Shown here: one piece after another, positions 1 to 64,000 of the stretch | Layout of the letters: each line of letters opens with the position of its first letter | Numbering within the stretch: position 1 is the stretch's first letter | Source: a virus | Length of the DNA stretch: 64,000 nt | Virus record (IMG/VR): IMGVR_UViG_3300003937_000092 | Location: 1-64,000 of that record | Strand: one strand, 5' to 3' | The notes under the pieces: model-generated | Told to the model about the DNA's origin: nothing | Seen by the model: the letters and a program-made list of their open reading frames with translations, nothing else | Database searches by the model: none | Translations under genes and position numbers: made by a program

Positions 1-30
1 AAAACCCTCACATTTGTGGGGGTTTTATTT
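1..30 (+). terminator. Rho-independent terminator
   Basis: AAAACCC at 1-7 pairs with GGGTTTT at 20-26 around an inner CAC/GTG stem, and the T-rich tail gives a plus-strand terminator. The A-run on the other side makes it possibly bidirectional. It probably ends a gene lying outside the window. Confidence 0.7.
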
Positions 31-65
31 ACTTTAGTATATTATACTTAGATATTTGTTATAAT

Positions 66-290
66 ATGGGAAAAACTAAAGTAAATCTTAAAAGACATCT
101 ACTTAAAACTATTACATGGAGAATAATCGGAACAATAGATACCGTTGTTATTGGTTGGGTTGTTTCAGGTGACCCCCTAATTGGTTTAACTATCGGTTCA
201 TTTGAAATAATAACCAAAATGATACTCTATTTTATACATGAACGTGTGTGGTACAAAATTAATTTTGGTACTAAAAGGGTTACCAAATAG
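66..290 (+). CDS. DUF2061 family small membrane protein
   Basis: This 74-aa protein has the DUF2061 layout: a basic N-terminus (KRHLLKTITWRIIGTIDT), one hydrophobic segment, a short SGDPLIGLTIGSFEIITK link and a second segment ending in YFIHERVWYKI. It should sit in the inner membrane with two helices. DUF2061 proteins occur in bacteria and in marine phages; their biochemical role is unknown. It is the first gene after the terminator at 1-30 and starts a run of small plus-strand genes. The family call is by recognition of the ITWR...HERVWY pattern. Confidence 0.8.
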   Translation: MGKTKVNLKRHLLKTITWRIIGTIDTVVIGWVVSGDPLIGLTIGSFEIITKMILYFIHERVWYKINFGTKRVTK

Positions 291-310
291 AAAAAACTCC
301 GTAAACACGG

Positions 311-318
311 ATATTTAT
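311..318 (+). promoter_or_regulatory. ATATTTAT putative phage promoter element
   Basis: ATATTTAT lies 20 bases before the ATG at 339. The same octamer in the sense direction precedes many genes in this window, so I take it as a phage-specific promoter core. Confidence 0.45.
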
Positions 319-338
319 TAGTTATAAAGAAAGATTTA

Positions 339-962
339 ATGGATTGGATAAGAATATTAGAAGTATTAGTTACCTCGGTTAGCTCAATAATTGTAGCTTT
401 AGTAGGTGCTGGTTTCTTTAGACAAATGAGAGACAAACAGGAGAAAAGTAGGTCTAAAGAGAAACTAATGGAACAAATCAAAAAAGACGAGATAGTACAT
501 CTCGCAATAAGAGACGTTAGACGAAGTTATAACGCCGATAGAGTATATATATGGCAATTTCATAATGGGGGTAGTTTTTATACGACCTCACCGATGCAAA
601 AATTATCAATTACTTATGAAAGATGTTCCGATGGATTAGAACGAAAAGCCGAAAAAAATCAAAATCATTTAATAACTAGTTTTACAAGTTACATCAAAGA
701 CACTATGGATGGTAAAATGTACTTCCCTAATGTCGAGGATATGAATGATATAGGTTTAAGGTCATTAGCTTATTCAAGTGGAACAAGAGGTCACTGTGCC
801 GTACCTATATATGATAAAGACAAGCATTTAGTCGCTATACTTTGTTTAGATTGGGTTTTTAGTGAAATACCTAAACAATATTTAAAGAAGGATGGTCAAT
901 TTACCCAAGATTTTATAGACGAATTTAGTACTGATGCTGACACATTAGACCCATACTTATAA
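339..962 (+). CDS. Membrane-anchored GAF-like domain protein
   Basis: The 207-aa product begins with a hydrophobic helix (about residues 5-26). A charged Lys/Glu-rich coiled linker (about 30-55) follows, then a globular domain with IRDVRRSYNADRVYIWQFHN and, later, SSGTRGHCAVPIYDKDKHLVAILCLDW. The last stretch, a small-molecule-binding-like strand pattern ending in 'ailcldw', resembles GAF domains. I infer a membrane-tethered sensor or regulatory protein; ligand and partner are unknown. The next gene follows one base after the stop, so the two are probably co-transcribed. An alternative is a phage membrane protein merely sharing the fold. Confidence 0.5.
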   Translation: MDWIRILEVLVTSVSSIIVALVGAGFFRQMRDKQEKSRSKEKLMEQIKKDEIVHLAIRDVRRSYNADRVYIWQFHNGGSFYTTSPMQKLSITYERCSDGLERKAEKNQNHLITSFTSYIKDTMDGKMYFPNVEDMNDIGLRSLAYSSGTRGHCAVPIYDKDKHLVAILCLDWVFSEIPKQYLKKDGQFTQDFIDEFSTDADTLDPYL

Positions 963-963
963 T

Positions 964-1215
964 ATGTTTAATAAACATTTAAAACATTGTCTAAAATATC
1001 AAAAAGTTATATTAATCTTTTTGAGTTTATCATTATTATCTGTGGTAGACACTATAAAAGGTTATATAATAAGTGAATGTGGATACACAAAAGAATTCTG
1101 GATGGTAGAGTCAATTTCTTTACTATTATCTGTATTTTTACTATACTACTTATGGAACAATATCAATGATGGTTATTGTTACACTAAGAAAAAAGAAAGT
1201 AAAAATATAGATTAA
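964..1215 (+). CDS. Small two-helix membrane protein
   Basis: This 83-aa protein has two predicted membrane helices (about residues 14-36 and 48-66) and a Lys-rich C-terminal tail. It directly follows the GAF-like gene and precedes another small gene by two bases, so it probably belongs to one operon. I do not recognise a family. A holin-like role is possible from size and topology but nothing specific supports it. Confidence 0.55.
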   Translation: MFNKHLKHCLKYQKVILIFLSLSLLSVVDTIKGYIISECGYTKEFWMVESISLLLSVFLLYYLWNNINDGYCYTKKKESKNID

Positions 1216-1217
1216 AC

Positions 1218-1466
1218 ATGAAATTCACTTTAGACACTACAGAAAAAACAATTACAATAGAGGGTAATTTTACAAAAGTAGAGATGACCCAACTATTCGA
1301 TATACTAGATATCGAAAATATAGAGGAGTATACAATTCAAACAAAATCTCCTGATTTTTGGTATCAAACCAACACGTATAATCCTGATATACAACTATAC
1401 TCAACAAATAACACATTCGATAATAACTTAAAAGTCGTATATAAAAATATAGTAGACTCAATATAG
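1218..1466 (+). CDS. Hypothetical protein, 82 aa
   Basis: A small acidic protein starting MKFTLDTTEKTITIEG, with alternating hydrophobic residues suggesting a beta-rich fold. It starts two bases after the preceding stop, which supports translation as part of the same transcript. No family is recognised. Confidence 0.55.
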   Translation: MKFTLDTTEKTITIEGNFTKVEMTQLFDILDIENIEEYTIQTKSPDFWYQTNTYNPDIQLYSTNNTFDNNLKVVYKNIVDSI

Positions 1467-1485
1467 TATAATTATATTTTAGTTT

Positions 1486-1493
1486 ATATTTAT
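1486..1493 (+). promoter_or_regulatory. ATATTTAT putative phage promoter element
   Basis: ATATTTAT ends four bases before the ATG at 1498 in the sense direction. If it is a promoter core, the transcript would be nearly leaderless or the true start lies further in (ATG at 1510). Confidence 0.35.
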
Positions 1494-1497
1494 TGTT

Positions 1498-1806
1498 ATG
1501 GGTACTTCAATGGAAAAATTCTTAGATAAAACTAAATCAGACAATAAAATTGTAGATATGTATACTGACGTAAGAAAATGGTTACAGTCAGAAGGTCATA
1601 CCACAATAACATCACAATCTATAAGTAAAGCTCCACACGATATATGGAGATTAATGGAAAATCTTAGAGGTGAAGTTTCAGTCTTAAGAGACACATTAAG
1701 AAGATACGGTATTTTAGAGTCTGACGATGTCTATGAGGAATGGTTGAAAAGTAGACTAAGTAAAATAGATAAACAGTACCCACTAATAGACGAAAGAAAT
1801 GATTAA
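1498..1806 (+). CDS. Hypothetical helical protein, 102 aa
   Basis: A 102-aa charged, helix-rich protein. MGTSMEKFL offers two in-frame ATGs; the second (1510) sits further from the ATATTTAT element and may be the true start. The middle (ENLRGEVSVLRDTLRRYGI) looks like an amphipathic helix or short coiled coil. The gene overlaps the next by 8 bases. Function unknown. Confidence 0.55.
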   Translation: MGTSMEKFLDKTKSDNKIVDMYTDVRKWLQSEGHTTITSQSISKAPHDIWRLMENLRGEVSVLRDTLRRYGILESDDVYEEWLKSRLSKIDKQYPLIDERND

Positions 1807-2056
1807 TTTTATAAAAAACTTATTTAAACCTAAATTTGTCCCTCAGGATGAAATACAAGAGTTTCTTGTGAGTATTAATTTTAAACAATGTTCAGTAAAT
1901 AAGAATGAATTAATAAAAGATAATAGTAACCATAAAATTATTTATAATATGGATAAGTTATCTGTTAGTATAACTAAAGATGGTGGTACTATTGTTTTAA
2001 AATCTTTCGGTAACATTACTAAAATTAAGAGATTTATATCTAAATACTCTATTTAA
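1799..2056 (+). CDS. Hypothetical protein, 85 aa
   Basis: Small basic protein of 85 aa starting INFIKNLFKPKFVPQDE. It overlaps the preceding gene by 8 bases and ends 4 bases into the convergent minus-strand gene, so the two 3' ends meet. No family recognised. Confidence 0.5.
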   Translation: MINFIKNLFKPKFVPQDEIQEFLVSINFKQCSVNKNELIKDNSNHKIIYNMDKLSVSITKDGGTIVLKSFGNITKIKRFISKYSI

Positions 2057-2895
2057 ACACCAGTAAATTTTATTTTATTAACATCGTCTTTAAAGTAAAG
2101 TGGACTAATCTCACTAAAACTTTTAAGATATTCTATTCTAGACGAATCTTTTAAGTCCCAGTAAGGTCCGTGCTCATCTTCAAAGTCACCTATTAATTCA
2201 TGGTCCACTTCAGAATCACTCTTAAGTAATATTACAGCCCCTTTATTTGAATCTAAGACCTCCGTTATTTTATGAGTATAATCCTGATGATTTAATTCGT
2301 TAAGTTTTTCTACCATATTAACGTCCCCAATAACCCATGTAGAACTACCGAAGTGAACTGATTCTTCATCTTCCTCAACCTCACCATCACTACAATCTGG
2401 ACAACTATATGTCCCCATACCGTCACACTGAGTACACTCTATTTCACCTGACCCATTACACATACCACATTCATCATCTTCATCACTATCCCCATAAGGT
2501 TCACCCTCACCTGTACCTTCACATTCATGACACGTTTCTGAACCTGTATTTAAACACTCACGACAGTCTGCATCTCCAAGACCTGCACAATTTTCACATG
2601 AGATATCTCTAGCAAATAATTCATCCACATCACTCAGAGATAACATATATACTTCGTTCTCACTTCTCCATATTGCCGTTTCAATATCGTCACCCTTAAA
2701 CATAAAGAATATGATAAAAGATAATTTTACGATTTCTTTATTTGATAATGTAGTTTTTACTAATCTTTTTGTTGGCGGTAAGGACATGATTTGTCTTAAT
2801 ATATAACTCGCTCCAGGTGTTTCCTTAAATTTATTATTTGAAACTACCTTCTCGATATAAGTTTTAATTATTTTTGCTAGTTGAGCTAAATCCAT
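2053..2895 (-). CDS. DnaJ-type Cys-rich zinc-binding protein
   Basis: The 280-aa protein carries a central block (about residues 98-170) with six CxxC motifs (CENC, CREC, CHEC, CGMC, CTQC, CPDC), several followed by G-x-G. This is the pattern of the DnaJ/Hsp40 zinc-binding domain. No J-domain (HPD) is present, so it is not a full DnaJ. The N-terminal ~95 residues are helical and the C-terminal ~100 acidic and unrecognised. I infer a zinc-stabilised binding protein, perhaps an assembly chaperone. It has its own ATATTTAT element (2912-2919, minus sense) and is divergent from the gene at 2947. Confidence 0.65.
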   Translation of the reverse strand: MDLAQLAKIIKTYIEKVVSNNKFKETPGASYILRQIMSLPPTKRLVKTTLSNKEIVKLSFIIFFMFKGDDIETAIWRSENEVYMLSLSDVDELFARDISCENCAGLGDADCRECLNTGSETCHECEGTGEGEPYGDSDEDDECGMCNGSGEIECTQCDGMGTYSCPDCSDGEVEEDEESVHFGSSTWVIGDVNMVEKLNELNHQDYTHKITEVLDSNKGAVILLKSDSEVDHELIGDFEDEHGPYWDLKDSSRIEYLKSFSEISPLYFKDDVNKIKFTGV

Positions 2896-2911
2896 TGTAT
2901 TACGTTTTAAT

Positions 2912-2931
2912 ATAAATATTCAGATATTTAT
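2912..2931. promoter_or_regulatory. Back-to-back phage promoter elements of a divergent pair
   Basis: Within a 51-base divergent intergenic region, ATAAATAT at 2912-2919 is ATATTTAT in minus sense for the gene starting at 2895. ATATTTAT at 2924-2931 serves the plus gene at 2947. Each gene has a copy pointing its own way. Confidence 0.55.
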
Positions 2932-2946
2932 TTAAAAATACAAGAT

Positions 2947-3717
2947 ATGTCAAGCGTTTCAAGAATTAAGAACCTTATGAGAATAACAGAGCAACAAAAA
3001 ATTGTGGCACCTTCGGTTAACATAGATGCGTTAATTACTATGTTATTATTTATAAAGGATAAAAATCCTGAAGTAATTGAGGATATAGAAGACTTTGAGG
3101 ATGTTGATTTTTCTGAATTTACTGGAGTAAGTCTAAGTAATTACATTAGTAAAAATTTACCTTTATTTGGTTTACCTAAATTTGATGGAGCAATTGAAGA
3201 TTTTTATGGGAATTTTATATTAAATAATATTACGTTAATTCGTAATGGTGAAACTGACAAAACTAAGTATACCATACCAACTCTTAAAAAATTTGAAGTA
3301 TTAGGTGAAGAAAGGTATAGTGGTAGAAAAGGTGATTATTATAAATTATTCCTTGAAGGTTACTCAGAAGAGTTTATCACTAGACAAATTGAAACAGGAG
3401 AAATTGATGTATCAATGGGGGAATTCATTGAAGAAGAATGGGGTGATACATGGGATACTGAAAGGTTTGTAGATGATATTAAAGAAGTACCTATGAATAC
3501 CGACACCTCATATAAGACTCCGTCAAATAATTCATTAAAAGAAGATGTAGAGATTCAACCTGAAATTAAATCGGAAGACTTCATGGATTTCGTTAACGGT
3601 GAATACGATATTGAAACATTAGAATTAATGCAGTCAGTAATATCGGGTAGAGTTCGTAAACTAAAAAGTTTAATCGATATCGCCAATCGAAAAGAAATCA
3701 AAGGTTATAGAAAATAA
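2947..3717 (+). CDS. Hypothetical protein with capsid-targeting-like leader
   Basis: A 256-aa protein starting SSVSRIKNLMRITEQQK. The ITE|Q in the first 15 residues fits the [I/L]-x-E leader shared by many proteins here and resembling the T4 gp21 cleavage site. The body is acidic (a DIEDFEDVDFSEFTG-like stretch) and ends in a helical basic tail. No enzyme motif was seen. It is divergent from the zinc-binding gene. I infer a possible head-packaged protein; function unknown. Confidence 0.55.
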   Translation: MSSVSRIKNLMRITEQQKIVAPSVNIDALITMLLFIKDKNPEVIEDIEDFEDVDFSEFTGVSLSNYISKNLPLFGLPKFDGAIEDFYGNFILNNITLIRNGETDKTKYTIPTLKKFEVLGEERYSGRKGDYYKLFLEGYSEEFITRQIETGEIDVSMGEFIEEEWGDTWDTERFVDDIKEVPMNTDTSYKTPSNNSLKEDVEIQPEIKSEDFMDFVNGEYDIETLELMQSVISGRVRKLKSLIDIANRKEIKGYRK

Positions 3718-3720
3718 AAA

Positions 3721-3745
3721 GGGAGATGGTAGCGAAACCTCTCCC
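3721..3745 (-). terminator. Minus-strand terminator of the Cys-rich peptide gene
   Basis: GGGAGA (3721-3726) pairs with TCTCCC (3740-3745), extended by GGT/ACC inside. In minus sense the stem is followed by TTTTT. It lies 49 bases downstream of the stop of the 43-aa Cys-rich gene. Confidence 0.65.
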
Positions 3746-3793
3746 CTTAATCGCTCATAACTATAAGCGGTCCTAAACTCCTACAACAACAGA

Positions 3794-3925
3794 TTACCTG
3801 TCATACGGAGCCATATGTTTACTCTCTTCAGAGTCATTACCTTTAAACTTACATGTACAGTTTTCACACGTACATCCTTCATTTAGACATTTTTCTTTTT
3901 TACAAGTACAATTTTCACAAGCCAT
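3794..3925 (-). CDS. Metallothionein-like Cys-rich peptide, 43 aa
   Basis: Translation of 3925 down to the TAA at 3794-3796 gives a 43-aa peptide with eight Cys. CENCTC occurs twice (residues 3-8 and 20-25), with a further Cys at 13 and 18. Two C-x-x-C-x-C clusters in 23 residues are typical of small metal-binding (Zn/Cu, metallothionein-like) peptides. The tail is acidic and lacks Cys. It lies just downstream of a second small Cys-containing gene and has its own terminator, both supporting a real gene. Metal specificity and role are not deducible; it could also be a zinc-ribbon fragment. Confidence 0.6.
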   Translation of the reverse strand: MACENCTCKKEKCLNEGCTCENCTCKFKGNDSEESKHMAPYDR

Positions 3926-3929
3926 AATT

Positions 3930-4145
3930 TTATTTTTTTACGTTTAGAAATTTTTCAACTTCTTTATTATTAGGGATACCCATTTCACGATTACATTCAC
4001 AACAATACACTCTCATGTTGTTGGTCCCATCTTTAAATTTAACACGAGTCTCTTTATGAGTACACTTTTCTTGTATACTCGTCATTTCAGTCTCTAAATG
4101 TTTAATTTGTTTTTCAATGTTATTAATTTTTTCTGCATTTCCCAT
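3930..4145 (-). CDS. Small coiled-coil and zinc-finger-like protein
   Basis: A 71-aa protein: an N-terminal coiled coil (about residues 3-27, heptad-like INNIEKQIKHLETEMTSIQ), then C-x-H (KCTH) and, about 20 residues later, CCEC. Together these could bind one zinc. It lies four bases upstream of the 43-aa Cys-rich gene on the same strand, so the two may form a metal-binding pair. Function unknown. Confidence 0.55.
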   Translation of the reverse strand: MGNAEKINNIEKQIKHLETEMTSIQEKCTHKETRVKFKDGTNNMRVYCCECNREMGIPNNKEVEKFLNVKK

Positions 4146-4173
4146 TCTTCCTATTTAAATTATTTATGGAATA

Positions 4174-4536
4174 CTATTTAAAATCAAATATAATACTTAT
4201 ATTTTGTTTTTCAAAATAGTTGTCAATCTTTTTTTTAAAATCAGGTAAAGCTCTTAAAAACTCTATCAGATTCATAAACTTTTGATTAACCTCCCCCTCA
4301 CTACTCATGTGAGATAATATCAAATTCTCTAAAGAACTGGCTTTTAATGGTAACATATTTTCTTTAATATTCAACTGTTCTTTCAATTCATCAGGTAACT
4401 CAAATGAAAGGGTATGTGAATGGTCACTTGAATCACTTAGAGGTATCACCTCGAAGTCAAAAAGACCACTTGGTCTCTTAGGTCCAAGCATAACGAAAAA
4501 GTCTCTCAATAGTTCTAATGCAACTTTGTTACTCAT
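4174..4536 (-). CDS. Hypothetical protein, 120 aa
   Basis: A 120-aa soluble protein starting SNKVALELLRDFFVML with no recognised motif. In minus sense an ATATTTAT copy (4541-4548) lies five bases before the start, and the plus gene at 4585 diverges from it. Probably the first gene of the run 4536-3794. Confidence 0.5.
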   Translation of the reverse strand: MSNKVALELLRDFFVMLGPKRPSGLFDFEVIPLSDSSDHSHTLSFELPDELKEQLNIKENMLPLKASSLENLILSHMSSEGEVNQKFMNLIEFLRALPDFKKKIDNYFEKQNISIIFDFK

Positions 4537-4584
4537 GTTAATAAATATTAGTACTTTGGTTAAATATAGTTTTTATAACTATTT

Positions 4585-5448
4585 ATGAATATGAGTATCG
4601 ACACACAATATGGAATGTTATTTAAGTTTATGAACCAATCTAGGTCTAAATATATGGGATTAGATTTAACTTATGACTTCGAACTTTTACCTGAAAATAG
4701 AATTTCTGTAGATATCTTCGCTGAAGGTAATTTTGATTTACCCATTAGAACTAAACAAATGTTTCGTAATATGTTTATGGAATTCTTTTTAAAAGATTCC
4801 AAATATTTTAACATACCGAGAAGTACTGTTGGGTTACTTGATTTCAATAATATATTATTAAACGGTGAGAGACTTGGAGATAGAATAACAATGGATGATA
4901 ACTTTAAAAAAGACTTAGTCAATGTTGAATCTAAATTAAAAAAATACTACTCAATTGATATTGCCGATTATCCACAGGGGTCATTTAGATTAGAGTCCTT
5001 CGATAATGATTTAAAAACCTATATTGAAATATTGGATGAAGATTCATTAATGTATACTGTTGATATTAAAGACTCTCAAAAAATAACACTAAATGGTAAT
5101 GAGTTTAATCGAAATACTATAGTGGACTTTTTAGACTCAGTAGATATAGGTTCACCAGATACTGACCCCGATTCAATATTTGAATCTATTTCAAATGCAG
5201 TTTGGGAAAACTCTGTTGAAGGGGATGGTACTTCTTTGGAATTATTTTGGGATAAATTAATGTCAAATGGTATGAACTACCAAAATTACTTTATGGAAAA
5301 TGTGGGGATGTTGTCTGTTGTTAATTTAAATAGTTATGATGGTATGTTTAACGATAATATACATAACTATAATACTGAATCACAATCAGAGGTTCTATCA
5401 ATATTTGTTGGTTGGTTAGAAACTAATAAGGGTAAGTATAAACTTTAA
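4585..5448 (+). CDS. Hypothetical protein, 287 aa
   Basis: A 287-aa acidic protein. The first ATG overlaps a TATTTAT element, so the ATG at 4591 (MSIDTQYGML) may be the real start. No catalytic motif is seen; repeated DLTYDFELLP/ADYPQGSF-like segments suggest a mixed alpha/beta fold. Its 3' end meets the convergent gene at 5445 with four bases of overlap. The protein at 5445-5960 has a similar style (KSYDDI, FMNYPYV) and the two could be related, but I cannot show it. Confidence 0.5.
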   Translation: MNMSIDTQYGMLFKFMNQSRSKYMGLDLTYDFELLPENRISVDIFAEGNFDLPIRTKQMFRNMFMEFFLKDSKYFNIPRSTVGLLDFNNILLNGERLGDRITMDDNFKKDLVNVESKLKKYYSIDIADYPQGSFRLESFDNDLKTYIEILDEDSLMYTVDIKDSQKITLNGNEFNRNTIVDFLDSVDIGSPDTDPDSIFESISNAVWENSVEGDGTSLELFWDKLMSNGMNYQNYFMENVGMLSVVNLNSYDGMFNDNIHNYNTESQSEVLSIFVGWLETNKGKYKL

Positions 5449-5960
5449 GAAATCTTTTTCCAAACACTACTATTCTCTGAACCAATGAAAGTATCTAAAT
5501 CTTCATCGTAATTTAGTATTGTCTCACCTCTATGATTAATGAGATTAAAATCAACATAAGGTACGTCCCCTAATGACAAACCCATTAACCTAAGGAATTT
5601 TTGTGAAATATATGGAAATATAACATTTTTAATAAATTCATACCCATTAAATTCTAAGAAACTATCGGCCTCAAGTTCAGGACGTAATTTATATACCTTT
5701 TTTAATTCTGGCATACTATCAGATATTTCATAAAAACCTTCTGTATTTAAAATCACATTAATAACTAGAGTACCCGGTTGTATCATTTCATAACCACCGT
5801 ATTTAATTGGCTCTTTAGAAGGTACAAAGTCTAACTCGATATCCTTTATTTTACCATCTAATACCTCATGGTCCATAACCATATTAGAATATTTAGCAAT
5901 ATCATCATACGACTTAGGCATTATCTTATTAAACATGTTATTCATTAAATTAAAATCCAT
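5445..5960 (-). CDS. Hypothetical protein, 171 aa
   Basis: A 171-aa soluble protein starting MDFNLMNNMFNKIMPKSYDD. In minus sense an ATATTTAT element precedes the start. It contains YGGYEMIQPGTLVINVILNT and a C-terminal acidic segment. No family recognised. Confidence 0.5.
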   Translation of the reverse strand: MDFNLMNNMFNKIMPKSYDDIAKYSNMVMDHEVLDGKIKDIELDFVPSKEPIKYGGYEMIQPGTLVINVILNTEGFYEISDSMPELKKVYKLRPELEADSFLEFNGYEFIKNVIFPYISQKFLRLMGLSLGDVPYVDFNLINHRGETILNYDEDLDTFIGSENSSVWKKIS

Positions 5961-6634
5961 ACATATAAATATATGTGACCACCTTATGTTTCAAGACTTT
6001 CTTAAAATAGTGTTATTAATACGGGACGAAGGACCCGTTAAAAAAAATTTTTTAGAACAAAAGGACCGACCGAAGGTCGAGAAAAACGGTCCGAAATATC
6101 CGATACCGGCATATGAATGATTAATTAAGTATATTAAATCATTATATTCACACCATCTAAAGGTATTTCCAAAGAGTTTATTCCGACAGATACCTAAAAA
6201 AAACCCTCTTTTCATCGGTGAAATCCCCATTTAGTTATACTTTTAGGTGATTTTATTCACTAATGGTCATAACCCCCTCCCTTACTGTCGGAATCCCCCA
6301 TTTAGAAATAGTTATAAGGCACCATCCCTATATTACTGTTAATGGTGTTCTAAGTGGTGTTTTGTAGGACGTTTCGTAGATGAAACCGTGTTTTTAGGTG
6401 ATTTGGTTATAAGAGGGTGGGTTTATATGAGTCTTTAACCACACTACACTTTGGTTTTCTTCTCCTTACGGAGAATTATAGGTAGTGTATTTTATAATAG
6501 ACTGTTTCTCCACCCTGTTCTATAGGGATTATATGTTTACCCATATAGATACCCCCCTTTCTTATCCTTTATATGTATATCCGTATAATACCCCTTTCTT
6601 TTACTGTGTGTATATAAAGGGTGGGTATTATCTT
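5961..6634. other. Gene-poor stretch with short degenerate repeats
   Basis: I see no convincing gene in these ~670 bases. There are short direct repeats: TTTTAGGTGATTT at 6241-6253 and 6392-6404, and a TCGG..AATCCCC..ATTTAG unit at 6216-6234 and 6288-6305. A small palindrome, TTTCATCGGTGAAA, lies at 6210-6223, and its reverse complement recurs at 22850-22863. Two ORFs of 61 and 79 aa here look like chance reading frames. Confidence 0.5.
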
Positions 6635-6784
6635 ATGGACTCTATAAAGGAGAATGTCTTATATAATACGTTGAGGAAACTTTGGAGTTATAACCTTGAG
6701 GTTTATAATAGAAAGTTTTATAGAGACCCGCCGCCTGAGAAATGTAGAGACAAAAAAATTATAGTTTTATTTCCTCCCCGTTAG
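6635..6784 (+). CDS. Small basic protein, 49 aa (tentative)
   Basis: ATG at 6635 opens a 49-aa frame, MDSIKENVLYNTLRKLWSYN..., ending VLFPPR. The longer frame from 6485 is unlikely because its extension looks like noncoding sequence. The 3' end overlaps the convergent gene by 26 bases, an argument against both being fully correct. Kept as tentative. Confidence 0.35.
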   Translation: MDSIKENVLYNTLRKLWSYNLEVYNRKFYRDPPPEKCRDKKIIVLFPPR

Positions 6785-7055
6785 AATCATACTCCCTTAA
6801 TACGGTTTTATAGTTCCCTTTAAACTTATTACCTTTAATTAGAACTTCTTTAATGAAGTCTTCGGCTTCAAGTACACCACCTTTAAAGTGTAGGGGGAAT
6901 TTCTTTAGATTCTTAATACCTATGGAATCGTGTGTGACATATGTCCACCATTTAAAGAATAGAAATGATTTTTGTTGTTGTACAAAGAAACATACATCGA
7001 AGGATATCCCCTTACCGTTATAGAACTCTTCTCGAATTACTCTGTACTTACTCAT
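6759..7055 (-). CDS. Hypothetical protein, 98 aa
   Basis: A 98-aa protein, MSKYRVIREEFYNGKGISFD..., with an alternating hydrophobic pattern and WW at the centre. This resembles small single-domain proteins of beta-alpha type. It reads in-strand with the nuclease gene that lies upstream of it. No family recognised. Confidence 0.55.
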   Translation of the reverse strand: MSKYRVIREEFYNGKGISFDVCFFVQQQKSFLFFKWWTYVTHDSIGIKNLKKFPLHFKGGVLEAEDFIKEVLIKGNKFKGNYKTVLREYDSNGEEIKL

Positions 7056-7100
7056 ATAGTTATCTTTAAGTGTTCGACAAATATAGGATATAAAATTTAC

Positions 7101-8177
7101 TTATACAAATGAATTCTTAACCATGTTCTCATAATGTGTTACGGTTTTACCGTCATTAGATACTTTATAGTTTTTGTTTGGGAATACTGCGATGTTTTTA
7201 CCGTTAGAATATAATATGTAATCTATCTCTTTTTTTCTTTGGTACCAGTCTCTCATACCATATGTTTGAACTCTTACTCCTCCGTTCTTTAACCTCTCCA
7301 TCTTGGACGCTGGTTTGGTTTGATACCCTTTACCATTAACTTTAAAGTCTACACCACTCACACGGTCCTCTATGGACCCTAAACAGTATTGTGATATATC
7401 TTCATCAGTTAGTGTTGGGTTCTCTCTCTTAACGATGTCTATGACCTCGGCCTCTGTCTTCCATCCTCTTTCGAATGACTGTAGGTTTCTTTTTACTAAC
7501 GATTGTAGTATTGGGCTATCTTTTCCGAATATCTCTTCTTTGTTTTCTTTTAGATAATCTTTAAACCCTTCTAAAGTTACCTCATCGTTTTCATCTTGGT
7601 ATTTCTCTACTAATATTCTTATCACACCTGGATTGGTATCGAAGAAGTTTAGTATTGACCATCTCTCACCTTCCATCGCTGGAAAGATATCTATTACACC
7701 TTCTAAGGTTTGACAATCAGGTTCAGAAATTTTTCCCCAATTATTTGGGTACACGTCTTTTAATATATCTAATATTAGTTGAGGTATTCCTGAGGCCTTT
7801 GTTTTCAGTGTATTAACTGATAAGTTTTCTGACTTTCTTTTATCAGACTTAACTAATAACGTTTCTAAAAATTTTGGATATAATTGTCTAAGGTCATTAA
7901 CACTAACCCACATTTTATCACCTTTAACTCTAATGTCTTCGGAATCGAAACTTAAATCTTCACCCGTTTTTTTATTGGTAAGTATAACATTAGTGGAATT
8001 GGCTATTTCAGAAGGACTTTTACTTAAGTCGTTAAAATAAACATTAATTGGTTTATCATATTTAGACCATACATTTGCCCTGCCGAATTCTATTTTTGCG
8101 ATATCGGAAGAAACGTCTTGTGAATACATTTCCACAACATTTTCTTTTAATAAATTAACAAGTTTAATATCTTTCAT
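7101..8177 (-). CDS. Predicted PD-(D/E)XK nuclease with capsid-targeting-like leader
   Basis: A 358-aa protein. The N-terminus MKDIKLVNLLKENV carries LKE|N, matching the leader shared by other candidate head-packaged proteins. Near the C-terminus, EDRVSGVDF...GYQTKPASK gives the D...Q-x-K signature of PD-(D/E)XK nucleases, and a Glu in the helix before it may complete the site. The ~250 residues between are unrecognised. I infer a DNA nuclease acting on host DNA, possibly injected with the genome. A minus-sense ATATTTAT (8183-8190) precedes the start. An alternative is a catalytically inactive fold relative. Confidence 0.5.
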   Translation of the reverse strand: MKDIKLVNLLKENVVEMYSQDVSSDIAKIEFGRANVWSKYDKPINVYFNDLSKSPSEIANSTNVILTNKKTGEDLSFDSEDIRVKGDKMWVSVNDLRQLYPKFLETLLVKSDKRKSENLSVNTLKTKASGIPQLILDILKDVYPNNWGKISEPDCQTLEGVIDIFPAMEGERWSILNFFDTNPGVIRILVEKYQDENDEVTLEGFKDYLKENKEEIFGKDSPILQSLVKRNLQSFERGWKTEAEVIDIVKRENPTLTDEDISQYCLGSIEDRVSGVDFKVNGKGYQTKPASKMERLKNGGVRVQTYGMRDWYQRKKEIDYILYSNGKNIAVFPNKNYKVSNDGKTVTHYENMVKNSFV

Positions 8178-8182
8178 ATTAT

Positions 8183-8190
8183 ATAAATAT
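8183..8190 (-). promoter_or_regulatory. ATATTTAT putative phage promoter element
   Basis: In minus sense ATATTTAT ends five bases before the start of the nuclease gene at 8177. Confidence 0.45.
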
Positions 8191-8201
8191 CTACGGTATT
8201 C

Positions 8202-8876
8202 TTATTGACAGGTGAAATTTTCCCCATCATAGGATATAGAAAGTGGTGACCTGTCAAAAAGGTCGGACATTATGTCATATAAGTCATCACAAGAAAAATA
8301 TTCTCTTTCTTCAATAGTATCTGTAGATTGACGGTCTCCGTCCCTTAAGGGTGGTTGACCAACATACTCAACTCTCATATATGGATTATCTGTTTCCCCT
8401 TTATATAAATAGTAACCTATATCCGCCTCTCTAATACTGTCATAACTAAGTCCTTCATATTGAGACTGAAGATATAAAATTAATTTATTTTCCAACCTAT
8501 CTATTTCATTATCGACTAATTCGTCATTTACATATGTAAACATTGGCTCATCCATATAATCCTGTAAGTTAACATATCGTAAGGCCCTTCCAATATGGTC
8601 ACCTATTTCATATATGTATTCTCCATATTTTTTATCATATGTAGGTGATGGTTCAAATGTTTTATCAACATCAATATCAACATCAAATTCAAAATAAAAT
8701 GGGATAGTATCTGAAGCTGTGTTCTGCCAATTAGCTCTATTTTTACGTATCATCATTGAATACTCAATACCTCCAAATTTACTAAACACTAACGCATCAA
8801 GAACTTTTACGGCCATTTTACCTTTTTCTTGTGCCTCAACCTTTAATTCACTATCTAAACTATTTTCTAACTCCAT
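8202..8876 (-). CDS. Hypothetical protein, 224 aa
   Basis: A 224-aa acidic protein, MELENSLDSELKVEAQEKGK, with a hydrophobic core segment and a mid-region rich in D/Y (YDKKYGEYIYEIGDHIGRAL). No recognised domain. It diverges from the gene at 8904 across a 27-base spacer holding two oppositely oriented TATTTAT elements. Minus-strand genes of similar style (9350-9976, 12995-13633) may be distant relatives. Confidence 0.5.
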   Translation of the reverse strand: MELENSLDSELKVEAQEKGKMAVKVLDALVFSKFGGIEYSMMIRKNRANWQNTASDTIPFYFEFDVDIDVDKTFEPSPTYDKKYGEYIYEIGDHIGRALRYVNLQDYMDEPMFTYVNDELVDNEIDRLENKLILYLQSQYEGLSYDSIREADIGYYLYKGETDNPYMRVEYVGQPPLRDGDRQSTDTIEEREYFSCDDLYDIMSDLFDRSPLSISYDGENFTCQ

Positions 8877-8881
8877 TTAAT

Positions 8882-8899
8882 ATAAATAGTTATATTTAT
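8882..8899. promoter_or_regulatory. Divergent pair of phage promoter elements
   Basis: ATAAATAG (8882-8889), which is CTATTTAT in minus sense, serves the gene starting at 8876. ATATTTAT (8892-8899) serves the plus gene at 8904. The arrangement repeats that at 2912-2931. Confidence 0.5.
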
Positions 8900-8903
8900 A
8901 GTT

Positions 8904-9353
8904 ATGGATAAAGATATAGATAAAATAGTTGAAATAGGTAAAGTACTTTTAAATACACCAACATTAAGGTCAATATATAAAGATAAATTTGAGATTAACT
9001 CTATTGATTTTGAATTTGTAGAAAAAACATCTAATAGTCAATTTACGGCACAATACGAACACTATATTTTTAAGGTAACATTATACACAGATATTTCACT
9101 TAATTTTGATGAAGGGATTAGAAGTGGTGAAATCGAAGGTTATGATGAAATAGAAAATGAAATATGGGAATACGGTATTGACCCATTTTATTTGGCGGAT
9201 GTTATAATACCTGAGCAAATACTAAATATTATTTTACCTAAGGGTAAGAATGGACCTAAAGTGGCCATTGAATTATCTATAATTGGAGATGAAGGTCAAG
9301 TTATTTGGAATGACCATATGTTTGGTAGACCCGCTAGTTCTCAATTTCACTAA
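8904..9353 (+). CDS. Hypothetical protein, 149 aa
   Basis: A 149-aa acidic protein, MDKDIDKIVEIGKVLLNTPT. Its C-terminal region GKNGPKVAIELSIIGDEGQ looks like paired beta strands. It is convergent with the gene at 9350 (four-base overlap) and divergent from 8202-8876. No family recognised. Confidence 0.5.
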   Translation: MDKDIDKIVEIGKVLLNTPTLRSIYKDKFEINSIDFEFVEKTSNSQFTAQYEHYIFKVTLYTDISLNFDEGIRSGEIEGYDEIENEIWEYGIDPFYLADVIIPEQILNIILPKGKNGPKVAIELSIIGDEGQVIWNDHMFGRPASSQFH

Positions 9354-9976
9354 CTAAAGTTATCGGTTAACCTTTCTTTATCTAAATCAGTTAAAGAACC
9401 CCACCACTCATCATCATCAACTCTAGCTATATTCCACATTTCAGTTTTATCGATTAACCCATTAAACATCAAAGGAAAACTATCTCCGGTTAACTTATCG
9501 ACAACTGAACCATTATTTAGTTCTATCCACGCGTCAGGATTTGCCTTAAAATCATTCGCATCCCTATCTAAACTTCTACCCCATTTATCTTCGAAAGATT
9601 GTAAAGTTCTAAATGTGTTTTCGCCAGGTTTCCACTCAGGACCAACAAGTTGTATTGCTATTTGATTTGGTGATATATATTTAGTTAGATTTTCTAAATT
9701 AAATTGTAAGTCCATAGGTTGAGCGTACTTACCGTATCTAAATAGTGGTTCAATCTTCACATCAAATATTTCAGGAAGTATCTCTTTAGCCCTAACAATA
9801 GCAGTATAATTTTCAGTGTCACCAAAATTAAAGTCCGTAACTTCTTCGCCAGTTTTCTCATCGATAATACTAACCACTTCATATTCACTATCGAACCCAT
9901 AATAGTTCATAGCTAAATTACGACCCACAGTATTGAGTAATTTTTCAAGACTCCACTTAAGTTTATTATCCTCCAT
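9350..9976 (-). CDS. Hypothetical protein, 208 aa
   Basis: A 208-aa acidic protein, MEDNKLKWSLEKLLNTVGRN, with no recognised domain. It is eight bases downstream of the coiled-coil gene at 9985-10404, so both probably share a transcript. It is convergent with 8904-9353. Confidence 0.5.
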   Translation of the reverse strand: MEDNKLKWSLEKLLNTVGRNLAMNYYGFDSEYEVVSIIDEKTGEEVTDFNFGDTENYTAIVRAKEILPEIFDVKIEPLFRYGKYAQPMDLQFNLENLTKYISPNQIAIQLVGPEWKPGENTFRTLQSFEDKWGRSLDRDANDFKANPDAWIELNNGSVVDKLTGDSFPLMFNGLIDKTEMWNIARVDDDEWWGSLTDLDKERLTDNFS

Positions 9977-9984
9977 AAAGATTT

Positions 9985-10404
9985 TTACTTATTTTTCTTT
10001 TCGGAACTTTGCATCATTTGTTGTAATGCCTCGATATCTCTCTTAAGTTCGTCATCTCTTTCTTGAGAATCTGCTTTATCTTCTATATCTCTCTCTAAAT
10101 TACCTATGTCTTTTTTATTCTTTTCAGAATAATCTAAACCTGTTCCATATGCTTTTTGATGTGACCCTGCAGTATCTAAACCTTTTTCTAATCTCATTAC
10201 TCTTTTATGTAATTCTTTAATGGCGTTTCCAACATCACTCATTGACTCTAAATCCTTTAAAACTATTACATCCGATAGATATTCAGGTAAATCATAATCG
10301 ACAACATCTGAAGTGTTACCATATAATCCTTGCTCTTTAATTACGTCTTTGATAACTGTCTTTAGTTGTGATTCAGTTATCACATATTTTTTTTCTGTTT
10401 TCAT
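9985..10404 (-). CDS. Coiled-coil protein with capsid-targeting-like leader
   Basis: A 139-aa protein with the leader KKYVITESQLKTVIKDVIKE, which holds two [I]-x-E sites (ITE|S and IKE|Q). The remainder is a long charged coiled coil (residues ~75-139). This resembles a prohead core or internal protein in architecture. Named by architecture only. Confidence 0.55.
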   Translation of the reverse strand: MKTEKKYVITESQLKTVIKDVIKEQGLYGNTSDVVDYDLPEYLSDVIVLKDLESMSDVGNAIKELHKRVMRLEKGLDTAGSHQKAYGTGLDYSEKNKKDIGNLERDIEDKADSQERDDELKRDIEALQQMMQSSEKKNK

Positions 10405-10470
10405 TACTTAAATATTGATTTAAATTTATTTCTTTATTATAAATATCATAGTTAATTCAAATATTTTTTG

Positions 10471-10478
10471 TATCTTTG
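10471..10478 (+). promoter_or_regulatory. Possible host-type -7 element
   Basis: TATCTTTG at 10471-10478 matches the Bacteroidota -7 consensus TAnnTTTG and ends four bases before the ATG at 10483. No good TTTG -33 element is visible at the expected spacing, so this is weaker than those near 22 kb. If real, the mRNA is almost leaderless. Confidence 0.4.
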
Positions 10479-10482
10479 TAAT

Positions 10483-10866
10483 ATGAAAAGAAAACTAATA
10501 ACCATATTACTCAGTATACTAATGTTGAATGCTGAATATATGGTTAAGAATAATGAGTTATGTCATACCGAAGATAGTGAAACACCTAGTTTTTGGAATC
10601 GATTAATGTTATTCCAAGATAACAGTTATATTGTTGGTAATGAAAATGTTTCCACCGTGTCAATAAATGGTATTGAAGACTCTATAGATAAAATTGCGGA
10701 TAAAATAGTGTACTCATGGAAAACATCTAAAGGTCACAATCGTGCAATGTTAAATAAAGGTTCGACAGTAGGTGCTATAAGTTGTGGTGATGGTATTAAA
10801 ATAAAAGATAACTATACCTTTAAAATAAAATACTCTACTTTTGTACTTTGGAATAATCTACTTTAG
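10483..10866 (+). CDS. Exported CAP-like protein (partial domain)
   Basis: From ATG 10483 the 127-aa product starts MKRKLITILLSILMLNAEY, a signal-peptide-like helix. Near the C-terminus, YSWKTSKGHNRAMLNKGSTV followed by ISCGDG resembles the second half of a CAP/SCP domain (W-x-x-S-x-G-H-x-x-x-M-L). The upstream half of a CAP domain is not evident, so it may be a truncated or diverged member. The longer frame from 10468 adds an unlikely MYLCN. I infer an exported protein of unknown role. Confidence 0.5.
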   Translation: MKRKLITILLSILMLNAEYMVKNNELCHTEDSETPSFWNRLMLFQDNSYIVGNENVSTVSINGIEDSIDKIADKIVYSWKTSKGHNRAMLNKGSTVGAISCGDGIKIKDNYTFKIKYSTFVLWNNLL

Positions 10867-10869
10867 TAA

Positions 10870-12183
10870 TTAAACCTCTTTAATGGTAATACACGGGTTA
10901 AATGTACCCATTGATTTTGAAACTCCAGGTTTAACATCTCCTGACCCTTTACCAAATGGTTCTTTAGGTCCATATACGATTCTCTTCGTAGTTTCACCAC
11001 TTACTTCTTCATCAATATAAGCACATACCATAGGTGCCTCTCCGTGATATGTCCCACCTGGTCGTTGTGAAGACCTAGGTCTTAATAAGGTACCTTCAGT
11101 TCCTTTAATAGTCATATACACCTTTCCGTTTTTACTTTTAGATACTATCTTTGCTAACTGTTCTTTACTCACTGAAATCAAACTATAAACTGTATCGCCT
11201 TCTTGTTCAGGTGCCCTACGTTCGACATTTTCTTGATTTAAACCAATCATCGCCCCTTTCTCATTTCTTCGCTCACCATTATTCATGTTTGAAATACCCA
11301 CAGGTATTCCATTACAAGAAACTGTAAATGTTGCGTAATCACATTTATGGTTAGTACTACTTCTTTTCATTGTAATACCCGTATCCATGGCACTCATATC
11401 TTGTTTGAAATATCCAACAATAATTTTAAGTCCTGTGGCACATTCAGTTAATCTAACAATATCGTCTCTATCTAATGGTTTTTGCTCTAATTTTATAAAA
11501 CCGTTAACAATAACATATTGTCCGGGGCCTTTATACTTATTTGAATCTCTTTTCTCATCAGTACAACCACCCGTATCAGTAATACGGTATTCTGTTTTCT
11601 TTGGAGCCTTCAAATCTTTACCAACACCAAAACCTAAACTTTTACCGTTTTTATTAATATATGAGACCATATTCCCCCATCTACTATCGGCATAACCTTT
11701 ATTTTTATTCCAATTACTATCCCCTTCTTTTGGTAGATTCACATATAGTTCTGAAGATAATTTTGACGATTCTATCGGTTTACCACGATAATGAGTAGGT
11801 TGTAAAGGTCCGTTAAGGTAATTACTTGCAGACCCAATAACGTTATCAACTCTAACAAGTACTAAATCATATTTGGCATTTAATTGTTTACTCGACAATT
11901 CATCCTCAACCTGTTGTTTTAGTTGTAATAGTGCGTCTTGATAAACTTCATCACTTGAACCTGCCGTTGGGAAATAAGCTCTTAAATGAAATTTGACTAC
12001 CGCTGGTACATCACCACCTGTACCAAATTTTCCGTTTTCGTCTTTATATCTTATCTCGGTCTTTATAAATGGGGGTTTAATTTCATTAGTGCCCGTACAT
12101 TTATTTGATTCGGCCTGTTCTGAAATTACCTTTTTTACGATATTTTCAATATCTATTTCTGTTAATTTTATTATCTTTCCCAT
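10870..12183 (-). CDS. Hypothetical protein with capsid-targeting-like leader, 437 aa
   Basis: A 437-aa protein starting MGKIIKLTEIDIENIVKK and continuing VISEQAE, so ISE|Q fits the [I/L]-x-E cleavage pattern. The body contains a few Cys, Gly-rich segments and mixed strands, with no recognised fold. It overlaps the start of the adjacent minus gene by one base. Leader similarity to the gene at 18545-19285 is clear (KLTE-x-D-[IL]-E-N-I-[IV]-K). I infer a head-packaged protein. Confidence 0.55.
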   Translation of the reverse strand: MGKIIKLTEIDIENIVKKVISEQAESNKCTGTNEIKPPFIKTEIRYKDENGKFGTGGDVPAVVKFHLRAYFPTAGSSDEVYQDALLQLKQQVEDELSSKQLNAKYDLVLVRVDNVIGSASNYLNGPLQPTHYRGKPIESSKLSSELYVNLPKEGDSNWNKNKGYADSRWGNMVSYINKNGKSLGFGVGKDLKAPKKTEYRITDTGGCTDEKRDSNKYKGPGQYVIVNGFIKLEQKPLDRDDIVRLTECATGLKIIVGYFKQDMSAMDTGITMKRSSTNHKCDYATFTVSCNGIPVGISNMNNGERRNEKGAMIGLNQENVERRAPEQEGDTVYSLISVSKEQLAKIVSKSKNGKVYMTIKGTEGTLLRPRSSQRPGGTYHGEAPMVCAYIDEEVSGETTKRIVYGPKEPFGKGSGDVKPGVSKSMGTFNPCITIKEV

Positions 12184-12329
12184 TACTTTTTTATTTCATT
12201 TGTATTATGTATAGTGACATTACCATAAACATCCTCCACTTCAAATTTATCTGAAACTTCTTCAATGTTAATAACTTCTATTTCTCTAATATCTTTCTCT
12301 TCGTTTATATTAGTCTTGTTTTGACTCAT
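12183..12329 (-). CDS. Small acidic protein, 48 aa
   Basis: I choose the internal ATG at 12329 (MSQNKTNINEEK...), because the longer frame from 12368 lies mostly inside the upstream gene. It overlaps that gene's end by 20 bases and the next gene's start by one. The protein is acidic and beta-like (IEVINIEEVSDKFEVEDVYG). No family recognised. Confidence 0.4.
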   Translation of the reverse strand: MSQNKTNINEEKDIREIEVINIEEVSDKFEVEDVYGNVTIHNTNEIKK

Positions 12330-12552
12330 TTTCTGATTTTTTAGCGAACGCTTTAACTGTTGATACACCTAACATAGTCGCCGAAAATATTAACATAGAG
12401 TTAAATAAATCCTCATTTATTGTGAACCAATGAAAACCGTCACCAATAAAGGCAATACATACTAAAACACCTGAAATAATTCCTAGTGTCTTTTTAGATG
12501 AGTATTTATTGTCTTTTTTATCTTCTGTAAAAATATCTTGTATAAATTTCAT
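12310..12552 (-). CDS. Holin-like two-helix membrane protein
   Basis: An 80-aa protein with an acidic/basic N-terminus, two hydrophobic helices (about residues 23-40 and 48-68) and a charged C-terminus. That is the usual size and topology of phage class II holins. Lysozyme genes are more than 30 kb away, so context does not prove a holin. ATATTTAT in minus sense (12571-12578) precedes it. Confidence 0.45.
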   Translation of the reverse strand: MKFIQDIFTEDKKDNKYSSKKTLGIISGVLVCIAFIGDGFHWFTINEDLFNSMLIFSATMLGVSTVKAFAKKSENESKQD

Positions 12553-12570
12553 AACTTATAGTGTTTTACT

Positions 12571-12578
12571 ATAAATAT
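12571..12578 (-). promoter_or_regulatory. ATATTTAT putative phage promoter element
   Basis: In minus sense ATATTTAT lies 18 bases before the start of the holin-like gene at 12552. Confidence 0.4.
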
Positions 12579-12598
12579 CCGTTTTTTCATTTAAATTC

Positions 12599-12943
12599 TT
12601 ACTTCCAAAATAATTGTATACCTATTAGACTACACGCTAAGAATAAAGAAATGATAGTTTTAGTAGTAATACCTTCACCTAAGAAATACCAAGTTAAAAA
12701 AGTAAAAGAAATAATACCTGAACCAAAGGCGATGAACCTACCTGGCCATAACAGTCCGTCAAAGTGTTCAACCATGAATCTTGTAGCGTAAATTAACACA
12801 TAACTTATACTTGAACCCATAAAAATTGAAATTAAGAGTGGGTTTTTCTTAAACCAAGGCCAAACAAACTGACCGTTGGTCTGAAACCATATTGCCGCTT
12901 GTCCAATAAAGAAAAGAATGAAACCTATTAATAATTTATTCAT
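12599..12943 (-). CDS. Four-helix inner-membrane protein
   Basis: A 114-aa protein with four hydrophobic segments. The loop ATRFMVEHFDGLLWPGRFIA connects helices two and three. The W-x-x-x-x-P-L-L and G-x-R-F-x-A-F-G-x-G-I-I patterns are typical of a small conserved membrane family in marine phages and bacteria that I cannot name with certainty. Topology is seen in the sequence; the role is unknown. Confidence 0.55.
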   Translation of the reverse strand: MNKLLIGFILFFIGQAAIWFQTNGQFVWPWFKKNPLLISIFMGSSISYVLIYATRFMVEHFDGLLWPGRFIAFGSGIISFTFLTWYFLGEGITTKTIISLFLACSLIGIQLFWK

Positions 12944-12994
12944 AATTTTTAATTTTATGAGTAAAATAGGTGTTTTTAGGGTAAATTAAAGGTT

Positions 12995-13633
12995 CTATTT
13001 AGTTAATGTTGGTAATTTGCTTACAGCTATGTCTGAATATCGGTCAATTAACCTTTCTATTTCAGAATAATCCCTAAATCCACTTTCAATATTATTACCT
13101 AACCCGTATTTTTTACGAATATACTTAAGTGCCTTGTAAATTTTAGGAAATGTACAACTATCATCATAGGCATCAAAAATATATGTTGTCATCTCATCTT
13201 TAATAAATTTTATAGGGTCCTGATGGTCATCTACCTGTTCAAGAATTTCAATTATTGTTTGGTCCATCCAATCTTTGGGTACATCCCAATCTGAATTATA
13301 ATCATATTTAAATTTCATAGTAGGTTTACCCCCATAACCACCGTATTCTATGGTTACTGGATAGTTTTCAAGATTCCAATCTATCAAATCAATCTTTATA
13401 TCACATTTTTCTCCATTATATTCATGATATTTGTGTTCCGAATCTAAAATTTCTTGAACTTCCTTCATCATATGTTGTTTCATATCACTAATTCCGTAAT
13501 ATTTACCTAAAATATCCAAATATTCTTCCATATTTTGAAATTTCCACCCAAAAAATAAACTATCTTTTATTCTTGGGGTCTCTGTTCGTCCCCAAAATTT
13601 CATTAAAACATTAATCTTATCTTTATAATCCAT
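12995..13633 (-). CDS. Hypothetical protein, 212 aa
   Basis: A 212-aa acidic, Tyr/Asp-rich protein, MDYKDKINVLMKFWGRTETP, with no recognised motif. It ends three bases before the gene at 13637 on the same strand, so co-transcription is likely. The segment VTIEYGGYGGKPTMKFKYDY looks like paired strands. Confidence 0.5.
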   Translation of the reverse strand: MDYKDKINVLMKFWGRTETPRIKDSLFFGWKFQNMEEYLDILGKYYGISDMKQHMMKEVQEILDSEHKYHEYNGEKCDIKIDLIDWNLENYPVTIEYGGYGGKPTMKFKYDYNSDWDVPKDWMDQTIIEILEQVDDHQDPIKFIKDEMTTYIFDAYDDSCTFPKIYKALKYIRKKYGLGNNIESGFRDYSEIERLIDRYSDIAVSKLPTLTK

Positions 13634-13636
13634 ATC

Positions 13637-14626
13637 TTAGTCTCTATATGTTGATGTTTCATAATTTACACCTTTTACCCACCCATAATCAGATAAAATA
13701 TCTTCAATCTTTTGTTCAAAAATATATGTATCTAACCTATTCCAACCTTGAGTACACTCAGACCTATAACGTGGATGTATTTGAACTTCTATGTCTTCTA
13801 ATTTTTTTCTATATCTAAATACGATAGAATGAACACACGATTTACCTCTAGGTAGATTTTTTATTTCAGGTTTAATCTTCTTGTTAACTACATTTTTAAC
13901 ATAACTATCAAAATCTTCAAATAAAACATATGTGGTTTTAACACTTACAGACTTTTGTCTTGCATCATAATTACTACTATTCGCATTAACTAATCTGTTC
14001 CATATTCTACTTACAAAATCTCTAGTATTCTTGGCTTTTTTTATATTATCACCAGATTCCAATAACTTTTCAAGATTTATTATTGGTTGTACATATAAAT
14101 CCCCCCATCTAATTTCCTTAAAATTTAATTTTAACCAATCGGGGTACATTTTAGGGTTACCTTTTTTATGTATTTCTAAAAATTTTTCTAATGTTGGTAA
14201 TAATTCAGTCGCCCTTTCTTCTTTTTGTTTAGCCTTTATTTTGTATACAACAGAATTAACGTGATTTTTTAAATTTCTAAGATAAATTGCTGATGTTCTT
14301 GGTATTTTCTTATCATTATATTGATTTTTACGTCCTTTATAATAGGTGAACAATTCTGTACGGTCATCCTCATCATATTCTCTAATAAGAGTTAACGCAG
14401 ACGCGATAACTAATTCATCATAAATTTTTACTATTTCATCTAAACTTAAATCTTCAATAGTATTGATATTAAATGATAAGTTATCAATATTAACAATAGG
14501 GTCATTCTCAATACCCGTTAAAGGGTGGTCGTATTCAAAATCACGAGTACTCAATTGAGGGTGGTCCTCATATGGTACCGCATAACCACTTAAACTATCT
14601 ATTAACTTATCGTATATTGACATCAT
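13637..14626 (-). CDS. Hypothetical protein, 329 aa
   Basis: A 329-aa charged protein that starts with two adjacent ATGs. Regions with long helices (about residues 60-150) are followed by a basic C-terminal part. No catalytic motif or leader. ATATTTAT in minus sense lies at 14631-14638. Confidence 0.5.
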   Translation of the reverse strand: MMSIYDKLIDSLSGYAVPYEDHPQLSTRDFEYDHPLTGIENDPIVNIDNLSFNINTIEDLSLDEIVKIYDELVIASALTLIREYDEDDRTELFTYYKGRKNQYNDKKIPRTSAIYLRNLKNHVNSVVYKIKAKQKEERATELLPTLEKFLEIHKKGNPKMYPDWLKLNFKEIRWGDLYVQPIINLEKLLESGDNIKKAKNTRDFVSRIWNRLVNANSSNYDARQKSVSVKTTYVLFEDFDSYVKNVVNKKIKPEIKNLPRGKSCVHSIVFRYRKKLEDIEVQIHPRYRSECTQGWNRLDTYIFEQKIEDILSDYGWVKGVNYETSTYRD

Positions 14627-14630
14627 ACTT

Positions 14631-14638
14631 ATAAATAT
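14631..14638 (-). promoter_or_regulatory. ATATTTAT putative phage promoter element
   Basis: In minus sense ATATTTAT ends four bases before the start at 14626. Confidence 0.4.
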
Positions 14639-14713
14639 TAGTAGTAAGTAAAAAAAAAATACAATAACTTTTTTAAATCGTTTTTATTTACTACTTTTAT
14701 AAAAAGAAATTAT

Positions 14714-14815
14714 ATGTTAAAAAAAATAAGAGTGTTTTTGAATTACCTAAAATGGTTAGAGGAAAAAAGAATCGAAGCCGCAATTAAAACAGGTAGCCCG
14801 GGGGCTTTAATGTAA
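14714..14815 (+). CDS. Basic 33-aa microprotein
   Basis: The frame ATG 14714 to TAA 14815 gives MLKKIRVFLNYLKWLEEKRI... ending AAIKTGSPGALM, an amphipathic basic helix. It precedes the plus-strand cassette at 14833-16456 by 17 bases. The ordered helix pattern suggests a real gene, though a chance frame of this size is possible. Confidence 0.45.
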   Translation: MLKKIRVFLNYLKWLEEKRIEAAIKTGSPGALM

Positions 14816-14832
14816 ATCTAAAAGTAAAAAAG

Positions 14833-15075
14833 ATGAAAGAAATAATAAGAAAGGTTAAATCAATGTTTGTAAAAACACCAACCAAACCATTTATATGGCA
14901 CCCTGAAGATTGGGAAGCAGCTAAAAAGTACGCGAAGAGTCAACCCCACCCTGAAAATGATAAAGAATCATTGTGGGAATATGCCCAAAAATCACCATTA
15001 GATGATAGTTCTTATGTCTTATCAAGAATTAATGAATATTTAGAAAAATTAAAAAACCAAAACAAAGATGAGTAA
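14833..15075 (+). CDS. Hypothetical protein, 80 aa
   Basis: An 80-aa protein, MKEIIRKVKSMFVKTPTKPF, with an aromatic patch (IWHPEDWEAAKKYAKS). It overlaps the next gene by eight bases and forms one operon with it. No recognised family. Confidence 0.5.
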   Translation: MKEIIRKVKSMFVKTPTKPFIWHPEDWEAAKKYAKSQPHPENDKESLWEYAQKSPLDDSSYVLSRINEYLEKLKNQNKDE

Positions 15076-15238
15076 AATAGAAGATTTAGTTTATAGTGCA
15101 CATGATTTAAATAAACGTAAAGAATTATTTAAAAATGTTTCCTTGATTAAAAGTGAAAAACCTAATATGTTATTAGAAGATGTTTATGAATTGGCGTATC
15201 AAAAAACTATTAAAGAAAATAACACCAAAGAGAGATGA
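15068..15238 (+). CDS. Small protein, 56 aa
   Basis: ATG at 15068 opens MSKIEDLVYSAHDLNKRKEL..., ending in TGA at 15236-15238. Its stop overlaps the ATG of the next gene at 15235 by the ATGA arrangement used repeatedly in this cassette. Helical and charged; no family recognised. Confidence 0.55.
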   Translation: MSKIEDLVYSAHDLNKRKELFKNVSLIKSEKPNMLLEDVYELAYQKTIKENNTKER

Positions 15239-15489
15239 CTGAAAAAGACTTAATTAGCTTAGATTTTACTCACAATGATGAAACAGCTGAGAATAGTGGA
15301 GCACCAAATGACTTTCACTACTACACATATGACATAGGTAGTTTCAGTTTAATCTCTCCATCAAGTGACGAGGTTGAGGAAGATGGGTGGTATGTTGAGG
15401 TATTTGAAACTCCGGAGATTAGATTTACTAATCCTACAGAGTTGAGTATTCTATTGACGTTACTAACGAACAATTATACAGAAAGATGA
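15235..15489 (+). CDS. Hypothetical protein, 84 aa
   Basis: An 84-aa acidic protein, MTEKDLISLDFTHNDETAEN, with a middle part that looks like an antiparallel sheet (WYVEVFETPEIRFTN). It is linked by ATGA overlaps to the genes on both sides. Function unknown. Confidence 0.55.
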   Translation: MTEKDLISLDFTHNDETAENSGAPNDFHYYTYDIGSFSLISPSSDEVEEDGWYVEVFETPEIRFTNPTELSILLTLLTNNYTER

Positions 15490-15569
15490 AAGAAGAAAGA
15501 ATTTATACAATAATTAATATTCTTACAGTGATTGGATTTTTTACTCTAATGATACTCGGCTCAAAATGA
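15486..15569 (+). CDS. 27-aa single-helix membrane peptide
   Basis: ATG at 15486 gives MKEERIYTIINILTVIGFFT... ending LMILGSK, which is one hydrophobic helix with charged ends. It overlaps the preceding stop and the following start by ATGA, which argues for real translation. The role of such phage microproteins is unknown. Confidence 0.5.
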   Translation: MKEERIYTIINILTVIGFFTLMILGSK

Positions 15570-15805
15570 CAGAAGAGCAAATTGATAGAATTATAGAAAT
15601 GGCTTGGGAGGATAGGACCCCTTTTGAGGCAATAGAATTCCAATTCGGTATCAAAGAAAATGAGGTTCGTAAGATAATGAGGAAAGAACTTAAAGAATCT
15701 TCATTTAAAATGTGGAGAGAACGAGTTAAAGGTAGAAAAACTAAACACTCCAAAAACAGTGATAGTGTTAGATTTAAAAGTAAGAACCAAAGAGCAAATA
15801 ATTAA
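15566..15805 (+). CDS. DUF2805 (TIGR03643-type) DNA-binding-like protein
   Basis: A 79-aa protein starting MTEEQIDRIIEMAWEDRTPF and continuing EAIEFQFGIKENEVRKIM and MWRERVKGRKTKH. This closely matches the short TIGR03643/DUF2805 family of bacteria, which has a helix-turn-helix-like N-terminus and a basic C-terminus. It may regulate transcription by binding DNA. It sits inside the plus-strand cassette joined by ATGA overlaps. Family recognised by motif; role inferred from fold. Confidence 0.75.
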   Translation: MTEEQIDRIIEMAWEDRTPFEAIEFQFGIKENEVRKIMRKELKESSFKMWRERVKGRKTKHSKNSDSVRFKSKNQRANN

Positions 15806-15810
15806 AAATT

Positions 15811-16092
15811 ATGATTAAAAAGAAATACAAAAAAGAGGATAGAGAACTACTCGACTCAATTAAAGAACTAAACAGAACTGCGGTTGTTTTAGAAATTAAA
15901 TTGGTGGGGACATCAAAAGTTAAAGATAATTTAATTTATGAATGTACTTATCTTGATGGTAAAACAGAAAAGACGGTTTCAATCATCGCACAGGATGTAA
16001 CTCAAGCGTTGGCTAAATTAGAACAATTTACTAATTCAGGAATCCCTCAATCAGTATTAAAATATATGTTAGGAAGTGAAAGATACACATAA
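15811..16092 (+). CDS. Hypothetical protein, 93 aa
   Basis: A 93-aa basic protein, MIKKKYKKEDRELLDSIKEL, starting five bases after the DUF2805 stop. It ends inside the next gene (17-base overlap). The sequence has alpha/beta alternation (EIKLVGTSKVKDNLIYECTY). No family recognised. Confidence 0.5.
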   Translation: MIKKKYKKEDRELLDSIKELNRTAVVLEIKLVGTSKVKDNLIYECTYLDGKTEKTVSIIAQDVTQALAKLEQFTNSGIPQSVLKYMLGSERYT

Positions 16093-16456
16093 TAAAATAT
16101 TAGTTAAAGTAATAAGGTGGGGGTTAAGACTACACTCCATATTTCATGTAGTTGAGTTTTTCTCCGCACTTTATGAAACCGCATACCTCACTGCAGTTAT
16201 CGCATTTATCGCAACCATAATTGAAATTTTAGCTAGTATATATCTACCTAAGGAGCACGTACACTTTAAAGGTGTAATTAATGAAGTTCACGAAAATTGT
16301 GAAGAAGATGAAAACGAATGGGACGAAGAACATGCATTAGATATGGTACTTAATGATATGATTAAAGATATTGATGAGGATGAATTAGATATACCAAATA
16401 AGCGTATTCTAACATATAGAAGGAGAGATGTCGGTGAAAATTCAAAAACTGATTAA
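16076..16456 (+). CDS. Membrane protein with acidic C-terminal tail
   Basis: A 126-aa protein with a hydrophobic stretch (about residues 20-60, probably two helices) followed by an acidic cytoplasmic-type tail with many Glu/Asp (EVHENCEEDENEWDEEHALD). The last gene of the plus-strand cassette; the terminator at 16463-16489 follows. Confidence 0.5.
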   Translation: MKDTHNKILVKVIRWGLRLHSIFHVVEFFSALYETAYLTAVIAFIATIIEILASIYLPKEHVHFKGVINEVHENCEEDENEWDEEHALDMVLNDMIKDIDEDELDIPNKRILTYRRRDVGENSKTD

Positions 16457-16462
16457 ATAAAA

Positions 16463-16489
16463 AAAACCCAACATTTGTTGGGTTTTTTT
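16463..16489. terminator. Bidirectional terminator between convergent genes
   Basis: CCCAAC (16467-16472) pairs with GTTGGG (16477-16482). An A-run precedes and a T-run follows, so it can stop both the plus cassette and the minus genes meeting here. Confidence 0.85.
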
Positions 16490-16492
16490 ATT

Positions 16493-16612
16493 CTACTTTT
16501 TCTTTATTATTTTACTGATGAGGTATTCACCTAAATGCCAACCTATACTTCCTCCGAGTGTAAGACCGAAACCTCCGATAAACACTCCAATAAATAATTC
16601 TATTAAAAACAT
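16493..16612 (-). CDS. 39-aa glycine-zipper membrane peptide
   Basis: Minus-strand ATG at 16612 to stop at 16493-16495 gives MFLIELFIGVFIGGFGLTLG followed by a GSIGWHL segment and a basic C-terminus. The G-x-x-x-G spacing in a hydrophobic helix suggests helix packing in the membrane. It starts two bases after the stop of the gene at 16615, so it is the last gene of the 17417-16493 run. Confidence 0.55.
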   Translation of the reverse strand: MFLIELFIGVFIGGFGLTLGGSIGWHLGEYLISKIIKKK

Positions 16613-16614
16613 AA

Positions 16615-16887
16615 TTATCTGATTTGTACTTTTTGAAATAATCCTTCCATTATTTCTTCAATTGCTCCCATAACATTATATTGGTCATCACCCCAATTAT
16701 GTTTATGATTTTCAATTATCTTATCCATACTTTTTCTTATGTCCATTTCTAATACTTGCCACTTATCTTTTGGTAGTTCTTCTTCCCACCAATTTTCAGA
16801 CAAGTTTACTTTTTTAGTGGACACACTTTCATGTAACCCTAAGATTCTATTTTTTTCAGATTCATTTATGTTAAATAAATCTTTCAT
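16615..16887 (-). CDS. Small protein with capsid-targeting-like leader, 90 aa
   Basis: A 90-aa protein starting MKDLFNINESEKNRILGLHE, so INE|S fits the leader pattern. A charged helical body follows (PKDKWQVLEMDIRKSM). It lies two bases from the neighbouring leader-bearing gene at 16890. Function unknown. Confidence 0.5.
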   Translation of the reverse strand: MKDLFNINESEKNRILGLHESVSTKKVNLSENWWEEELPKDKWQVLEMDIRKSMDKIIENHKHNWGDDQYNVMGAIEEIMEGLFQKVQIR

Positions 16888-16889
16888 AT

Positions 16890-17417
16890 TTACTCCTCGT
16901 CTTGATTAAGGTCCATATTCTGAAGTTCACCTTTAATATCTCTTTTGTATAAGTTAGAAATATCTCTAAGTTTTTGGATGTAACCACCGAAGTTGTCAGC
17001 AACTAACTCATCACGTTCTAGTCCACGTACAAAGTCGTTTATCTTTTTTACAAAATCATCGTTATATGAAAGTACGCGAGCTCTTGCACTTCTTTGGTCA
17101 TTTGCTTCATTCTTCTCATCACGTTCTTTTCTTCGAGCTTCTCTTTTCTCCTCACGTTCTTTTCTTCGAGCATCTCTTCTATCTTGACGTTCAGATTTTC
17201 TTACACCTCTGTTTGCCCCGATACCTTTAAGAGCCGCTTTCAACCTGTTTTGTTCATCTAATTCAGATTCAGATTCACTAATTAAAGTTGGAACTTCACC
17301 TAACTTCTTATTTACCATATTAGAGAAATTCTCTACGGTTATCTTTTTACCGCCAGCGTGTTGTTCACGAATAGAGTTCATCTCTTCTTGGCTCATGTCA
17401 TTTAATAAATGTTTCAT
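16890..17417 (-). CDS. Charged coiled-coil protein with capsid-targeting-like leader
   Basis: A 175-aa protein: leader MKHLLNDMSQEEMNSIREQH (IRE|Q, then AGG), then a strongly Arg/Glu/Lys-rich coiled coil (about residues 75-115, ERQDRRDARRKEREEKREAR), then a helical C-terminus. The architecture resembles phage scaffold or core proteins. ATATTTAT in minus sense at 17436-17443 precedes it. Confidence 0.55.
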   Translation of the reverse strand: MKHLLNDMSQEEMNSIREQHAGGKKITVENFSNMVNKKLGEVPTLISESESELDEQNRLKAALKGIGANRGVRKSERQDRRDARRKEREEKREARRKERDEKNEANDQRSARARVLSYNDDFVKKINDFVRGLERDELVADNFGGYIQKLRDISNLYKRDIKGELQNMDLNQDEE

Positions 17418-17435
17418 AGTCTAATTGTTTTATTT

Positions 17436-17443
17436 ATAAATAT
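17436..17443 (-). promoter_or_regulatory. ATATTTAT putative phage promoter element
   Basis: Minus-sense ATATTTAT lies 18 bases upstream of the gene starting at 17417. Confidence 0.4.
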
Positions 17444-17460
17444 CGGTTAAATGGAAAAAC

Positions 17461-17928
17461 CTACCTCTGTATTGAATCTATATTACTTATAATAAGACTG
17501 TCAGGAATAATAAGCGGTTTAATCTCAACATGACGCTCTTCACCACCTACAGGTTTTTTTGTATAACAGTAAACCGCTACACCTTCAATATCATAATAAA
17601 AATATTGTTTAGTATTTTTATTTAAAAATGCCCGATAGATACCATTGTTTTCATCAACGTATATAACTTGACCTGATTCCGTATCACTTCTTAATCCAAT
17701 TGAAAAGCTTTTTTTCTTATTTGTTCGGTCTTGCTCATATTGGTCAATGTGTTTATCCATTCTATCTAAGGATTCATTTATTTGTTCGTACTGTTGGACA
17801 AGGTCATTTAAATCATTAGCATAATTAATAACAGGACCAACATAATTGATTAGTGTAATAGTTGCACCAATTGCGGTGACCGCAAAAATTACTTTACTAA
17901 ATTTATCTTTGAATACATTGAACTCCAT
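17461..17928 (-). CDS. Membrane-anchored coiled-coil protein, 155 aa
   Basis: A 155-aa protein with an N-terminal transmembrane helix (about residues 12-34) and a helical coiled segment (about 38-70, YEQINESLDRMDKHIDQYEQ). Its C-terminal domain is beta-rich. ATATTTAT in minus sense at 17933-17940 is four bases before the start. No family recognised. Confidence 0.5.
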   Translation of the reverse strand: MEFNVFKDKFSKVIFAVTAIGATITLINYVGPVINYANDLNDLVQQYEQINESLDRMDKHIDQYEQDRTNKKKSFSIGLRSDTESGQVIYVDENNGIYRAFLNKNTKQYFYYDIEGVAVYCYTKKPVGGEERHVEIKPLIIPDSLIISNIDSIQR

Positions 17929-17952
17929 TTCTATAAATATCTTATAAAAATA

Positions 17953-17975
17953 AAACCCCCATATTTCTATGAGGG
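17953..17975 (-). terminator. Terminator of the CDGSH mini-gene
   Basis: A CCC..CATA/TATG..GGG hairpin is followed in minus sense by GGGGGTTTTATTTTTA. It lies just downstream of the mini-gene ending at 17984. Confidence 0.6.
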
Positions 17976-17983
17976 TATTTTTG

Positions 17984-18067
17984 TTATTTTAGATGTGAAC
18001 CATCACAATAACCGTTAGGGTCTGTTGTGTTCCCACATCCACATTGGGGTCTGTCTGTCGTTTTCAT
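17984..18067 (-). CDS. CDGSH-type iron-sulfur mini-protein, 27 aa
   Basis: Minus-strand ATG 18067 to TAA 17984-17986 gives a 27-aa peptide. It contains CGCGNTTDPNGYCDGSH, nearly the CDGSH consensus C-x-C-x2-(S/T)-x3-P-x-C-D-G-S-H; the spacing to the last Cys is one residue longer. In known CDGSH proteins these three Cys and one His bind a [2Fe-2S] cluster. A separate terminator follows. At 27 aa it is among the smallest such sequences I know of, and folding as a dimer would be needed to hold a cluster. It could be a zinc knuckle instead. Confidence 0.6.
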   Translation of the reverse strand: MKTTDRPQCGCGNTTDPNGYCDGSHLK

Positions 18068-18143
18068 ATTTAAAGGTCCCATACGGACTTACGTTTTCTT
18101 TTTTTTATGATAAGACGAATAAAAAATATTAACTTTTTAATCA

Positions 18144-18329
18144 TTATCTACTTAGTTCTTCAACTCGACTCATAATATAAGCCTTTTTACGTTCAAGGAA
18201 TTCAACCTTTTGAGTATCTTCGGCATTTAAATCGAATTTATTCATTTTAATCTGATTAATCTGATTTTCCAATCTATGATATTCAGATAAGAACTCATCA
18301 TATCTCGCAGCTTTATTTTCTTGATTCAT
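18144..18329 (-). CDS. Small helical protein, 61 aa
   Basis: A 61-aa charged helical protein starting MNQENKAARYDEFLSEYHRL, mostly one coiled-coil-like helix. It lies between the CDGSH mini-gene and another membrane peptide. No family recognised. Confidence 0.5.
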   Translation of the reverse strand: MNQENKAARYDEFLSEYHRLENQINQIKMNKFDLNAEDTQKVEFLERKKAYIMSRVEELSR

Positions 18330-18365
18330 AATTTAATTTTTTAATAATATAATATTATTAATTAA

Positions 18366-18446
18366 TTAGTACAGAGCTAATACGAAAACAACCGTCATGA
18401 TTATAACGTATAGTATGTTGGATATGTCTATTTTTTTATTTTTCAT
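18366..18446 (-). CDS. 26-aa single-helix membrane peptide
   Basis: Minus-strand ATG 18446 to TAA 18366-18368 gives MKNKKIDISNILYVIIMTVV... ending VLALY, one hydrophobic helix after a basic start. Consistent with a phage membrane microprotein; short, so a chance frame is possible. Confidence 0.4.
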   Translation of the reverse strand: MKNKKIDISNILYVIIMTVVFVLALY

Positions 18447-18482
18447 TCCGATAAATAGAACCTATTATCTGAAGAGCATAAA

Positions 18483-18506
18483 AAATCCCTCTGAATTAGA
18501 GGGATT
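18483..18506 (-). terminator. Terminator between 18446 and 18545 genes
   Basis: AAATCCCTC pairs with GAGGGATTT. In minus sense the stem is followed by TTTTTT, so it ends transcription from the gene at 18545-19285. Confidence 0.75.
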
Positions 18507-18544
18507 TAATAATAATATAATAATTTGTTAATAATTAATTTCCT

Positions 18545-19285
18545 TTACACTGCAACTTTAGTACATCCTGTGTCAATACATCTTTGTATTTTATCAGTTC
18601 TTTTCTTTCGTACACCCACACCAGGCATTTCATTGATGTATTTAGGACATTCTTTACAGTCGATATCATTCACGGGTGTTCTATCTAATGGTTTTTTATC
18701 TAACATTTGACCTTTACACATTCCGTCAGGTATACATATACCTAAACAGTTAGCCAATCCACATGCGTCATTCTTATGTTTCTCAAAACATGATATTGAT
18801 TTCTTACAACCAACTGTAACCTTATCAGTGGGTGCCAAATTTTTTGTTTCGTCCGCACCTACACCAGGTTTGTTCTTAATTGGTTCTTTTTTCTTACAAC
18901 TACATTTTATAGGTTTTAAACATGAACCTGCACCTTCCATTAATTTAGCTAATGTTTTTGGTCCAACAAGACCATCCATAGTTATACTAACTGATTTTTG
19001 GAATGCACGAACAGCTTTAGCCGTTTCAGTGTTAAATTTACCGTCACATTTTGTATGGTCCTTATCACACCCAACTTTCATTCCTCCACCGAAATTCTCT
19101 TTATTAAATCCACATTTAGCCAATGCGTTTTGTATAAGTTTTACATCCTCACCGGCATTACCTTTACCTAATACTTTCGTTTTACACTGTATAGGACAAA
19201 GTGGGCTTTGAGACGATTGTTCATTAAGAACACGTTTAATGATGTTCTCCAAATCTGATTCCGTTAATTTTATTTTCTTTTTCAT
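18545..19285 (-). CDS. Peptidoglycan-binding protein with capsid-targeting-like leader
   Basis: A 246-aa protein. The leader KIKLTESDLENIIKRVLNEQ contains LTE|S and LNE|Q. Residues ~35-115 match the peptidoglycan-binding PG_binding_1 fold (GNAGEDVKLIQNALAKCGF, then KFNTETAKAVRAFQKSVSIT and DGLVGPKTL). The C-terminal half is Cys-rich (many C-x-C and CxxC), suggesting disulfides or metal sites. A role in binding cell wall during entry or lysis is inferred from the domain and the leader. No catalytic motif was seen. Confidence 0.65.
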   Translation of the reverse strand: MKKKIKLTESDLENIIKRVLNEQSSQSPLCPIQCKTKVLGKGNAGEDVKLIQNALAKCGFNKENFGGGMKVGCDKDHTKCDGKFNTETAKAVRAFQKSVSITMDGLVGPKTLAKLMEGAGSCLKPIKCSCKKKEPIKNKPGVGADETKNLAPTDKVTVGCKKSISCFEKHKNDACGLANCLGICIPDGMCKGQMLDKKPLDRTPVNDIDCKECPKYINEMPGVGVRKKRTDKIQRCIDTGCTKVAV

Positions 19286-19295
19286 AATATTGTTT

Positions 19296-19655
19296 TTATT
19301 TCTTAGTTAGCGTTATATCAGCCAAAATACCTTTAACCTCTATTTTATTTTTATTATTTTTTATAGAATTAGTGATATAGGTTAATTTTTTATAGGGTAA
19401 TTCATTGGTTTTACCTGTATTATCTGTCATGTAATATTTCCCATCTTTTTTATAAATATATTTAACTCCCACAGGTCCATCATAAAGTGGGGTATCAACC
19501 GTAACTGAATATTTATTTGTAATGTCTTTGTACTTAGTAAGAATTGGACCACCATGTGTAGAGTTAGCCGAGGATAGAGTTACACCATGTAATGTTATCG
19601 ATTCATTGATAGTACCAACATACTCTTTTAATATCTTACTAATTAATTCTTTCAT
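19296..19655 (-). CDS. Hypothetical protein with capsid-targeting-like leader, 119 aa
   Basis: A 119-aa protein starting MKELISKILKEYVGTINESI, with LKE|Y and INE|S sites. The rest looks beta-rich (KYKDITNKYSVTVDTPLYDG, KYIYKKDGKYYMTDNTGKTN). No enzyme motif. ATATTTAT in minus sense at 19665-19672 precedes it. Confidence 0.5.
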   Translation of the reverse strand: MKELISKILKEYVGTINESITLHGVTLSSANSTHGGPILTKYKDITNKYSVTVDTPLYDGPVGVKYIYKKDGKYYMTDNTGKTNELPYKKLTYITNSIKNNKNKIEVKGILADITLTKK

Positions 19656-19664
19656 AACTTATTT

Positions 19665-19672
19665 ATAAATAT
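19665..19672 (-). promoter_or_regulatory. ATATTTAT putative phage promoter element
   Basis: Minus-sense ATATTTAT is nine bases upstream of the start at 19655. Confidence 0.4.
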
Positions 19673-19674
19673 AT

Positions 19675-20682
19675 TTAAATACCGTTTAAGTTCTCAGTTT
19701 TATAAACTATTGATTCGTGGTCAATAAACCCTAACCCTTTTGGTGTTGGGAATTTATTAATCGGGGTAGCAACACAAAATAGTGGATTTAAAGTTACCGT
19801 GACTGGCTGATATTTTCTTAAAACTATCATCGACTTTCCTCCTCCATTCTTTTTCGTTACCGGTGCAACTAATATTAAATAATCAATATTATTTTCCATA
19901 ATATATACACCGTTACGAGAATAAACTCGGATACCACCTTTTTTCTTACTATTAAGAATCTCAGGATTGATTTTATCACAACTGGTCTCTTCGACAGAGT
20001 TTAAAGAATTTACCGTTTTTATTTGTATCTTATAAACCTTACCATCTTTAGACATAATAGCGTCGACACCAAGTTTAGTATCAATAGGACTACCTTCCGA
20101 TGCCATGTAATTTAATTCATAACCGAACTTCTCCATTTCACTCACAGCGAATATTTCATTTTCAGTTCCCGTTGAGGTGTTCTTTCTATTATTTAAAACA
20201 TAATCATCAAACCTACCTTCCAAATATTTTGTATAGTAATAGTCAGGGTTGGATAACATTTTATTAGATAACTCTAACATAAATGAACCATTACCATCAT
20301 TTAGGTCATTAAGACGTTTACAAATACATTCACCCTCACCAATTAAAATATCACTAATCAATACAGATAAATCACTATAATTAGTATTTAATTTATTTAT
20401 CGGGACCCAATCATTATTATCATCATACACCATTTTAATATTCATAAGACTATCAACTTTCTTATCAGAATAATTAAAGTAGGTTTTTAATACATCAGCA
20501 TCTTTTTTAAACTGTTCAGATTCGGGGTCGAGTACTTTCCTAACATCTTTCAACATTAAGTCTATAGGCTTTTGAAATGTATTACGAGTTCGAGGGGTGT
20601 TTAATTTCTTCTTAAAGTTATCGATACAACTTTGTTTTAAACAATTCTCTTTGAACTGACTATTTGTGATTATTACATCCAT
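19675..20682 (-). CDS. Predicted PD-(D/E)XK restriction-like nuclease
   Basis: A 335-aa protein starting MDVIITNSQFKENCLKQS, whose IITNSQ is reminiscent of the leader family but lacks the Glu. In the middle (about residues 175-225) the order is Glu in a helix (NEIFAVSEMEKFG), then Asp (KLGVDAIMSKDGK), then QIKT, which fits the E...D...(E/Q)xK nuclease fold. The gene at 7101 is another predicted nuclease of this class. I infer a DNA-cleaving enzyme, perhaps against host DNA. Substrate unknown. Confidence 0.55.
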   Translation of the reverse strand: MDVIITNSQFKENCLKQSCIDNFKKKLNTPRTRNTFQKPIDLMLKDVRKVLDPESEQFKKDADVLKTYFNYSDKKVDSLMNIKMVYDDNNDWVPINKLNTNYSDLSVLISDILIGEGECICKRLNDLNDGNGSFMLELSNKMLSNPDYYYTKYLEGRFDDYVLNNRKNTSTGTENEIFAVSEMEKFGYELNYMASEGSPIDTKLGVDAIMSKDGKVYKIQIKTVNSLNSVEETSCDKINPEILNSKKKGGIRVYSRNGVYIMENNIDYLILVAPVTKKNGGGKSMIVLRKYQPVTVTLNPLFCVATPINKFPTPKGLGFIDHESIVYKTENLNGI

Positions 20683-20705
20683 AATTTATAAATAGGTTAA
20701 TTGTT

Positions 20706-21083
20706 TCATAATTTATTTTGATTAATATATTCACTTGTTTTAACACGAGTCAGGGATGAATCAATGGTAATGTCACTATTAATGGTAATTGAAGTAAAAG
20801 GAAAAGGAACATATGACCATAAACTATAAATCTTCTCCTCCATCTTTATAATAGAAGAATGTTCACCACCCATCTCCTTCCAAACGTTGTAGTTAATTAA
20901 AATATCCAAAACGACCATATGACATTGTTCATGACCATCATTACACATCTTACTTAAAAAATCCCAACCATCGGCTCTGTCATAGACTCTAACACTATAC
21001 TCCTCCATAAGACCATTATCCTTATATAAAGAATTTATTAACTTCTCAACAAACATCTTAATGTTATCTTTCTTACTACCCAT
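20706..21083 (-). CDS. Hypothetical protein, 125 aa (paralogue of 21083-21502)
   Basis: A 125-aa protein, MGSKKDNIKMFVEKLINSLY. It resembles the upstream 139-aa protein in the pattern ME+KI..L.Y+P+P...I (here KMEEKIYSLWSYVPFPFT). This suggests a tandem duplication. It contains CNDGHEQCH, which could bind a metal. The genes overlap by one base. Confidence 0.5.
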   Translation of the reverse strand: MGSKKDNIKMFVEKLINSLYKDNGLMEEYSVRVYDRADGWDFLSKMCNDGHEQCHMVVLDILINYNVWKEMGGEHSSIIKMEEKIYSLWSYVPFPFTSITINSDITIDSSLTRVKTSEYINQNKL

Positions 21084-21502
21084 TATAAATTTTTTGTTCT
21101 ATCTTCCCATTTCTTTTTACTGAAATTTTCATGACTCTCACTAATGTATCTTATAATATTCACATTGGAGGGATAAGGTAAGTACTTCAGAATACCTTTA
21201 AGTTTATCTTCCATATCTTGAACAGCCAGATAACCCTCACCTGTATTACGATAAACCTTATCATCCATTAAAACATGGAGGTTAACATCAGGATGGAGTC
21301 GTTTAATTTCTTTGTCATCATAATTAACAATCTCAACCTTATAGTCTAATATAAGACCAGGGTAGGTATCCTTATACAATCCATCAATAAACTTATATAC
21401 CATCTCAGGGGTTATTTGATTACTATCCATCATATACATAAATATCCAACTTTCTACAAAATTTTCCAGAAAATTTGTTTTGACATTTGGACCCCTAATC
21501 AT
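21083..21502 (-). CDS. Hypothetical protein, 139 aa (paralogue of 20706-21083)
   Basis: A 139-aa protein, MIRGPNVKTNFLENFVESWI. It carries DMEDKLKGILKYLPYPSNVN, parallel to the neighbour. The first gene of the minus run that borders the gene-free region at 21.5 kb. No family recognised. Confidence 0.5.
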   Translation of the reverse strand: MIRGPNVKTNFLENFVESWIFMYMMDSNQITPEMVYKFIDGLYKDTYPGLILDYKVEIVNYDDKEIKRLHPDVNLHVLMDDKVYRNTGEGYLAVQDMEDKLKGILKYLPYPSNVNIIRYISESHENFSKKKWEDRTKNL

Positions 21503-21860
21503 ATAAGGGGGTCCCTTTTAGAAACACAGGTAACACTTACTCCCATACATAGAACAAGGGTAATCCTTTCCAATTTTTCCTAAAAAATTTTATAAACATT
21601 TTTACAACAAAAACAGTACACATTTTAATTAGGGGATTGAACCCCCTTTTGGACCCCAAAACACCCCCAGGGGGAGGGGGGATACGGGACCCCTATAGGA
21701 GGGGGGGACCCTATAAGGGGGGGTTCCATAGGTATTTTGACCCTACCCCCTCCGTATGGACATATCACAGTAGACCTCATCTATGGGGGTGGTGTCAGAA
21801 CAAGTTAACATACAAGTATATGGGGGGAAAGTTATTAACAGTCATTGTGTCATGTTCATA
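21503..21860. other. G-run-rich noncoding stretch
   Basis: No credible gene; a 74-aa frame at 21637-21861 consists of Gly/Pro/Arg noise from G and C runs. It holds an unusual cluster of G-runs at 21670-21723 and repeated GGGACCC(C)TATA units, then AT-rich sequence leading to the promoters at 21878. Confidence 0.6.
21670..21723 (+). repeat. G-run cluster, possible G-quadruplex
   Basis: Five G-runs lie within 54 bases: 21670-21674, 21676-21681, 21686-21688, 21701-21707 and 21717-21723. Four or more runs of three or more G can form a G-quadruplex. The GGGACCC(C)TATA unit appears twice here and in inverted form near 21505. Confidence 0.5.
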
Positions 21861-21877
21861 ACTTTATGGTGTGGGGA

Positions 21878-21909
21878 TTTGGCAGTGTCAGATATTATTC
21901 GTATCTTTG
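21878..21909 (+). promoter_or_regulatory. Host-type promoter 1 (TTTG-N20-TATCTTTG)
   Basis: TTTG (21878-21881), 20 bases, then TATCTTTG (21902-21909). This matches the Bacteroidota -33/-7 consensus. Two further copies with the same 20-base spacing follow within 240 bases. Confidence 0.7.
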
Positions 21910-21910
21910 T

Positions 21911-21966
21911 ACTGATGCCCTAAAGTTTAGGGTGTGACATTATAGGGGGACATATTGTCAGTACAA
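21911..21966 (+). ncRNA. Candidate small RNA 1
   Basis: Just downstream of promoter 1, GTACTGA (21909-21915) can pair with TCAGTAC (21958-21964) to close the molecule. CCCTAAA (21918-21924) and TTTAGGG (21926-21932) form an inner hairpin. The frame is too short and unremarkable for a protein. No terminator precedes the next promoter. Start is set by promoter spacing, end by the closing stem. Confidence 0.55.
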
Positions 21967-21969
21967 TTA

Positions 21970-22001
21970 TTTGGTGGTCTCATTTATTATATGTATCTTT
22001 G
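21970..22001 (+). promoter_or_regulatory. Host-type promoter 2 (TTTG-N20-TATCTTTG)
   Basis: TTTG (21970-21973), 20 bases, TATCTTTG (21994-22001). Identical spacing and -7 element to promoters 1 and 3. Confidence 0.7.
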
Positions 22002-22002
22002 T

Positions 22003-22080
22003 GTTGGTGCCCTTCCCTGAGGGAGGGAGGAGAGTATAAGGCAGGTTGGAGTCTACTCTCTCAGCTTGTTCCACCAACCA
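22003..22080 (+). ncRNA. Candidate small RNA 2 with three-way junction
   Basis: GTTGGTG (22003-22009) pairs with CACCAAC (22072-22078). Inside are a TCCC/GGGA-centred hairpin (22010-22027) and a seven-pair stem GAGAGTA (22030-22036) with TACTCTC (22054-22060). Three perfect stems in 76 bases make a compact three-way junction. It is not a tRNA: no T-arm GTTC sequence and no anticodon arm are visible. No intrinsic terminator is seen. Confidence 0.6.
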
Positions 22081-22115
22081 TTACAAAGATAAGGATAAAA
22101 AAGTTCTTATACAAG

Positions 22116-22146
22116 TTGTGTATTAAAAAAGATTGTTGTATCTTTG
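22116..22146 (+). promoter_or_regulatory. Host-type promoter 3 (GTTG-N20-TATCTTTG)
   Basis: TTG (22116-22118), 20 bases, TATCTTTG (22139-22146). Same spacing as promoters 1 and 2; the bases after it (TGTTGGTGC) match those after promoter 2. Confidence 0.65.
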
Positions 22147-22147
22147 T

Positions 22148-22224
22148 GTTGGTGCTTTAGAGTGTGGGGGATTTATTATACATACTTCCCACCCTACTAC
22201 CACCCTAAAGGTACCACTTTTTTT
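22148..22224 (+). ncRNA. Candidate small RNA 3 ending in an intrinsic terminator
   Basis: GGTG+CTTTAG (22151-22160) pairs with CTAAAG+TACC (22205-22215, one bulged G), and GTGGG (22064-... in register 22164-22168) with CCCAC (22188-22192). TTTTTTT at 22218-22224 follows directly, so the outer stem acts as a terminator. The beginning repeats the TGTTGGTGC start of RNA 2. Confidence 0.6.
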
Positions 22225-22266
22225 GTTAAGAAACAATATAAATAAGGGAATGTTATCTGCACAGAC

Positions 22267-22584
22267 TTAAATGTTATCCGCACCCTTGGTATGTTTGTCC
22301 ACAGTGTCCATCCCTATGTCAATAAACATTCTTCTTATATCGTGGTAGTTGGACTCATCCAATTGGTAGTATCTATTTAGGAATGTCAGTACATGATTCA
22401 AGTCAGCATCCACAATTATATATTGATTTGTAGATAGGGGTTTCTTACTCCATCCCCTCTTGGCAGGTTCAAACCATATTATCCCATCCCCAACCGTTGA
22501 GGTGAATATTACTTTGATACCATTCATATCCTCAGCTACCCTTGGGGTGAAACTACTCTCTATGAATTCTCTGATTTCTTCCAT
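22267..22584 (-). CDS. Hypothetical protein, 105 aa
   Basis: A 105-aa protein, MEEIREFIESSFTPRVAEDM, soluble and of mixed alpha/beta pattern. It sits alone on the minus strand between the small RNAs and a gene-free stretch. Its 3' end is 43 bases from the end of RNA 3, so the transcripts converge. No family recognised. Confidence 0.5.
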   Translation of the reverse strand: MEEIREFIESSFTPRVAEDMNGIKVIFTSTVGDGIIWFEPAKRGWSKKPLSTNQYIIVDADLNHVLTFLNRYYQLDESNYHDIRRMFIDIGMDTVDKHTKGADNI

Positions 22585-23388
22585 ACCCTTAAATATATAA
22601 CCCTTCCCTTAGTTGTGAACACCATATGTTAATAACTTTTAATTAAGGGGTACAGTTAATCCCCCATTAAAATTGTTAATAACTTTTTATAAATTACCTC
22701 TGACACACTGTCAGGGGATATTTTGTTAATAACTTTATCCCATTTTATTAGGATTTGTCAGAATGTCAGTTAGACGTTAGGGACAGCACAATCCCTTTCC
22801 CCACTTTCTACCACCATCCTGTAGTAGTGTAAAACAAGAAAATCCTTTATTTCACCGATGAAATCGACAATAAATCCCTGTTTAGGGGTTAATAGAAGGT
22901 ATTAATTTACTAGTTATATATTCTAGCAAATAATAGAGGTTAATTCCCTATAGCGGGGGAGACGTAGTCTTAAGGAATTAAATAAGTAAACCTCAACGTA
23001 TCTGTAGGACTACTTTTTTAAAACCATGACAAAATGACCTCAACGAATAAGGTCTTAAAATGACTTACAAAAGTGGGAGAAAGTGGTAGAAGTATTGTTA
23101 ATTAACCCTATGGGTTATTGTTTATATACTATAGTATTCTTTCTCTTATAGTATAATGTTTTCATATGTGTGTATATACCCTTTAGGGTACTGTAATGAT
23201 ATTGTTTTATTATACCCTACTAAGTTATGAGTATAAGTCTTTAGATGACCTTCTTCAGGGAAATAGGGGAATGGATTTATTTCAGACACTGAAAGTGAAC
23301 GATAGTGAACGTCCCTTTAGGGTGAGGGGGATGGAATTAATTTATTACCTTTATTTCCTTTCTCTATAAAATAACTTATATTGTATGT
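22585..23388. other. Gene-free divergent region, possible early control region
   Basis: I see no gene in these ~800 bases. There are several CCCTTTAGGG-type palindromes (for example near 23180 and 23310). The TTTCACCGATGAAA palindrome (22850-22863) is the inverse of that at 6210-6223. The neighbours 22267-22584 (minus) and 23389-24018 (plus) point away from it, so promoters or a replication origin may lie here, but I can define none. Confidence 0.45.
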
Positions 23389-24018
23389 ATGTTTAAATTT
23401 AATTATAAAGTTGGTAGAGCGATACCTAATGTAGAGTGTCAGATAATACTGAAGGATTTGTATAGACAATCTGAGAAGTTCACTATTACTGATGCCTTTG
23501 GTGATGTCTCCCTTTCTGTTTATGAAACCCCTTATGAGGATGTGGAAGACTGTGATGGTAAGAGACTCATGGATTATAGAATTAAAGAGTTAGAGAAGTC
23601 CTTAGGTGTTAAGTTTAATAGAGATAGGTTTATCATTAAGTATACAGGTGACCGTCTCGAAATGGAACCTCATTATGATGGGAGTTATACTACCACCCTT
23701 ATTTATTTAAACAATAACTTTAGAGGTGGCTCTACTAACTTTCCTCTCGCTCGTTTAGAACATGTACCTCAGAAATATAAGCCAGGTCATTACATACATT
23801 ATAACTCTAACCATATCTTGGCTTATCATGGTGGGATGCCAGTTACAGAAGGAACTAAAACTGTTATAGTACTTAGAAGTATGAAGATAACCCCGTGGAC
23901 TATGTTAACCATATTACCGTGGCGTTTATTTAGAGATGTATTCTTCGAAAGATTTATACTTGATTGGGTCGTAAAGAAATTCTTTACGTGTGTTAACTGT
24001 AAAAGAATTAAGAAATAA
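23389..24018 (+). CDS. 2OG-Fe(II) oxygenase, prolyl/lysyl hydroxylase-like
   Basis: A 209-aa protein. EPHYDGSYTTTLIYLN gives the H-x-D iron ligands (about residues 95-97), GGSTNFP follows, and AYHGGMPVTEGTKTVIVLRS supplies the distal His and the basic residue that holds 2-oxoglutarate. This is the arrangement of the prolyl 4-hydroxylase superfamily, which oxidises protein Pro or Lys (and other substrates) using Fe(II), O2 and 2-oxoglutarate. The three collagen-like fibres in this genome, rich in G-x-K and G-P-x, are attractive substrates, but that is inference. It heads a plus-strand run with rhamnose-pathway genes. Confidence 0.75.
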   Translation: MFKFNYKVGRAIPNVECQIILKDLYRQSEKFTITDAFGDVSLSVYETPYEDVEDCDGKRLMDYRIKELEKSLGVKFNRDRFIIKYTGDRLEMEPHYDGSYTTTLIYLNNNFRGGSTNFPLARLEHVPQKYKPGHYIHYNSNHILAYHGGMPVTEGTKTVIVLRSMKITPWTMLTILPWRLFRDVFFERFILDWVVKKFFTCVNCKRIKK

Positions 24019-24104
24019 TGATGTTAGTAGGATTAGTAGGTTGCTCTGTAGTCTATATTGGTTATAGTATAAAAGAAAGATTTGAAGGTAGACATAAATG
24101 GTAA
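24018..24104 (+). CDS. 28-aa single-helix membrane peptide
   Basis: ATG at 24018 overlaps the stop of the oxygenase gene (TAATG). The frame reads MMLVGLVGCSVVYIGYSIKE and ends RFEGRHKW, with one hydrophobic helix. The tight coupling on both sides supports a real gene. Confidence 0.5.
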   Translation: MMLVGLVGCSVVYIGYSIKERFEGRHKW

Positions 24105-24106
24105 GT

Positions 24107-24787
24107 ATGAAAAATAATGTATTGGTACTTGGTGATGGACTCTTGGGTCGTGAATTGATTAATCAGACTAATTGGGATTATGTTTCCCGTAGTAAGGATG
24201 GTTTCGATATTAACCACCTCGATGAGTTTATATTATCTAATTATGATATTGTTATTAACTGTATTTCACATACTGATACTTACGATAAAGATAGAGAACT
24301 TCATTGGAATGTTAACTGTAAGTTTGTGGATAAGTTAATTGATTACTGTAATGAACACTTTATTAAACTTATTCATATTTCTACTGATTATGTTTATTCT
24401 AATTCCATTCCCTTCGCCAGTGAGAATGATGTCCCTGTTCATTGTAATAATTGGTACGGTTATACTAAGTTATTATCTGACGGTCTTATTCAGTTAAGGT
24501 CTGAGGATTATCTTCTTATACGTTGTTCCCATAAACCCACTCCTTTTGTATATGATAACGCTTGGATTGATTATGTCGGTAACTTCGATTATGTGGATAC
24601 TATCGCCACTCTCATTATTGATTGTATTAATAAAGATTTGTCAGGTGTGTATAACGTAGGTACAGACGTTAAGACGATGTTTGACTTAGCTAATGAGACT
24701 AATGTTGTTGAATCCTCTTTTACCCCCTCACACGTCCCTAATAATCTTTCTATGGACCTAACTAAACTTAAGTCCTCACTCCCTTAA
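24107..24787 (+). CDS. rmlD: dTDP-4-dehydrorhamnose reductase-like protein
   Basis: I choose ATG 24107 (MKNNVLVLGDGLLGREL) because the upstream ATG at 24098 overlaps the preceding stop. The Rossmann nucleotide motif G-x-G-x-x-G, IHISTDYVYS and the catalytic YGYTK (Tyr-x-x-x-Lys) identify an RmlD/SDR-extended enzyme that makes dTDP-L-rhamnose from dTDP-4-keto-rhamnose. At 226 aa it is shorter than cellular RmlD (about 290). A relative, RmlC, lies at 25487 on the other strand. RmlA and RmlB are not in the window, so host enzymes or genes outside it are needed. Confidence 0.7.
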   Translation: MKNNVLVLGDGLLGRELINQTNWDYVSRSKDGFDINHLDEFILSNYDIVINCISHTDTYDKDRELHWNVNCKFVDKLIDYCNEHFIKLIHISTDYVYSNSIPFASENDVPVHCNNWYGYTKLLSDGLIQLRSEDYLLIRCSHKPTPFVYDNAWIDYVGNFDYVDTIATLIIDCINKDLSGVYNVGTDVKTMFDLANETNVVESSFTPSHVPNNLSMDLTKLKSSLP

Positions 24788-24790
24788 TGT

Positions 24791-25105
24791 ATGACAACAT
24801 TTGCAGTTCCACATGAAGTGATTGATGTATTGTTTGATAAACTTATTTATCCTAAACATCCTGAGCTTACTGATTGGGATATACACGAAGACACTCTTTT
24901 ATTATTTGTAGACACTAACCTAATTGATTTTACGATGAGTGATGTCATTGAGTTTGAAACTTATATAATGTTGGAAGAAGAATATGATTGTTTCACTTCT
25001 GACTATTTCTATGAGATTCTTTCGTCTGATATCATTGATACCGTTAACCGCTCTTTTGATTTAATTGACAATCATTATAAAATTGAGTTAGTTTTATCTT
25101 CTTAA
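24791..25105 (+). CDS. Hypothetical protein, 104 aa
   Basis: A 104-aa very acidic protein, MTTFAVPHEVIDVLFDKLIY, with no recognised motif. It follows the rmlD-like gene by three bases and is the last of the plus run. Function unknown. Confidence 0.5.
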   Translation: MTTFAVPHEVIDVLFDKLIYPKHPELTDWDIHEDTLLLFVDTNLIDFTMSDVIEFETYIMLEEEYDCFTSDYFYEILSSDIIDTVNRSFDLIDNHYKIELVLSS

Positions 25106-25146
25106 ACTATTTATAACAATGTAATCTTTCTGTTAGTGGCTCGCAC

Positions 25147-25485
25147 TTATTCCTCCCAGCCCTCTTCATCTAAACTTCTAATATAATTCCACCTTTCGAT
25201 TTCATCATTAATCGAATCCTGTTTAGTGTAGATATATAATTCACCATCATCGACATACCAATCTAATATATTTGAATCATTATCTAACGAATCCTCATTA
25301 AAAAGTTTATCTTCTTTAGGTACCAAACGTATTGTATCATCGTTGTTAACCGTAGGAATATTATCATCACTTTTTATTATCTCTTCAGTATAAGTAATAC
25401 TTCTATCTTGCATTAAAATTCTTACTACGACTAAACATGAAAGTATTATCGATATTATTGCTAAATTTTTTGATATATTTCCCAT
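25147..25485 (-). CDS. Single-pass membrane-anchored acidic protein
   Basis: A 112-aa protein with an N-terminal membrane helix (about residues 8-25) and an acidic, Asp-rich exposed part. It ends a minus run that includes rmlC and glyA. No family recognised. Confidence 0.5.
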   Translation of the reverse strand: MGNISKNLAIISIILSCLVVVRILMQDRSITYTEEIIKSDDNIPTVNNDDTIRLVPKEDKLFNEDSLDNDSNILDWYVDDGELYIYTKQDSINDEIERWNYIRSLDEEGWEE

Positions 25486-25486
25486 A

Positions 25487-25942
25487 TTACTTACCTAAAT
25501 TATCTTTTTCTGAAATTATTGGATTATCAGTAAACTCTTCTATAATAGATTTAACTTCAGGAATATCTTTCCACACAATCGAATGTTCTGACTCAGGAGA
25601 GTATTCACCCTTAACCATATAAACAACTATGGTGTCAGGTTCTAAAGTTAAGAACCCATGAGCATACTCATCATGTAAGTAAACCGCATTCCCTTCATTT
25701 ACTATTACGTGTTGTGTTTTATGTGTTTCTAAATCATAAGCTATGTCTATAATTGAACCACGAATAACCTTAACGTATTTCTCTTGTGGTGGGTCTGTTT
25801 GATAGTGTAAACCCCTAAAGGTATATCTACCATCATTAATTGAAATGGAACATTGTGTCCATTCCTTTCCCATTATATCTAACTCCATTGGGGTATAACT
25901 CCCTCGATTATCTTTAAATGTCTTATGGTCTCTTATTATCAT
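25487..25942 (-). CDS. rmlC: dTDP-4-dehydrorhamnose 3,5-epimerase-like protein
   Basis: A 151-aa cupin-like protein. RYTFRGLHYQTDPPQEKYVK followed by VIRGSIIDIAYDLE is the RmlC core, with the catalytic His in LHYQ and the HDEYAHGF segment at the second site. It would epimerise dTDP-4-keto-6-deoxyglucose on the way to dTDP-rhamnose. At 151 aa it is a little shorter than bacterial RmlC. It lies six bases downstream of the glyA-like gene, so they are probably one transcript, and faces the rmlD-like gene. Confidence 0.8.
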   Translation of the reverse strand: MIIRDHKTFKDNRGSYTPMELDIMGKEWTQCSISINDGRYTFRGLHYQTDPPQEKYVKVIRGSIIDIAYDLETHKTQHVIVNEGNAVYLHDEYAHGFLTLEPDTIVVYMVKGEYSPESEHSIVWKDIPEVKSIIEEFTDNPIISEKDNLGK

Positions 25943-25948
25943 CTTTTA

Positions 25949-27091
25949 TTATTTATTAATTAATATACTTATCTCTCTTGCTAATTCTTTAAACCACTCC
26001 ACACTATGACCTCTTGTTGTTTCAGCTGCCGTACCTATTCGAATACCACTTGTTTCCACAAAACTTCTAGGGTCGTTAGGTATTCCATTCTTATTAACTG
26101 TAATACCGTTTTCTTCTAACATATCAGCGATTACTCTTCCACTATATTTCTTAGTTGATAAATCAATTAAAATTAAATGTGAATCGGTACCATCGGTTAG
26201 AATCGGTATATCATTTTCTCTGAAGATATCACACATATGTTTTGCATTTTCTTTTACTTTAATACAATACTCCTTAAAATCTCTTGTGTTTGCCTCTATG
26301 AAACATTGGGCCTTTGCTGCGATTATATGCATTAATGGTCCTCCCTGAGTACCAGGAAATATTGCTCCATTTATTTTCTTTGTATAGTCTGAATCGTTCC
26401 AAATAATAATACCACCTCTTGGTCCTCTAAGTGTTTTGTGTGTCGTTGAAGTTACTACATCCGCATATTCAATTGGATTGGGGTACTCACCTCCAGCAAT
26501 AAGACCTGAATAGTGAGCCATATCCACCAAAAGTATCGCTCCTACTTCATCAGCAATCTCTCTAAACTTTTTCCAATCGATTATCCTTGAGTAAGCACTC
26601 GCACCTGCAATAACCATTTTAGGTTTAACTTCTAACGCTTTAGTTCGTATATCATCATAGTTTAAATAACCATTATCATCCACACCATATGAATGAGCGT
26701 CGTATACTTTACCTGAAATATTAGGTTTACTTCCATGAGATAAGTGACCACCACTCGCTAAATCCATTCCAAGTATTGTATCACCTGGTTTTAGGAATGC
26801 TTGAAATACCGCAGTATTAGCGTTTGCACCACAATGTGGTTGAACATTAGCAAAGTTACAATTATATAACTTTTTTAATTCTTCTATTGCAAGTGTCTCC
26901 ACCTCATCCATATGGTCACATCCATTGTAATATCTTTTACCAGGATATCCTTCAGCATATTTGTTAGTGAATATTGAACCCGCCAATTTCATTACTGAAT
27001 CAGACGCAAAGTTCTCACTTGCTATTAATTCAATTGTATTAGATTGTCTAAAATTTTCTTTATCGAGTATCTCTTCTATTCTTTTGTCCAT
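25949..27091 (-). CDS. glyA: Serine hydroxymethyltransferase
   Basis: A 380-aa fold-type I PLP enzyme. SNTIELIASENFAS near the N-terminus, YPGKRYYNGC, and VTSTTHKTLRGPRGG with the PLP-binding Lys are the hallmarks. It converts serine and tetrahydrofolate into glycine and methylene-tetrahydrofolate, the carbon donor for thymidylate synthase. Cellular GlyA is about 415-420 aa, so this is a compact version with the core motifs intact. Phage-borne glyA is uncommon; with thyA and folA (both present here) it would close the thymidylate cycle. Confidence 0.9.
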   Translation of the reverse strand: MDKRIEEILDKENFRQSNTIELIASENFASDSVMKLAGSIFTNKYAEGYPGKRYYNGCDHMDEVETLAIEELKKLYNCNFANVQPHCGANANTAVFQAFLKPGDTILGMDLASGGHLSHGSKPNISGKVYDAHSYGVDDNGYLNYDDIRTKALEVKPKMVIAGASAYSRIIDWKKFREIADEVGAILLVDMAHYSGLIAGGEYPNPIEYADVVTSTTHKTLRGPRGGIIIWNDSDYTKKINGAIFPGTQGGPLMHIIAAKAQCFIEANTRDFKEYCIKVKENAKHMCDIFRENDIPILTDGTDSHLILIDLSTKKYSGRVIADMLEENGITVNKNGIPNDPRSFVETSGIRIGTAAETTRGHSVEWFKELAREISILINK

Positions 27092-27103
27092 TTTTAAGAT
27101 ATC

Positions 27104-27979
27104 TTAATTTTTTCTACGATTATTAGTAGTGTTATTTCTACTTGGATTATTGTTCGTTCTTGTCGGTGTACTTCGATTAATTACAGGACGACTATTATTA
27201 ACTCTTGGTCTTGTATTATTATTAACTCTTGGTCTTGTATTATTATTAATGGTCGGTCTATTATTATTAATGGTAGACCTATTATTATTTGGTCTATTAT
27301 TGTTAATGGTAGGTCGACTGTTATTATTAATATAAATCTTTTCTCTTTTATTATCAACCTTAACACTACGTTTAGTTGATTCTATCATTGAAGATTGTCC
27401 TATTCTGTCTCGTATAGTCATAGTACTACCTCTTCGACCGTTGATATACGACACATTATTTCTACCTCGTCTTCCGTACCAACCATTTTGACCGTAATTG
27501 TTCCACCCGTAATAATTATTCCATCCATTACCATAGTACCCATTATATCCCCATCCGTGGTTATTCCAACCATAGTAGATTCCATATCCCCATCTATCAT
27601 ATCCAAATGGTGACCATCTATGAGGAGAACCCCAAGAATTCCACCCTGTATAACCCCAAGCCCAATCATTCCACATTTGGTCTCTATTCCAATAATAAGA
27701 ATTATATCGGTAATCATACTGTCTCCCTAACAATCGGTTATTCCAATCAAATGATACTGGTTGACTCAAGGCATATCTTGCAAAGTCTAATCTAAAACCT
27801 ATATCTGTTCTTAGTTTATTTCTAAATTGAAATTCATTTAAAGTATCCACCCTTAAATTGTCTCCAACTACATAATAATTTTCGTCATCATATATAGGGT
27901 CATGGTTTAATGTTGATACTGTAAATGTCGCACAACTTGTCGTTAGAAGTACGATTAATAATAGTAATGAATTTTTCAT
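27104..27979 (-). CDS. Lipoprotein rich in Trp/Tyr/Gly and Asn repeats
   Basis: A 291-aa protein with a lipoprotein signal (MKNSLLLLIVLLTTSC; Cys at 16). The middle (about residues 85-170) is packed with Trp, Tyr, Gly and Asn (GYNGYYGNGWNNYYGWNNYG). The C-terminus is an Asn/Arg/Pro repeat region (NNTRPRVNNNTRPRV). Such W/Y/N-rich outer-membrane lipoproteins occur in Bacteroidota, so this gene could derive from the host. It might alter the surface of the infected cell. The repeat coding sequence makes the opposite strand look like false ORFs. Confidence 0.6.
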   Translation of the reverse strand: MKNSLLLLIVLLTTSCATFTVSTLNHDPIYDDENYYVVGDNLRVDTLNEFQFRNKLRTDIGFRLDFARYALSQPVSFDWNNRLLGRQYDYRYNSYYWNRDQMWNDWAWGYTGWNSWGSPHRWSPFGYDRWGYGIYYGWNNHGWGYNGYYGNGWNNYYGWNNYGQNGWYGRRGRNNVSYINGRRGSTMTIRDRIGQSSMIESTKRSVKVDNKREKIYINNNSRPTINNNRPNNNRSTINNNRPTINNNTRPRVNNNTRPRVNNSRPVINRSTPTRTNNNPSRNNTTNNRRKN

Positions 27980-27991
27980 ATTTTTTATTGT

Positions 27992-28369
27992 TTAAAAGTT
28001 GTAATTATAAATCTTACATTCAGGATTTAAATTACTAAGATTTGGAAACGTTACATCTCCAATTTTATTATTATCAATATGAGATATGTGTAATTCCGTA
28101 AACTTATCACAGAATCTCTCATATGTTTTTTTACCTCCGATACACCAATCACAATTATAGTAGTGAAAAACGGAATGGTCCCTTTTATCAACAATCATTA
28201 ACTCTCTGTTGGGTAAAAAGGGTAGGGCTTGAGCGGTACGATAACCGACTAATAACGTATCACCATAAGTCATACGTTTGAAATGATTTAAATCTTTTTT
28301 ATTGTGCCATAAAAGTTTATCACCTTTACCGATAAAACCAAGATTGTTTACTGCTATAATTGCTTTCAT
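27992..28369 (-). CDS. folA: Dihydrofolate reductase (short form)
   Basis: A 125-aa protein beginning MKAIIAVNNLGFIGKGDKLLW, with LNHFKRMTYGDTLLVGYRTA and CIGGKKTYERF, i.e. the DHFR strand A, helix B/strand B and helix F patterns. DHFR regenerates tetrahydrofolate consumed by thymidylate synthase. Bacterial DHFR is about 160 aa, so the phage version is shortened, mainly in the middle loop. It lies 13 bases upstream of the lipoprotein gene in a minus run with glyA. Confidence 0.8.
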   Translation of the reverse strand: MKAIIAVNNLGFIGKGDKLLWHNKKDLNHFKRMTYGDTLLVGYRTAQALPFLPNRELMIVDKRDHSVFHYYNCDWCIGGKKTYERFCDKFTELHISHIDNNKIGDVTFPNLSNLNPECKIYNYNF

Positions 28370-28372
28370 AAC

Positions 28373-28657
28373 CTACACATCAACATTCACGCCGAAACAT
28401 CCGTTTTCGGAAATTAAGTTCTCTTTAATTAATTTTATCTTTAGGTTATCCACATCTAATATAAACGCATCATAGTCAGATGTTAAATATTTACTATATA
28501 CTTCGAGTAACTTAAAACGCATTAAAAAGTCACCATCTATATAGTGACCAATAATTTTACTAGCCTCTTCTCGACAATCAGGCCCCACTACTTCGTTGAT
28601 GATTTCGGTGAAGTTAATCTCCTGAATATCCGATAATTTTAATATTAATTCACTCAT
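28373..28657 (-). CDS. Hypothetical protein, 94 aa
   Basis: A 94-aa acidic helical protein, MSELILKLSDIQEINFTEII. Its stop lies three bases from the folA start, so it is co-transcribed. No family recognised. Confidence 0.5.
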   Translation of the reverse strand: MSELILKLSDIQEINFTEIINEVVGPDCREEASKIIGHYIDGDFLMRFKLLEVYSKYLTSDYDAFILDVDNLKIKLIKENLISENGCFGVNVDV

Positions 28658-28776
28658 ACTACAAATATATAAATTATTATTTAATAATCGAGTTATTAAC
28701 CGTTTTTTATCTTAATATTACAGATAACTGAATGTCAGTTACAACCTCATATCCATAAATATGGTTATAAAAGAAA

Positions 28777-28802
28777 ACCCCTCACCATTTCTGATGAGAG
28801 GT
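28777..28802 (-). terminator. Terminator after the glycosidase-like lipoprotein gene
   Basis: CCTCTCATCA and TGGTGAGGGG (minus sense) form a stem followed by TTTTCTTTT. It lies 25 bases downstream of the stop at 28827. Confidence 0.7.
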
Positions 28803-28826
28803 CTTAATTTTCATAATCAATTGAAC

Positions 28827-30224
28827 TTATATTTGTGATTCTGCTGTTACTACTAAATTAGAGAAACTCCATCCACCACCCTTATGTTCAACTGAACCTT
28901 CAGTCCAATTACATAATGTACCGTGTGAACATTCTCCACCCGTATCTTTGTACCACTTAGTTGGTTCATCATCACCAGGTGACCAATCACCGTGATATGA
29001 AGGTGTAAACCACCATCCTACTTCCATACCATCTTTTAATAAAGACATATCTAAAGTAGAACCATCACCAATAGATGGGTCAGTCATATCAAAAACTTTA
29101 ACACTACTATCTCCTTGAGAAAGTGTAATCACCATATTAGTATAATCACCATTAAAGACAGTAACCATATGAAATGGTTTAGTAGGGTCAATCTTACCAA
29201 CTAAACTGTGTACACCTCCAAGTGTTGATGATGTCATTTCATCCCAATTCCAACAATCAGTATTCGCAGCTTCAGTATATGAAACTTCCCACCTTTGTTT
29301 ACCCTTTTTAATTGTGTCTAAATGTAACGTATGTTGGAACATTTTATTACCGTTAGTCTCTAATAAATCAATTTCATTACAGAAGTCACATTGTTCGTAT
29401 TCCGCATCACAGTATTTATCACCAATAGGTTGTACGTCTCTAGTAACTAAGTACATCGCCGCGTTTAAGTAATCCGCGGTCCACCCTTTATTTTGTTGTA
29501 ACCCCGATAAGTCAATGTCAACTTCAATTTTACTGATATTTTTATATCCATTTTTTGAACACACTCTACCTGCCGCAGGATTTCCTTCTGTACCAAAACT
29601 TACACCACCAGAACTAACTATAGGGTTAGGTCCACATTTTTGATAATCAACATCAAATTCAGGTATAAAAGTTGTTTGAGTTGTCTCCTCAGGACATATA
29701 CATGGGTCTTTAAACGGACATGGACAACCCTCTATACCTACAGGACTCACTTTACCTGTAGTAGCATCAACACTCACAAAACCTTTACTAGTCGTGAAAA
29801 TGTACTGTGCAAAGTTAAATCCTGGTTCTAACGGTCTTCTTAAGACTACTTCAGACCAATCAGCAACTCCTTCAACTCCTGTACCATATCCCGCGTCCAA
29901 TAATAATTGTTCAGCATCCTCTAAAGTAAGTTTTACAGGTAATTTTATTACCTCATCTTCCATAAATGGAGAATTAATCACTTTAGATTTTGTCTTCCCA
30001 TTAGAATCACACAACACCTCAATAGTAGTGTTGTTAACACCCGCGAATACCGATTTAACACCCGTTAATTCTTTAGTTGCAGTTGATTCATAAAATAAAG
30101 CGGTAGTATCAATACTTTTTGCCGCTTCCTGTGTTTGATTTACCATCTCATTGAAAGTTAAATCGTTTTGTTGAGTACATCCAATTAAGAGTAATCCCAA
30201 CATCATTGTTAATAGTTTTTTCAT
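28827..30224 (-). CDS. Lipoprotein with GH16/GH7-like clan-B glycosidase domain
   Basis: A 465-aa protein. The signal MKKLLTMMLGLLLIGC makes it a lipoprotein. Residues ~190-460 contain CNEIDLLETNG, matching the clan GH-B catalytic signature E-[ILV]-D-x-x-E of GH16/GH7, with paired Cys around it (DKYCDAEYEQCDFC). A Trp-rich C-terminal sandwich (VGWWFTPSYHGDWSPG, WSFSNLVV) follows. I infer cleavage of an algal or bacterial glucan or galactan outside the cell. The N-terminal ~150 residues look like a PepSY-type module. It is the last gene of an operon with a sulfatase; catalysis is not proven. Confidence 0.6.
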   Translation of the reverse strand: MKKLLTMMLGLLLIGCTQQNDLTFNEMVNQTQEAAKSIDTTALFYESTATKELTGVKSVFAGVNNTTIEVLCDSNGKTKSKVINSPFMEDEVIKLPVKLTLEDAEQLLLDAGYGTGVEGVADWSEVVLRRPLEPGFNFAQYIFTTSKGFVSVDATTGKVSPVGIEGCPCPFKDPCICPEETTQTTFIPEFDVDYQKCGPNPIVSSGGVSFGTEGNPAAGRVCSKNGYKNISKIEVDIDLSGLQQNKGWTADYLNAAMYLVTRDVQPIGDKYCDAEYEQCDFCNEIDLLETNGNKMFQHTLHLDTIKKGKQRWEVSYTEAANTDCWNWDEMTSSTLGGVHSLVGKIDPTKPFHMVTVFNGDYTNMVITLSQGDSSVKVFDMTDPSIGDGSTLDMSLLKDGMEVGWWFTPSYHGDWSPGDDEPTKWYKDTGGECSHGTLCNWTEGSVEHKGGGWSFSNLVVTAESQI

Positions 30225-30352
30225 TTTTGTTTTTTTGTTTTATCTTTATTTATTATATTGCCGTACTCATCACATAAAGGTGCGGTTATAATTTCATAAA
30301 TTATAAATATCCATGAAATTAAGAATGAACCTATGATTATTTTGATTAACAT
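30221..30352 (-). CDS. 43-aa single-helix membrane peptide
   Basis: Minus-strand ATG 30352 to TGA 30221-30223 gives MLIKIIIGSFLISWIFIIYE and a hydrophilic, Lys-rich tail. The stop overlaps the start of the lipoprotein gene (ATGA) and it begins six bases after the sulfatase stop. This bridges the two enzyme genes into one operon. Confidence 0.55.
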   Translation of the reverse strand: MLIKIIIGSFLISWIFIIYEIITAPLCDEYGNIINKDKTKKQK

Positions 30353-30358
30353 ATTATT

Positions 30359-31972
30359 CTATTTTTCCGTATTCTTTTTTTCGTTTATATCAAAATTCTC
30401 CTTCTCATAACCCTCTATATCATTGTAAGCATAAGTCTCAAAATTAGGATTTGTTTCAACCCAAGTTTTATATTCATATTGGTTATTTTTATTAACAAAT
30501 ATCTCATTAACTCTTAATTTTCTTTCTTCTAATTCCATCAACTGTTGATGTAAGTATTCCCTTTGTTCTCTATATTCAGGTTTATAAGCTAAATTATGTG
30601 ATTCCTCAATATCGTTAACTAAGTCGTATAACTCATATTCTTTTTGATATCTACCTAATGAATCGAAATAATATGTGTACTTCCAATCATGTGTACGGAT
30701 TGCCCTTAATCTATTAGTTGCTTTAACAGAAGATGGTAAATTATTCGAACCCGACTTAGTATCATCAAAAGTAAATAATATAGAATCTTGAACTGATTTA
30801 CCTTCCTCAATTATTGGTATTAAACTCTCACCTCTTGAGTTACTGTCTTTAGGTACACCAACAATCTCAGATATCGTTGGGAATATATCAATAAGTGTTG
30901 CTAATTCATCTGACGATTCTTTTTTGTTAAACACAATAGGGTTTGATATCACCATAGGTATTCTTAACGCCTCTTCATAAGCAACAAAAGCCTTTTGTCT
31001 CATACCACCATGTGACATCCCCATCTCTCCGTGGTCCGCCAATCTTATAACCACCGCATCATCAGCGAGTCTACTACCTTTGGTATCATCATAAAGTACA
31101 TCAATAAATTTACCAATTTCACCATCAATCTTAGTTAGTAGGTATGCGTAAAAATTTAAGTAATTCAATTTCATATCATCATTTCGTAAGACACCTAATA
31201 AACCATCAGCAGCAATGTTTGTTTGTAATTGAGCCATAGGTTTACCATTTTTAAGTAATTGTTCCGTAACTGTAGGTGGTAAGTCGGTAATAGTTCTACC
31301 AGTATATTCATCGGGAGTATAACCAAATTGTACTGACTTTGGATAACCTAACACATCATGAGGATTTACTAAACTTAATACTAAACAATAAGGTTTTCTT
31401 GGTTCACCCTTTTGTCTACTGATTCTTACCTGTTCTAAATACTCTATACCTTCTTTCACATACCTTGCATCAGCATTTGGATAACCCCCACCAAAGTTTT
31501 CAGGTTTCGCATCTTCACCCGCATCAGGTCCAACCCAACCTTTAAACCCATAAAGTGATATTTCTTTAGCTAATGGGTCACCACCATCAGCACCTTTACT
31601 TAAATGCCATTTACCTCTGTATTGTACATCGTAACCGATACTATCTAACATCTTACCAATGTTATTACTTTTATTATTTAATTGTATTTCACCAGGTGAG
31701 TATATACCACCTGTTGTTAAGGTTTCAGTACATTGATGTTGTGATGGGTACGTACCAGTAAATAAAGTAGCTCTACTCGGTGTACACATACAACTATTAC
31801 AGAAGGCTTTATCAAATGTGAAACCATTATCTTTTAATTTAGTTAGTGTTGGTAGATTTTCTTGTTCCCATCCTTCAGGAAAGTACTGAGTGGCTCTCTC
31901 TTGGTCTGTTATTATTATTACAATATCAGGTTTATCAACAAGTAATTCTTTAAATTTGTTTTGTTTTTTCAT
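30359..31972 (-). CDS. Type I sulfatase (formylglycine-dependent)
   Basis: A 537-aa protein. PDIVIIITDQERATQY supplies the metal-binding start and CMCTPSRATLFTGTYPSQHQ the C-T-P-S-R-A signature, in which Cys is oxidised to formylglycine by a host FGE/anSME enzyme. GMSHGGMRQKAFVAYEEALR is the later metal-site region. Such enzymes hydrolyse sulfate esters of algal polysaccharides or choline sulfate. No signal peptide is visible, so action in the cytoplasm or in the virion must be considered. Heads the operon with the 43-aa peptide and a clan-B lipoprotein. Phage sulfatases are rare. Confidence 0.85.
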   Translation of the reverse strand: MKKQNKFKELLVDKPDIVIIITDQERATQYFPEGWEQENLPTLTKLKDNGFTFDKAFCNSCMCTPSRATLFTGTYPSQHQCTETLTTGGIYSPGEIQLNNKSNNIGKMLDSIGYDVQYRGKWHLSKGADGGDPLAKEISLYGFKGWVGPDAGEDAKPENFGGGYPNADARYVKEGIEYLEQVRISRQKGEPRKPYCLVLSLVNPHDVLGYPKSVQFGYTPDEYTGRTITDLPPTVTEQLLKNGKPMAQLQTNIAADGLLGVLRNDDMKLNYLNFYAYLLTKIDGEIGKFIDVLYDDTKGSRLADDAVVIRLADHGEMGMSHGGMRQKAFVAYEEALRIPMVISNPIVFNKKESSDELATLIDIFPTISEIVGVPKDSNSRGESLIPIIEEGKSVQDSILFTFDDTKSGSNNLPSSVKATNRLRAIRTHDWKYTYYFDSLGRYQKEYELYDLVNDIEESHNLAYKPEYREQREYLHQQLMELEERKLRVNEIFVNKNNQYEYKTWVETNPNFETYAYNDIEGYEKENFDINEKKNTEK

Positions 31973-32329
31973 GATGTATTTTTTTCTATTTTACACTCTA
32001 AATCATCCGCTAAAAAGTTTGGTGGGAAACCTGAAGATTATTTACATATACATAATTGGTTTGATGAAACTAAATCATGGATTGGAACATCTTTTCATCG
32101 AATATTTAGACACCATTCAGAAGGTATCTTTGAATGTGAGAAAACCTTTGGTGAGTCATTCTTAAATTCAGACGGTAAAGAAGTTTTTGTTCGTTACATA
32201 GGTGAACAACACGTTAAAGAAGATTGTAATAACTATATTCCATCAGCAAAAGAATGGGTAGATGCTTTAAATAATAAAGAAAAACCCTTATGGATGATGA
32301 AAACTATGAAATTAAAGTTTACTGACTAA
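31961..32329 (+). CDS. Conserved phage protein with HxWFD motif, non-ATG start
   Basis: A protein of up to 122 aa. Its conserved part reads SAKKFGGKPEDYLHIHNWFD, then RHHSEGIFECEKTFGESF. This is a small family seen in phages and bacteria, usually beginning near H-S-x-x-S-A. No in-frame ATG precedes that point. The TTG at 31961 overlaps the sulfatase start, and an ATT codon at about 31994 would give ILHSKSS... as the expected start. The start is therefore uncertain. His-rich residues suggest metal binding; function unknown. Confidence 0.55.
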   Translation: MFFHDVFFSILHSKSSAKKFGGKPEDYLHIHNWFDETKSWIGTSFHRIFRHHSEGIFECEKTFGESFLNSDGKEVFVRYIGEQHVKEDCNNYIPSAKEWVDALNNKEKPLWMMKTMKLKFTD

Positions 32330-32336
32330 TATTTAT
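32329..32336 (+). promoter_or_regulatory. ATATTTAT putative phage promoter element
   Basis: ATATTTAT overlaps the previous stop region and ends 14 bases before the ATG at 32351. Confidence 0.4.
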
Positions 32337-32350
32337 ATATAAAAACTATC

Positions 32351-33022
32351 ATGGAACAGAAATACAAAGTACTATTTAATTTAATTAATCCGGCATTCTT
32401 AAAATCAGGGTGTAAAAAAGCCGTTATGGAGTTTGATGAAGCCTTCTCAATCTATCAAGATGGGTATTATTGTGGTTATCAAAATAGTGGTAGTCCAAAA
32501 AGTTTCTTAATTCCTATTGAACGTGAACTTAGTGAGTATGTTGAAGAGGCTGTCGGTGATAATACTTGGCACGAAGAGACAGGTAGTGAATACTACACTT
32601 ATGAAGTTGAAATTAACTCTGAATATAGAAGTGTTGAAATATTCGGAACCTACACAGTTTACGGTACCGAACCCATTAATGAAGTAGTAATAGATGAGGA
32701 AGAAGAACCAGAAGAATTTAAACCTATCTTTGATTACTTAAACGATGAAGGGTCCGACATATTAGAAGTTAATGTAGACGCTGGTGGAGATAGTGGTTGG
32801 ATTCACGACACAAACGATGACGTTAATGGTAATACTATACAAACTTCAGACCAAATGGAAGAAGTATGTTATAGACTATTAAACCAACATCCTGGATGGG
32901 AAATTAATGAAGGTTCTTACGCTAAGTTTACATTTGACCCACATAGACGTATTTTGATATGGGAATTCGCTTACAATACTGAAGAACAGGCAAGAGAATT
33001 AGTGTCTTCTGAAAAGTTTTAA
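32351..33022 (+). CDS. Hypothetical acidic protein, 223 aa
   Basis: A 223-aa acidic protein, MEQKYKVLFNLINPAFLKSG. The middle carries an acidic linker (EVVIDEEEEPEEFKP) between two beta-rich halves. The second half contains VNVDAGGDSGWIHDTNDD. It meets the convergent gene at 33019 by a four-base overlap. No family recognised. Confidence 0.5.
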   Translation: MEQKYKVLFNLINPAFLKSGCKKAVMEFDEAFSIYQDGYYCGYQNSGSPKSFLIPIERELSEYVEEAVGDNTWHEETGSEYYTYEVEINSEYRSVEIFGTYTVYGTEPINEVVIDEEEEPEEFKPIFDYLNDEGSDILEVNVDAGGDSGWIHDTNDDVNGNTIQTSDQMEEVCYRLLNQHPGWEINEGSYAKFTFDPHRRILIWEFAYNTEEQARELVSSEKF

Positions 33023-33423
33023 GTTAATTTTTCACCAATTTTATCACCAAACATTAACTCACGTTTCCACTTTAAATCTTTGGATTTATAACTGAGGTAA
33101 CTCTCCACACCTGAAATTAATGCCCCTTCAAACGTATCGTAATCCAAATCAGAAACACCTAAGTTAGTTTCGTCACAAAGAATATCCTCCTCCTGTCCAA
33201 AATCATTTAAGTCTATAACTGAGTAATAATAAGAAAGTTCAGGACCTTCGCTCGCATCTCTAAAAGGTAAGGCGGTAATATAAATGTGTTGGTTACGTAA
33301 CCACGATAAAACATCATCCATATCAGGATATTTGTTCAAAGCGGTAACATCACCGACTTTTACGGTCTCAAAGGGGTAAACACATGTTTGTAGGTAGTTG
33401 AAGATTGTTTCAGTAATTCGCAT
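33019..33423 (-). CDS. Hypothetical protein, 134 aa
   Basis: A 134-aa protein, MRITETIFNYLQTCVYPFET. The start MRITET resembles the leader family (ITE) but is too short to be sure. No recognised domain. Convergent with 32351-33022. Confidence 0.45.
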   Translation of the reverse strand: MRITETIFNYLQTCVYPFETVKVGDVTALNKYPDMDDVLSWLRNQHIYITALPFRDASEGPELSYYYSVIDLNDFGQEEDILCDETNLGVSDLDYDTFEGALISGVESYLSYKSKDLKWKRELMFGDKIGEKLT

Positions 33424-33464
33424 AAGATTATTTATTTTCTACAAACTTAAAATAAATAATGGAA

Positions 33465-34373
33465 TTAATCAACCTTTTTTGTTCGATTTTCACTAAAAGT
33501 AGTGCTATGTCCTAATTTAGGATGGTTAGACAGCGATTTAGAGTTGTAAATGGATTTGAAACTATTTTCATTAACTATGTTGTAATCGATACTATCTGAA
33601 TCTAAACCATATGGCTGTGTTATACTATCCACATAATCTCTAAGTACATCACCAATTTCATAACCTATTTCATCCAAAACACCCTTAACACTCTCAGGTA
33701 CATTATCGTTATTACTCCATAAATCACCTAACATATAAGTTTCACCATCATTCATTAAAGTTACAGATGAGTTTTCACCATTAATTGTAACCATAACATC
33801 ATAATACGCAACATATTCCGATGTGTCTGATAAGATATGATTGGTCTGACCCGTATAAATATCCATAGTCACCTCACTAATAATTCCCTCAATCTCATAA
33901 CCGGCTTGAGTATAATTAAATGGTTCACCAACCTTTAACTCTTTTTTAATTTTCTCATAAACATTATAAATCCCACCAAAGTATTCAATTTTATAAGCTA
34001 ATATTTTAGCTTTATCCTCCCTATTAGAACTGTCTAAACCTAAGTAATGGTAAATAGGTGTAGATTCAACACCTTTGTCGTCCCAATACTTAAATAATAA
34101 ATCTTTTTGCTTTTCGTTTTCCTGTAACGATTCCTCTTCCTTTGAGAAATAATCTTTATTCTTAATAAGAAAATCGTAGAAATATTCTAATGGTAGTTGT
34201 TTTTTTGTTCCTTCGTACTTTTGTGATAAGTCTTGATATACCTCATCTAACATACCCATCTTTAGACCTTTAATCAAGTCGCTAAATATATCAGCAAATA
34301 GTGCAAACATTTTTATGTCAACACCACTGTATCGTTCGTGAACTATATTTTCTAAGAGTTTAAGTAGTTTCAT
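33465..34373 (-). CDS. Hypothetical protein with capsid-targeting-like leader, 302 aa
   Basis: A 302-aa protein starting MKLLKLLENIVHERYSGVDI, with LLE|N in the leader position. A helical N-terminal part (residues ~15-110) is followed by a beta-rich part (YTGQTNHILSDTSEYVAYYD). No catalytic motif seen. ATATTTAT in minus sense at 34379-34386. Confidence 0.5.
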   Translation of the reverse strand: MKLLKLLENIVHERYSGVDIKMFALFADIFSDLIKGLKMGMLDEVYQDLSQKYEGTKKQLPLEYFYDFLIKNKDYFSKEEESLQENEKQKDLLFKYWDDKGVESTPIYHYLGLDSSNREDKAKILAYKIEYFGGIYNVYEKIKKELKVGEPFNYTQAGYEIEGIISEVTMDIYTGQTNHILSDTSEYVAYYDVMVTINGENSSVTLMNDGETYMLGDLWSNNDNVPESVKGVLDEIGYEIGDVLRDYVDSITQPYGLDSDSIDYNIVNENSFKSIYNSKSLSNHPKLGHSTTFSENRTKKVD

Positions 34374-34378
34374 TACAG

Positions 34379-34386
34379 ATAAATAT
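34379..34386 (-). promoter_or_regulatory. ATATTTAT putative phage promoter element
   Basis: Minus-sense ATATTTAT is five bases upstream of the start at 34373. Confidence 0.4.
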
Positions 34387-34388
34387 AT

Positions 34389-34979
34389 CTAAAATGTAGT
34401 TTGCCACTCTTTAAATTCTTTTCGGTCTTCTTTACTAATCCATAATTCATGACCTTCCAAAGAACTATGACTAACTTCTACCCAATTCGGTATTAATACT
34501 CGTTGATGGTTTTCCCATATATGATAGGTTAATTGTTCAATACTTTTTCTCAAATACTGAGCACTTTCAGGGAAATCTTCCATAACCATCTGTCTATAGA
34601 CCCCCCATTCATATTTATGACTTTGGTCTTTAACAAATTTATTTCTTTCAGAATATCTTTCAATACTATCCATATCTTTATACATAAAAACAACTAAAAC
34701 ATCTTGTAAGTAATCTGTTATTCTATGTAAATGTCCCGATTGTGAAGGACCAAAAGATGAGTACTTATCGTTCATATGATTTTTATGAAATGTTCTTATA
34801 CCATCTTCTTCATTATACCCATTTAAATCCCACGCATATTCACCTCTAACTTCAGGTAAATTAAAATCTTTAGATATTATTTTTGTCATTATCTTATTAC
34901 CCGCACCATGAGGTCCAGTGACAATAACTTTATTGTATTTACTAATAACTGACTTTAAATCTTTATATTCCTTACTCAT
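34389..34979 (-). CDS. P-loop kinase/transferase-like protein
   Basis: A 196-aa protein with VIVTGPHGAGNKIMTKII, a P-loop-like nucleotide-binding sequence in which the usual Lys is shifted (G-x-x-G-x-N-K). YLQDVLVVFMYKDMDSIERY forms the next strand and helix. This resembles small sulfotransferase or nucleoside kinase folds. The unusual P-loop makes activity uncertain. It overlaps the upstream gene by eight bases and lies in the minus run that includes thyA. Confidence 0.5.
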   Translation of the reverse strand: MSKEYKDLKSVISKYNKVIVTGPHGAGNKIMTKIISKDFNLPEVRGEYAWDLNGYNEEDGIRTFHKNHMNDKYSSFGPSQSGHLHRITDYLQDVLVVFMYKDMDSIERYSERNKFVKDQSHKYEWGVYRQMVMEDFPESAQYLRKSIEQLTYHIWENHQRVLIPNWVEVSHSSLEGHELWISKEDRKEFKEWQTTF

Positions 34980-35373
34980 CTTTTTTTATGTTTTCTAAAA
35001 TTATACCATTAATATTATCACCATATAAATTAGGGAACTCATGTTTTAAATCCTTTAACGGTATAACTAAACCTTCCCATTCTTCCTGTTCATGTATTTC
35101 ATTAACCATAAAATTATAAAAGTCTATACTCTGTTTAGACCTAAAAACTTCTCTTATTATTTTTTGTATATGAGTAAACTCTTTATTACGTAAATCAACA
35201 CCCGTAACGTTTTTAGCTCTACCCCATACAAATTTAACCCTTGAGTTTATATCCACCGTATGTGTTTCAACATTATCTTCAAACACATCTCTTAAATATA
35301 TTTCTTTATTGCCCTTTATCTCAAAAGTATAGTATCTTTGGATGAAGTTAATTACGTTTTTCTCCATTAACAT
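34972..35373 (-). CDS. Hypothetical protein, 133 aa
   Basis: A 133-aa protein starting MLMEKNVINFIQRYYTFEIK, no family recognised. A second ATG (MEKNVINF) is close by. It overlaps neighbours on both sides, so translation is coupled in the thyA run. Confidence 0.5.
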   Translation of the reverse strand: MLMEKNVINFIQRYYTFEIKGNKEIYLRDVFEDNVETHTVDINSRVKFVWGRAKNVTGVDLRNKEFTHIQKIIREVFRSKQSIDFYNFMVNEIHEQEEWEGLVIPLKDLKHEFPNLYGDNINGIILENIKKDE

Positions 35374-35551
35374 CCTCTTTTAAGATAGAACAATAATAGT
35401 AATCACCAGTGTCTTTAAACTTATTAAATAAAAACTTTCTTACCGAATCAGAATCATATTCTTTAAGTAAGGTAGACGCGTAAAGGTGTTTAGCACTATC
35501 CCACACATCATCTCTTTCAATATTATCAATAAGAATTTGTTTACTTAACAT
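35348..35551 (-). CDS. Small protein, 67 aa
   Basis: A 67-aa protein, MLSKQILIDNIERDDVWDSA, helical and charged. It lies three bases downstream of the thyA stop and overlaps the next gene by 26 bases. No family recognised. Confidence 0.45.
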   Translation of the reverse strand: MLSKQILIDNIERDDVWDSAKHLYASTLLKEYDSDSVRKFLFNKFKDTGDYYYCSILKEDVNGEKRN

Positions 35552-35554
35552 CGT

Positions 35555-36613
35555 TTAATTACTTAATGGAGCTTTAATAGTTGGTTTATAATTATAATTT
35601 ATTAATTCATAGTTGAATTCACCACCTAATAAATTAACACCTTTAAAGTTAATATGTGGTAAATCGTAACCTTCTCTCTTAATCTGTTCTTTAGCCTGAT
35701 TTAAATGATTTTGATATAAATGGACATCACCTAAATTACCTATTAATTGGTCTGGTATCATATGTACCTCTTTTGCAATTAACATAAGTAAAGTAGCATA
35801 TGAAGAAATGTTAAATGGTAACCCTAAGAATGTGTCTACAGACCTTTGGTTCCACATTAATGATATAGCTCTCTTTGGTGTTGGTTCGTGTCTTTTATCA
35901 TCAAAATCAGGTAGGTTTTTAGGGTCGAAATATCTTTCCATACCTGTCTCATAATTATTTTTGAACCAGTATTCATATCTCTCTTTATCAGTTAATAATC
36001 TAGTGTATATTTGAAACCCATAATGACATGGAGGTAAAGTCATTAAATCTAACTCCCCAACATTCCAAGCACTAACCATTAACCTTCTTGAGTCTGGATT
36101 CCTTTTAAGTTGTTCAAGTAAATTTTTAATTTGGTCAACACTTTTTTCGTTATAAACTTGTAACGTATCCCCTTCAAATACTTGCTCACCTTCTTGAAAC
36201 CATCCTCTCCACTGAGCACCATATACAGGACCTAACTCACCCCATGTCTTTGCAAATTCATCATCGGTTTTGATTCGTTCAATAAACTCATCCATAGTAT
36301 CAGGCCAATTACCTTTATACTCATTAGTTTTACTAATATAGTTTTTGAAAGCATCACCATTCCAAATGTTACATCCGTTGTCCACCAAGTACTTGATGTT
36401 GGTATCTCCTTTTAAGAACCACTTCAATTCAGTCATCATTGTTTTGACTGCCATCTTCTTTGTGGTAAGAAGAGGAAACCCTTCTTTCATATTATGTCTT
36501 ATAGTATAACCAAAAATAGACTTAGTACCCGTACCAGTCCTATCTGATTTATCTACACCATGTTCTAAAATAGTAGATAGTAATTCGTTATATTGTTTAT
36601 CAATACTATTCAT
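35555..36613 (-). CDS. thyA: Thymidylate synthase
   Basis: A 352-aa ThyA. SDRTGTGTKSIFGYTIRH near the N-terminus, LPPCHYGFQIYTRL with the catalytic Cys, SLMWNQRSVDTFLGLPFNIS and GDVHLYQNH are the classic motifs. It makes dTMP from dUMP using methylene-tetrahydrofolate. At 352 aa it is longer than E. coli ThyA (264), with an insertion around residues 75-150 like that of some Gram-positive enzymes and another before PKRAIS. With folA and glyA here it completes the cycle that feeds phage DNA synthesis. Confidence 0.97.
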   Translation of the reverse strand: MNSIDKQYNELLSTILEHGVDKSDRTGTGTKSIFGYTIRHNMKEGFPLLTTKKMAVKTMMTELKWFLKGDTNIKYLVDNGCNIWNGDAFKNYISKTNEYKGNWPDTMDEFIERIKTDDEFAKTWGELGPVYGAQWRGWFQEGEQVFEGDTLQVYNEKSVDQIKNLLEQLKRNPDSRRLMVSAWNVGELDLMTLPPCHYGFQIYTRLLTDKERYEYWFKNNYETGMERYFDPKNLPDFDDKRHEPTPKRAISLMWNQRSVDTFLGLPFNISSYATLLMLIAKEVHMIPDQLIGNLGDVHLYQNHLNQAKEQIKREGYDLPHINFKGVNLLGGEFNYELINYNYKPTIKAPLSN

Positions 36614-36618
36614 TTTAC

Positions 36619-36834
36619 TTATGAGTGTAAGTATTCAATAATAGTTGATTGTTGTGGTACTCTAATAATTGGAACACTCGGACCCGCAGGTTCTTGTTTT
36701 TGTCTAACTTCGTAATAGTTATTCCCATCATCTTTAATTGTTGTCACATTTGGATATTCAACAACATGAGTCTTTTCCATGTCAGGTTTATAAACCAAAG
36801 TATGTTTTTTTGTATTAAACGTTAATTTTATCAT
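36619..36834 (-). CDS. Hypothetical protein, 71 aa
   Basis: A 71-aa basic protein, MIKLTFNTKKHTLVYKPDME, with alternating strand pattern. Six bases upstream of the thyA start and so probably in the same transcript. No family recognised. Confidence 0.5.
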   Translation of the reverse strand: MIKLTFNTKKHTLVYKPDMEKTHVVEYPNVTTIKDDGNNYYEVRQKQEPAGPSVPIIRVPQQSTIIEYLHS

Positions 36835-36870
36835 CTTATATTATTTTTTAGTATTTTTAAGGCATTAAAA

Positions 36871-36899
36871 AACCTTTCTCCTAAAATAGAAGAAAGGTT
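36871..36899 (-). terminator. Terminator upstream of the thyA run
   Basis: AACCTTTCT (36871-36879) pairs with AGAAAGGTT (36891-36899); in minus sense TTTTTT follows. It separates the gene at 36925 from the thyA run. Confidence 0.75.
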
Positions 36900-36924
36900 A
36901 GTATTTGTCAATATATTATTTAAA

Positions 36925-37224
36925 TTAAGTTCCGATAACTAACTCGTCATAATTCAGTTTTTCCATACCTTTTAGCTCTTCCTCAGCCTCATCGTACATG
37001 AAAGATTTTACAACTGAAACAACACTCTGTTCTGATTGAGCAATTTTACTTTCCATCCAATCATCAAGTTGTTCACCTTCTTCCATTTGTTCCCACATTT
37101 TATATGCTAGTGTGGCTATTGTAAATAATTGTTGTTTTGCCATATAAGAACCATCATGAGAACCCTCTTTAATGTTTGACTTTAATTTACGTAATTGTGA
37201 TTCAGTTATTATTATGTTTGACAT
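36925..37224 (-). CDS. Small protein with capsid-targeting-like leader, 99 aa
   Basis: A 99-aa protein starting MSNIIITESQLRKLKSNIKE, in which ITE|S matches the leader consensus and the phrase ITESQL recurs in the gene at 9985. The rest is helical and acidic. A minus-sense ATATTTAT at 37243-37250 precedes it. Function unknown. Confidence 0.55.
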   Translation of the reverse strand: MSNIIITESQLRKLKSNIKEGSHDGSYMAKQQLFTIATLAYKMWEQMEEGEQLDDWMESKIAQSEQSVVSVVKSFMYDEAEEELKGMEKLNYDELVIGT

Positions 37225-37242
37225 ATCCGTTGGTATTTTATT

Positions 37243-37250
37243 ATAAATAT
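37243..37250 (-). promoter_or_regulatory. ATATTTAT putative phage promoter element
   Basis: Minus-sense ATATTTAT lies 18 bases upstream of the start at 37224. Confidence 0.4.
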
Positions 37251-37286
37251 AGTTATATTAGTAAAATTGTAGATTATTAATTAAAA

Positions 37287-37310
37287 AAGGTGAAGATTTC
37301 TCTCCACCTT
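37287..37310 (-). terminator. Minus-strand terminator
   Basis: AAGGTG (37287-37292) pairs with CACCTT (37305-37310); in minus sense TTTTTT follows. It ends the transcript of the genes from 37387 to 39090. Confidence 0.7.
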
Positions 37311-37386
37311 TAGGGACCGACTTTGGCTATCGGACTACTCCACCATCTCATTTAATCTAATAAGAAAATCTATCTTTCCTTCACCT

Positions 37387-37557
37387 CTAAACCATTTCTT
37401 CAATGATTCCTATTACTTCACTAACTATAAGTATAATACAAGCGGTAATCAAGTTAAAAGGAATAAAACCGTAACCAATAATTCTAACACCTGATTTAAT
37501 AAAACTTATAATTTTGTGCCACTTTTGATTTGGCATATGTTTAATATCATCAATCAT
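37387..37557 (-). CDS. 56-aa membrane protein
   Basis: Minus-strand ATG 37557 to TAG 37387-37389 gives MIDDIKHMPNQKWHKIISFI..., followed by a hydrophobic segment (NLITACIILIVSEVIGIIEE). The start overlaps the end of the cytidylyltransferase gene by eight bases. Probably two helices or one long one. The N-terminal QKWHKI pattern looks conserved, but no family name can be given. Confidence 0.55.
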   Translation of the reverse strand: MIDDIKHMPNQKWHKIISFIKSGVRIIGYGFIPFNLITACIILIVSEVIGIIEEMV

Positions 37558-38029
37558 CCATACCTAATTTACGTTCAAAATAATTTGCATCTTCAATAAC
37601 CTCAGGGTTCTGTTTAATAGTTTGCATCGCAATCATATCTTTCATTCTTGTTGTTGACCATCCATGTGCTCTACTCGTGTAGATTACCTTTGGTGGTAAG
37701 TCATCACCCGTAAATGATTTACCAATATAATCTTCACCAAGAATTCTAATATCAGGTTCAAAGAATTTAATTAAATCATACAATTCTTCTTCAGTTTGAT
37801 ACACATAAACCTCATCAATATATTGAATTGCCATTAAGGTTCTATATCTTTCATATAATGGAACCACTGGTTTGTACTTGGATTTTCTATGTAACGATGG
37901 GTCTCTTTGTAAAAACACAATGAATTTATCACAATGTTTTCTTGCGTCTTCAAATGTGTAAATGTAACCCGGATGCATTAAATCAAAATTACCTGCTGTG
38001 AACCCTACAATTTCTTTTTTTTCACTCAT
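37550..38029 (-). CDS. Cytidylyltransferase-fold nucleotidyltransferase
   Basis: A 159-aa protein. GFTAGNFDLMHPGYIYTFED is the HxGH-type nucleotide-binding motif (here H-P-G-Y) and GWSTTRMKDMI corresponds to the second motif, with RYRTLMAIQYIDEVYVYQ between. It resembles glycerol-3-phosphate or ethanolamine-phosphate cytidylyltransferases, which form CDP-linked sugars or lipids. The final His of the motif is Tyr, so the substrate and activity are uncertain. It may contribute to glycosylation of phage or host surfaces. Confidence 0.65.
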   Translation of the reverse strand: MSEKKEIVGFTAGNFDLMHPGYIYTFEDARKHCDKFIVFLQRDPSLHRKSKYKPVVPLYERYRTLMAIQYIDEVYVYQTEEELYDLIKFFEPDIRILGEDYIGKSFTGDDLPPKVIYTSRAHGWSTTRMKDMIAMQTIKQNPEVIEDANYFERKLGMDD

Positions 38030-38217
38030 AATTTAAAACTTTCTTTATAATGTTTATCTTTTTTTACCACTTCATTTAAAGTTAGTAGTTGTGAAATATG
38101 ATAAGAACTATTATCTGTCATGTAAATAATAAATTGGTTTTCAATTTCTTCTATCTCATTAATTACCTTTATAGTTTTACTATCTCGTGGTATTACATAA
38201 TCACCTACCTTAAACAT
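38026..38217 (-). CDS. Small basic protein, 63 aa
   Basis: A 63-aa protein, MFKVGDYVIPRDSKTIKVIN, whose beta pattern resembles small SH3-like or KOW-like domains (FKVGDYVIPRDS). It overlaps the neighbouring genes by four and eight bases. Assigned by pattern only. Confidence 0.5.
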   Translation of the reverse strand: MFKVGDYVIPRDSKTIKVINEIEEIENQFIIYMTDNSSYHISQLLTLNEVVKKDKHYKESFKL

Positions 38218-38563
38218 TTTTAAGTTGTTTTAGTTTAATACCTAATAGGTCTAAAGTATTCTTATCCTTAACAGTTTTTTTAGCTTTTTTCTTAATCTCG
38301 TTGATTAAACCTTCAATATATTTAATCTCAGGATTAATTTCCTCAACAACCTTAACGGTCTTATCCATTTTAACCCCGTTTATCTTGTTTTTAAGGTACA
38401 CAGATAATAATTCTATGAGTTTATATGAGAAGTAGAATCCAAGACAAATAAGACCTGTTTCTACTAGTTTTTCTGTCCCTACAAAATGAACACCTACTAA
38501 CATAAAGATTAAAATAATAACCATTTTAATCATACTCCATAAATTATTAATTATTTTTACCAT
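38210..38563 (-). CDS. Membrane protein with coiled-coil tail
   Basis: A 117-aa protein with two hydrophobic segments (about residues 10-27 and 34-50) and a Lys/Glu-rich helical tail. Overlaps the downstream gene by eight bases. Function unknown. Confidence 0.5.
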   Translation of the reverse strand: MVKIINNLWSMIKMVIILIFMLVGVHFVGTEKLVETGLICLGFYFSYKLIELLSVYLKNKINGVKMDKTVKVVEEINPEIKYIEGLINEIKKKAKKTVKDKNTLDLLGIKLKQLKNV

Positions 38564-38565
38564 TT

Positions 38566-38823
38566 TTATTGTGTTTTAGATTTTTGAATTGCGTACTCGG
38601 CTAAACTAATTTTTTGAACGTTACCAATTACCATTGAAGACCTTAATAAATCATATGGTATGTGAAGAAGAAAATCATTACCGTTTGATGTGGTTAAATC
38701 CTCTTTAAGTTCCAAACAAGAATGAACCATTTTAAGATATATTTTAAACTGTATATCATCATCAAAACTTTTTTCTTGAAGGATTCCAAACTTTGGGTGT
38801 TCTATTTTAATTGTCTTCATCAT
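38566..38823 (-). CDS. Hypothetical protein, 85 aa
   Basis: An 85-aa protein, MMKTIKIEHPKFGILQEKSF, mixed alpha/beta. It follows a six-base gap in the same run. No family recognised. Confidence 0.5.
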   Translation of the reverse strand: MMKTIKIEHPKFGILQEKSFDDDIQFKIYLKMVHSCLELKEDLTTSNGNDFLLHIPYDLLRSSMVIGNVQKISLAEYAIQKSKTQ

Positions 38824-38829
38824 ATACCT

Positions 38830-39090
38830 TTAGTCTTCATTAAAATTAATACCATATTTTTCATTCATAGTTTTTCTAAAGTCTTCACTAACTTTTTTCA
38901 AACCTTCATTGATTCCGTTTACACATAAATCACTATATGATTCTACTATATTCATGACAGAAACTTGTTCCATAGGTAAACATTTACTGTCCTCAGTAAA
39001 AATTACAGTGTCTTCACCAAATGATTCAATAGATTCAATAATGTGTGTTGAACCGATTTTATTATCTTTTATTTTATCTCCTTTTTTCAT
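38830..39090 (-). CDS. Hypothetical protein, 86 aa
   Basis: An 86-aa protein, MKKGDKIKDNKIGSTHIIES, with an SH3-like start of the same flavour as the gene at 38026, and a helical C-terminus. The first gene of its run. No family recognised. Confidence 0.5.
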   Translation of the reverse strand: MKKGDKIKDNKIGSTHIIESIESFGEDTVIFTEDSKCLPMEQVSVMNIVESYSDLCVNGINEGLKKVSEDFRKTMNEKYGINFNED

Positions 39091-39134
39091 ATTACAAATA
39101 TAATTAAATTTTTTGATTTAAACTAATATTATGT

Positions 39135-39365
39135 TTAAAAGTCTTCGTTAGTTAATGTTTTCATTTCCGTATTATTTGGTGGAGTTACAGATTCGGGTGT
39201 TGAACTAAAAACTAATGTTTTTAATAAGAACACAACTAAGATAATTCCAACTATCCAACCGCCAACCCTACCTGACGCGGCAAAGATATTTCCAATACCT
39301 TTTAGTAATTGTGAACCAAATGTTAAAACGAAACCGATAATGACTAATGTGATAATTCCTTCCAT
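39135..39365 (-). CDS. 76-aa membrane protein
   Basis: A 76-aa protein with two hydrophobic segments, MEGIITLVIIGFVLTFGSQL and GWIVGIILVVFLLKTLVFSS, and a short acidic tail. The first gene downstream of the ncRNA terminator. No family recognised. Confidence 0.5.
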   Translation of the reverse strand: MEGIITLVIIGFVLTFGSQLLKGIGNIFAASGRVGGWIVGIILVVFLLKTLVFSSTPESVTPPNNTEMKTLTNEDF

Positions 39366-39429
39366 AATTTTATTTTTTTATTTATACAAATATAGTGAAT
39401 AATATTCACTTACACAAATTATTGAGCAT

Positions 39430-40343
39430 AAAAAAAACCTCAGTCGGTTAGAACTGAGGTTAAGGAAGATATATAATAGAGTATAGAACGCTGAGATTAC
39501 ACGTTTATGGTGACTTGTCTTTAGTGAGATTACCCTATATCGGTTGCTCATGTATCCACTCTCGTTGCCGAAAGTATCAAGTCAGTGTCGGTTATTTGAG
39601 TGAACCACTCTTTTCGTTAACAACTACTCAACTACTACTTTACTCTGTCAAACCTTGCGAGTTCACTAAGGGACGGCCATCCCACCAGGTATTTGATAAT
39701 TGACATCAGGAGACTTGCGGTCTACCGATGACTTCGTTAGTCTATTGACTCGAAGTGTTAGACACCTTTCGTTGTCAACGCCCGAAGAACTTTTGCTCTC
39801 TTTTAGTTTTAGTAAAAGTAACGATGGAAATGAGAAAGATGTGCTTCGGGAGAAGTTTCGTTTCTTTTGAAAACAAAATGCTTCACACCTCTCTGTAAGT
39901 CTGTCAACTTACGGTACTTCAGGAATACGTTAACTTATCGTATCGGAATTCCTTTGTACTGGTACTCAGCCCTACAACACCTGACAGGGTGTGTCGAACC
40001 GTCACCTGTAGCTTTTCCTATTGATATCACTATCTCAACTCTGATATTCCACGGACTCAGAGTGGTCTCGTCCCTTTAGCAGTTGCCCTTAGGGTCTTGA
40101 CCGTAGCCACTTTGTTTAGTTGTCAGAGTAAACTCTGCGAATATTCACGATGTACTATTCTCGTTTCAATCCCTTTAGTCCCATTGCTGGGGTTATCTAA
40201 CGACGCTAAACCGCCGTCAAATGTCATACTTAACCGTTTAAGAAAAAGGGGTTAATCTTTTGTATTCCTTTCACAAACTGTGATGGTTAAGGTGACACTT
40301 ACTAATATTTTCAAAGAACGTCTTCAGTACTCTTACTGAATTG
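39430..40343 (-). ncRNA. Long structured non-coding RNA, about 0.9 kb
   Basis: No believable ORF exists on either strand across more than 900 bases, while neighbouring genes are packed. In minus sense the stretch has a host-type promoter at 40349-40380, and a second at 40452-40481. A perfect hairpin (40323-40340, TTCAGTA/TACTGAA) lies at the expected 5' end, and a strong terminator at the other end. Further stems: 40271-40283, 40124-40137, 40038-40044 with 40057-40063, 39895-39912, and CCCGAAG (39781-39787) with CTTCGGG (39844-39850). Size, setting and structure resemble GOLLD and ROOL, the giant RNAs of phages, but I could not match either. Confidence 0.75.
39436..39461 (-). terminator. Terminator of the long non-coding RNA
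   Basis: AACCTCAGT (39436-39444) pairs with ACTGAGGTT (39453-39461), nine pairs. In minus sense TTTTTTTT follows. It marks the 3' end of the transcript from the 40.3-40.5 kb promoters. Confidence 0.85.
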
Positions 40344-40348
40344 TTTTA

Positions 40349-40380
40349 CAAAACTACAACAAATTTTTTAATCTGTCAAA
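40349..40380 (-). promoter_or_regulatory. Host-type promoter P2 of the long RNA
   Basis: In minus sense TTTG (40380-40377), 20 bases, TAGTTTTG (40356-40349). Spacing equals that of the three promoters near 22 kb. Transcription would begin just upstream of the 40323-40340 hairpin. Confidence 0.7.
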
Positions 40381-40451
40381 CTTTTTTTTAAAAACTTTCT
40401 GATTTTCTGTTGGGTAAGATATAAATACTCCAATAAATCTCAAAAGTTATA

Positions 40452-40481
40452 CAAATATACAAAAAAATTACTCTCAGACAA
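40452..40481 (-). promoter_or_regulatory. Host-type promoter P1 upstream of the long RNA
   Basis: In minus sense TTG (40481-40479), 19 bases, TATATTTG (40459-40452), a second match to the Bacteroidota consensus. Use of P1 would add about 100 bases of 5' leader. Confidence 0.6.
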
Positions 40482-40482
40482 G

Positions 40483-40500
40483 CCCTTTAAGGGTTTTTTT
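40483..40500 (+). terminator. Short plus-strand terminator
   Basis: CCCTT/AAGGG (40483-40493) is followed by TTTTTTT. It would stop plus-strand transcription and insulate the ncRNA from read-in on that side. Short stem, so moderate support. Confidence 0.5.
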
Positions 40501-40527
40501 GTGTTTTGTATTAAAATTATTGGATAT

Positions 40528-40752
40528 TTACCCTATAATTACTCCATTAGAATCAAAATACTTATCTAAAGCACTTAATCTATCGTCCGCGTCTACTAAC
40601 ATTACTAACGCCTCTTCAGCGTTTTTATAGAAGTCCCCTGTTGAGTGGTCTCCGATTCCTACTGCTTTACTACCAAGTAGTTCAAGTGATAATAATGCCT
40701 TTGCTTTATCTGCCTGTGCAGATGTTTTTAACATATTTACTAATTTGTTCAT
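40528..40752 (-). CDS. Hypothetical protein, 74 aa
   Basis: A 74-aa helical protein, MNKLVNMLKTSAQADKAKAL, with a small-residue-rich core (LLSLELLGSKAVGIGDHSTG). Overlaps the Nudix start by four bases (ATGA). A small conserved phage protein of unknown function. Confidence 0.5.
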   Translation of the reverse strand: MNKLVNMLKTSAQADKAKALLSLELLGSKAVGIGDHSTGDFYKNAEEALVMLVDADDRLSALDKYFDSNGVIIG

Positions 40753-41156
40753 TTTAAAATTATTTTTATAAGTTTATTAAATTGTTTTGTCATTGGTTCG
40801 GGTAATTCATCTTTACCAAAATACCCACATTCCGTGTGTTCGTCCCCATCATAAGCGTTTTCTAAATCAGGAAACATCTCTTCTTCAACATCCATAAGGT
40901 AGGTATAAAACATACCTTTAACTTTACTTCCGTCTCTGTTATACCTTTTTATTACCGCGGCAAACTCTATGTCTCCTAACACAGGTAAATCAGTCTCTTC
41001 TATAAACTCTCTAATCGCAGCGTCTTTAGTTGGCTCATCTTCTTCCACACTACCTGCGGGACATGACCAAAAACCTGGTAGAGTTGTTTGTGAGTTTCTT
41101 TTACAAAGTAACACCTTATTATCACATCTTACGATTATTCCTGCGTATTTTTTCAT
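40749..41156 (-). CDS. Nudix hydrolase
   Basis: A 135-aa protein with the Nudix box, GSVEEDEPTKDAAIREFIEE, matching G-x5-E-x7-R-E-U-x-E-E-x-G-U except T for the final G. The N-terminus MKKYAGIIVRCDNKVLLCKR is the usual first strand. It hydrolyses a nucleoside diphosphate linked to another moiety; substrate unknown. Phage Nudix enzymes may clean up nucleotides or act on capped RNA or NAD. Confidence 0.85.
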   Translation of the reverse strand: MKKYAGIIVRCDNKVLLCKRNSQTTLPGFWSCPAGSVEEDEPTKDAAIREFIEETDLPVLGDIEFAAVIKRYNRDGSKVKGMFYTYLMDVEEEMFPDLENAYDGDEHTECGYFGKDELPEPMTKQFNKLIKIILK

Positions 41157-41171
41157 TATTAGTTTTATTGG

Positions 41172-41179
41172 ATATTTAT
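41172..41179 (+). promoter_or_regulatory. ATATTTAT putative phage promoter element
   Basis: ATATTTAT ends four bases before the ATG at 41184. Confidence 0.4.
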
Positions 41180-41183
41180 TAGT

Positions 41184-41540
41184 ATGAAAGTAATCATAGA
41201 AAATAATATTTTAAAAGTCAAAGTTTCTTCCACTAAAAAATCCATAACTGATGGAATGATGGGAAAAAGATTTGATGAGTCCTTTGATGGTATGTTATTT
41301 TTTATGCCTGAACGTACCGAACAAAGTTTTTGGATGTATAATTGTATTATACCATTAGACATTATTTTCATAGATGGAACAACAATAACTAAAATTCATT
41401 CTAACTGTCAACCATGTAATGATAAGAAAAATTGTGAATCATATCAAGGATTTGGTGATACAGTTTTAGAGGTCTTTGGTGGTTTTTGTGAAGAACAAGG
41501 CATAAAAAAAGGAGACATCGTCTCCTTATCTTTATTTTAA
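41184..41540 (+). CDS. DUF192 family protein
   Basis: A 118-aa protein. SSTKKSITDGMMGKRFDESF, then GMLFFMPERTEQSFWMYNCI and IPLDIIFIDGTTITKIHSNC, are the DUF192 pattern (L-M-x-R, W-M-x-N-x-x-x-P-L-D). DUF192 proteins are found in bacteria, often exported; the role is unsettled. A Cys cluster (CQPCNDKKNC) is an addition. It is the only plus-strand gene in this minus-strand stretch and carries its own promoter element. Confidence 0.8.
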   Translation: MKVIIENNILKVKVSSTKKSITDGMMGKRFDESFDGMLFFMPERTEQSFWMYNCIIPLDIIFIDGTTITKIHSNCQPCNDKKNCESYQGFGDTVLEVFGGFCEEQGIKKGDIVSLSLF

Positions 41541-41556
41541 AGTTGTCTTAATTGTT

Positions 41557-43935
41557 TTAAGCTATATCAAATTTTTGTAATTCTTCAATTGAGTGTTCTC
41601 TAGCTCTTCTCTTAGGACTTCCTGAATTAACATCAGCAAAATATAATGTAGACTCTTTAGGGTTACTAAACTCAGGTACACCTTTACTAATTAAGAATTT
41701 TACAGCAACTTCGGCAGCTGTTTTATCATCTAACATCTTATCAGGGTCACTAACGATATCAATACCAACTTTATTTCCATATTTTTGATAATTAGCTTTA
41801 CCCGTTAATTGGTTATAACCTCTACCAACGTATTTTGAACCATCATTTTTATTATTATTACCAATTCTACCATTATATACTAAATTAAAAAACTTATCAT
41901 AGTCTCTCTTTAAATCATTTAATTCTGAATCAGACATCTTTCTAGTTTTTGAAAATATTTTATTAATTCTACGATTAGATGTATTATGATAACCTCTTTC
42001 TTTTTTATTAATAAAATGAGTTTCTTTACCTATTACCGCTAACATACCAATTTGTGCGACTGGGTCTGTAATACCGTTCTCAATCATAGTATCAATTAAT
42101 CTTTGTATTCCTTTAGATGCTTTACCTGAGTACGTATGAGTTATCTTACCATCTAATGTAGTAAACTCCTTACTTGAATATGTATATTTTTCTATATCCT
42201 TATCTTCTATATTTTCATTTTTTAATTTATTATACATTAAATCTTTAGTTCCTGTAGAAAAAATCCCGTTTTCCTCTAATTTGTTGTCTCTCTTAAATTT
42301 ATTTAACGCTCTTTCTGTTTCGGGTCCGAATAACCCATCGACACCATACACCGGTAATTCATAACCTAATAAAGATAATCCAATCTGAAATGACTCAACA
42401 TCTTGTTTAAATCTCATATTTTTACGGTCACTTCTTTCGATGTCACCTTCAATATTGTTAATATTAACTAATAATTGATTACTATCAGCATCGACTAATT
42501 CAGCCTTGTCTGCTTGTTCATTTAATCCTTTTGATTCATTTATTTTTTCTTTAAGTTTTCTTACGAACTCTTTTTGAATCATCTTAACAAACTTAACATA
42601 TGGTGAATCACCTCTATCTTTACTATACTTGTACTTACCTTCAGGTTTTCTCTTACCTCTTCCGAAGTAATTTAACGCAGATATGTTTGTAATACATTTG
42701 TGTCCACCTGAGTTAGCTTGAATCATTTCCCATGCCGGTACACCTAACTTATCTAATATAGCCCACTCATCTTCAGTTAACTTAGTAGATGGTTTGTCCA
42801 TAATATCTTTTAATTTTTCCATATAGTCATCACCCCCATCCATTGAACGAACCTTATCACCATAAAAGGCTTCTAAATCCGCATTAGTGAAACCAACTGA
42901 CTCATCTCCAAATTGTTTATTACCTTCTGATATCCATTTGATAGTAGATAAAGGAATTATCTTTTCTCTTAATTGACTCTCCCATTTACTTAATACTTCT
43001 TGAGCTATATCACCTAAGTTAACACCTTTCAATTCTCTCTCACCTTTAAATGGGTTACATGACGCTTGTACTAACCCCATTGGCCAAGCGATTACTATAA
43101 AGTCAGCTTCAGGATTATTTTTAAATGGAGTATAACGGTCATAAGAACCTGGTTTAAACATTGAACCTCCTCCGTATTGTACTATAATTCCGTCATCAAC
43201 ATAAACTTTATCACTATCTTTTTGTTTCTGTACATAATCTTTTTGATTTAAAGCCATCTCTTCAGGTAACGCATACCCCTTTTCAGCAGCTAATCTATTA
43301 ATGTTTTGAAATATGTTTAATAGTGATGGTTGAGATGTCATTACTAAATCTTCCATAAAACCTGGTTTATTCTTATAAGCTAACATAAGTTTGTTAGTTG
43401 CTAAACCTAAGGCCATTTTATTTTTCTGTAATGACTTATCTTTTTGTAATTTAAATACAAAATTCATTATATCTTGTGGTTCTAACCCATACTTAGCAAA
43501 ATCTGCAGAATCGACTGTAGATATTAATCTAATATCATCGGCAGTAAAGATATCACTTGGTGACATTATTTGAGATAAAGTCTCAACATTTGAACGTGAC
43601 GACCTGAATGATGTTGATGTGTCGCCTTCCACACCTGTTTGACTATCATGATGGTCTGTATGTACAACAAACATCGGCTTTCCATGTGCGAAATCAACTA
43701 AAACCGGCATCGTATCACCTTTAGCATCTTGTTTCTTTACCGCAAATTCCTTATCACCGTATTGTATTATTTCAGAATCAACAACTTTAATTCCATTATT
43801 CTCTAAATAATTTTTCATAGCTAAGGCAGTCGTAACACCGTCTAAATCTTGATGAAAATATATTTTAGCTTTCTCATATCTCTTAGATAAATCGTTGATA
43901 TTTCTTAATCCTGATTCTTTAATTAATTTTTTCAT
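41557..43935 (-). CDS. DHH phosphoesterase / PG-binding / GH19 fusion with leader
   Basis: A 792-aa three-part protein. The leader MKKLIKESGLRN has IKE|S. Residues ~27-450 look like a DHH-type phosphoesterase, with HQDLDGVTTA, VHTDHHDSQ and STVDSADF as metal ligands. A linker around 458-474 holds KINESKGLNEQ, two further [I/L]-x-E sites. Residues ~510-575 form a peptidoglycan-binding module (GLLGYELPVYGVDGLFGPET region). Residues ~600-792 form a GH19-type lytic domain (GKETHF; YVGRGYNQLTGKANYQ). I infer a head-packaged enzyme that could be split by the prohead protease into nuclease and lysin parts. Such a fusion is unusual. Confidence 0.7.
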   Translation of the reverse strand: MKKLIKESGLRNINDLSKRYEKAKIYFHQDLDGVTTALAMKNYLENNGIKVVDSEIIQYGDKEFAVKKQDAKGDTMPVLVDFAHGKPMFVVHTDHHDSQTGVEGDTSTSFRSSRSNVETLSQIMSPSDIFTADDIRLISTVDSADFAKYGLEPQDIMNFVFKLQKDKSLQKNKMALGLATNKLMLAYKNKPGFMEDLVMTSQPSLLNIFQNINRLAAEKGYALPEEMALNQKDYVQKQKDSDKVYVDDGIIVQYGGGSMFKPGSYDRYTPFKNNPEADFIVIAWPMGLVQASCNPFKGERELKGVNLGDIAQEVLSKWESQLREKIIPLSTIKWISEGNKQFGDESVGFTNADLEAFYGDKVRSMDGGDDYMEKLKDIMDKPSTKLTEDEWAILDKLGVPAWEMIQANSGGHKCITNISALNYFGRGKRKPEGKYKYSKDRGDSPYVKFVKMIQKEFVRKLKEKINESKGLNEQADKAELVDADSNQLLVNINNIEGDIERSDRKNMRFKQDVESFQIGLSLLGYELPVYGVDGLFGPETERALNKFKRDNKLEENGIFSTGTKDLMYNKLKNENIEDKDIEKYTYSSKEFTTLDGKITHTYSGKASKGIQRLIDTMIENGITDPVAQIGMLAVIGKETHFINKKERGYHNTSNRRINKIFSKTRKMSDSELNDLKRDYDKFFNLVYNGRIGNNNKNDGSKYVGRGYNQLTGKANYQKYGNKVGIDIVSDPDKMLDDKTAAEVAVKFLISKGVPEFSNPKESTLYFADVNSGSPKRRAREHSIEELQKFDIA

Positions 43936-44501
43936 GATATAAACATATTTTTTTCTTTTGTTCTTCTATTCTTAAGACCATCATTCGAGGACTTATATGA
44001 TAAAATACTTTCTGCCGCTTTTTTATTTTGACCAGATTTAACATATTGTATAAATCTTGACATTCTAACTGAATCACATCCAGTATTAAAAACTAATGAT
44101 ATTAACGAATCAAATTGTCCTTGAGTTAACATATACGTTTTTAATCCTTTATCTTTCCATTCCCCTAAAAATCTTCTAACGCAGTCGGCAGCCTCCGAAG
44201 CATCTTTATAAAGTAACTCTAACGCAGTTTTTTTATCTATCACTAAACCACGTTTTACATCACTACCAGTGTGTCCATAACCGATAGTTAAAACTCCACT
44301 TGTGTCTTTATAAGCCTTTAATACTGGCGCCTTTATGTTACCAATTGGTTTTTTGGGGTCACCTTCTTCAAATTTAATATGGTCCCAAAAGTTTTGACTG
44401 GCCTTCATTATCGTACCATCTTTTTTGTCAGAGTCACTTTCAATTAAATACATTTTACGTATTTGAGACTCTTCCGATTCATTTATAAATAACTTTGACA
44501 T
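43932..44501 (-). CDS. GH24 lysozyme with capsid-targeting-like leader
   Basis: A 189-aa T4/lambdoid-type lysozyme. Leader MSKLFINESEESQIRKMYLI has INE|S and then LIE|S. FEEGDPKKPIGNIKAPVLKA supplies the catalytic Glu, YKDTSGVLTIGYGHT the Asp/Thr part, and FDSLISLVFNTGCDS the later helix. It should cleave peptidoglycan. With the leader, it may enter the head and be delivered at infection rather than (or as well as) causing lysis. Overlaps the DHH-GH19 gene by four bases. Confidence 0.85.
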   Translation of the reverse strand: MSKLFINESEESQIRKMYLIESDSDKKDGTIMKASQNFWDHIKFEEGDPKKPIGNIKAPVLKAYKDTSGVLTIGYGHTGSDVKRGLVIDKKTALELLYKDASEAADCVRRFLGEWKDKGLKTYMLTQGQFDSLISLVFNTGCDSVRMSRFIQYVKSGQNKKAAESILSYKSSNDGLKNRRTKEKNMFIS

Positions 44502-44515
44502 AAAAACTTTTATTA

Positions 44516-44523
44516 ATAAATAT
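44516..44523 (-). promoter_or_regulatory. ATATTTAT putative phage promoter element
   Basis: Minus-sense ATATTTAT lies 14 bases upstream of the lysozyme start at 44501. Confidence 0.45.
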
Positions 44524-44536
44524 CTATAATAACAAA

Positions 44537-44560
44537 AAACCCCTCACTTTGTAGGGGTTT
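44537..44560 (-). terminator. Terminator overlapping a stop codon
   Basis: AAACCCCT (44537-44544) pairs with AGGGGTTT (44553-44560); in minus sense TTTTTT follows. It includes the stop of the 56-aa gene within the loop and base of the stem. Confidence 0.75.
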
Positions 44561-44714
44561 CACTCATTAATGATATTGAACATGCGATGATATTATCAAA
44601 CCACACTTTTTTAGGGTTACTTAGACTTCCTTTTTTAAATGTTTTTACATGACCATCAGTTGTTACTATAGTGATTGAGTCGTGGTTCTTAATACTAATT
44701 TCTCGTATGTTCAT
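44544..44714 (-). CDS. 56-aa protein after the methyltransferase
   Basis: Minus-strand ATG 44714 to TGA 44544-44546 gives MNIREISIKNHDSITIVTTD..., 56 aa, beta-like, with a KTFKKGSLSNPKKVWFDNII region. It overlaps the methyltransferase gene end by 20 bases and its stop lies in a terminator hairpin. This suggests the last gene of the methyltransferase run. No family recognised. Confidence 0.55.
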   Translation of the reverse strand: MNIREISIKNHDSITIVTTDGHVKTFKKGSLSNPKKVWFDNIIACSISLMSETPTK

Positions 44715-45573
44715 CTAAAACTAACTTCAACTGTTTTTGTTCAGTTTGATACTCTTTTAGTCTTTCTCTGGCAACTTCACAGTAATTTTTACTGATATCC
44801 ATACCAATCCAAGGTCTACCTAACATTTCCGCAGCTAAACAAGTAGTCCCACTTCCGTTGAATGGGTCCATAACTACATCTTCTTTATATGAAAGAATTT
44901 TAATCGCCCTATATGGTATATCCAATGAAAATGTCGCCTTTGTTTTTTGTCTTGTATCCGCAAAATAATTCCACTGACCAAAGACTAAAGACATAAAATC
45001 TTTTTTATCTTTATCCTCATAGACTAACTTCTTTCTAAACTCACCTTCAATTTTTTCATTAGGAACCATTTGAAACTCACCTTTCCATTGAGGGGTTCCT
45101 TTAATATCTTTCTTATGTTTTTTCTTATAAGCAAGAATCACACACTCCTTAGGATTATAGATATATGGTGAAGACGGGCTCATCCAACTACCCCAAGCAG
45201 TTGTTTTTGAACGATGTGGGGAATCTTCTTCTAAATCTACAATACCAAAGAAACCAAACCCAATCTCTTTCATTATCATCCAAAATTCAGCAGAAAAATA
45301 TATTCTACCACCTTTTTTTTGTCTGTTAATTTCGTAAGGAATGTTTAGTGCTATACGACCATCGTCTTTAAGTACTCGATAAGTCTCTCTTAACCATTCT
45401 CTTGTAAATTTCCAGTACTCGGCTATTTCTTTATCATCATCCCAACTATCATAATCAATACCAACACCATAAGGTGGACTAGTAACAACTAAGTCTACAG
45501 TTTTTTCGGACATCTCCGACATAAGTTTACGGCCATCACCGCAATAAATTTTATTCTTCTCCATTTTGTTCAA
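44695..45573 (-). CDS. DNA methyltransferase (N4-cytosine/N6-adenine type)
   Basis: A 292-aa beta-class type methyltransferase. DLVVTSPPYGVGIDYDSW has the S/D-P-P-Y catalytic motif IV. DPFNGSGTTCLAAEMLGRPW near the C-terminus is the SAM-binding motif I in permuted order. SPPY favours N4-cytosine but adenine cannot be excluded. No restriction partner is present, so protection of phage DNA from host restriction is likely. It overlaps the DUF3310 gene by 23 bases. Confidence 0.9.
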   Translation of the reverse strand: MNKMEKNKIYCGDGRKLMSEMSEKTVDLVVTSPPYGVGIDYDSWDDDKEIAEYWKFTREWLRETYRVLKDDGRIALNIPYEINRQKKGGRIYFSAEFWMIMKEIGFGFFGIVDLEEDSPHRSKTTAWGSWMSPSSPYIYNPKECVILAYKKKHKKDIKGTPQWKGEFQMVPNEKIEGEFRKKLVYEDKDKKDFMSLVFGQWNYFADTRQKTKATFSLDIPYRAIKILSYKEDVVMDPFNGSGTTCLAAEMLGRPWIGMDISKNYCEVARERLKEYQTEQKQLKLVLDEHTRN

Positions 45574-45787
45574 TTGTTTTAATTCTTCTATCTAAATAAA
45601 ATAACGCTTTTTTTAAATCTTGTACAGGTGGGTTGTCATCTTTTTTTCCACTTCTAACTATATACTTTAATACGTTAAATAGATATGCATCTTCATCTAA
45701 CCCTGTAGCTTCTGCTATTTTTATAACCTCATATGGGTTATCTTCACCACCATAATGGTCAGGGTGTGATACTAATTCTTTACTCAT
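45551..45787 (-). CDS. DUF3310 (SaV-like) protein
   Basis: A 78-aa protein, SHPDHYGGEDNPYEVIKIAE then YLFNVLKYIVRSGKK and DLKKALFYLDRRI. This is the DUF3310 pattern common in phages; a nucleotide-metabolism-related role has been suggested for the fold but is not settled. Overlaps the methyltransferase and the next small gene. Confidence 0.9.
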   Translation of the reverse strand: MSKELVSHPDHYGGEDNPYEVIKIAEATGLDEDAYLFNVLKYIVRSGKKDDNPPVQDLKKALFYLDRRIKTIEQNGEE

Positions 45788-45995
45788 TACCTTTAGCTTT
45801 TAAAACATAATAGTCATCAGCGTGTTTACTAACCTCTATTAAGTCTCTATTAATTAATTGTTTTAAAATTATTCTAGTTTTTTCTGTAGACTCACATAAA
45901 ATATAATCCGATATGTAATTGATATGAATAGGTACCCTAAGTTTACCTGTTAACATATTCATACGTTCTGTTGGTATTTCAAATTTTTCACTCAT
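45780..45995 (-). CDS. Winged-helix-like small protein, 71 aa
   Basis: A 71-aa protein, INYISDYILCESTEKTRIIL then KQLINRDLIEVSKHADDYYV, has helix-helix-wing order as in MarR-like or HTH domains. I infer DNA binding. Overlaps the DUF3310 gene by eight bases. Confidence 0.5.
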   Translation of the reverse strand: MSEKFEIPTERMNMLTGKLRVPIHINYISDYILCESTEKTRIILKQLINRDLIEVSKHADDYYVLKAKGNE

Positions 45996-46006
45996 AGTAT
46001 TATCAT

Positions 46007-46969
46007 TTAATTATTAATTTTCCATTTATTGTAAGGTATCATACTATAAGGATGTCTTTCAAAAAAACTTTCATGAATAAAAGTATACTCATTTTCTTGT
46101 TTTTTATCAAGATACGCACCCCAAAATGATAACGTTGAATTTGATAATATGTGTTTATCACACATACTCATCATATGAACCGCAATATACGGGTCTTCAT
46201 CAATATAAACAAACTTTTCCTTAGGAAACCCTAATTTGTTTACGAAATTTTTGGCAGATTCTAAATTATCTGAAAACACAAGTACTTTATGTCCCTCACT
46301 CTCATTATTTAAAATTTTAATAACCCATTCTTCAGGTATTAATTTTATATCAAAAAAATTATCTTGTCTACCTCCACCCATTCTTAGATGTAAGGATATA
46401 CTATTTTTAAATAAACTACCATAATTGTATTCAATATAATTTGTTATATTTTCATCAGGTTCGAATATTTCTAAAATATAATCCCTCTCGTGATGCCAAT
46501 ACAATTTATTAAAAAAGTAACCCTGAAATAGGTAAGGTGGTTTTACTTTTTGTTTTAAATCGTAGTACACTCCACCTTCACCAGTATCTATATCCCACCC
46601 TAAACTTTGGTCAAACCACCATTCAAAGGCATTAGGTCTACTATCGAACCACGGTAATTTAGGGTAAACATCACCAAATGATATATGTGGGTCTTTTAAT
46701 ATGTGTCCACCCCATGGGTCAAAATGTATATTTCTACCATTTCGATTAAGATGTTTATTAAATTTAGAACTCTCTGATTGATGTGTAGTCCAATAACCAA
46801 CAATTGGGTCATAACCCATTTCTTTAGCGTAGACCATTAAGGTTGCTGTCTGAAACATCATATTACCCAAACCACCCGCTAAAAGAACTGATACAGTTTT
46901 ATCTGTAATATTAACGTCTATAGGGTTTTGAAGTTTCATTAGTTTTGAGGTTTTTTTATTAAGACCCAT
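46007..46969 (-). CDS. GT11-type alpha-1,2-fucosyltransferase-like enzyme
   Basis: A 320-aa protein. VSVLLAGGLGNMMFQTATLM at the start (G-G-L-G-N-x-x-F-Q), SLHLRMGGGRQDN (H-x-R, GDP-fucose site region) and HILSNSTLSFWGAYL (S-N-S-x-x-S-x-W-G-A) are motifs of glycosyltransferase family 11. These move fucose, and sometimes galactose, onto sugar chains. It may decorate the phage fibres or host surface glycans. Acceptor unknown. The gene overlaps its neighbour by 31 bases. Confidence 0.8.
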   Translation of the reverse strand: MGLNKKTSKLMKLQNPIDVNITDKTVSVLLAGGLGNMMFQTATLMVYAKEMGYDPIVGYWTTHQSESSKFNKHLNRNGRNIHFDPWGGHILKDPHISFGDVYPKLPWFDSRPNAFEWWFDQSLGWDIDTGEGGVYYDLKQKVKPPYLFQGYFFNKLYWHHERDYILEIFEPDENITNYIEYNYGSLFKNSISLHLRMGGGRQDNFFDIKLIPEEWVIKILNNESEGHKVLVFSDNLESAKNFVNKLGFPKEKFVYIDEDPYIAVHMMSMCDKHILSNSTLSFWGAYLDKKQENEYTFIHESFFERHPYSMIPYNKWKINN

Positions 46970-47361
46970 TTATGTTCAGAATTTAGTTCAACACTTAGAA
47001 CAAATTCTTGATTCCACATTTCAGGTTCTATTAATGATAAGAAATATTTTCCATCATCTCCATAATAAAGATAATAAATATGACCTATTATCGGCTCAAA
47101 AGAAAATTTAGACTCATACACTATTTGATTTAATTTAACTTCATCAACTAAATTATTATATTCATCTACTAATTCTTGGTATTTTTTATTGAATTTTTTC
47201 TGTATCTTTTGTACATTCCTTTGTTTGTAGGATGAAATATCTTCTATTTTAATAACGGGCGCCGATACGCTACTCCCATAAGGTAATATATTTGCGTTAT
47301 ATTTTTGAGTTTCTTCGTCCCATACAATATGGTCAGGTTTTTTAAGTTTAATGTTACTCAT
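46939..47361 (-). CDS. Hypothetical protein with coiled coil, 140 aa
   Basis: A 140-aa protein, MSNIKLKKPDHIVWDEETQK, with a central coiled coil (about residues 50-80) and an aromatic C-terminus. It lies between the glycosyltransferase and the gene at 47363 with one base of gap. No family recognised. Confidence 0.5.
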   Translation of the reverse strand: MSNIKLKKPDHIVWDEETQKYNANILPYGSSVSAPVIKIEDISSYKQRNVQKIQKKFNKKYQELVDEYNNLVDEVKLNQIVYESKFSFEPIIGHIYYLYYGDDGKYFLSLIEPEMWNQEFVLSVELNSEHKWVLIKKPQN

Positions 47362-47362
47362 C

Positions 47363-48166
47363 TTAGGACTTTAATTCTTGAATTTTAATTGTTTGAAAAA
47401 TATAGTTCATAACCTTTCTCTTAGCTATAGATAAAATAGAACCTTCTAACGGAAATTTTTCTTCATACCTAACCCTAAAAATAGGATATGAATCTTCTAT
47501 CTGTTTTAAAAACTTTTCTGATTTTTTTTCATTGAAAATAATAGCTTTACTTCTAATTAAATTAATTAGACTTTTTTTATCGGTTACGTCTATCACGTCA
47601 CCTTTATAAATTAAATCTACTTTACATTTATTTTCATTAGTTGTTTTAGTGTAGGTATTAATTCTATATTGATAAACATGTAATAACTCATCATACACAA
47701 TATAAAAAAACCCTATACCTGGTTTAGTATTTGTTTTTTTAAGGTCATTAAAGACAATTCGTATTGAAACATTATCATATAGTAATGTCCATATAGACTT
47801 ACCTATTAAAAATAAATCCGTTAATCTACTCTGAGAAAACTTTATAATCTTTGATATTTCTTCTTTAGTTTCTTTACTATGTCTTAAATTATTATACACC
47901 AAGTCGTCTAATAATATTTCATCATCAATATCGTCTGGTTCCCTATTAAGTGTAATATATCTAGAACGGTCCTTAATTGAACCAACGTTAGCTAAATGTA
48001 ACGACAATTCTTGGAAGGATGGGTATAACTTAAATTCATCAAAGTCCTTATCAACTTTGGTAATATAGTCCATTAGAACATATTGTTTATGCTCTAAATC
48101 TATAGGTTCTTGTAAAATCCAATTGGTATCTAATCTCATATTCTCTTTAGTCTTCCTTTTTCCCAA
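47363..48166 (-). CDS. Hypothetical protein, 267 aa
   Basis: A 267-aa protein, MGKRKTKENMRLDTNWILQE, followed by PIDLEHKQYVLMDYITKVDK. The 'LD-x-x-W-I...PIDLEHKQYVLMDY' pattern looks like a conserved phage protein whose role I cannot recall. No catalytic motif. Its start lies within the end of the gene at 48136 (31-base overlap). Confidence 0.5.
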   Translation of the reverse strand: MGKRKTKENMRLDTNWILQEPIDLEHKQYVLMDYITKVDKDFDEFKLYPSFQELSLHLANVGSIKDRSRYITLNREPDDIDDEILLDDLVYNNLRHSKETKEEISKIIKFSQSRLTDLFLIGKSIWTLLYDNVSIRIVFNDLKKTNTKPGIGFFYIVYDELLHVYQYRINTYTKTTNENKCKVDLIYKGDVIDVTDKKSLINLIRSKAIIFNEKKSEKFLKQIEDSYPIFRVRYEEKFPLEGSILSIAKRKVMNYIFQTIKIQELKS

Positions 48167-49566
48167 ACACTGTGGTTGGGCCCAAGCCTGTACCTAAAAT
48201 AAGGCGAAGTATTGGCTCTGTAAAGACTAACGAGTCCAGCATCTTTCATTGAACTGAACATTGTTGAGAGATATCCTGAAAATACTACGTCTTCAGGGTC
48301 TTTTTCTAAGACATTAATTAAGAAATCTCTCTTACTGGCTGGTTCCCCTTCATTTGTTTTTTGAGTTATATAATTTAAAAATTTAATGTAAGCATTATCA
48401 GGATTTCTACTTTCAAAACGGTAATTTGAATGTGAGTTTACAGGGTTCCAAAACTTAAAACCTTCTTGATTACCCACACTTAACTCTTCATGTAATTCTT
48501 CAATAAAGAAATTAAATATATCTCTAATAACTTTATAATTAGTATGTATAGTATTTTGACTTAATAAATGTGCTAAATCATATGGGTCCGATTTAGACTC
48601 AAGATATTCTACCATTTCATATAGAGGTCTCCTATCATAAACATAATTTGGAGTACTGTTTCTTAATTCCCTAAATTCTATTTCCTCATCGTTATCACTT
48701 ACTTTAATCATAATACGTTTTTCACCATACCAACCGACTACAAGTGGTCTCGTACCTTTATCATCACCAATTATATTAACTAACTTATCGTATAAAACAT
48801 ATTTTCTAATTTTACTAAAATTAAACTTATTTTCTCTAATAAGTTTAATTAACATAATCTCTAAACTTTTAGATTCATCAACTTTATGATTTTCTTCAAT
48901 ATCTTTTTCAATCGAATTGAAAGCTGAATTTGTTTTTAAAAAACCTAACAGATTAGAATTAAAATTATCTTTAGCATCAAAAAGTGAGTACCTATCCTCA
49001 GCTACATTATAATGAATGGCGATTTTATAATAATCATTATCTTTATTTAAATTTTTAAATATAAAATAATACAAAGGACCTCTATCATTATAGGCTCTAA
49101 ATGCGTTACCACCAGATGTGGCTGACGTACACCATTTGGTACCCTGACCATAATAACATGATGATTTTTGAGTAAGTGGTTTAACTATTAAAACTTCAGA
49201 GTCCTCATATATCTTTGAGGTGCCCGATTCTACTTTAGTTTTTTCTTCACTTTTTGTGTCACCGTAAACTTCTAACGCATCGATAAGGTCATGAAGGTTT
49301 TTATATTGATTAATATCTTTGTATTGTAAGTTTTTCCTTACTCTATCAAATTTTTCAATCCAATTAATTACACTATCTAAAGAAATAATTGTATTACCAA
49401 AGTCATCAAAATTTCTTTTAAGTACCCAATTTACATATTTATAATTTGTTTTCTTATTGAATTCATGGTCTAAGAACTCCTCTATTGTTTTGCGTAACTC
49501 AGGGTTCTCATCAAAACGATTGAGTATATCTTCTCTTCTACCTTCTATTAAATTTAATAACTTCAT
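48136..49566 (-). CDS. Leader-bearing protein with CYYGxGTKWCT domain, copy B
   Basis: A 476-aa protein. Leader MKLLNLIEGRREDILNRFDE has LIE|G. At residues ~130-170, KSSCYYGQGTKWCTSAT and YNDRGPLYYFIFK match the neighbour at 49566 (same order and spacing), so the two are tandem paralogues. Cys residues spaced by seven may bind metal or form a disulfide. Downstream regions differ. No known enzyme family recognised. One-base overlap with its paralogue. Confidence 0.55.
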   Translation of the reverse strand: MKLLNLIEGRREDILNRFDENPELRKTIEEFLDHEFNKKTNYKYVNWVLKRNFDDFGNTIISLDSVINWIEKFDRVRKNLQYKDINQYKNLHDLIDALEVYGDTKSEEKTKVESGTSKIYEDSEVLIVKPLTQKSSCYYGQGTKWCTSATSGGNAFRAYNDRGPLYYFIFKNLNKDNDYYKIAIHYNVAEDRYSLFDAKDNFNSNLLGFLKTNSAFNSIEKDIEENHKVDESKSLEIMLIKLIRENKFNFSKIRKYVLYDKLVNIIGDDKGTRPLVVGWYGEKRIMIKVSDNDEEIEFRELRNSTPNYVYDRRPLYEMVEYLESKSDPYDLAHLLSQNTIHTNYKVIRDIFNFFIEELHEELSVGNQEGFKFWNPVNSHSNYRFESRNPDNAYIKFLNYITQKTNEGEPASKRDFLINVLEKDPEDVVFSGYLSTMFSSMKDAGLVSLYRANTSPYFRYRLGPNHSVWEKGRLKRI

Positions 49567-51185
49567 TATTCTGTTCTAAAAACGTGAAACCAAGTATCAC
49601 CTATCATTACTTCATTATCTAACCCATCGTAACTACTAAGAGAATTACCCACACCATCGCTATCAATTGCTGACTCAAATAACGCATCTTTATCGACATA
49701 GTCACTTATATCTAAACCATAATCGGTCATACTAGCCATCATATCATACATGACATCATTAACTCTACTATTTACCATATCTTCAATTTGTTCCTCTGTC
49801 GGTTCACCTTCAGGGTCAGATTCAATATATGTTATTTCATCATCTATTTCATTCCATCTATCTTCAGCTAATTCTACCTCATCTTCATTATATACGTCAT
49901 CTACATTTCTAGTTATCTCATCTAACTCTTCTGCCTCTTCTTTTAATTTGGCTACTTGAGATTCTTGTTCGTCTGATAGTGGTAATTCGTCTGTATCAAA
50001 ATATGATTCATAATTATTATTTACATCATCTTCAAACATATCATAAAAATAATCTCTAACTTCCTGCTCATCAATATGACTTTCAATAAACGAGCTACTC
50101 CATCCGTCAGCCCCTTGGTCATCCCATAGTCCTTCCATATATTCTTTAGCCGCTTGCCATACTTCATCCCACGTACCAACAGCAAAGGTTATTCCAGTAT
50201 CATCATCACCTACCCATTCAAATGTTGGTAAATCATAATGATTATACTGTGACGGGATTAAATCATATATAGACTCACCTTCTTCTTCTAAAACAGATAC
50301 GCCGTACTCATCAACCATAACTTCAAATACCGCATTAGCCTCCAGCGCTTGTTGGTCAGGTTCGTTTTCTAAATTCCATGAATCCTCTTCTTTTCTTTCA
50401 TCCGCATCAGCCCTTAACTGAGCAATTCTACGTCTTTCAGCCACTCTTCTTAATCTTTCTCTTTCAAGTCTAGCCGCCTCTTTATCTTTAAAGATATTAA
50501 TCTCTCTTTGGTAGTTAGTATTAATGTATTTATCAATCGCGTTTTGAATTTCATCATATTCTGGAGTACCTAATATCCACCCATCTTTAAAAGATTTATC
50601 AGGTGCATCATAGAATGTTTTATCTCCATCATATTTTTGTAATAAAGCCACTTTATAATATTTGTCATTACTTTTTGCTTTTTTATCTAAGATATAGAAA
50701 AGTTTACCATCTACATTGTAGTTATCGAAATGTGAAGAACCATTCATAGAGGCAGTACACCACTTAGTACCAGCACCATAATAACAACTCGCCTTATGTG
50801 TTTGAGGAGTTACAACCGTAAATCGGTCATCTTCATAAACAACATCAGCACCATCAACAGATTTAACTGTACGTCTAACTTTATTCTCATGATTATTAAT
50901 AGCAGTTATTATCTCATCTAAAGTTTTAAATTGATTAATATCTTTTTGTTGTAGAGCTTGTTGGTACTTAATAAATTTCTCAACTACTTTTTCAGCTTTA
51001 CTTAAATTCTCATCAAAATTTTCTGTAGGTATAACTTTACCTAAAAATGTAAGGAATTTTTGATTAGGGGCTAATTGTCTAGATAGGGTAAAAACTTTTT
51101 TAAGTTGTTCGTCAGAAAACTTGTCTCTAAACATTCTTAAAAAATCATCCTTCCTACTTTCTAATAAAACTTGACTAAGATTCAT
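49566..51185 (-). CDS. Leader-bearing protein with CYYGxGTKWCT domain, copy A
   Basis: A 539-aa protein. Leader MNLSQVLLESRKDDFLRMFR has LLE|S. A helical region comes first (KDINQFKTLDEIITAINNHE, shared with copy B as KDINQYKNLHDLIDALE). The domain KASCYYGAGTKWCTASM then YNVDGKLFYILDKK follows. After residue ~225 comes a coiled coil rich in Arg/Glu and then an acidic C-terminal half not found in copy B. I infer two duplicated head-associated proteins. Function unknown. Confidence 0.55.
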   Translation of the reverse strand: MNLSQVLLESRKDDFLRMFRDKFSDEQLKKVFTLSRQLAPNQKFLTFLGKVIPTENFDENLSKAEKVVEKFIKYQQALQQKDINQFKTLDEIITAINNHENKVRRTVKSVDGADVVYEDDRFTVVTPQTHKASCYYGAGTKWCTASMNGSSHFDNYNVDGKLFYILDKKAKSNDKYYKVALLQKYDGDKTFYDAPDKSFKDGWILGTPEYDEIQNAIDKYINTNYQREINIFKDKEAARLERERLRRVAERRRIAQLRADADERKEEDSWNLENEPDQQALEANAVFEVMVDEYGVSVLEEEGESIYDLIPSQYNHYDLPTFEWVGDDDTGITFAVGTWDEVWQAAKEYMEGLWDDQGADGWSSSFIESHIDEQEVRDYFYDMFEDDVNNNYESYFDTDELPLSDEQESQVAKLKEEAEELDEITRNVDDVYNEDEVELAEDRWNEIDDEITYIESDPEGEPTEEQIEDMVNSRVNDVMYDMMASMTDYGLDISDYVDKDALFESAIDSDGVGNSLSSYDGLDNEVMIGDTWFHVFRTE

Positions 51186-51248
51186 AATATTGTACTTTTA
51201 TCATAAATATAAATAAAAACCGATTATTACACTAATTCATGGTTACTT

Positions 51249-51256
51249 ATATTTAT
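51249..51256 (+). promoter_or_regulatory. ATATTTAT putative phage promoter element
   Basis: ATATTTAT lies 31 bases upstream of the ATG of the 43-aa gene at 51288. Confidence 0.4.
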
Positions 51257-51287
51257 TATTATAAACTTTACTAAAAAAATATCAACT

Positions 51288-51419
51288 ATGGGATGCGGAT
51301 GTAAAAACAAAAACAAAAACCAAACAAAACAAAGTTCACAAACTGTTAAAAGTACAAACACTCAAACTGTTAAAGAAGCCATCAAAAAGACGGTTGAAAA
51401 GTATTACGATAAGAAGTAA
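51288..51419 (+). CDS. 43-aa MGCGCK basic peptide
   Basis: ATG 51288 to TAA 51417-51419 gives MGCGCKNKNKNQTKQSSQTV... ending KKTVEKYYDKK. The C-G-C start is followed by a Lys/Asn/Gln-rich, disordered part. It has its own promoter element and a good terminator (51449-51473), strongly supporting an independent gene. Similar MGCGCK peptides occur in other marine phages, as far as I recall. Function unknown. Confidence 0.65.
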   Translation: MGCGCKNKNKNQTKQSSQTVKSTNTQTVKEAIKKTVEKYYDKK

Positions 51420-51448
51420 TTAAACAAAATAAGGGATTGGGGTAAATA

Positions 51449-51473
51449 GGTGAGGTAAAACTCACCTTTTTTT
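51449..51473 (+). terminator. Terminator of the 43-aa gene
   Basis: GGTGAG (51449-51454) pairs with CTCACC (51461-51466), followed by TTTTTTT (51467-51473). Confidence 0.85.
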
Positions 51474-51481
51474 ATATTTAT
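51474..51481 (+). promoter_or_regulatory. ATATTTAT putative phage promoter element
   Basis: ATATTTAT immediately after the terminator and 16 bases before the ATG at 51498. Confidence 0.45.
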
Positions 51482-51497
51482 ATGTAAATAACGTGTT

Positions 51498-52553
51498 ATG
51501 AAAGAAAAAATTATCAATATACTATCGGGAGGTTCAGGTGAGGTTGAAGACTTTATCAACCGTTATCTCAATGGAGATAAGGATAGTTTTTTTGATTTGT
51601 TAGAAAGGTTTGGGTTACTTCAAAACTCCGACACATACGAAAGTGTTATTGAAATGTTTCCAATGACTTATCTAAGAAAGAGTTATATTGATGACCGTAA
51701 AAAAACTATCGATAACATTGTTTCCACTTATAGTGATATAACTAAGAAAGGTGATAAATATTTTTTAACTCTTGGTGAAAGGTCAGACTTAAGTATTTTT
51801 TTTAAATCAGATGACGGTAATCGTGAAATGTCATCATCGGAAATGGTTAAAAATATTTTAGGTGAAGATGATTGGTTCGAACCATTTAGCGATGTTACTC
51901 AAAATTTGTATACCGATGTTATTGAAGAGTTAAATGAAAAAAATAAATTCTTACTTGCCAAATCAATATCTGAAGAATTATCAGGAACTCAAATTTCACC
52001 CGAAACTGAGTTATTAGAAAATATGGCTAAAGACCAAGGTCACCCCGATTATGTTGATGTTAAAGACCCTATGTTAGTAATGGATATTTTAGAAGAAGAT
52101 GAAACATCTACTAAAGTTTTATTAGATGAAGCTTCTGAAGTTTCAAGTAATTTATATTCACTTCACCATAACTCATATAATACAGCATATACCGATGAAA
52201 AGTATAATGAAATAATGAGTGAAGTTAGAAGTTTATTGGAGATAGATAATAGTGGTGATTGGGAATCTAAGACCATAAAGAATAGTAAAGGTGAGGAGAA
52301 AACTATATATAACTACATCATTGAAGTTACCAAATTCATACCTTTTTTATTTAGTTCAATTTTTAATGATGACTATCAATTAGATGATTATAGAAATGCA
52401 TTTGACTATTATGGTGACTTTGAAGACCTCACTAAAGAAATGATTACTGAGGAAGTAATTGAAGGTGCATCAATGAGTAGAAGTTATTATGATTATGCCG
52501 ACCATACTTTAGTTAAAAAGTATTTAAATGATATGATTATTGATTACGTTTAA
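51498..52553 (+). CDS. Hypothetical acidic protein, 351 aa
   Basis: A 351-aa acidic, helical protein, MKEKIINILSGGSGEVEDFI. Many Asp/Glu/Ser and no recognised motif. It starts downstream of its own ATATTTAT element and is convergent with the collagen-like gene (17-base overlap of the 3' ends). Function unknown. Confidence 0.5.
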   Translation: MKEKIINILSGGSGEVEDFINRYLNGDKDSFFDLLERFGLLQNSDTYESVIEMFPMTYLRKSYIDDRKKTIDNIVSTYSDITKKGDKYFLTLGERSDLSIFFKSDDGNREMSSSEMVKNILGEDDWFEPFSDVTQNLYTDVIEELNEKNKFLLAKSISEELSGTQISPETELLENMAKDQGHPDYVDVKDPMLVMDILEEDETSTKVLLDEASEVSSNLYSLHHNSYNTAYTDEKYNEIMSEVRSLLEIDNSGDWESKTIKNSKGEEKTIYNYIIEVTKFIPFLFSSIFNDDYQLDDYRNAFDYYGDFEDLTKEMITEEVIEGASMSRSYYDYADHTLVKKYLNDMIIDYV

Positions 52554-55500
52554 ACTTTCCCTCTAACTCAGTTAGTTCACCATCTTTATCCTTTAAGATT
52601 AATTCTTGTTCCTTAATTGCTTCAAATAATACTGAGATTAATTGTTCATAACTAACTTTATAACCTCTTTCTTCTGAACCACCAATTAATTCAGGTAAAA
52701 CTTCTTTTACCTCTTGAGCAATAACTCCAATATCTTTTCTACCACCATCAAGTAAAACGGTACCATCGAGATTTTCTTCTTTCCATATAAATTCAACACC
52801 ACGTAGATTTAAAACTTTCTGTAAAGGTGTATCAATTTTTTTAATATTTTCCTTTAATCTTTTATCGGAAAAAGAACCCGCCGGACCTTGGGCTCCTGCC
52901 GGTCCTTGAGTTCCTTGAATACCTTGTGAGCCTTGACTTGAAGTTCGTCCTTTTAAACCTTTTTCTCCGGTTCTACCTTTAATCCCTTTAAGTCCTTTTG
53001 GTCCTTTTTGTCCTGCTGGCCCTGTTGGTCCGCCAGAACCTGTAGGTCCTTTTGGACCTTGCGGACCTTGTGGTCCATCTTTACCAAGTACACCTTTTGG
53101 ACCTTTAGGTCCTTTATAACCTTTATGTCCTTTTAGGCCTTTTGGTCCTTTAGCTCCTTTAGGACCTTTAGGTCCTTTAAGACCTTTTTCAGTACTTGCC
53201 GGTCCTTGTGGTCCTGTATCACCTACGTCTCCTGACCCTTGAGATAATCTTGGTCCTTTTAAACCTTGGGGTCCTTGCGGTCCTCTAGGACCTTTGTAAC
53301 CTTTTGGACCTTTAAATCCTTTTTCCCCTGTATTCCCCTTATGACCTTTAGGTCCTTTGGGTCCTTGTCCACCTTTGAACCCTTTAGGTCCTTTTGGTCC
53401 TTGACTACCTACATTTCCTCTTGGTCCCTTTTCTGAACTTGCCGGACCTTCTTTACCTGTCGGACCTGTCGCCCCTCCAGAGGCTTTGGGTCCTTGTGGA
53501 CCTGTAGGCCCTTGCGGTCCTCGTGGTCCTTGGGGTCCTCGTGGTCCTGGCTCATTACCATCAGCACCTACAGCCCCTTTAGGTCCTTGTGGACCTTGTC
53601 CAGGTTGATAACCTGTAGGTCCTTGTGGACCTTGTCCACCTCTCGGACCTTTAATACCTTTATTACCTTTATCCGTACTTGCCGGACCTTGTGGTCCTGT
53701 AGGTCCATTAAGACCTTGACTAGCTTTAGGTCCTTGTGGTCCTTGTGAACCCTGAGGCCCTCTTGGACCCTTATTACCTTCTGGTCCCCTAACAGAACTT
53801 GCCGGTCCTTGTGGACCTTGTTGACCCGTTGCCGCTCTCGGCCCTTTGTAACCCTTAATACCTTTATCTGATGTTTGTGATTTAAGACCACCTTTTAAAC
53901 CTTTATTACCTTTATCAGTACTTGATGGACCTGTCGGTCCTTGTGGACCTGTATCACCACCAGAACCTTGTGTTGCCTTAGGCCCTTGTGGTCCTAAATC
54001 ACCTTTAATACCTTTATTACCTTGTGGACCTCTATCTGTACTTGCCGGACCTTGTGGTCCTGTAGGTCCATTAGTACCTTGACTAGCTTTAGAACCTTGT
54101 GGTCCTTGCGAGCCTTGGCTTTGTCGTGGACCTATAGCTCCTTTTGGTCCTGCAGTATTACCTGCCGGTCCTTTGGGTCCTGTTGGTCCTTGAATACCTG
54201 TACCTGACGCACTACCTTGGGGACCTCGGTTACCATCATTACCTTGTGGTCCTTTTGGTCCTATTGGACCTCTATCAGTACTTGCAGGTCCTTTTGGTCC
54301 TGTAGGACCTGTTGCCCCATTAGATGCTTTAGGTCCTTGTGACCCTTGTGTACCTCTCCCTGTCTGTAAACCTTTTGGTCCTTTATAACCTTTTAAACCT
54401 TTATCTGTTGAAGATGGTCCCTTATCACCTTGTGTGGTATTTTTAGTACCTTTTGGTCCTGTAGGACCGGTGGGGCCATTTGGTCCTTTAGTACCTTTAT
54501 AACCTTTTTGCCCTTTAATACCTTTATCAGTACTTGATGGACCTGTCGGTCCTTGTCCACCGGTAGTTCCCTTTGGTCCTGTCGGACCTTGAGGTCCTTG
54601 TCCACCTTGATTACCTCTAGGACCTTTTGGTCCTTGTGTTCCTTTATCAGTATTAGTTGGACCTGTTGGTCCTTGTGGACCTTTAAGTCCTTTATCGGCA
54701 TTATTAGGTCCTGTTGGTCCGTTGGGTCCTGTTGGTCCCGTTATACTATTTCCAATAGTTCCTCTCGGTCCATCTGTACCTTTCGGTCCTTTGATACCTT
54801 TGATACCTTTATTACCTTTATTTGTGGACGTACCACTCGGACCTTTTTCAGCTGTTGGACCTGTTGGTCCTTGTGTTCCTCTCGCCCCTTTAGGTGAAGT
54901 ACCAATTGTACCTCTCGGTCCTTGAAAACCTTTAGGTCCCTTATCACCTGTAGGTCCTTGTAGTCCTTTATCTGTATTTGTTGGTCCAATATCTCCACCA
55001 ACGGCAACATCACCTATAAGTCCCTTTTCATTATTACCTTGAGGTCCCTGAGGCCCTTGTGGTCCTCTTAACCCTTTAGTACCTTCTGGTCCTTTTAAAC
55101 CTTTGTCAGAACTTGCAGGTCCAATTGGTCCTTGTGGACCTGTAGGTCCTTGTGACCCTGAACTAGTTGATGATTGTGGTCCGATTAATCCTTTAATACC
55201 TTTGATACCAATTAATCCCTTTAACCCTTTCGTACCTTTATCAGTACTTGCCGGTCCTTGAGGTCCGTTATCTCCACCAGAACCTGTAGGTCCTTTTAGT
55301 GAATCACCCTGCAACCCTCTATCTCCATCAAATCCTTTTGGTCCTGTCGGTCCTTGTGGACCTATTGGTCCTTTAACGGCTGCTGGTCCACCTGGACCTG
55401 TTGGACCTTGTGGTCCGATAAATCCTTTTTCACCTTGTGTACCTATTACACCTCTACCTTGTTTAGGTCCTTTAATACCCTTGATACCTTTAATACCCTT

Positions 55501-56508
55501 GATACCTTTATCACCTTTGTCTGTAGATTGTGGACCTCTTGGTCCTAAATCACCATCAGGTCCTTGTACACCTACAATACCATCAGGACCTTGCGGACCT
55601 TGTGGTCCTGTAAGACCTTTTATACCTTTGTTACCAATAGGTCCTTTATCAGCGGTAGGTCCTGTTGGTCCTTGTGGTCCATTATCCCCATCTGTCGACC
55701 TAACACCTTTATCACCTTGTGGACCTTGATTTCCAAGAATACCTTTTTGTCCCTTTACACCTTTTATACCTTTTGGTCCTTTTTGACCTTTATCTGATGA
55801 TGTCGGCCCTTTTAAACCTGTTGGCCCTTGAGGTGAATCACCACCTATACTACCTTTTGGTCCTTGTTCAGGTTTTAGACCCTTATTTCCTTTAACACCT
55901 TTAAGACCTGTCGGACCTTTAGTTCCTTTATCTGAAGATGTTAACCCTTTTAGACCTGTTGGTCCTTTAAGACCTTTTGTTGAGTCTGACGGCTTTAACC
56001 CTTTTAACCCTTTAGGTCCAACAATACCTTTCTCACCTTGTGGTCCTCGGTTACCTTTATCCCCTTTGACTGAAAGCTCACCTTTGATTCCTTTTTCTCC
56101 GTCAGAACCAATACCACCTTTGATACCGAAGTCACCTTTATCACCTGTAGGTCCAACGATTCCCTGAATACCTTTATTACCTTTTAAACCTTTATCACCG
56201 TCAACACCTTGTAGTCCTTTGAGACCTTTTTGACCTTTAAGACCTTCTGTCTGCCCAACCCAATGACCTCCAGAGTCAACTACCATCATACTACCAACAT
56301 AAAGTTCACTATTAATAACATTAACCTCACCTGGTAATGATAATGGAGTAGCACTATCAGATATTTTAAAAATATTTGTAGAAGACTTAAATACTAAATC
56401 ACCTGTAGTATCTATTTCAATAGTATAATCAACACCTGTACCACTAAAAATTATATGTGGATTGGTGTTTAATGTACTTCCCGTAGGATATATTATAATA
56501 TTAGCCAT
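52537..56508 (-). CDS. Collagen-like fibre with S74 chaperone, 1323 aa
   Basis: A 1323-aa fibre. Residues ~1-90 form a beta-rich head-attachment-like N-terminus. Residues ~90-1210 are Gly-X-Y repeats, Lys- and Pro-rich ([14 protein letters not shown]), broken at intervals by G-P-x-S-T-D-K-G steps. The last ~110 residues ([19 protein letters not shown], then [16 protein letters not shown]) are a Peptidase_S74-type intramolecular chaperone, which trimerises fibres and cuts itself off; S, D and K of the first motif are in place. This should be a trimeric receptor-binding or side fibre. It is the downstream partner of two further collagen-like genes. Confidence 0.9.
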
Positions 56509-59500
56509 TAATCTATTTGTGTTCTTAACCAGTTTATTTGTTCCTCTATGTCTTCAATAAATACTTGTTGACTTTTAATCGCTTCAATAATTAATGCATT
56601 TAATTTATAATACTTAATAGCTAAATAACCATCATCCCTTCTATAAACTACTTCAGGATATAATAAGTTTATTTCTTGTGCTATCATACCAATTGAATGT
56701 AATTTTTGTCTTTCCTTTAAGAAGTCATATCCTGTATAATTTTCATTCCAATCATATTCCGTAACATTAATTTTTAGTAACTTATTCAAAGAGTCACTTA
56801 ATGTTTTAGTACCATGTTTAAGTCTACTATCAGAAGCCCTACAATCGGCACAAGCATATATTTCACAAGCATTTACTACTGATTTAGGTGGTGGTGTAAT
56901 TACCCATGAAAATAAAACTCCACCTAAGTTGACCGCGTCCCATATAGTTATAAAATCTGTAGATAGATTTCTCATACATGGTAATCCCTCAAATTCTCTA
57001 CAATCTTTACAATCTGGGTCAGTATAGAGGATATCACCCTGAGCTAATGGTTGTATATCACCTTTATATACAGTCAAATTTACCTTATCTCCACATGGGC
57101 TACTTCTACCATTACAATACGCACAATCTTCACCTGCTCTTACCGCAATGTCATGAGCGAAACAAAACGCACCACCTGTGGGTCCTTTTATACCTTTATT
57201 ACCTTTTAAACCTTTTGGTCCTGTTGGTCCAGATAACGCTGCTGGTCCATCTGACCCTTGTGGGCCTCTTGGTCCTTGTGGACCTTGAAGACCTTGTGGA
57301 CCACTACCACCTTGTCGACCTTTATACCCTTTAGGTCCTTTATAACCTTTATAACCTTTTGGTCCTGTTGGTCCTTGTGGTCCGGGATTTCCAGCGATAC
57401 CTGTTTGACCCTTATCTGTAGAAGCATTACCTCTCGGACCTTGTGGTCCTCTTGGTCCTGTTTTAGATGATTGTGACCCTTTCGACCCTTGAGGTCCTCT
57501 TGGGCCCTTGTAACCTTTAATTCCTTTATGTCCTTTTAAACCTTTTGGTCCTAATGGTCCTATTGGTCCTGTCGGTCCTTGAGATGTGCTTTGGGTACCT
57601 ATTAGTCCTCTACCACCTTGTGGACCTCTACCACCTTGTGGACCTTTTGGTCCTTTTGGTCCTTTAGTTGTATTAGTTGTTCCTTGTGGACCACGAGTAC
57701 CTTTATCACTATTTGCTGGCCCTGTAGGTCCTAACTGACCCTTTAAACCTTTCTCACCTGTAATACCTTTTAGTCCTTTGAAAGCGGCTGGACCTCCAAT
57801 ACCTACAGCACCTTTTGGTCCTTTTGAAGTACTTTGAGGACCTGTCGGTCCTTGTGGACCTTTTGGTCCTTTTAGTCCTGTTGGACCTGTATCACCATTT
57901 TGAGCGGTCGGTCCATTTGGCCCTCTTTCTCCTTTATAACCTTTAACTGAACTACCAGTTCCTTGTGGTCCTAAAGGTCCTTTATACCCTTTATGTCCTT
58001 TTAACCCTTTTAACCCTTTGAATGCTGCGGGTCCACCTGCACCTGTTGGACCTGTTGGACCACTTTGTGTTCCTTGATTTCCTGTCGGTCCTTTAGGTCC
58101 TATTAAACCTTTTGTACCTTTTAATCCTTTGAATGCTGTCGGTCCTGTCTGTCCTTGAGGACCTCGTGGTCCTTTATCACCAGCAACACCTGTTGTCGCT
58201 CCTTGTGGTCCTAAAGGTCCCTTATATCCTTTAGGTCCTTTAGTCCCTTTTTTACCTTTAATACCTTTAAATGCTGCCGGACCTGTTGGACCTTGTGGTC
58301 CTCCATCGGCAGTTGATGGTCCTTGTGGTCCCTTAGGTCCTTTATACCCTTTATGTCCTTTTAACCCTTTTAACCCTTTGAATGCTGTCGGTCCATTATC
58401 CCCTGTTGGACCTTGAGGTCCACCATCTCCTGTCGCTGAACCTATTGGACCTTTTGGTCCATAAGCCCCTTTAATACCTTTTTGACCTTTAAGTCCTTTA
58501 TAGGCTGTTGGTCCATTATCTCCTCCAGGTCCTGTAGGTCCTTGAGATGTACTTTGTGTTCCTTTCGGCCCTTTAGGTCCTTTAGGTCCTTTATAACCTT
58601 TTATTCCTTTTAGTCCTTTAAATGCTGCCGGACCTGTTGGACCTTGTGGTCCTTGTTCTCCACCAGTACCTGTTGTTGTTCCTCTTCCACCCTGTGGTCC
58701 TCTTGGTCCCTTAATACCTATTAATCCTTTACTACCTTTTACTCCATCAGTTGCTCTTAATCCTTTGAGACCTTTTTGACCCTTAAGACCTTTAACTGTT
58801 GAAGTAGTACCTCTACTACCATCTGGACCTTTATAACCTTTTTGACCTTTTATACCTTTATCACCATCAGTGGCTCTAAAACCTTTTTGACCTTTAATTC
58901 CTTTGTCACCTGCAGATACACTTATTAAACCTTTATCACCAGTAACACCTTTTAACCCTTTTAAACCTTTAGGTCCTTTATTACCTTGTGGTCCTTTATA
59001 ACCTTTTTGACCTTTGATACCTTTATAACCCTTTTGCCCTTTGATACTTTCAGGACCTTGTGGGCCCGCATCACCTTGACTGGCTTTAAGTCCTTTATTT
59101 CCTTGAGGCCCTATTAAACCTTTTAACCCTTTAAAACCTTTATTACCTTTTAATCCTTTAAGTCCTTTATTACCTTGGTCCGCCACTGGTCCCGTTGGTC
59201 CTTGTGGTCCTCCATCACCTTGACTCGCGATTAAACCTTTAGGTCCTTTAGGTCCCTTAACACCTTTCTTACCTTTTAATCCTTTATAACCTTTATTACC
59301 TTTATCTCCCTGTGGTCCTCTTTGACCCTTTTCCCCTGTAGGTCCTAACTCATTACCTTGGCTTGTTGGCCCTTGAGGTCCTTTTGTCCCATCAATACCC
59401 TTTTTACCTTTTAACCCTTTTAATCCTTTAAGTCCTTTAAGACCTTTATCCGCTCCCTCACCATCTTGTGAAACTGGACCTTGAGCTCCTTGGTCAGCAA

Positions 59501-61829
59501 TTGCTCCTTGTGGTCCTTGTGGACCAAGTAATCCTTTTCGACCTTTTAAACCTTTGAGACCTTTATCACCTTTATTACCGGTCAGACCTTTATCGGATTG
59601 AGGACCTGTTGGTCCCGTATCTCCTTGGCTAGCTATTAGACCTTTGACACCTTTAATACCTTTAAGACCTTTATTACCTCTTCTACCTTTAATACCTTTT
59701 TCACCTTTATCGGTAGAAGTTTCACCTCTACCACCTGTAGGTCCTTGGTCACCATCAGGACCTATTTGACCTTTGGGTGAAACACCTATGGAACCATCAG
59801 GTCCTTTAATACCTTTTGGTCCAACAACTCCAACTTCACCTTTTGGACCTTTTAAATCACCAACAGGTCCATCAACACCGATAGGTCCCTTTTCACCTAC
59901 CACACCTTTTGTTCCACTATCGGTATCAGGTCCTTTAGCCCCTTTTAAACCTTTTAATCCTTTTAATCCTTTTAATCCTTTAGTTCCTTTATCGTCACCA
60001 GCGATTCCTTTATTACCTTCGTCACCAGTTTCACCTTGTTGTCTTAGAAAAGACGTTAAAGCGTTTGTAACAACGGATTCCGTAAAATTACTAACAGTAG
60101 GGTCAACATCAAATCCAAAATGTTTTAGTCCTGAACCATTTTTAAAACTACTTTCTAAATTTGTATAACAAGTTTCAGACGTTAAACCTGAATATACATT
60201 TGTTCTTGTTAATGCACTTAAATTTAAGTTTTCAGGACCAACTGAAGTTATGTTATCACCATATCTGTTTAAAAACTCATTACTAGTGATGGTACTACCC
60301 TCAATTGCTGCTACTGCATGTTGAACAAACGCATAAGTTGAAGTACCTCTAAGTGGGTTTACAACTGGATAAACTAAACCTTGAGCATTACCCCCTCTAT
60401 TGGATATAATATCTTCATATACTTGAACATAAGAACAGTAATCGTGTAAATACCTATTCGTATATTCATCACCCGCATTATTATTCCAATAATTACCATT
60501 TAATTCAAATGGTTTATTATACAAATCACTCTTAGTTGGATTACTATTAGTCCCACCTACCTGTCCATGATATAAACCAACAAGACCATCTGACTCATCA
60601 GCAACAATAATTACCAAATAGTTAGTATTATCACCACCAAATGAACCTTGTCCCGATGTTTCCGTATTATTTAAATCACTATGGTCAAAAGGTACACCCT
60701 GAGATATTGTTTCAGCGGCACCTGTATCTAAATTAACACCTCTGTTAATTCTTCTATATATCGTTTCACCATCATTAAATTGTGAGTTTCTTGGTACACA
60801 ATTACCACCTGAGTTAGACTTACAATAATCAGATTGATAAGTTGCATTAGGTACAGCACTATTAAATTCATTAATTTGTGTGTTATCAGATAAGGTACCT
60901 CCGGATAGTGAACCAAGATATGGGTAAGATGCCCACCATAACCAGTTTTCACCATTATGAGAATTTTTACCAATTACCCCCTCGTATAGTTTATTAATAT
61001 CACCATCACCATTTACCGTTTGGAACCAATCTCTAACACTCTGCGAAGCTTCTTTAGCTTTATCACTTGGCATTGATGTCGCGTCATAGAAAACATAAAC
61101 ATCTACATTTGCAGTAATCCCAATTGGTCCTTGAGGTCCTTTTACACCTACCTCACCTTTTGGACCAATTGGTCCTTTATTAGTACCTGTGGGTCCTTGG
61201 TTACCTTTACTCGCCGATAATCCTGTAGGACCTTTCAGTGAGTCACCAATTAATCCCTTTATACCTTTATTACCTTTGAAACCTTTAAACCCTTGTGGTC
61301 CTACTGGACCTTTTAAAGATGTCGGACCTATTGGTCCTGTATTACCCTGAGGACCTATTTGACCTTTGACACCTGTTGGCCCTATAGGTCCTTGGTTAGC
61401 CTTTTCTCCTTTGATACCTTTTAACCCCTTAGTACCTTGGTCACCCTGTGGACCTTGTTCAGTAGAAGTTATACCTTTTAAACCTTTTTTACCTTTTAAA
61501 CCTTTTTCTCCATCAACCGCTCTACTACCCTTAAGACCTGTAGGTCCATTTGGACCTTGTGTACCAGTCGGTCCAATCATATTCATAGGGTAACCCTTCC
61601 ACTTACCTAAGTCATCAATTAGTTCGTTACTATTCTCTTTCTTTACTGAAACAGACGGCATAAACTTTATATTATCTAACTCTAAGTTTGAAGTAATTTT
61701 AAAATCATTACCTAAGTGGGTGTTGAAATTTAATTCACCACTATTATAGTCAATATTAATCATAGTACTATTAGTACCTGAAAAACTGATTGTCCCACCC
61801 GTTGGATTTATTTTAATGTCTCTACCCAT
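56508..61829 (-). CDS. Giant collagen-like fibre with VWA-like insert and S74 domain, 1773 aa
   Basis: A 1773-aa fibre overlapping both neighbours. Head-like N-terminus (~1-85), a Gly-X-Y segment (~90-235), then a globular insert (~236-600). The insert begins [20 protein letters not shown], resembling a von Willebrand A MIDAS start, with [19 protein letters not shown] as a later strand. A second long Gly-X-Y region follows (~610-1560), then a Cys-rich part ([18 protein letters not shown]) and an S74-type chaperone ([34 protein letters not shown]). The VWA-like insert could bind a surface partner. The fibre may be over 200 nm long by simple triplet counting. Confidence 0.85.
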
Positions 61830-64000
61830 TTAAAATTTTTGATTTTAATATGTTAATTCTATCTGTTATATTTTCAATACGTGTGTTTTGTTCTTGTATA
61901 GAACCTATACCAATCGCAACTAATTTACCGTACTCAAGTTTTAGATAACCACTCTCACTATTAAATACAACTTCAGGTATAACTTTTTCAATATCTTGAG
62001 CGATAAATCCAAAATCTTCACCATAATTATTTTCAAATTTAGTTGACCCACCTTTCCATGTAAACTTTACACCGTCAATTAATTTTAACTTACTTAGATT
62101 ACCTTTTAAAGATTTAATATTATTTTTTAATCTTTTATCTGATGCTGGACCTTGTAGTCCCTGTGGTCCTTGTAAACCTCTTGGTCCTTTTGGACCTTTA
62201 GGTCCTTGTCCACCAGTTGGCCCTGTCGCACCACCACTACCAGCCGGTCCTTGTGGTCCTGTCGGTCCCTGTGGTCCACTTGTTCCTTGTCCTCCTCTTG
62301 GTCCCGTACTACCAATTGGCCCTCTTAGTCCTTTTACCCCCTTTACTGTTGATGTTGGTCCTTTTGGTCCTATCGGACCTTTATCCGTACTTGCCGGACC
62401 TTGTGGTCCTGTTGGACCTGTTGGTCCAAGGTCATTACCAATTGGCCCTGTTGGTCCTTTTACTGTTGAAGTATTACCTTGCGGACCTATTGGTCCTTGA
62501 CTACCTTGTTTTTCAATAGGGCCTTTTAGTCCTTTAAGACCCTTTAACCCTTTTTCAGTACCTGCTGGTCCTTGTGGTCCCGTTGGTCCATTTGAACCTC
62601 CACCACCTGTTGGCCCTGTTGGACCACCTGACCCATTTGACCCACCTGGACCTGTTGGTCCATTTGAACCTCTTGGTCCTTTATAACCTTTTATACCTTT
62701 ATCTGTAGATTGTAGACCTCTTGGTCCTTGTGAGCCTTGTGGTCCTCTATTTCCTTTAGGTCCTTTACTACCTTGTAGACCTTTAAGACCTTTATCTGTA
62801 CCTATAAAACCTTTTTGACCTTTATCTGTAGATTGAGAACCTTGTGGTCCCTTAATACCTTTACGTCCCTTTGGCCCTTTTCGCCCTTTTAATCCTTTAA
62901 CACCCTGTAGACCCCTTTCTGAACTTGACGGTCCTATTGGTCCTTTTACTGTTGAATCATTTCCTCTTGACCCTTGAGGTCCTTGATTACCTCTATTACC
63001 CTTCGGCCCTTTTGGCCCTTTAAGTCCCTTTAAACCTTTTTCAGTACTTGGCTGTCCTTTTAATCCTTTTACTGTTGAATCATTTCCTCTTGGTCCTTGC
63101 GGTCCTCGTATACCTTTATCACCTTTTATTCCTGAATCACCAACTGCACCTTTTTGACCTTTAGTATTATTAGTTGGACCTTTTGGTCCTTGTGTAGTTG
63201 AAGCTGAACCTCTTGGTCCTTGCGGTCCTTGCGACCCCTGATTTCCTCGATTACCTTTAACTCCTTTTAAACCTTTTGGACCTTTAGTTGTATTATCTAT
63301 CCCTTTAAACCCTTTAACCGTTGAATTGGCTCCTCTAACACCTTGTGGTCCTTGGTTACCTCTATTACCCTTTGGCCCTTTTAAACCTTTTAGTCCTTTT
63401 AGCCCTTTTTCAGAATTATTTGGTCCTTTCGCCCCTTTTACTATTGATGTCGCACCTTGTGCCCCTCTATTACCAACAGAACCTCTTGGCCCTTTAGGTC
63501 CTTTATAACCTTTCTGTCCTTTAATACCTTTAGTAGTACTGGTTATACCTTTATACCCCTTTACGGTTGATGTTGCTCCTTGTGGTCCTCTTGGACCTTG
63601 ACTACCTCTATTACCTTTAACTCCTTTTAAACCCTTTAACCCTTTATGACCTTTAGTGTCATTGGTTGGACCTTGTGGACCCGTTGGTCCTGCAGCGGCT
63701 TGGTCCCCCTGTGGTCCCTGTGGACCTTTTTGACCTTTATCAGTAGATTGTTTTCCTTGTTGTCCTCTATTACCAACCGGACCTCTATCGGTACTTGCCG
63801 GTCCTGTTGGTCCTTGTGCGGCTTGACTCCCTCTACTTCCTTGTGGACCTTTTTGACCCTTATCAGTAGATTGTGAACCTCTATCGCCTTGAGGACCCTT
63901 AAGTCCTTTTTCCTCAGACTGTGGACCTCTATTACCTTTGTCGGATGATACACCAATATTACCTCTGTTACCTGTTGGCCCTTGCGGTCCTTTACCTCCT
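61822..64000 (-). CDS. Collagen-like fibre, C-terminal part (truncated by window)
   Basis: An open minus-strand frame runs from the window edge (Gly-X-Y in frame at 63961-64000) to TAG at 61822-61824, over 720 codons. Its start lies beyond 64000. Gly-X-Y with S-T-D-K-G and T-V-K-G steps fills ~62140-64000. The C-terminus ([20 protein letters not shown], then [13 protein letters not shown]) is an S74-type chaperone. The stop overlaps the start of the 1773-aa fibre gene by eight bases. Several short frames on the opposite strand are shadows of this one. Confidence 0.85.

Follow-up and report, generated by a model that had tools for sequence, protein, structure and literature searches.

The region at 21878-22224 of the window, by which we mean the whole 64,000-nucleotide stretch of phage DNA analyzed here (bases 1-64000 of a 72,156-base source record), very probably contains a gene for a small structured RNA on its minus strand, and this RNA is one of a family of ~100 distinct copies found in the gaps between genes of Bacteroidota phages. 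A widespread small-RNA family is thereby added to the non-coding gaps of these phages, with up to nine copies per record. Sequence comparison demonstrates a conserved core, its structure, its strand, and a sigma-ABfr-like promoter directly upstream in most copies. As to the complete interpretation, we lean modestly toward a stand-alone structured small RNA of the minus strand that represents a new family of Bacteroidota phages and acts in trans as a protein binder. A sequence-only reading of the region had instead described a cluster of three plus-strand small RNAs, each behind its own promoter. Its view of the cluster as non-coding, equipped with host-type promoters, and holding at least one structured RNA is borne out, but the comparative evidence backs an RNA of the minus strand.

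A scan of IMG/VR for TATCTTTGTGTTGGTG yielded 39 stretches, mostly chance matches, although several held more of the second proposed RNA (unit 2), AGGTTGGAGTMTACTC included, while a scan for AGGTTGGAGTMTACTC yielded 85 stretches, some contigs having several copies. When aligned, the copies exhibit a common core and a promoter located upstream on the strand opposite to the one read earlier; the 3' half of the former "RNA 2" is the complement of the conserved minus-strand RNA. From 5' to 3', the RNA consists of a leader, GGG, a variable hairpin (P2), two purine-rich bases, GAG-UANA-CUC (P3), CRA, CCU-R-CC, and a second variable hairpin (P4), often followed by a T-tract. We built a covariance model (R1) from a ten-sequence seed that excluded the window, using a MAFFT alignment and a structure assigned by hand. 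R1 finds a sole match in the 72 kb record, and the features of the small RNA at this site are as follows.

22084-22114, minus strand: promoter of the small RNA, (C)TTG-N20-TATCTTTG, with its -7 box TATCTTTG at 22091-22084
~22083 down to ~22005, minus strand: inferred span of the small RNA, judged from where its promoter lies and from folds, with the 3' end a guess from the P4-like stem
22035-22082, minus strand: conserved core (P1, P2, P3, and the start of P4), matched by R1 with 55.7 bits, E 6e-15
22061-22077, minus strand: P2 hairpin, UUGGU (22077-22073) with GCUGA (22065-22061), wobble-rich, from the R1 alignment
22049-22058, minus strand: P3, GAG-UAGA-CUC, the most conserved segment
22008-22042, minus strand: P4-like long-range stem, UGCCUU (22042-22037) with AGGGCA (22013-22008)

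Thus, P2 and the GAG-UANA-CUCCRAC core both occur on one strand, the minus strand of the window, and the sense TANNTTTG box that precedes the core by 30-90 nt in most family members is present here as TATCTTTG. This minus-strand promoter, whose -33 box is just CTTG, had been overlooked. The P4-like stem encloses a CCCUCCC/GGGAAGGG hairpin in the fold of the identical G006 sequence (L134), and the evidence for it is weaker than that for P2.

Within the family, compensatory changes strongly support P2, with more weakly supported structure in P4. Among 84 distinct members, 94 pair cells are double-changed, nearly all of them in P2, compared with 19 in shuffles (0/500 reach the observed count) and ≤18 when the partner is slid by 1-3 columns, while a wider member set gave 112 double-changed cells versus 26 when shuffled; both alignments were fitted to R1, and their counts consequently lean toward the model. 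The ten-sequence seed alone yielded 9 double-changed cells versus 2.3 in shuffles, again with 0/500 reaching the observed value. In the minus-strand sense, G-U and U-G pairs outnumber A-C and C-A combinations in the P2 cells by 62 to 6. This bias establishes the coding strand and disfavors both a DNA palindrome and an RNA of the other strand, since neither would create it. One variant of the RNA, GAGUAUACUC, is self-complementary, and the locus is a clear case of the strand of a near-palindromic RNA gene being misread, resolved by the G-U versus A-C test. In P3, GAG stands opposite CUC in most copies, even in those with extra loop bases (GGAGGUAGACUCC, UUGGAGUGUAGACUCCAA). The P4 stem scored 10.7 versus 9.5 in shuffled flanks (0/200), and in four loci (L153, L163, L166, and L168) AACCUGCCUUAU can pair with a downstream AUAAGCAGGUU to create a longer P4, which is followed by a conserved GGGGGUU...AACUCCCC stretch. 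P1 and P3 do not amount to proof, as their variation is too low or was constrained in part by the patterns used in the search; P1 (GG/CC), a candidate closing stem, is paired in 98% of cells and is too uniform to be claimed.

The plus strand of the same region carries three promoters and two further hairpin units outside of unit 2.

21878-21909, plus strand: promoter 1, TTTG-N20-TATCTTTG, kept in G006 and L074
21970-22001, plus strand: promoter 2, oriented toward the promoter of the small RNA
22115-22146, plus strand: promoter 3, GTTG-N20-TATCTTTG, arranged back to back with the promoter of the small RNA
21909-21964, plus strand as listed: hairpin unit 1, closed by GTACTGA/TCAGTAC, kept in G006 and absent from G008 and G021
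22147-22224, plus strand as listed: hairpin unit 3, with a T-run, from its fold

The earlier description of three tandem promoters with the same spacing was correct: KTTG-N20-TATCTTTG occurs exactly at 21878, 21970, and 22115, and these are all of its matches in the window, where 0.07 are expected and none of 100 shuffles reached three. The published consensus of sigma-ABfr, the primary sigma factor of Bacteroidota, is TTTG / TAnnTTTG (PMC7366714), with which the consensus of the three promoters agrees. The plus-strand promoters are also found in related phages, and close relatives of the window have a plus-strand promoter of the form TATCTTTG-TNN-TGRYGC opposite the promoter of the small RNA. 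Equally accurate were the absence of coding sequence, as no ORF of ≥60 aa lies within 21878-22224, and the identical start of RNAs 2 and 3, as TGTTGGTGC is present exactly twice, at 22002 and 22147. TGTTGGTGC appears to be an instance of TNN-TGRYGC, a promoter-proximal sequence shared by many promoters of these phages. A weaker second minus-strand -7 box that had also escaped notice, TACCTTTA at 22213-22206, faces plus-strand promoter 3; the -33 box that goes with TACCTTTA is intact in the relatives G008 and G021 and degenerate in the window, as is the facing promoter of unit 1. In three loci (L035, L086, and L116), two TATCTTTG-TNN-TGRYGC promoters face each other over a short inverted repeat, and a pattern search for facing TGRYGC inverted repeats found them in four contigs only, which marks this layout as a local variant rather than a family rule. 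A transcript from plus-strand promoter 2 would be antisense to the minus-strand small RNA. Just left of the promoter cluster, 21640-21760 contains long intergenic G and C tracts.

These promoters and units could be taken to indicate three plus-strand small RNAs, one per promoter, with the minus-strand signal being secondary, a reading that we regard as unlikely. The promoters are indeed strong, non-random, and recurrent in relatives, and the layout of L116 resembles that of the window, with hairpin units of the same promoter type flanking the RNA on both sides. The units also fold somewhat better than their shuffles, but only modestly so (z -0.4 to -2.5 overall; by the ends chosen, -0.4 to -2.0 for unit 1, -1.8 to -2.5 for unit 2, and -0.8 to -1.7 for unit 3), and therefore the observation of foldable units holds as a statement about sequence and is not proof of three RNAs. 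The minimum-energy fold of unit 2 includes the closing stem and the CCCTTCCC hairpin, while its third arm differs from the one described earlier. As a functional plus-strand RNA, the three-way junction proposed for unit 2 is not confirmed: its closing stem is weakened in the relative G021 (GTTGACG versus CACCAAC) and absent in G008, whereas the minus-strand core that runs through the same bases is nearly invariant. The G-U bias likewise places the conserved structure on the minus strand. Nor do the three RNAs form a single family that one covariance model could describe, as R1 matches at one place and not at units 1 and 3. At the end of RNA 3, where a terminator had been assigned, the window has a T-run that is interrupted in G021. 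From their sequences, "RNA 1", "RNA 3", and the plus-strand side of "RNA 2" are best described as hairpin units, several of them with facing promoters. G021 and G008 each carry a composite of the 5' half of unit 1 and the 3' half of unit 2, an arrangement suggesting that the units recombine. A purely DNA-level element, such as inverted repeats or a protein-binding or origin site, would accommodate the long intergenic stretch and the several units that are imperfect inverted repeats with facing promoters (as in L035, L086, and L116), but this explanation is very improbable: a palindrome would not yield 62 G-U against 6 A-C cells, the promoter is found at a steady distance and on one side only, and the GC skew exhibits no clear origin-like switch.

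Turning from the window to the family as a whole, R1 matches number 1-9 per record, with nine in a 52.8 kb record, eight in each of two records (128 and 206 kb), six in two, and five in three. A sense TANNTTTG box precedes the core by 30-90 nt in most of 112 copies (64 at 30-60 and 26 at 60-90), while about one-fifth of copies have no recognizable promoter box at the expected distance. A further sense box is present 70-100 nt downstream in 25/112 copies, and in L128 and L129 this is the promoter of the next gene. L128 and other multi-copy phage loci have a TTTGG-N-TATCTTTG promoter before nearly every gene, with a shared start such as TATTGTCAATTT after it. The RNA is also carried by a 635 kb metagenomic phage, and the exact core has a single occurrence in ~85,000 bacterial and archaeal species genomes, on a MAG contig. 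BLASTN of 20500-24000 against named phages yielded no match, while searches started from other family members led to Tenacibaculum phage Larrie and Cellulophaga phage phiST. Both have two R1 matches, which in phiST are at KC821604 2428-2478 and 595-645 on the minus strand, with TATCTTTA as the promoter box. The phiST site is also present in phi13:1, and phi19:2 contains a similar match. In the annotated regions that we fetched for the named carriers, no gene is annotated at the RNA. Because these unannotated copies reside in cultivable phages (phiST on Cellulophaga baltica and Larrie on Tenacibaculum), expression, structure, protein partners, and the effect of deletion are directly testable.

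The arrangement of the copies also bears upon whether the RNA belongs to the next downstream gene as a cis-acting leader, an attenuator, or a put-like antitermination element. The RNA does lie directly behind a promoter, with hairpins and a T-tract, and in the window it is upstream of minus-strand genes starting at 21502. However, the next minus-strand ORF is ~500 nt away, many copies closely precede another promoter (the 25 of 112 with a further sense box 70-100 nt on), and many are oriented against their flanking genes. A cis leader is less likely for these reasons, and we would assign it a small chance of being correct.

The stand-alone small RNA has a recurrent protein neighbor, which in the window is encoded by the following gene.

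22267-22584, minus strand: P0001, neighbor gene of 105 aa, with the RNA on its 3' side

Clustering of the ORFs near the copies placed the P0001-type family in 32 loci, compared with 11 for the next family, and the RNA was 3' of the P0001-type gene in all 32 loci with a certain gene nearby, usually 100-500 nt away. The two are on the same strand in the window's clade and on opposite strands elsewhere. In a reverse test of 25 loci selected by the protein alone, the RNA was recovered at ~19/25, a count that is not fully independent, as some of these loci are on contigs already known as RNA carriers and others are new. R1 placed the RNA 3' of the gene and in the opposite orientation in ~18 of the 25, weakly in two of these; one more, L180, shows it by eye, and in L189 and L194 a weak match is on the same strand as the gene. 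P0001 had no match in Pfam or PHROG. Its predicted structure is confident (pLDDT 85), and a search for structural relatives returned none that was significant, the best having a Z of 5.5 and not being distinctive. The pairing of the RNA with P0001 could reflect gene order shared by descent. Two other genes near the RNA cluster are kept near it in relatives, one with a weak 2OG-Fe(II) oxygenase match (23389-24018, plus strand) and one encoding an RmlD-type epimerase (24098-24787, plus strand).

We compared the RNA with known RNAs. At gathering scores, the 4227 models of Rfam 15 identified only GOLLD in the whole window, away from the small RNA, and lax scans of the cluster together with 19 related loci produced nothing credible at the small RNA. 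A GOLLD (RF02032) identity was rejected, as the model matches only 39488-39893 (minus strand) in the window. 6S RNA, including the Bacteroidetes form 6S-flavo (RF01685), had no match in the lax scans, and ARAGORN predicts no tRNA or tmRNA in the window. On the phage contig of L080, 581-613 (plus strand) is a near-threshold match to the DUF805b RNA (32.9 bits against a cut-off of 35.6, E 1.6e-5). A literature search found no description of the family, in agreement with the earlier reading, which knew of no described family like it. The general kind, a phage-encoded structured non-coding RNA, is known from GOLLD, ROOL, and the T4 stable RNAs, while the family itself is apparently undescribed and is absent from Rfam 15.

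To our knowledge, the family is unusual in being dispersed in multiple copies, most of which have their own promoter, and in having a recurrent protein neighbor. The T4 stable RNAs (species 1 and 2) and the phi29 pRNA are likewise small structured phage RNAs, a resemblance tested by Rfam scan only, but they are single-copy, and we know of no recurring protein neighbor for them. The put elements of HK022 are structured RNAs close behind a phage promoter, with more than one per genome, that act in cis on long operons; the new RNA is similarly structured, near a promoter, and often present more than once per genome, but many of its copies look like isolated short units. GOLLD and ROOL are structured non-coding RNAs of phages and prophages with unknown function (PMC12286853). 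The new RNA resembles them in being structured, non-coding, and phage-carried, even sharing the window with a GOLLD, but they are RNA cages of hundreds of bases, whereas it is ~75-100 nt, often multi-copy, and unrelated in sequence. The manA and wcaG motifs, which belong to a set of phage or Bacteroidetes RNA motifs identified by comparative genomics, are treated as regulatory parts of mRNAs (PMC2864571). They too were detected by covariation in phage and metagenome DNA and have no known function, but the new RNA looks like its own unit and matches no Rfam model.

For the mode of action, we propose that the small RNA, ~75-100 nt in length, would be transcribed by the host RNA polymerase and would end near P4 or at the T-tract before the next promoter. 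It may then act in trans by binding a protein, as a decoy or scaffold, rather than by base pairing. The bound protein could be of host or phage origin, and the neighboring P0001-type protein is one candidate. Protein binding is favored over base pairing because the core is embedded among hairpins and the window contains no second complementary site of ≥10 nt; taken by itself, this step is tentative, and we rate it at somewhat below an even chance. Antisense action in trans, through pairing of the core with target mRNAs, would fit the core being the most conserved part, as is often the case in seed regions, but the same lack of a second complementary stretch in the window, together with the GAG/CUC pairing that hides part of the core, makes this quite unlikely. 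The facing plus-strand promoters of the window's clade would produce an antisense RNA that could tune the small RNA. At its most extended, and with a low probability, the multi-copy RNA and the divergent P0001-type protein would constitute an RNA-protein module for host takeover or counter-defence, with antisense transcription from facing promoters setting the dose in some clades.

Elsewhere in the window, the GOLLD RNA at 39488-39893 (minus strand) is full-length (293 bits, model positions 1-416 of 416). Reports of GOLLD usually place it close to tRNA islands, and this window has no tRNA predicted by ARAGORN. The phage also encodes a 537-aa sulfatase (30359-31972, minus strand; PF00884 and PF16347), as well as two enzymes of nucleotide metabolism, serine hydroxymethyltransferase (25949-27091, minus strand) and thymidylate synthase (35555-36613, minus strand). 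Long tail-fibre-like proteins with matches to collagen-like and other tail-fibre families are encoded at 52537-63999 (minus strand), where the G+C content is above that of the rest.
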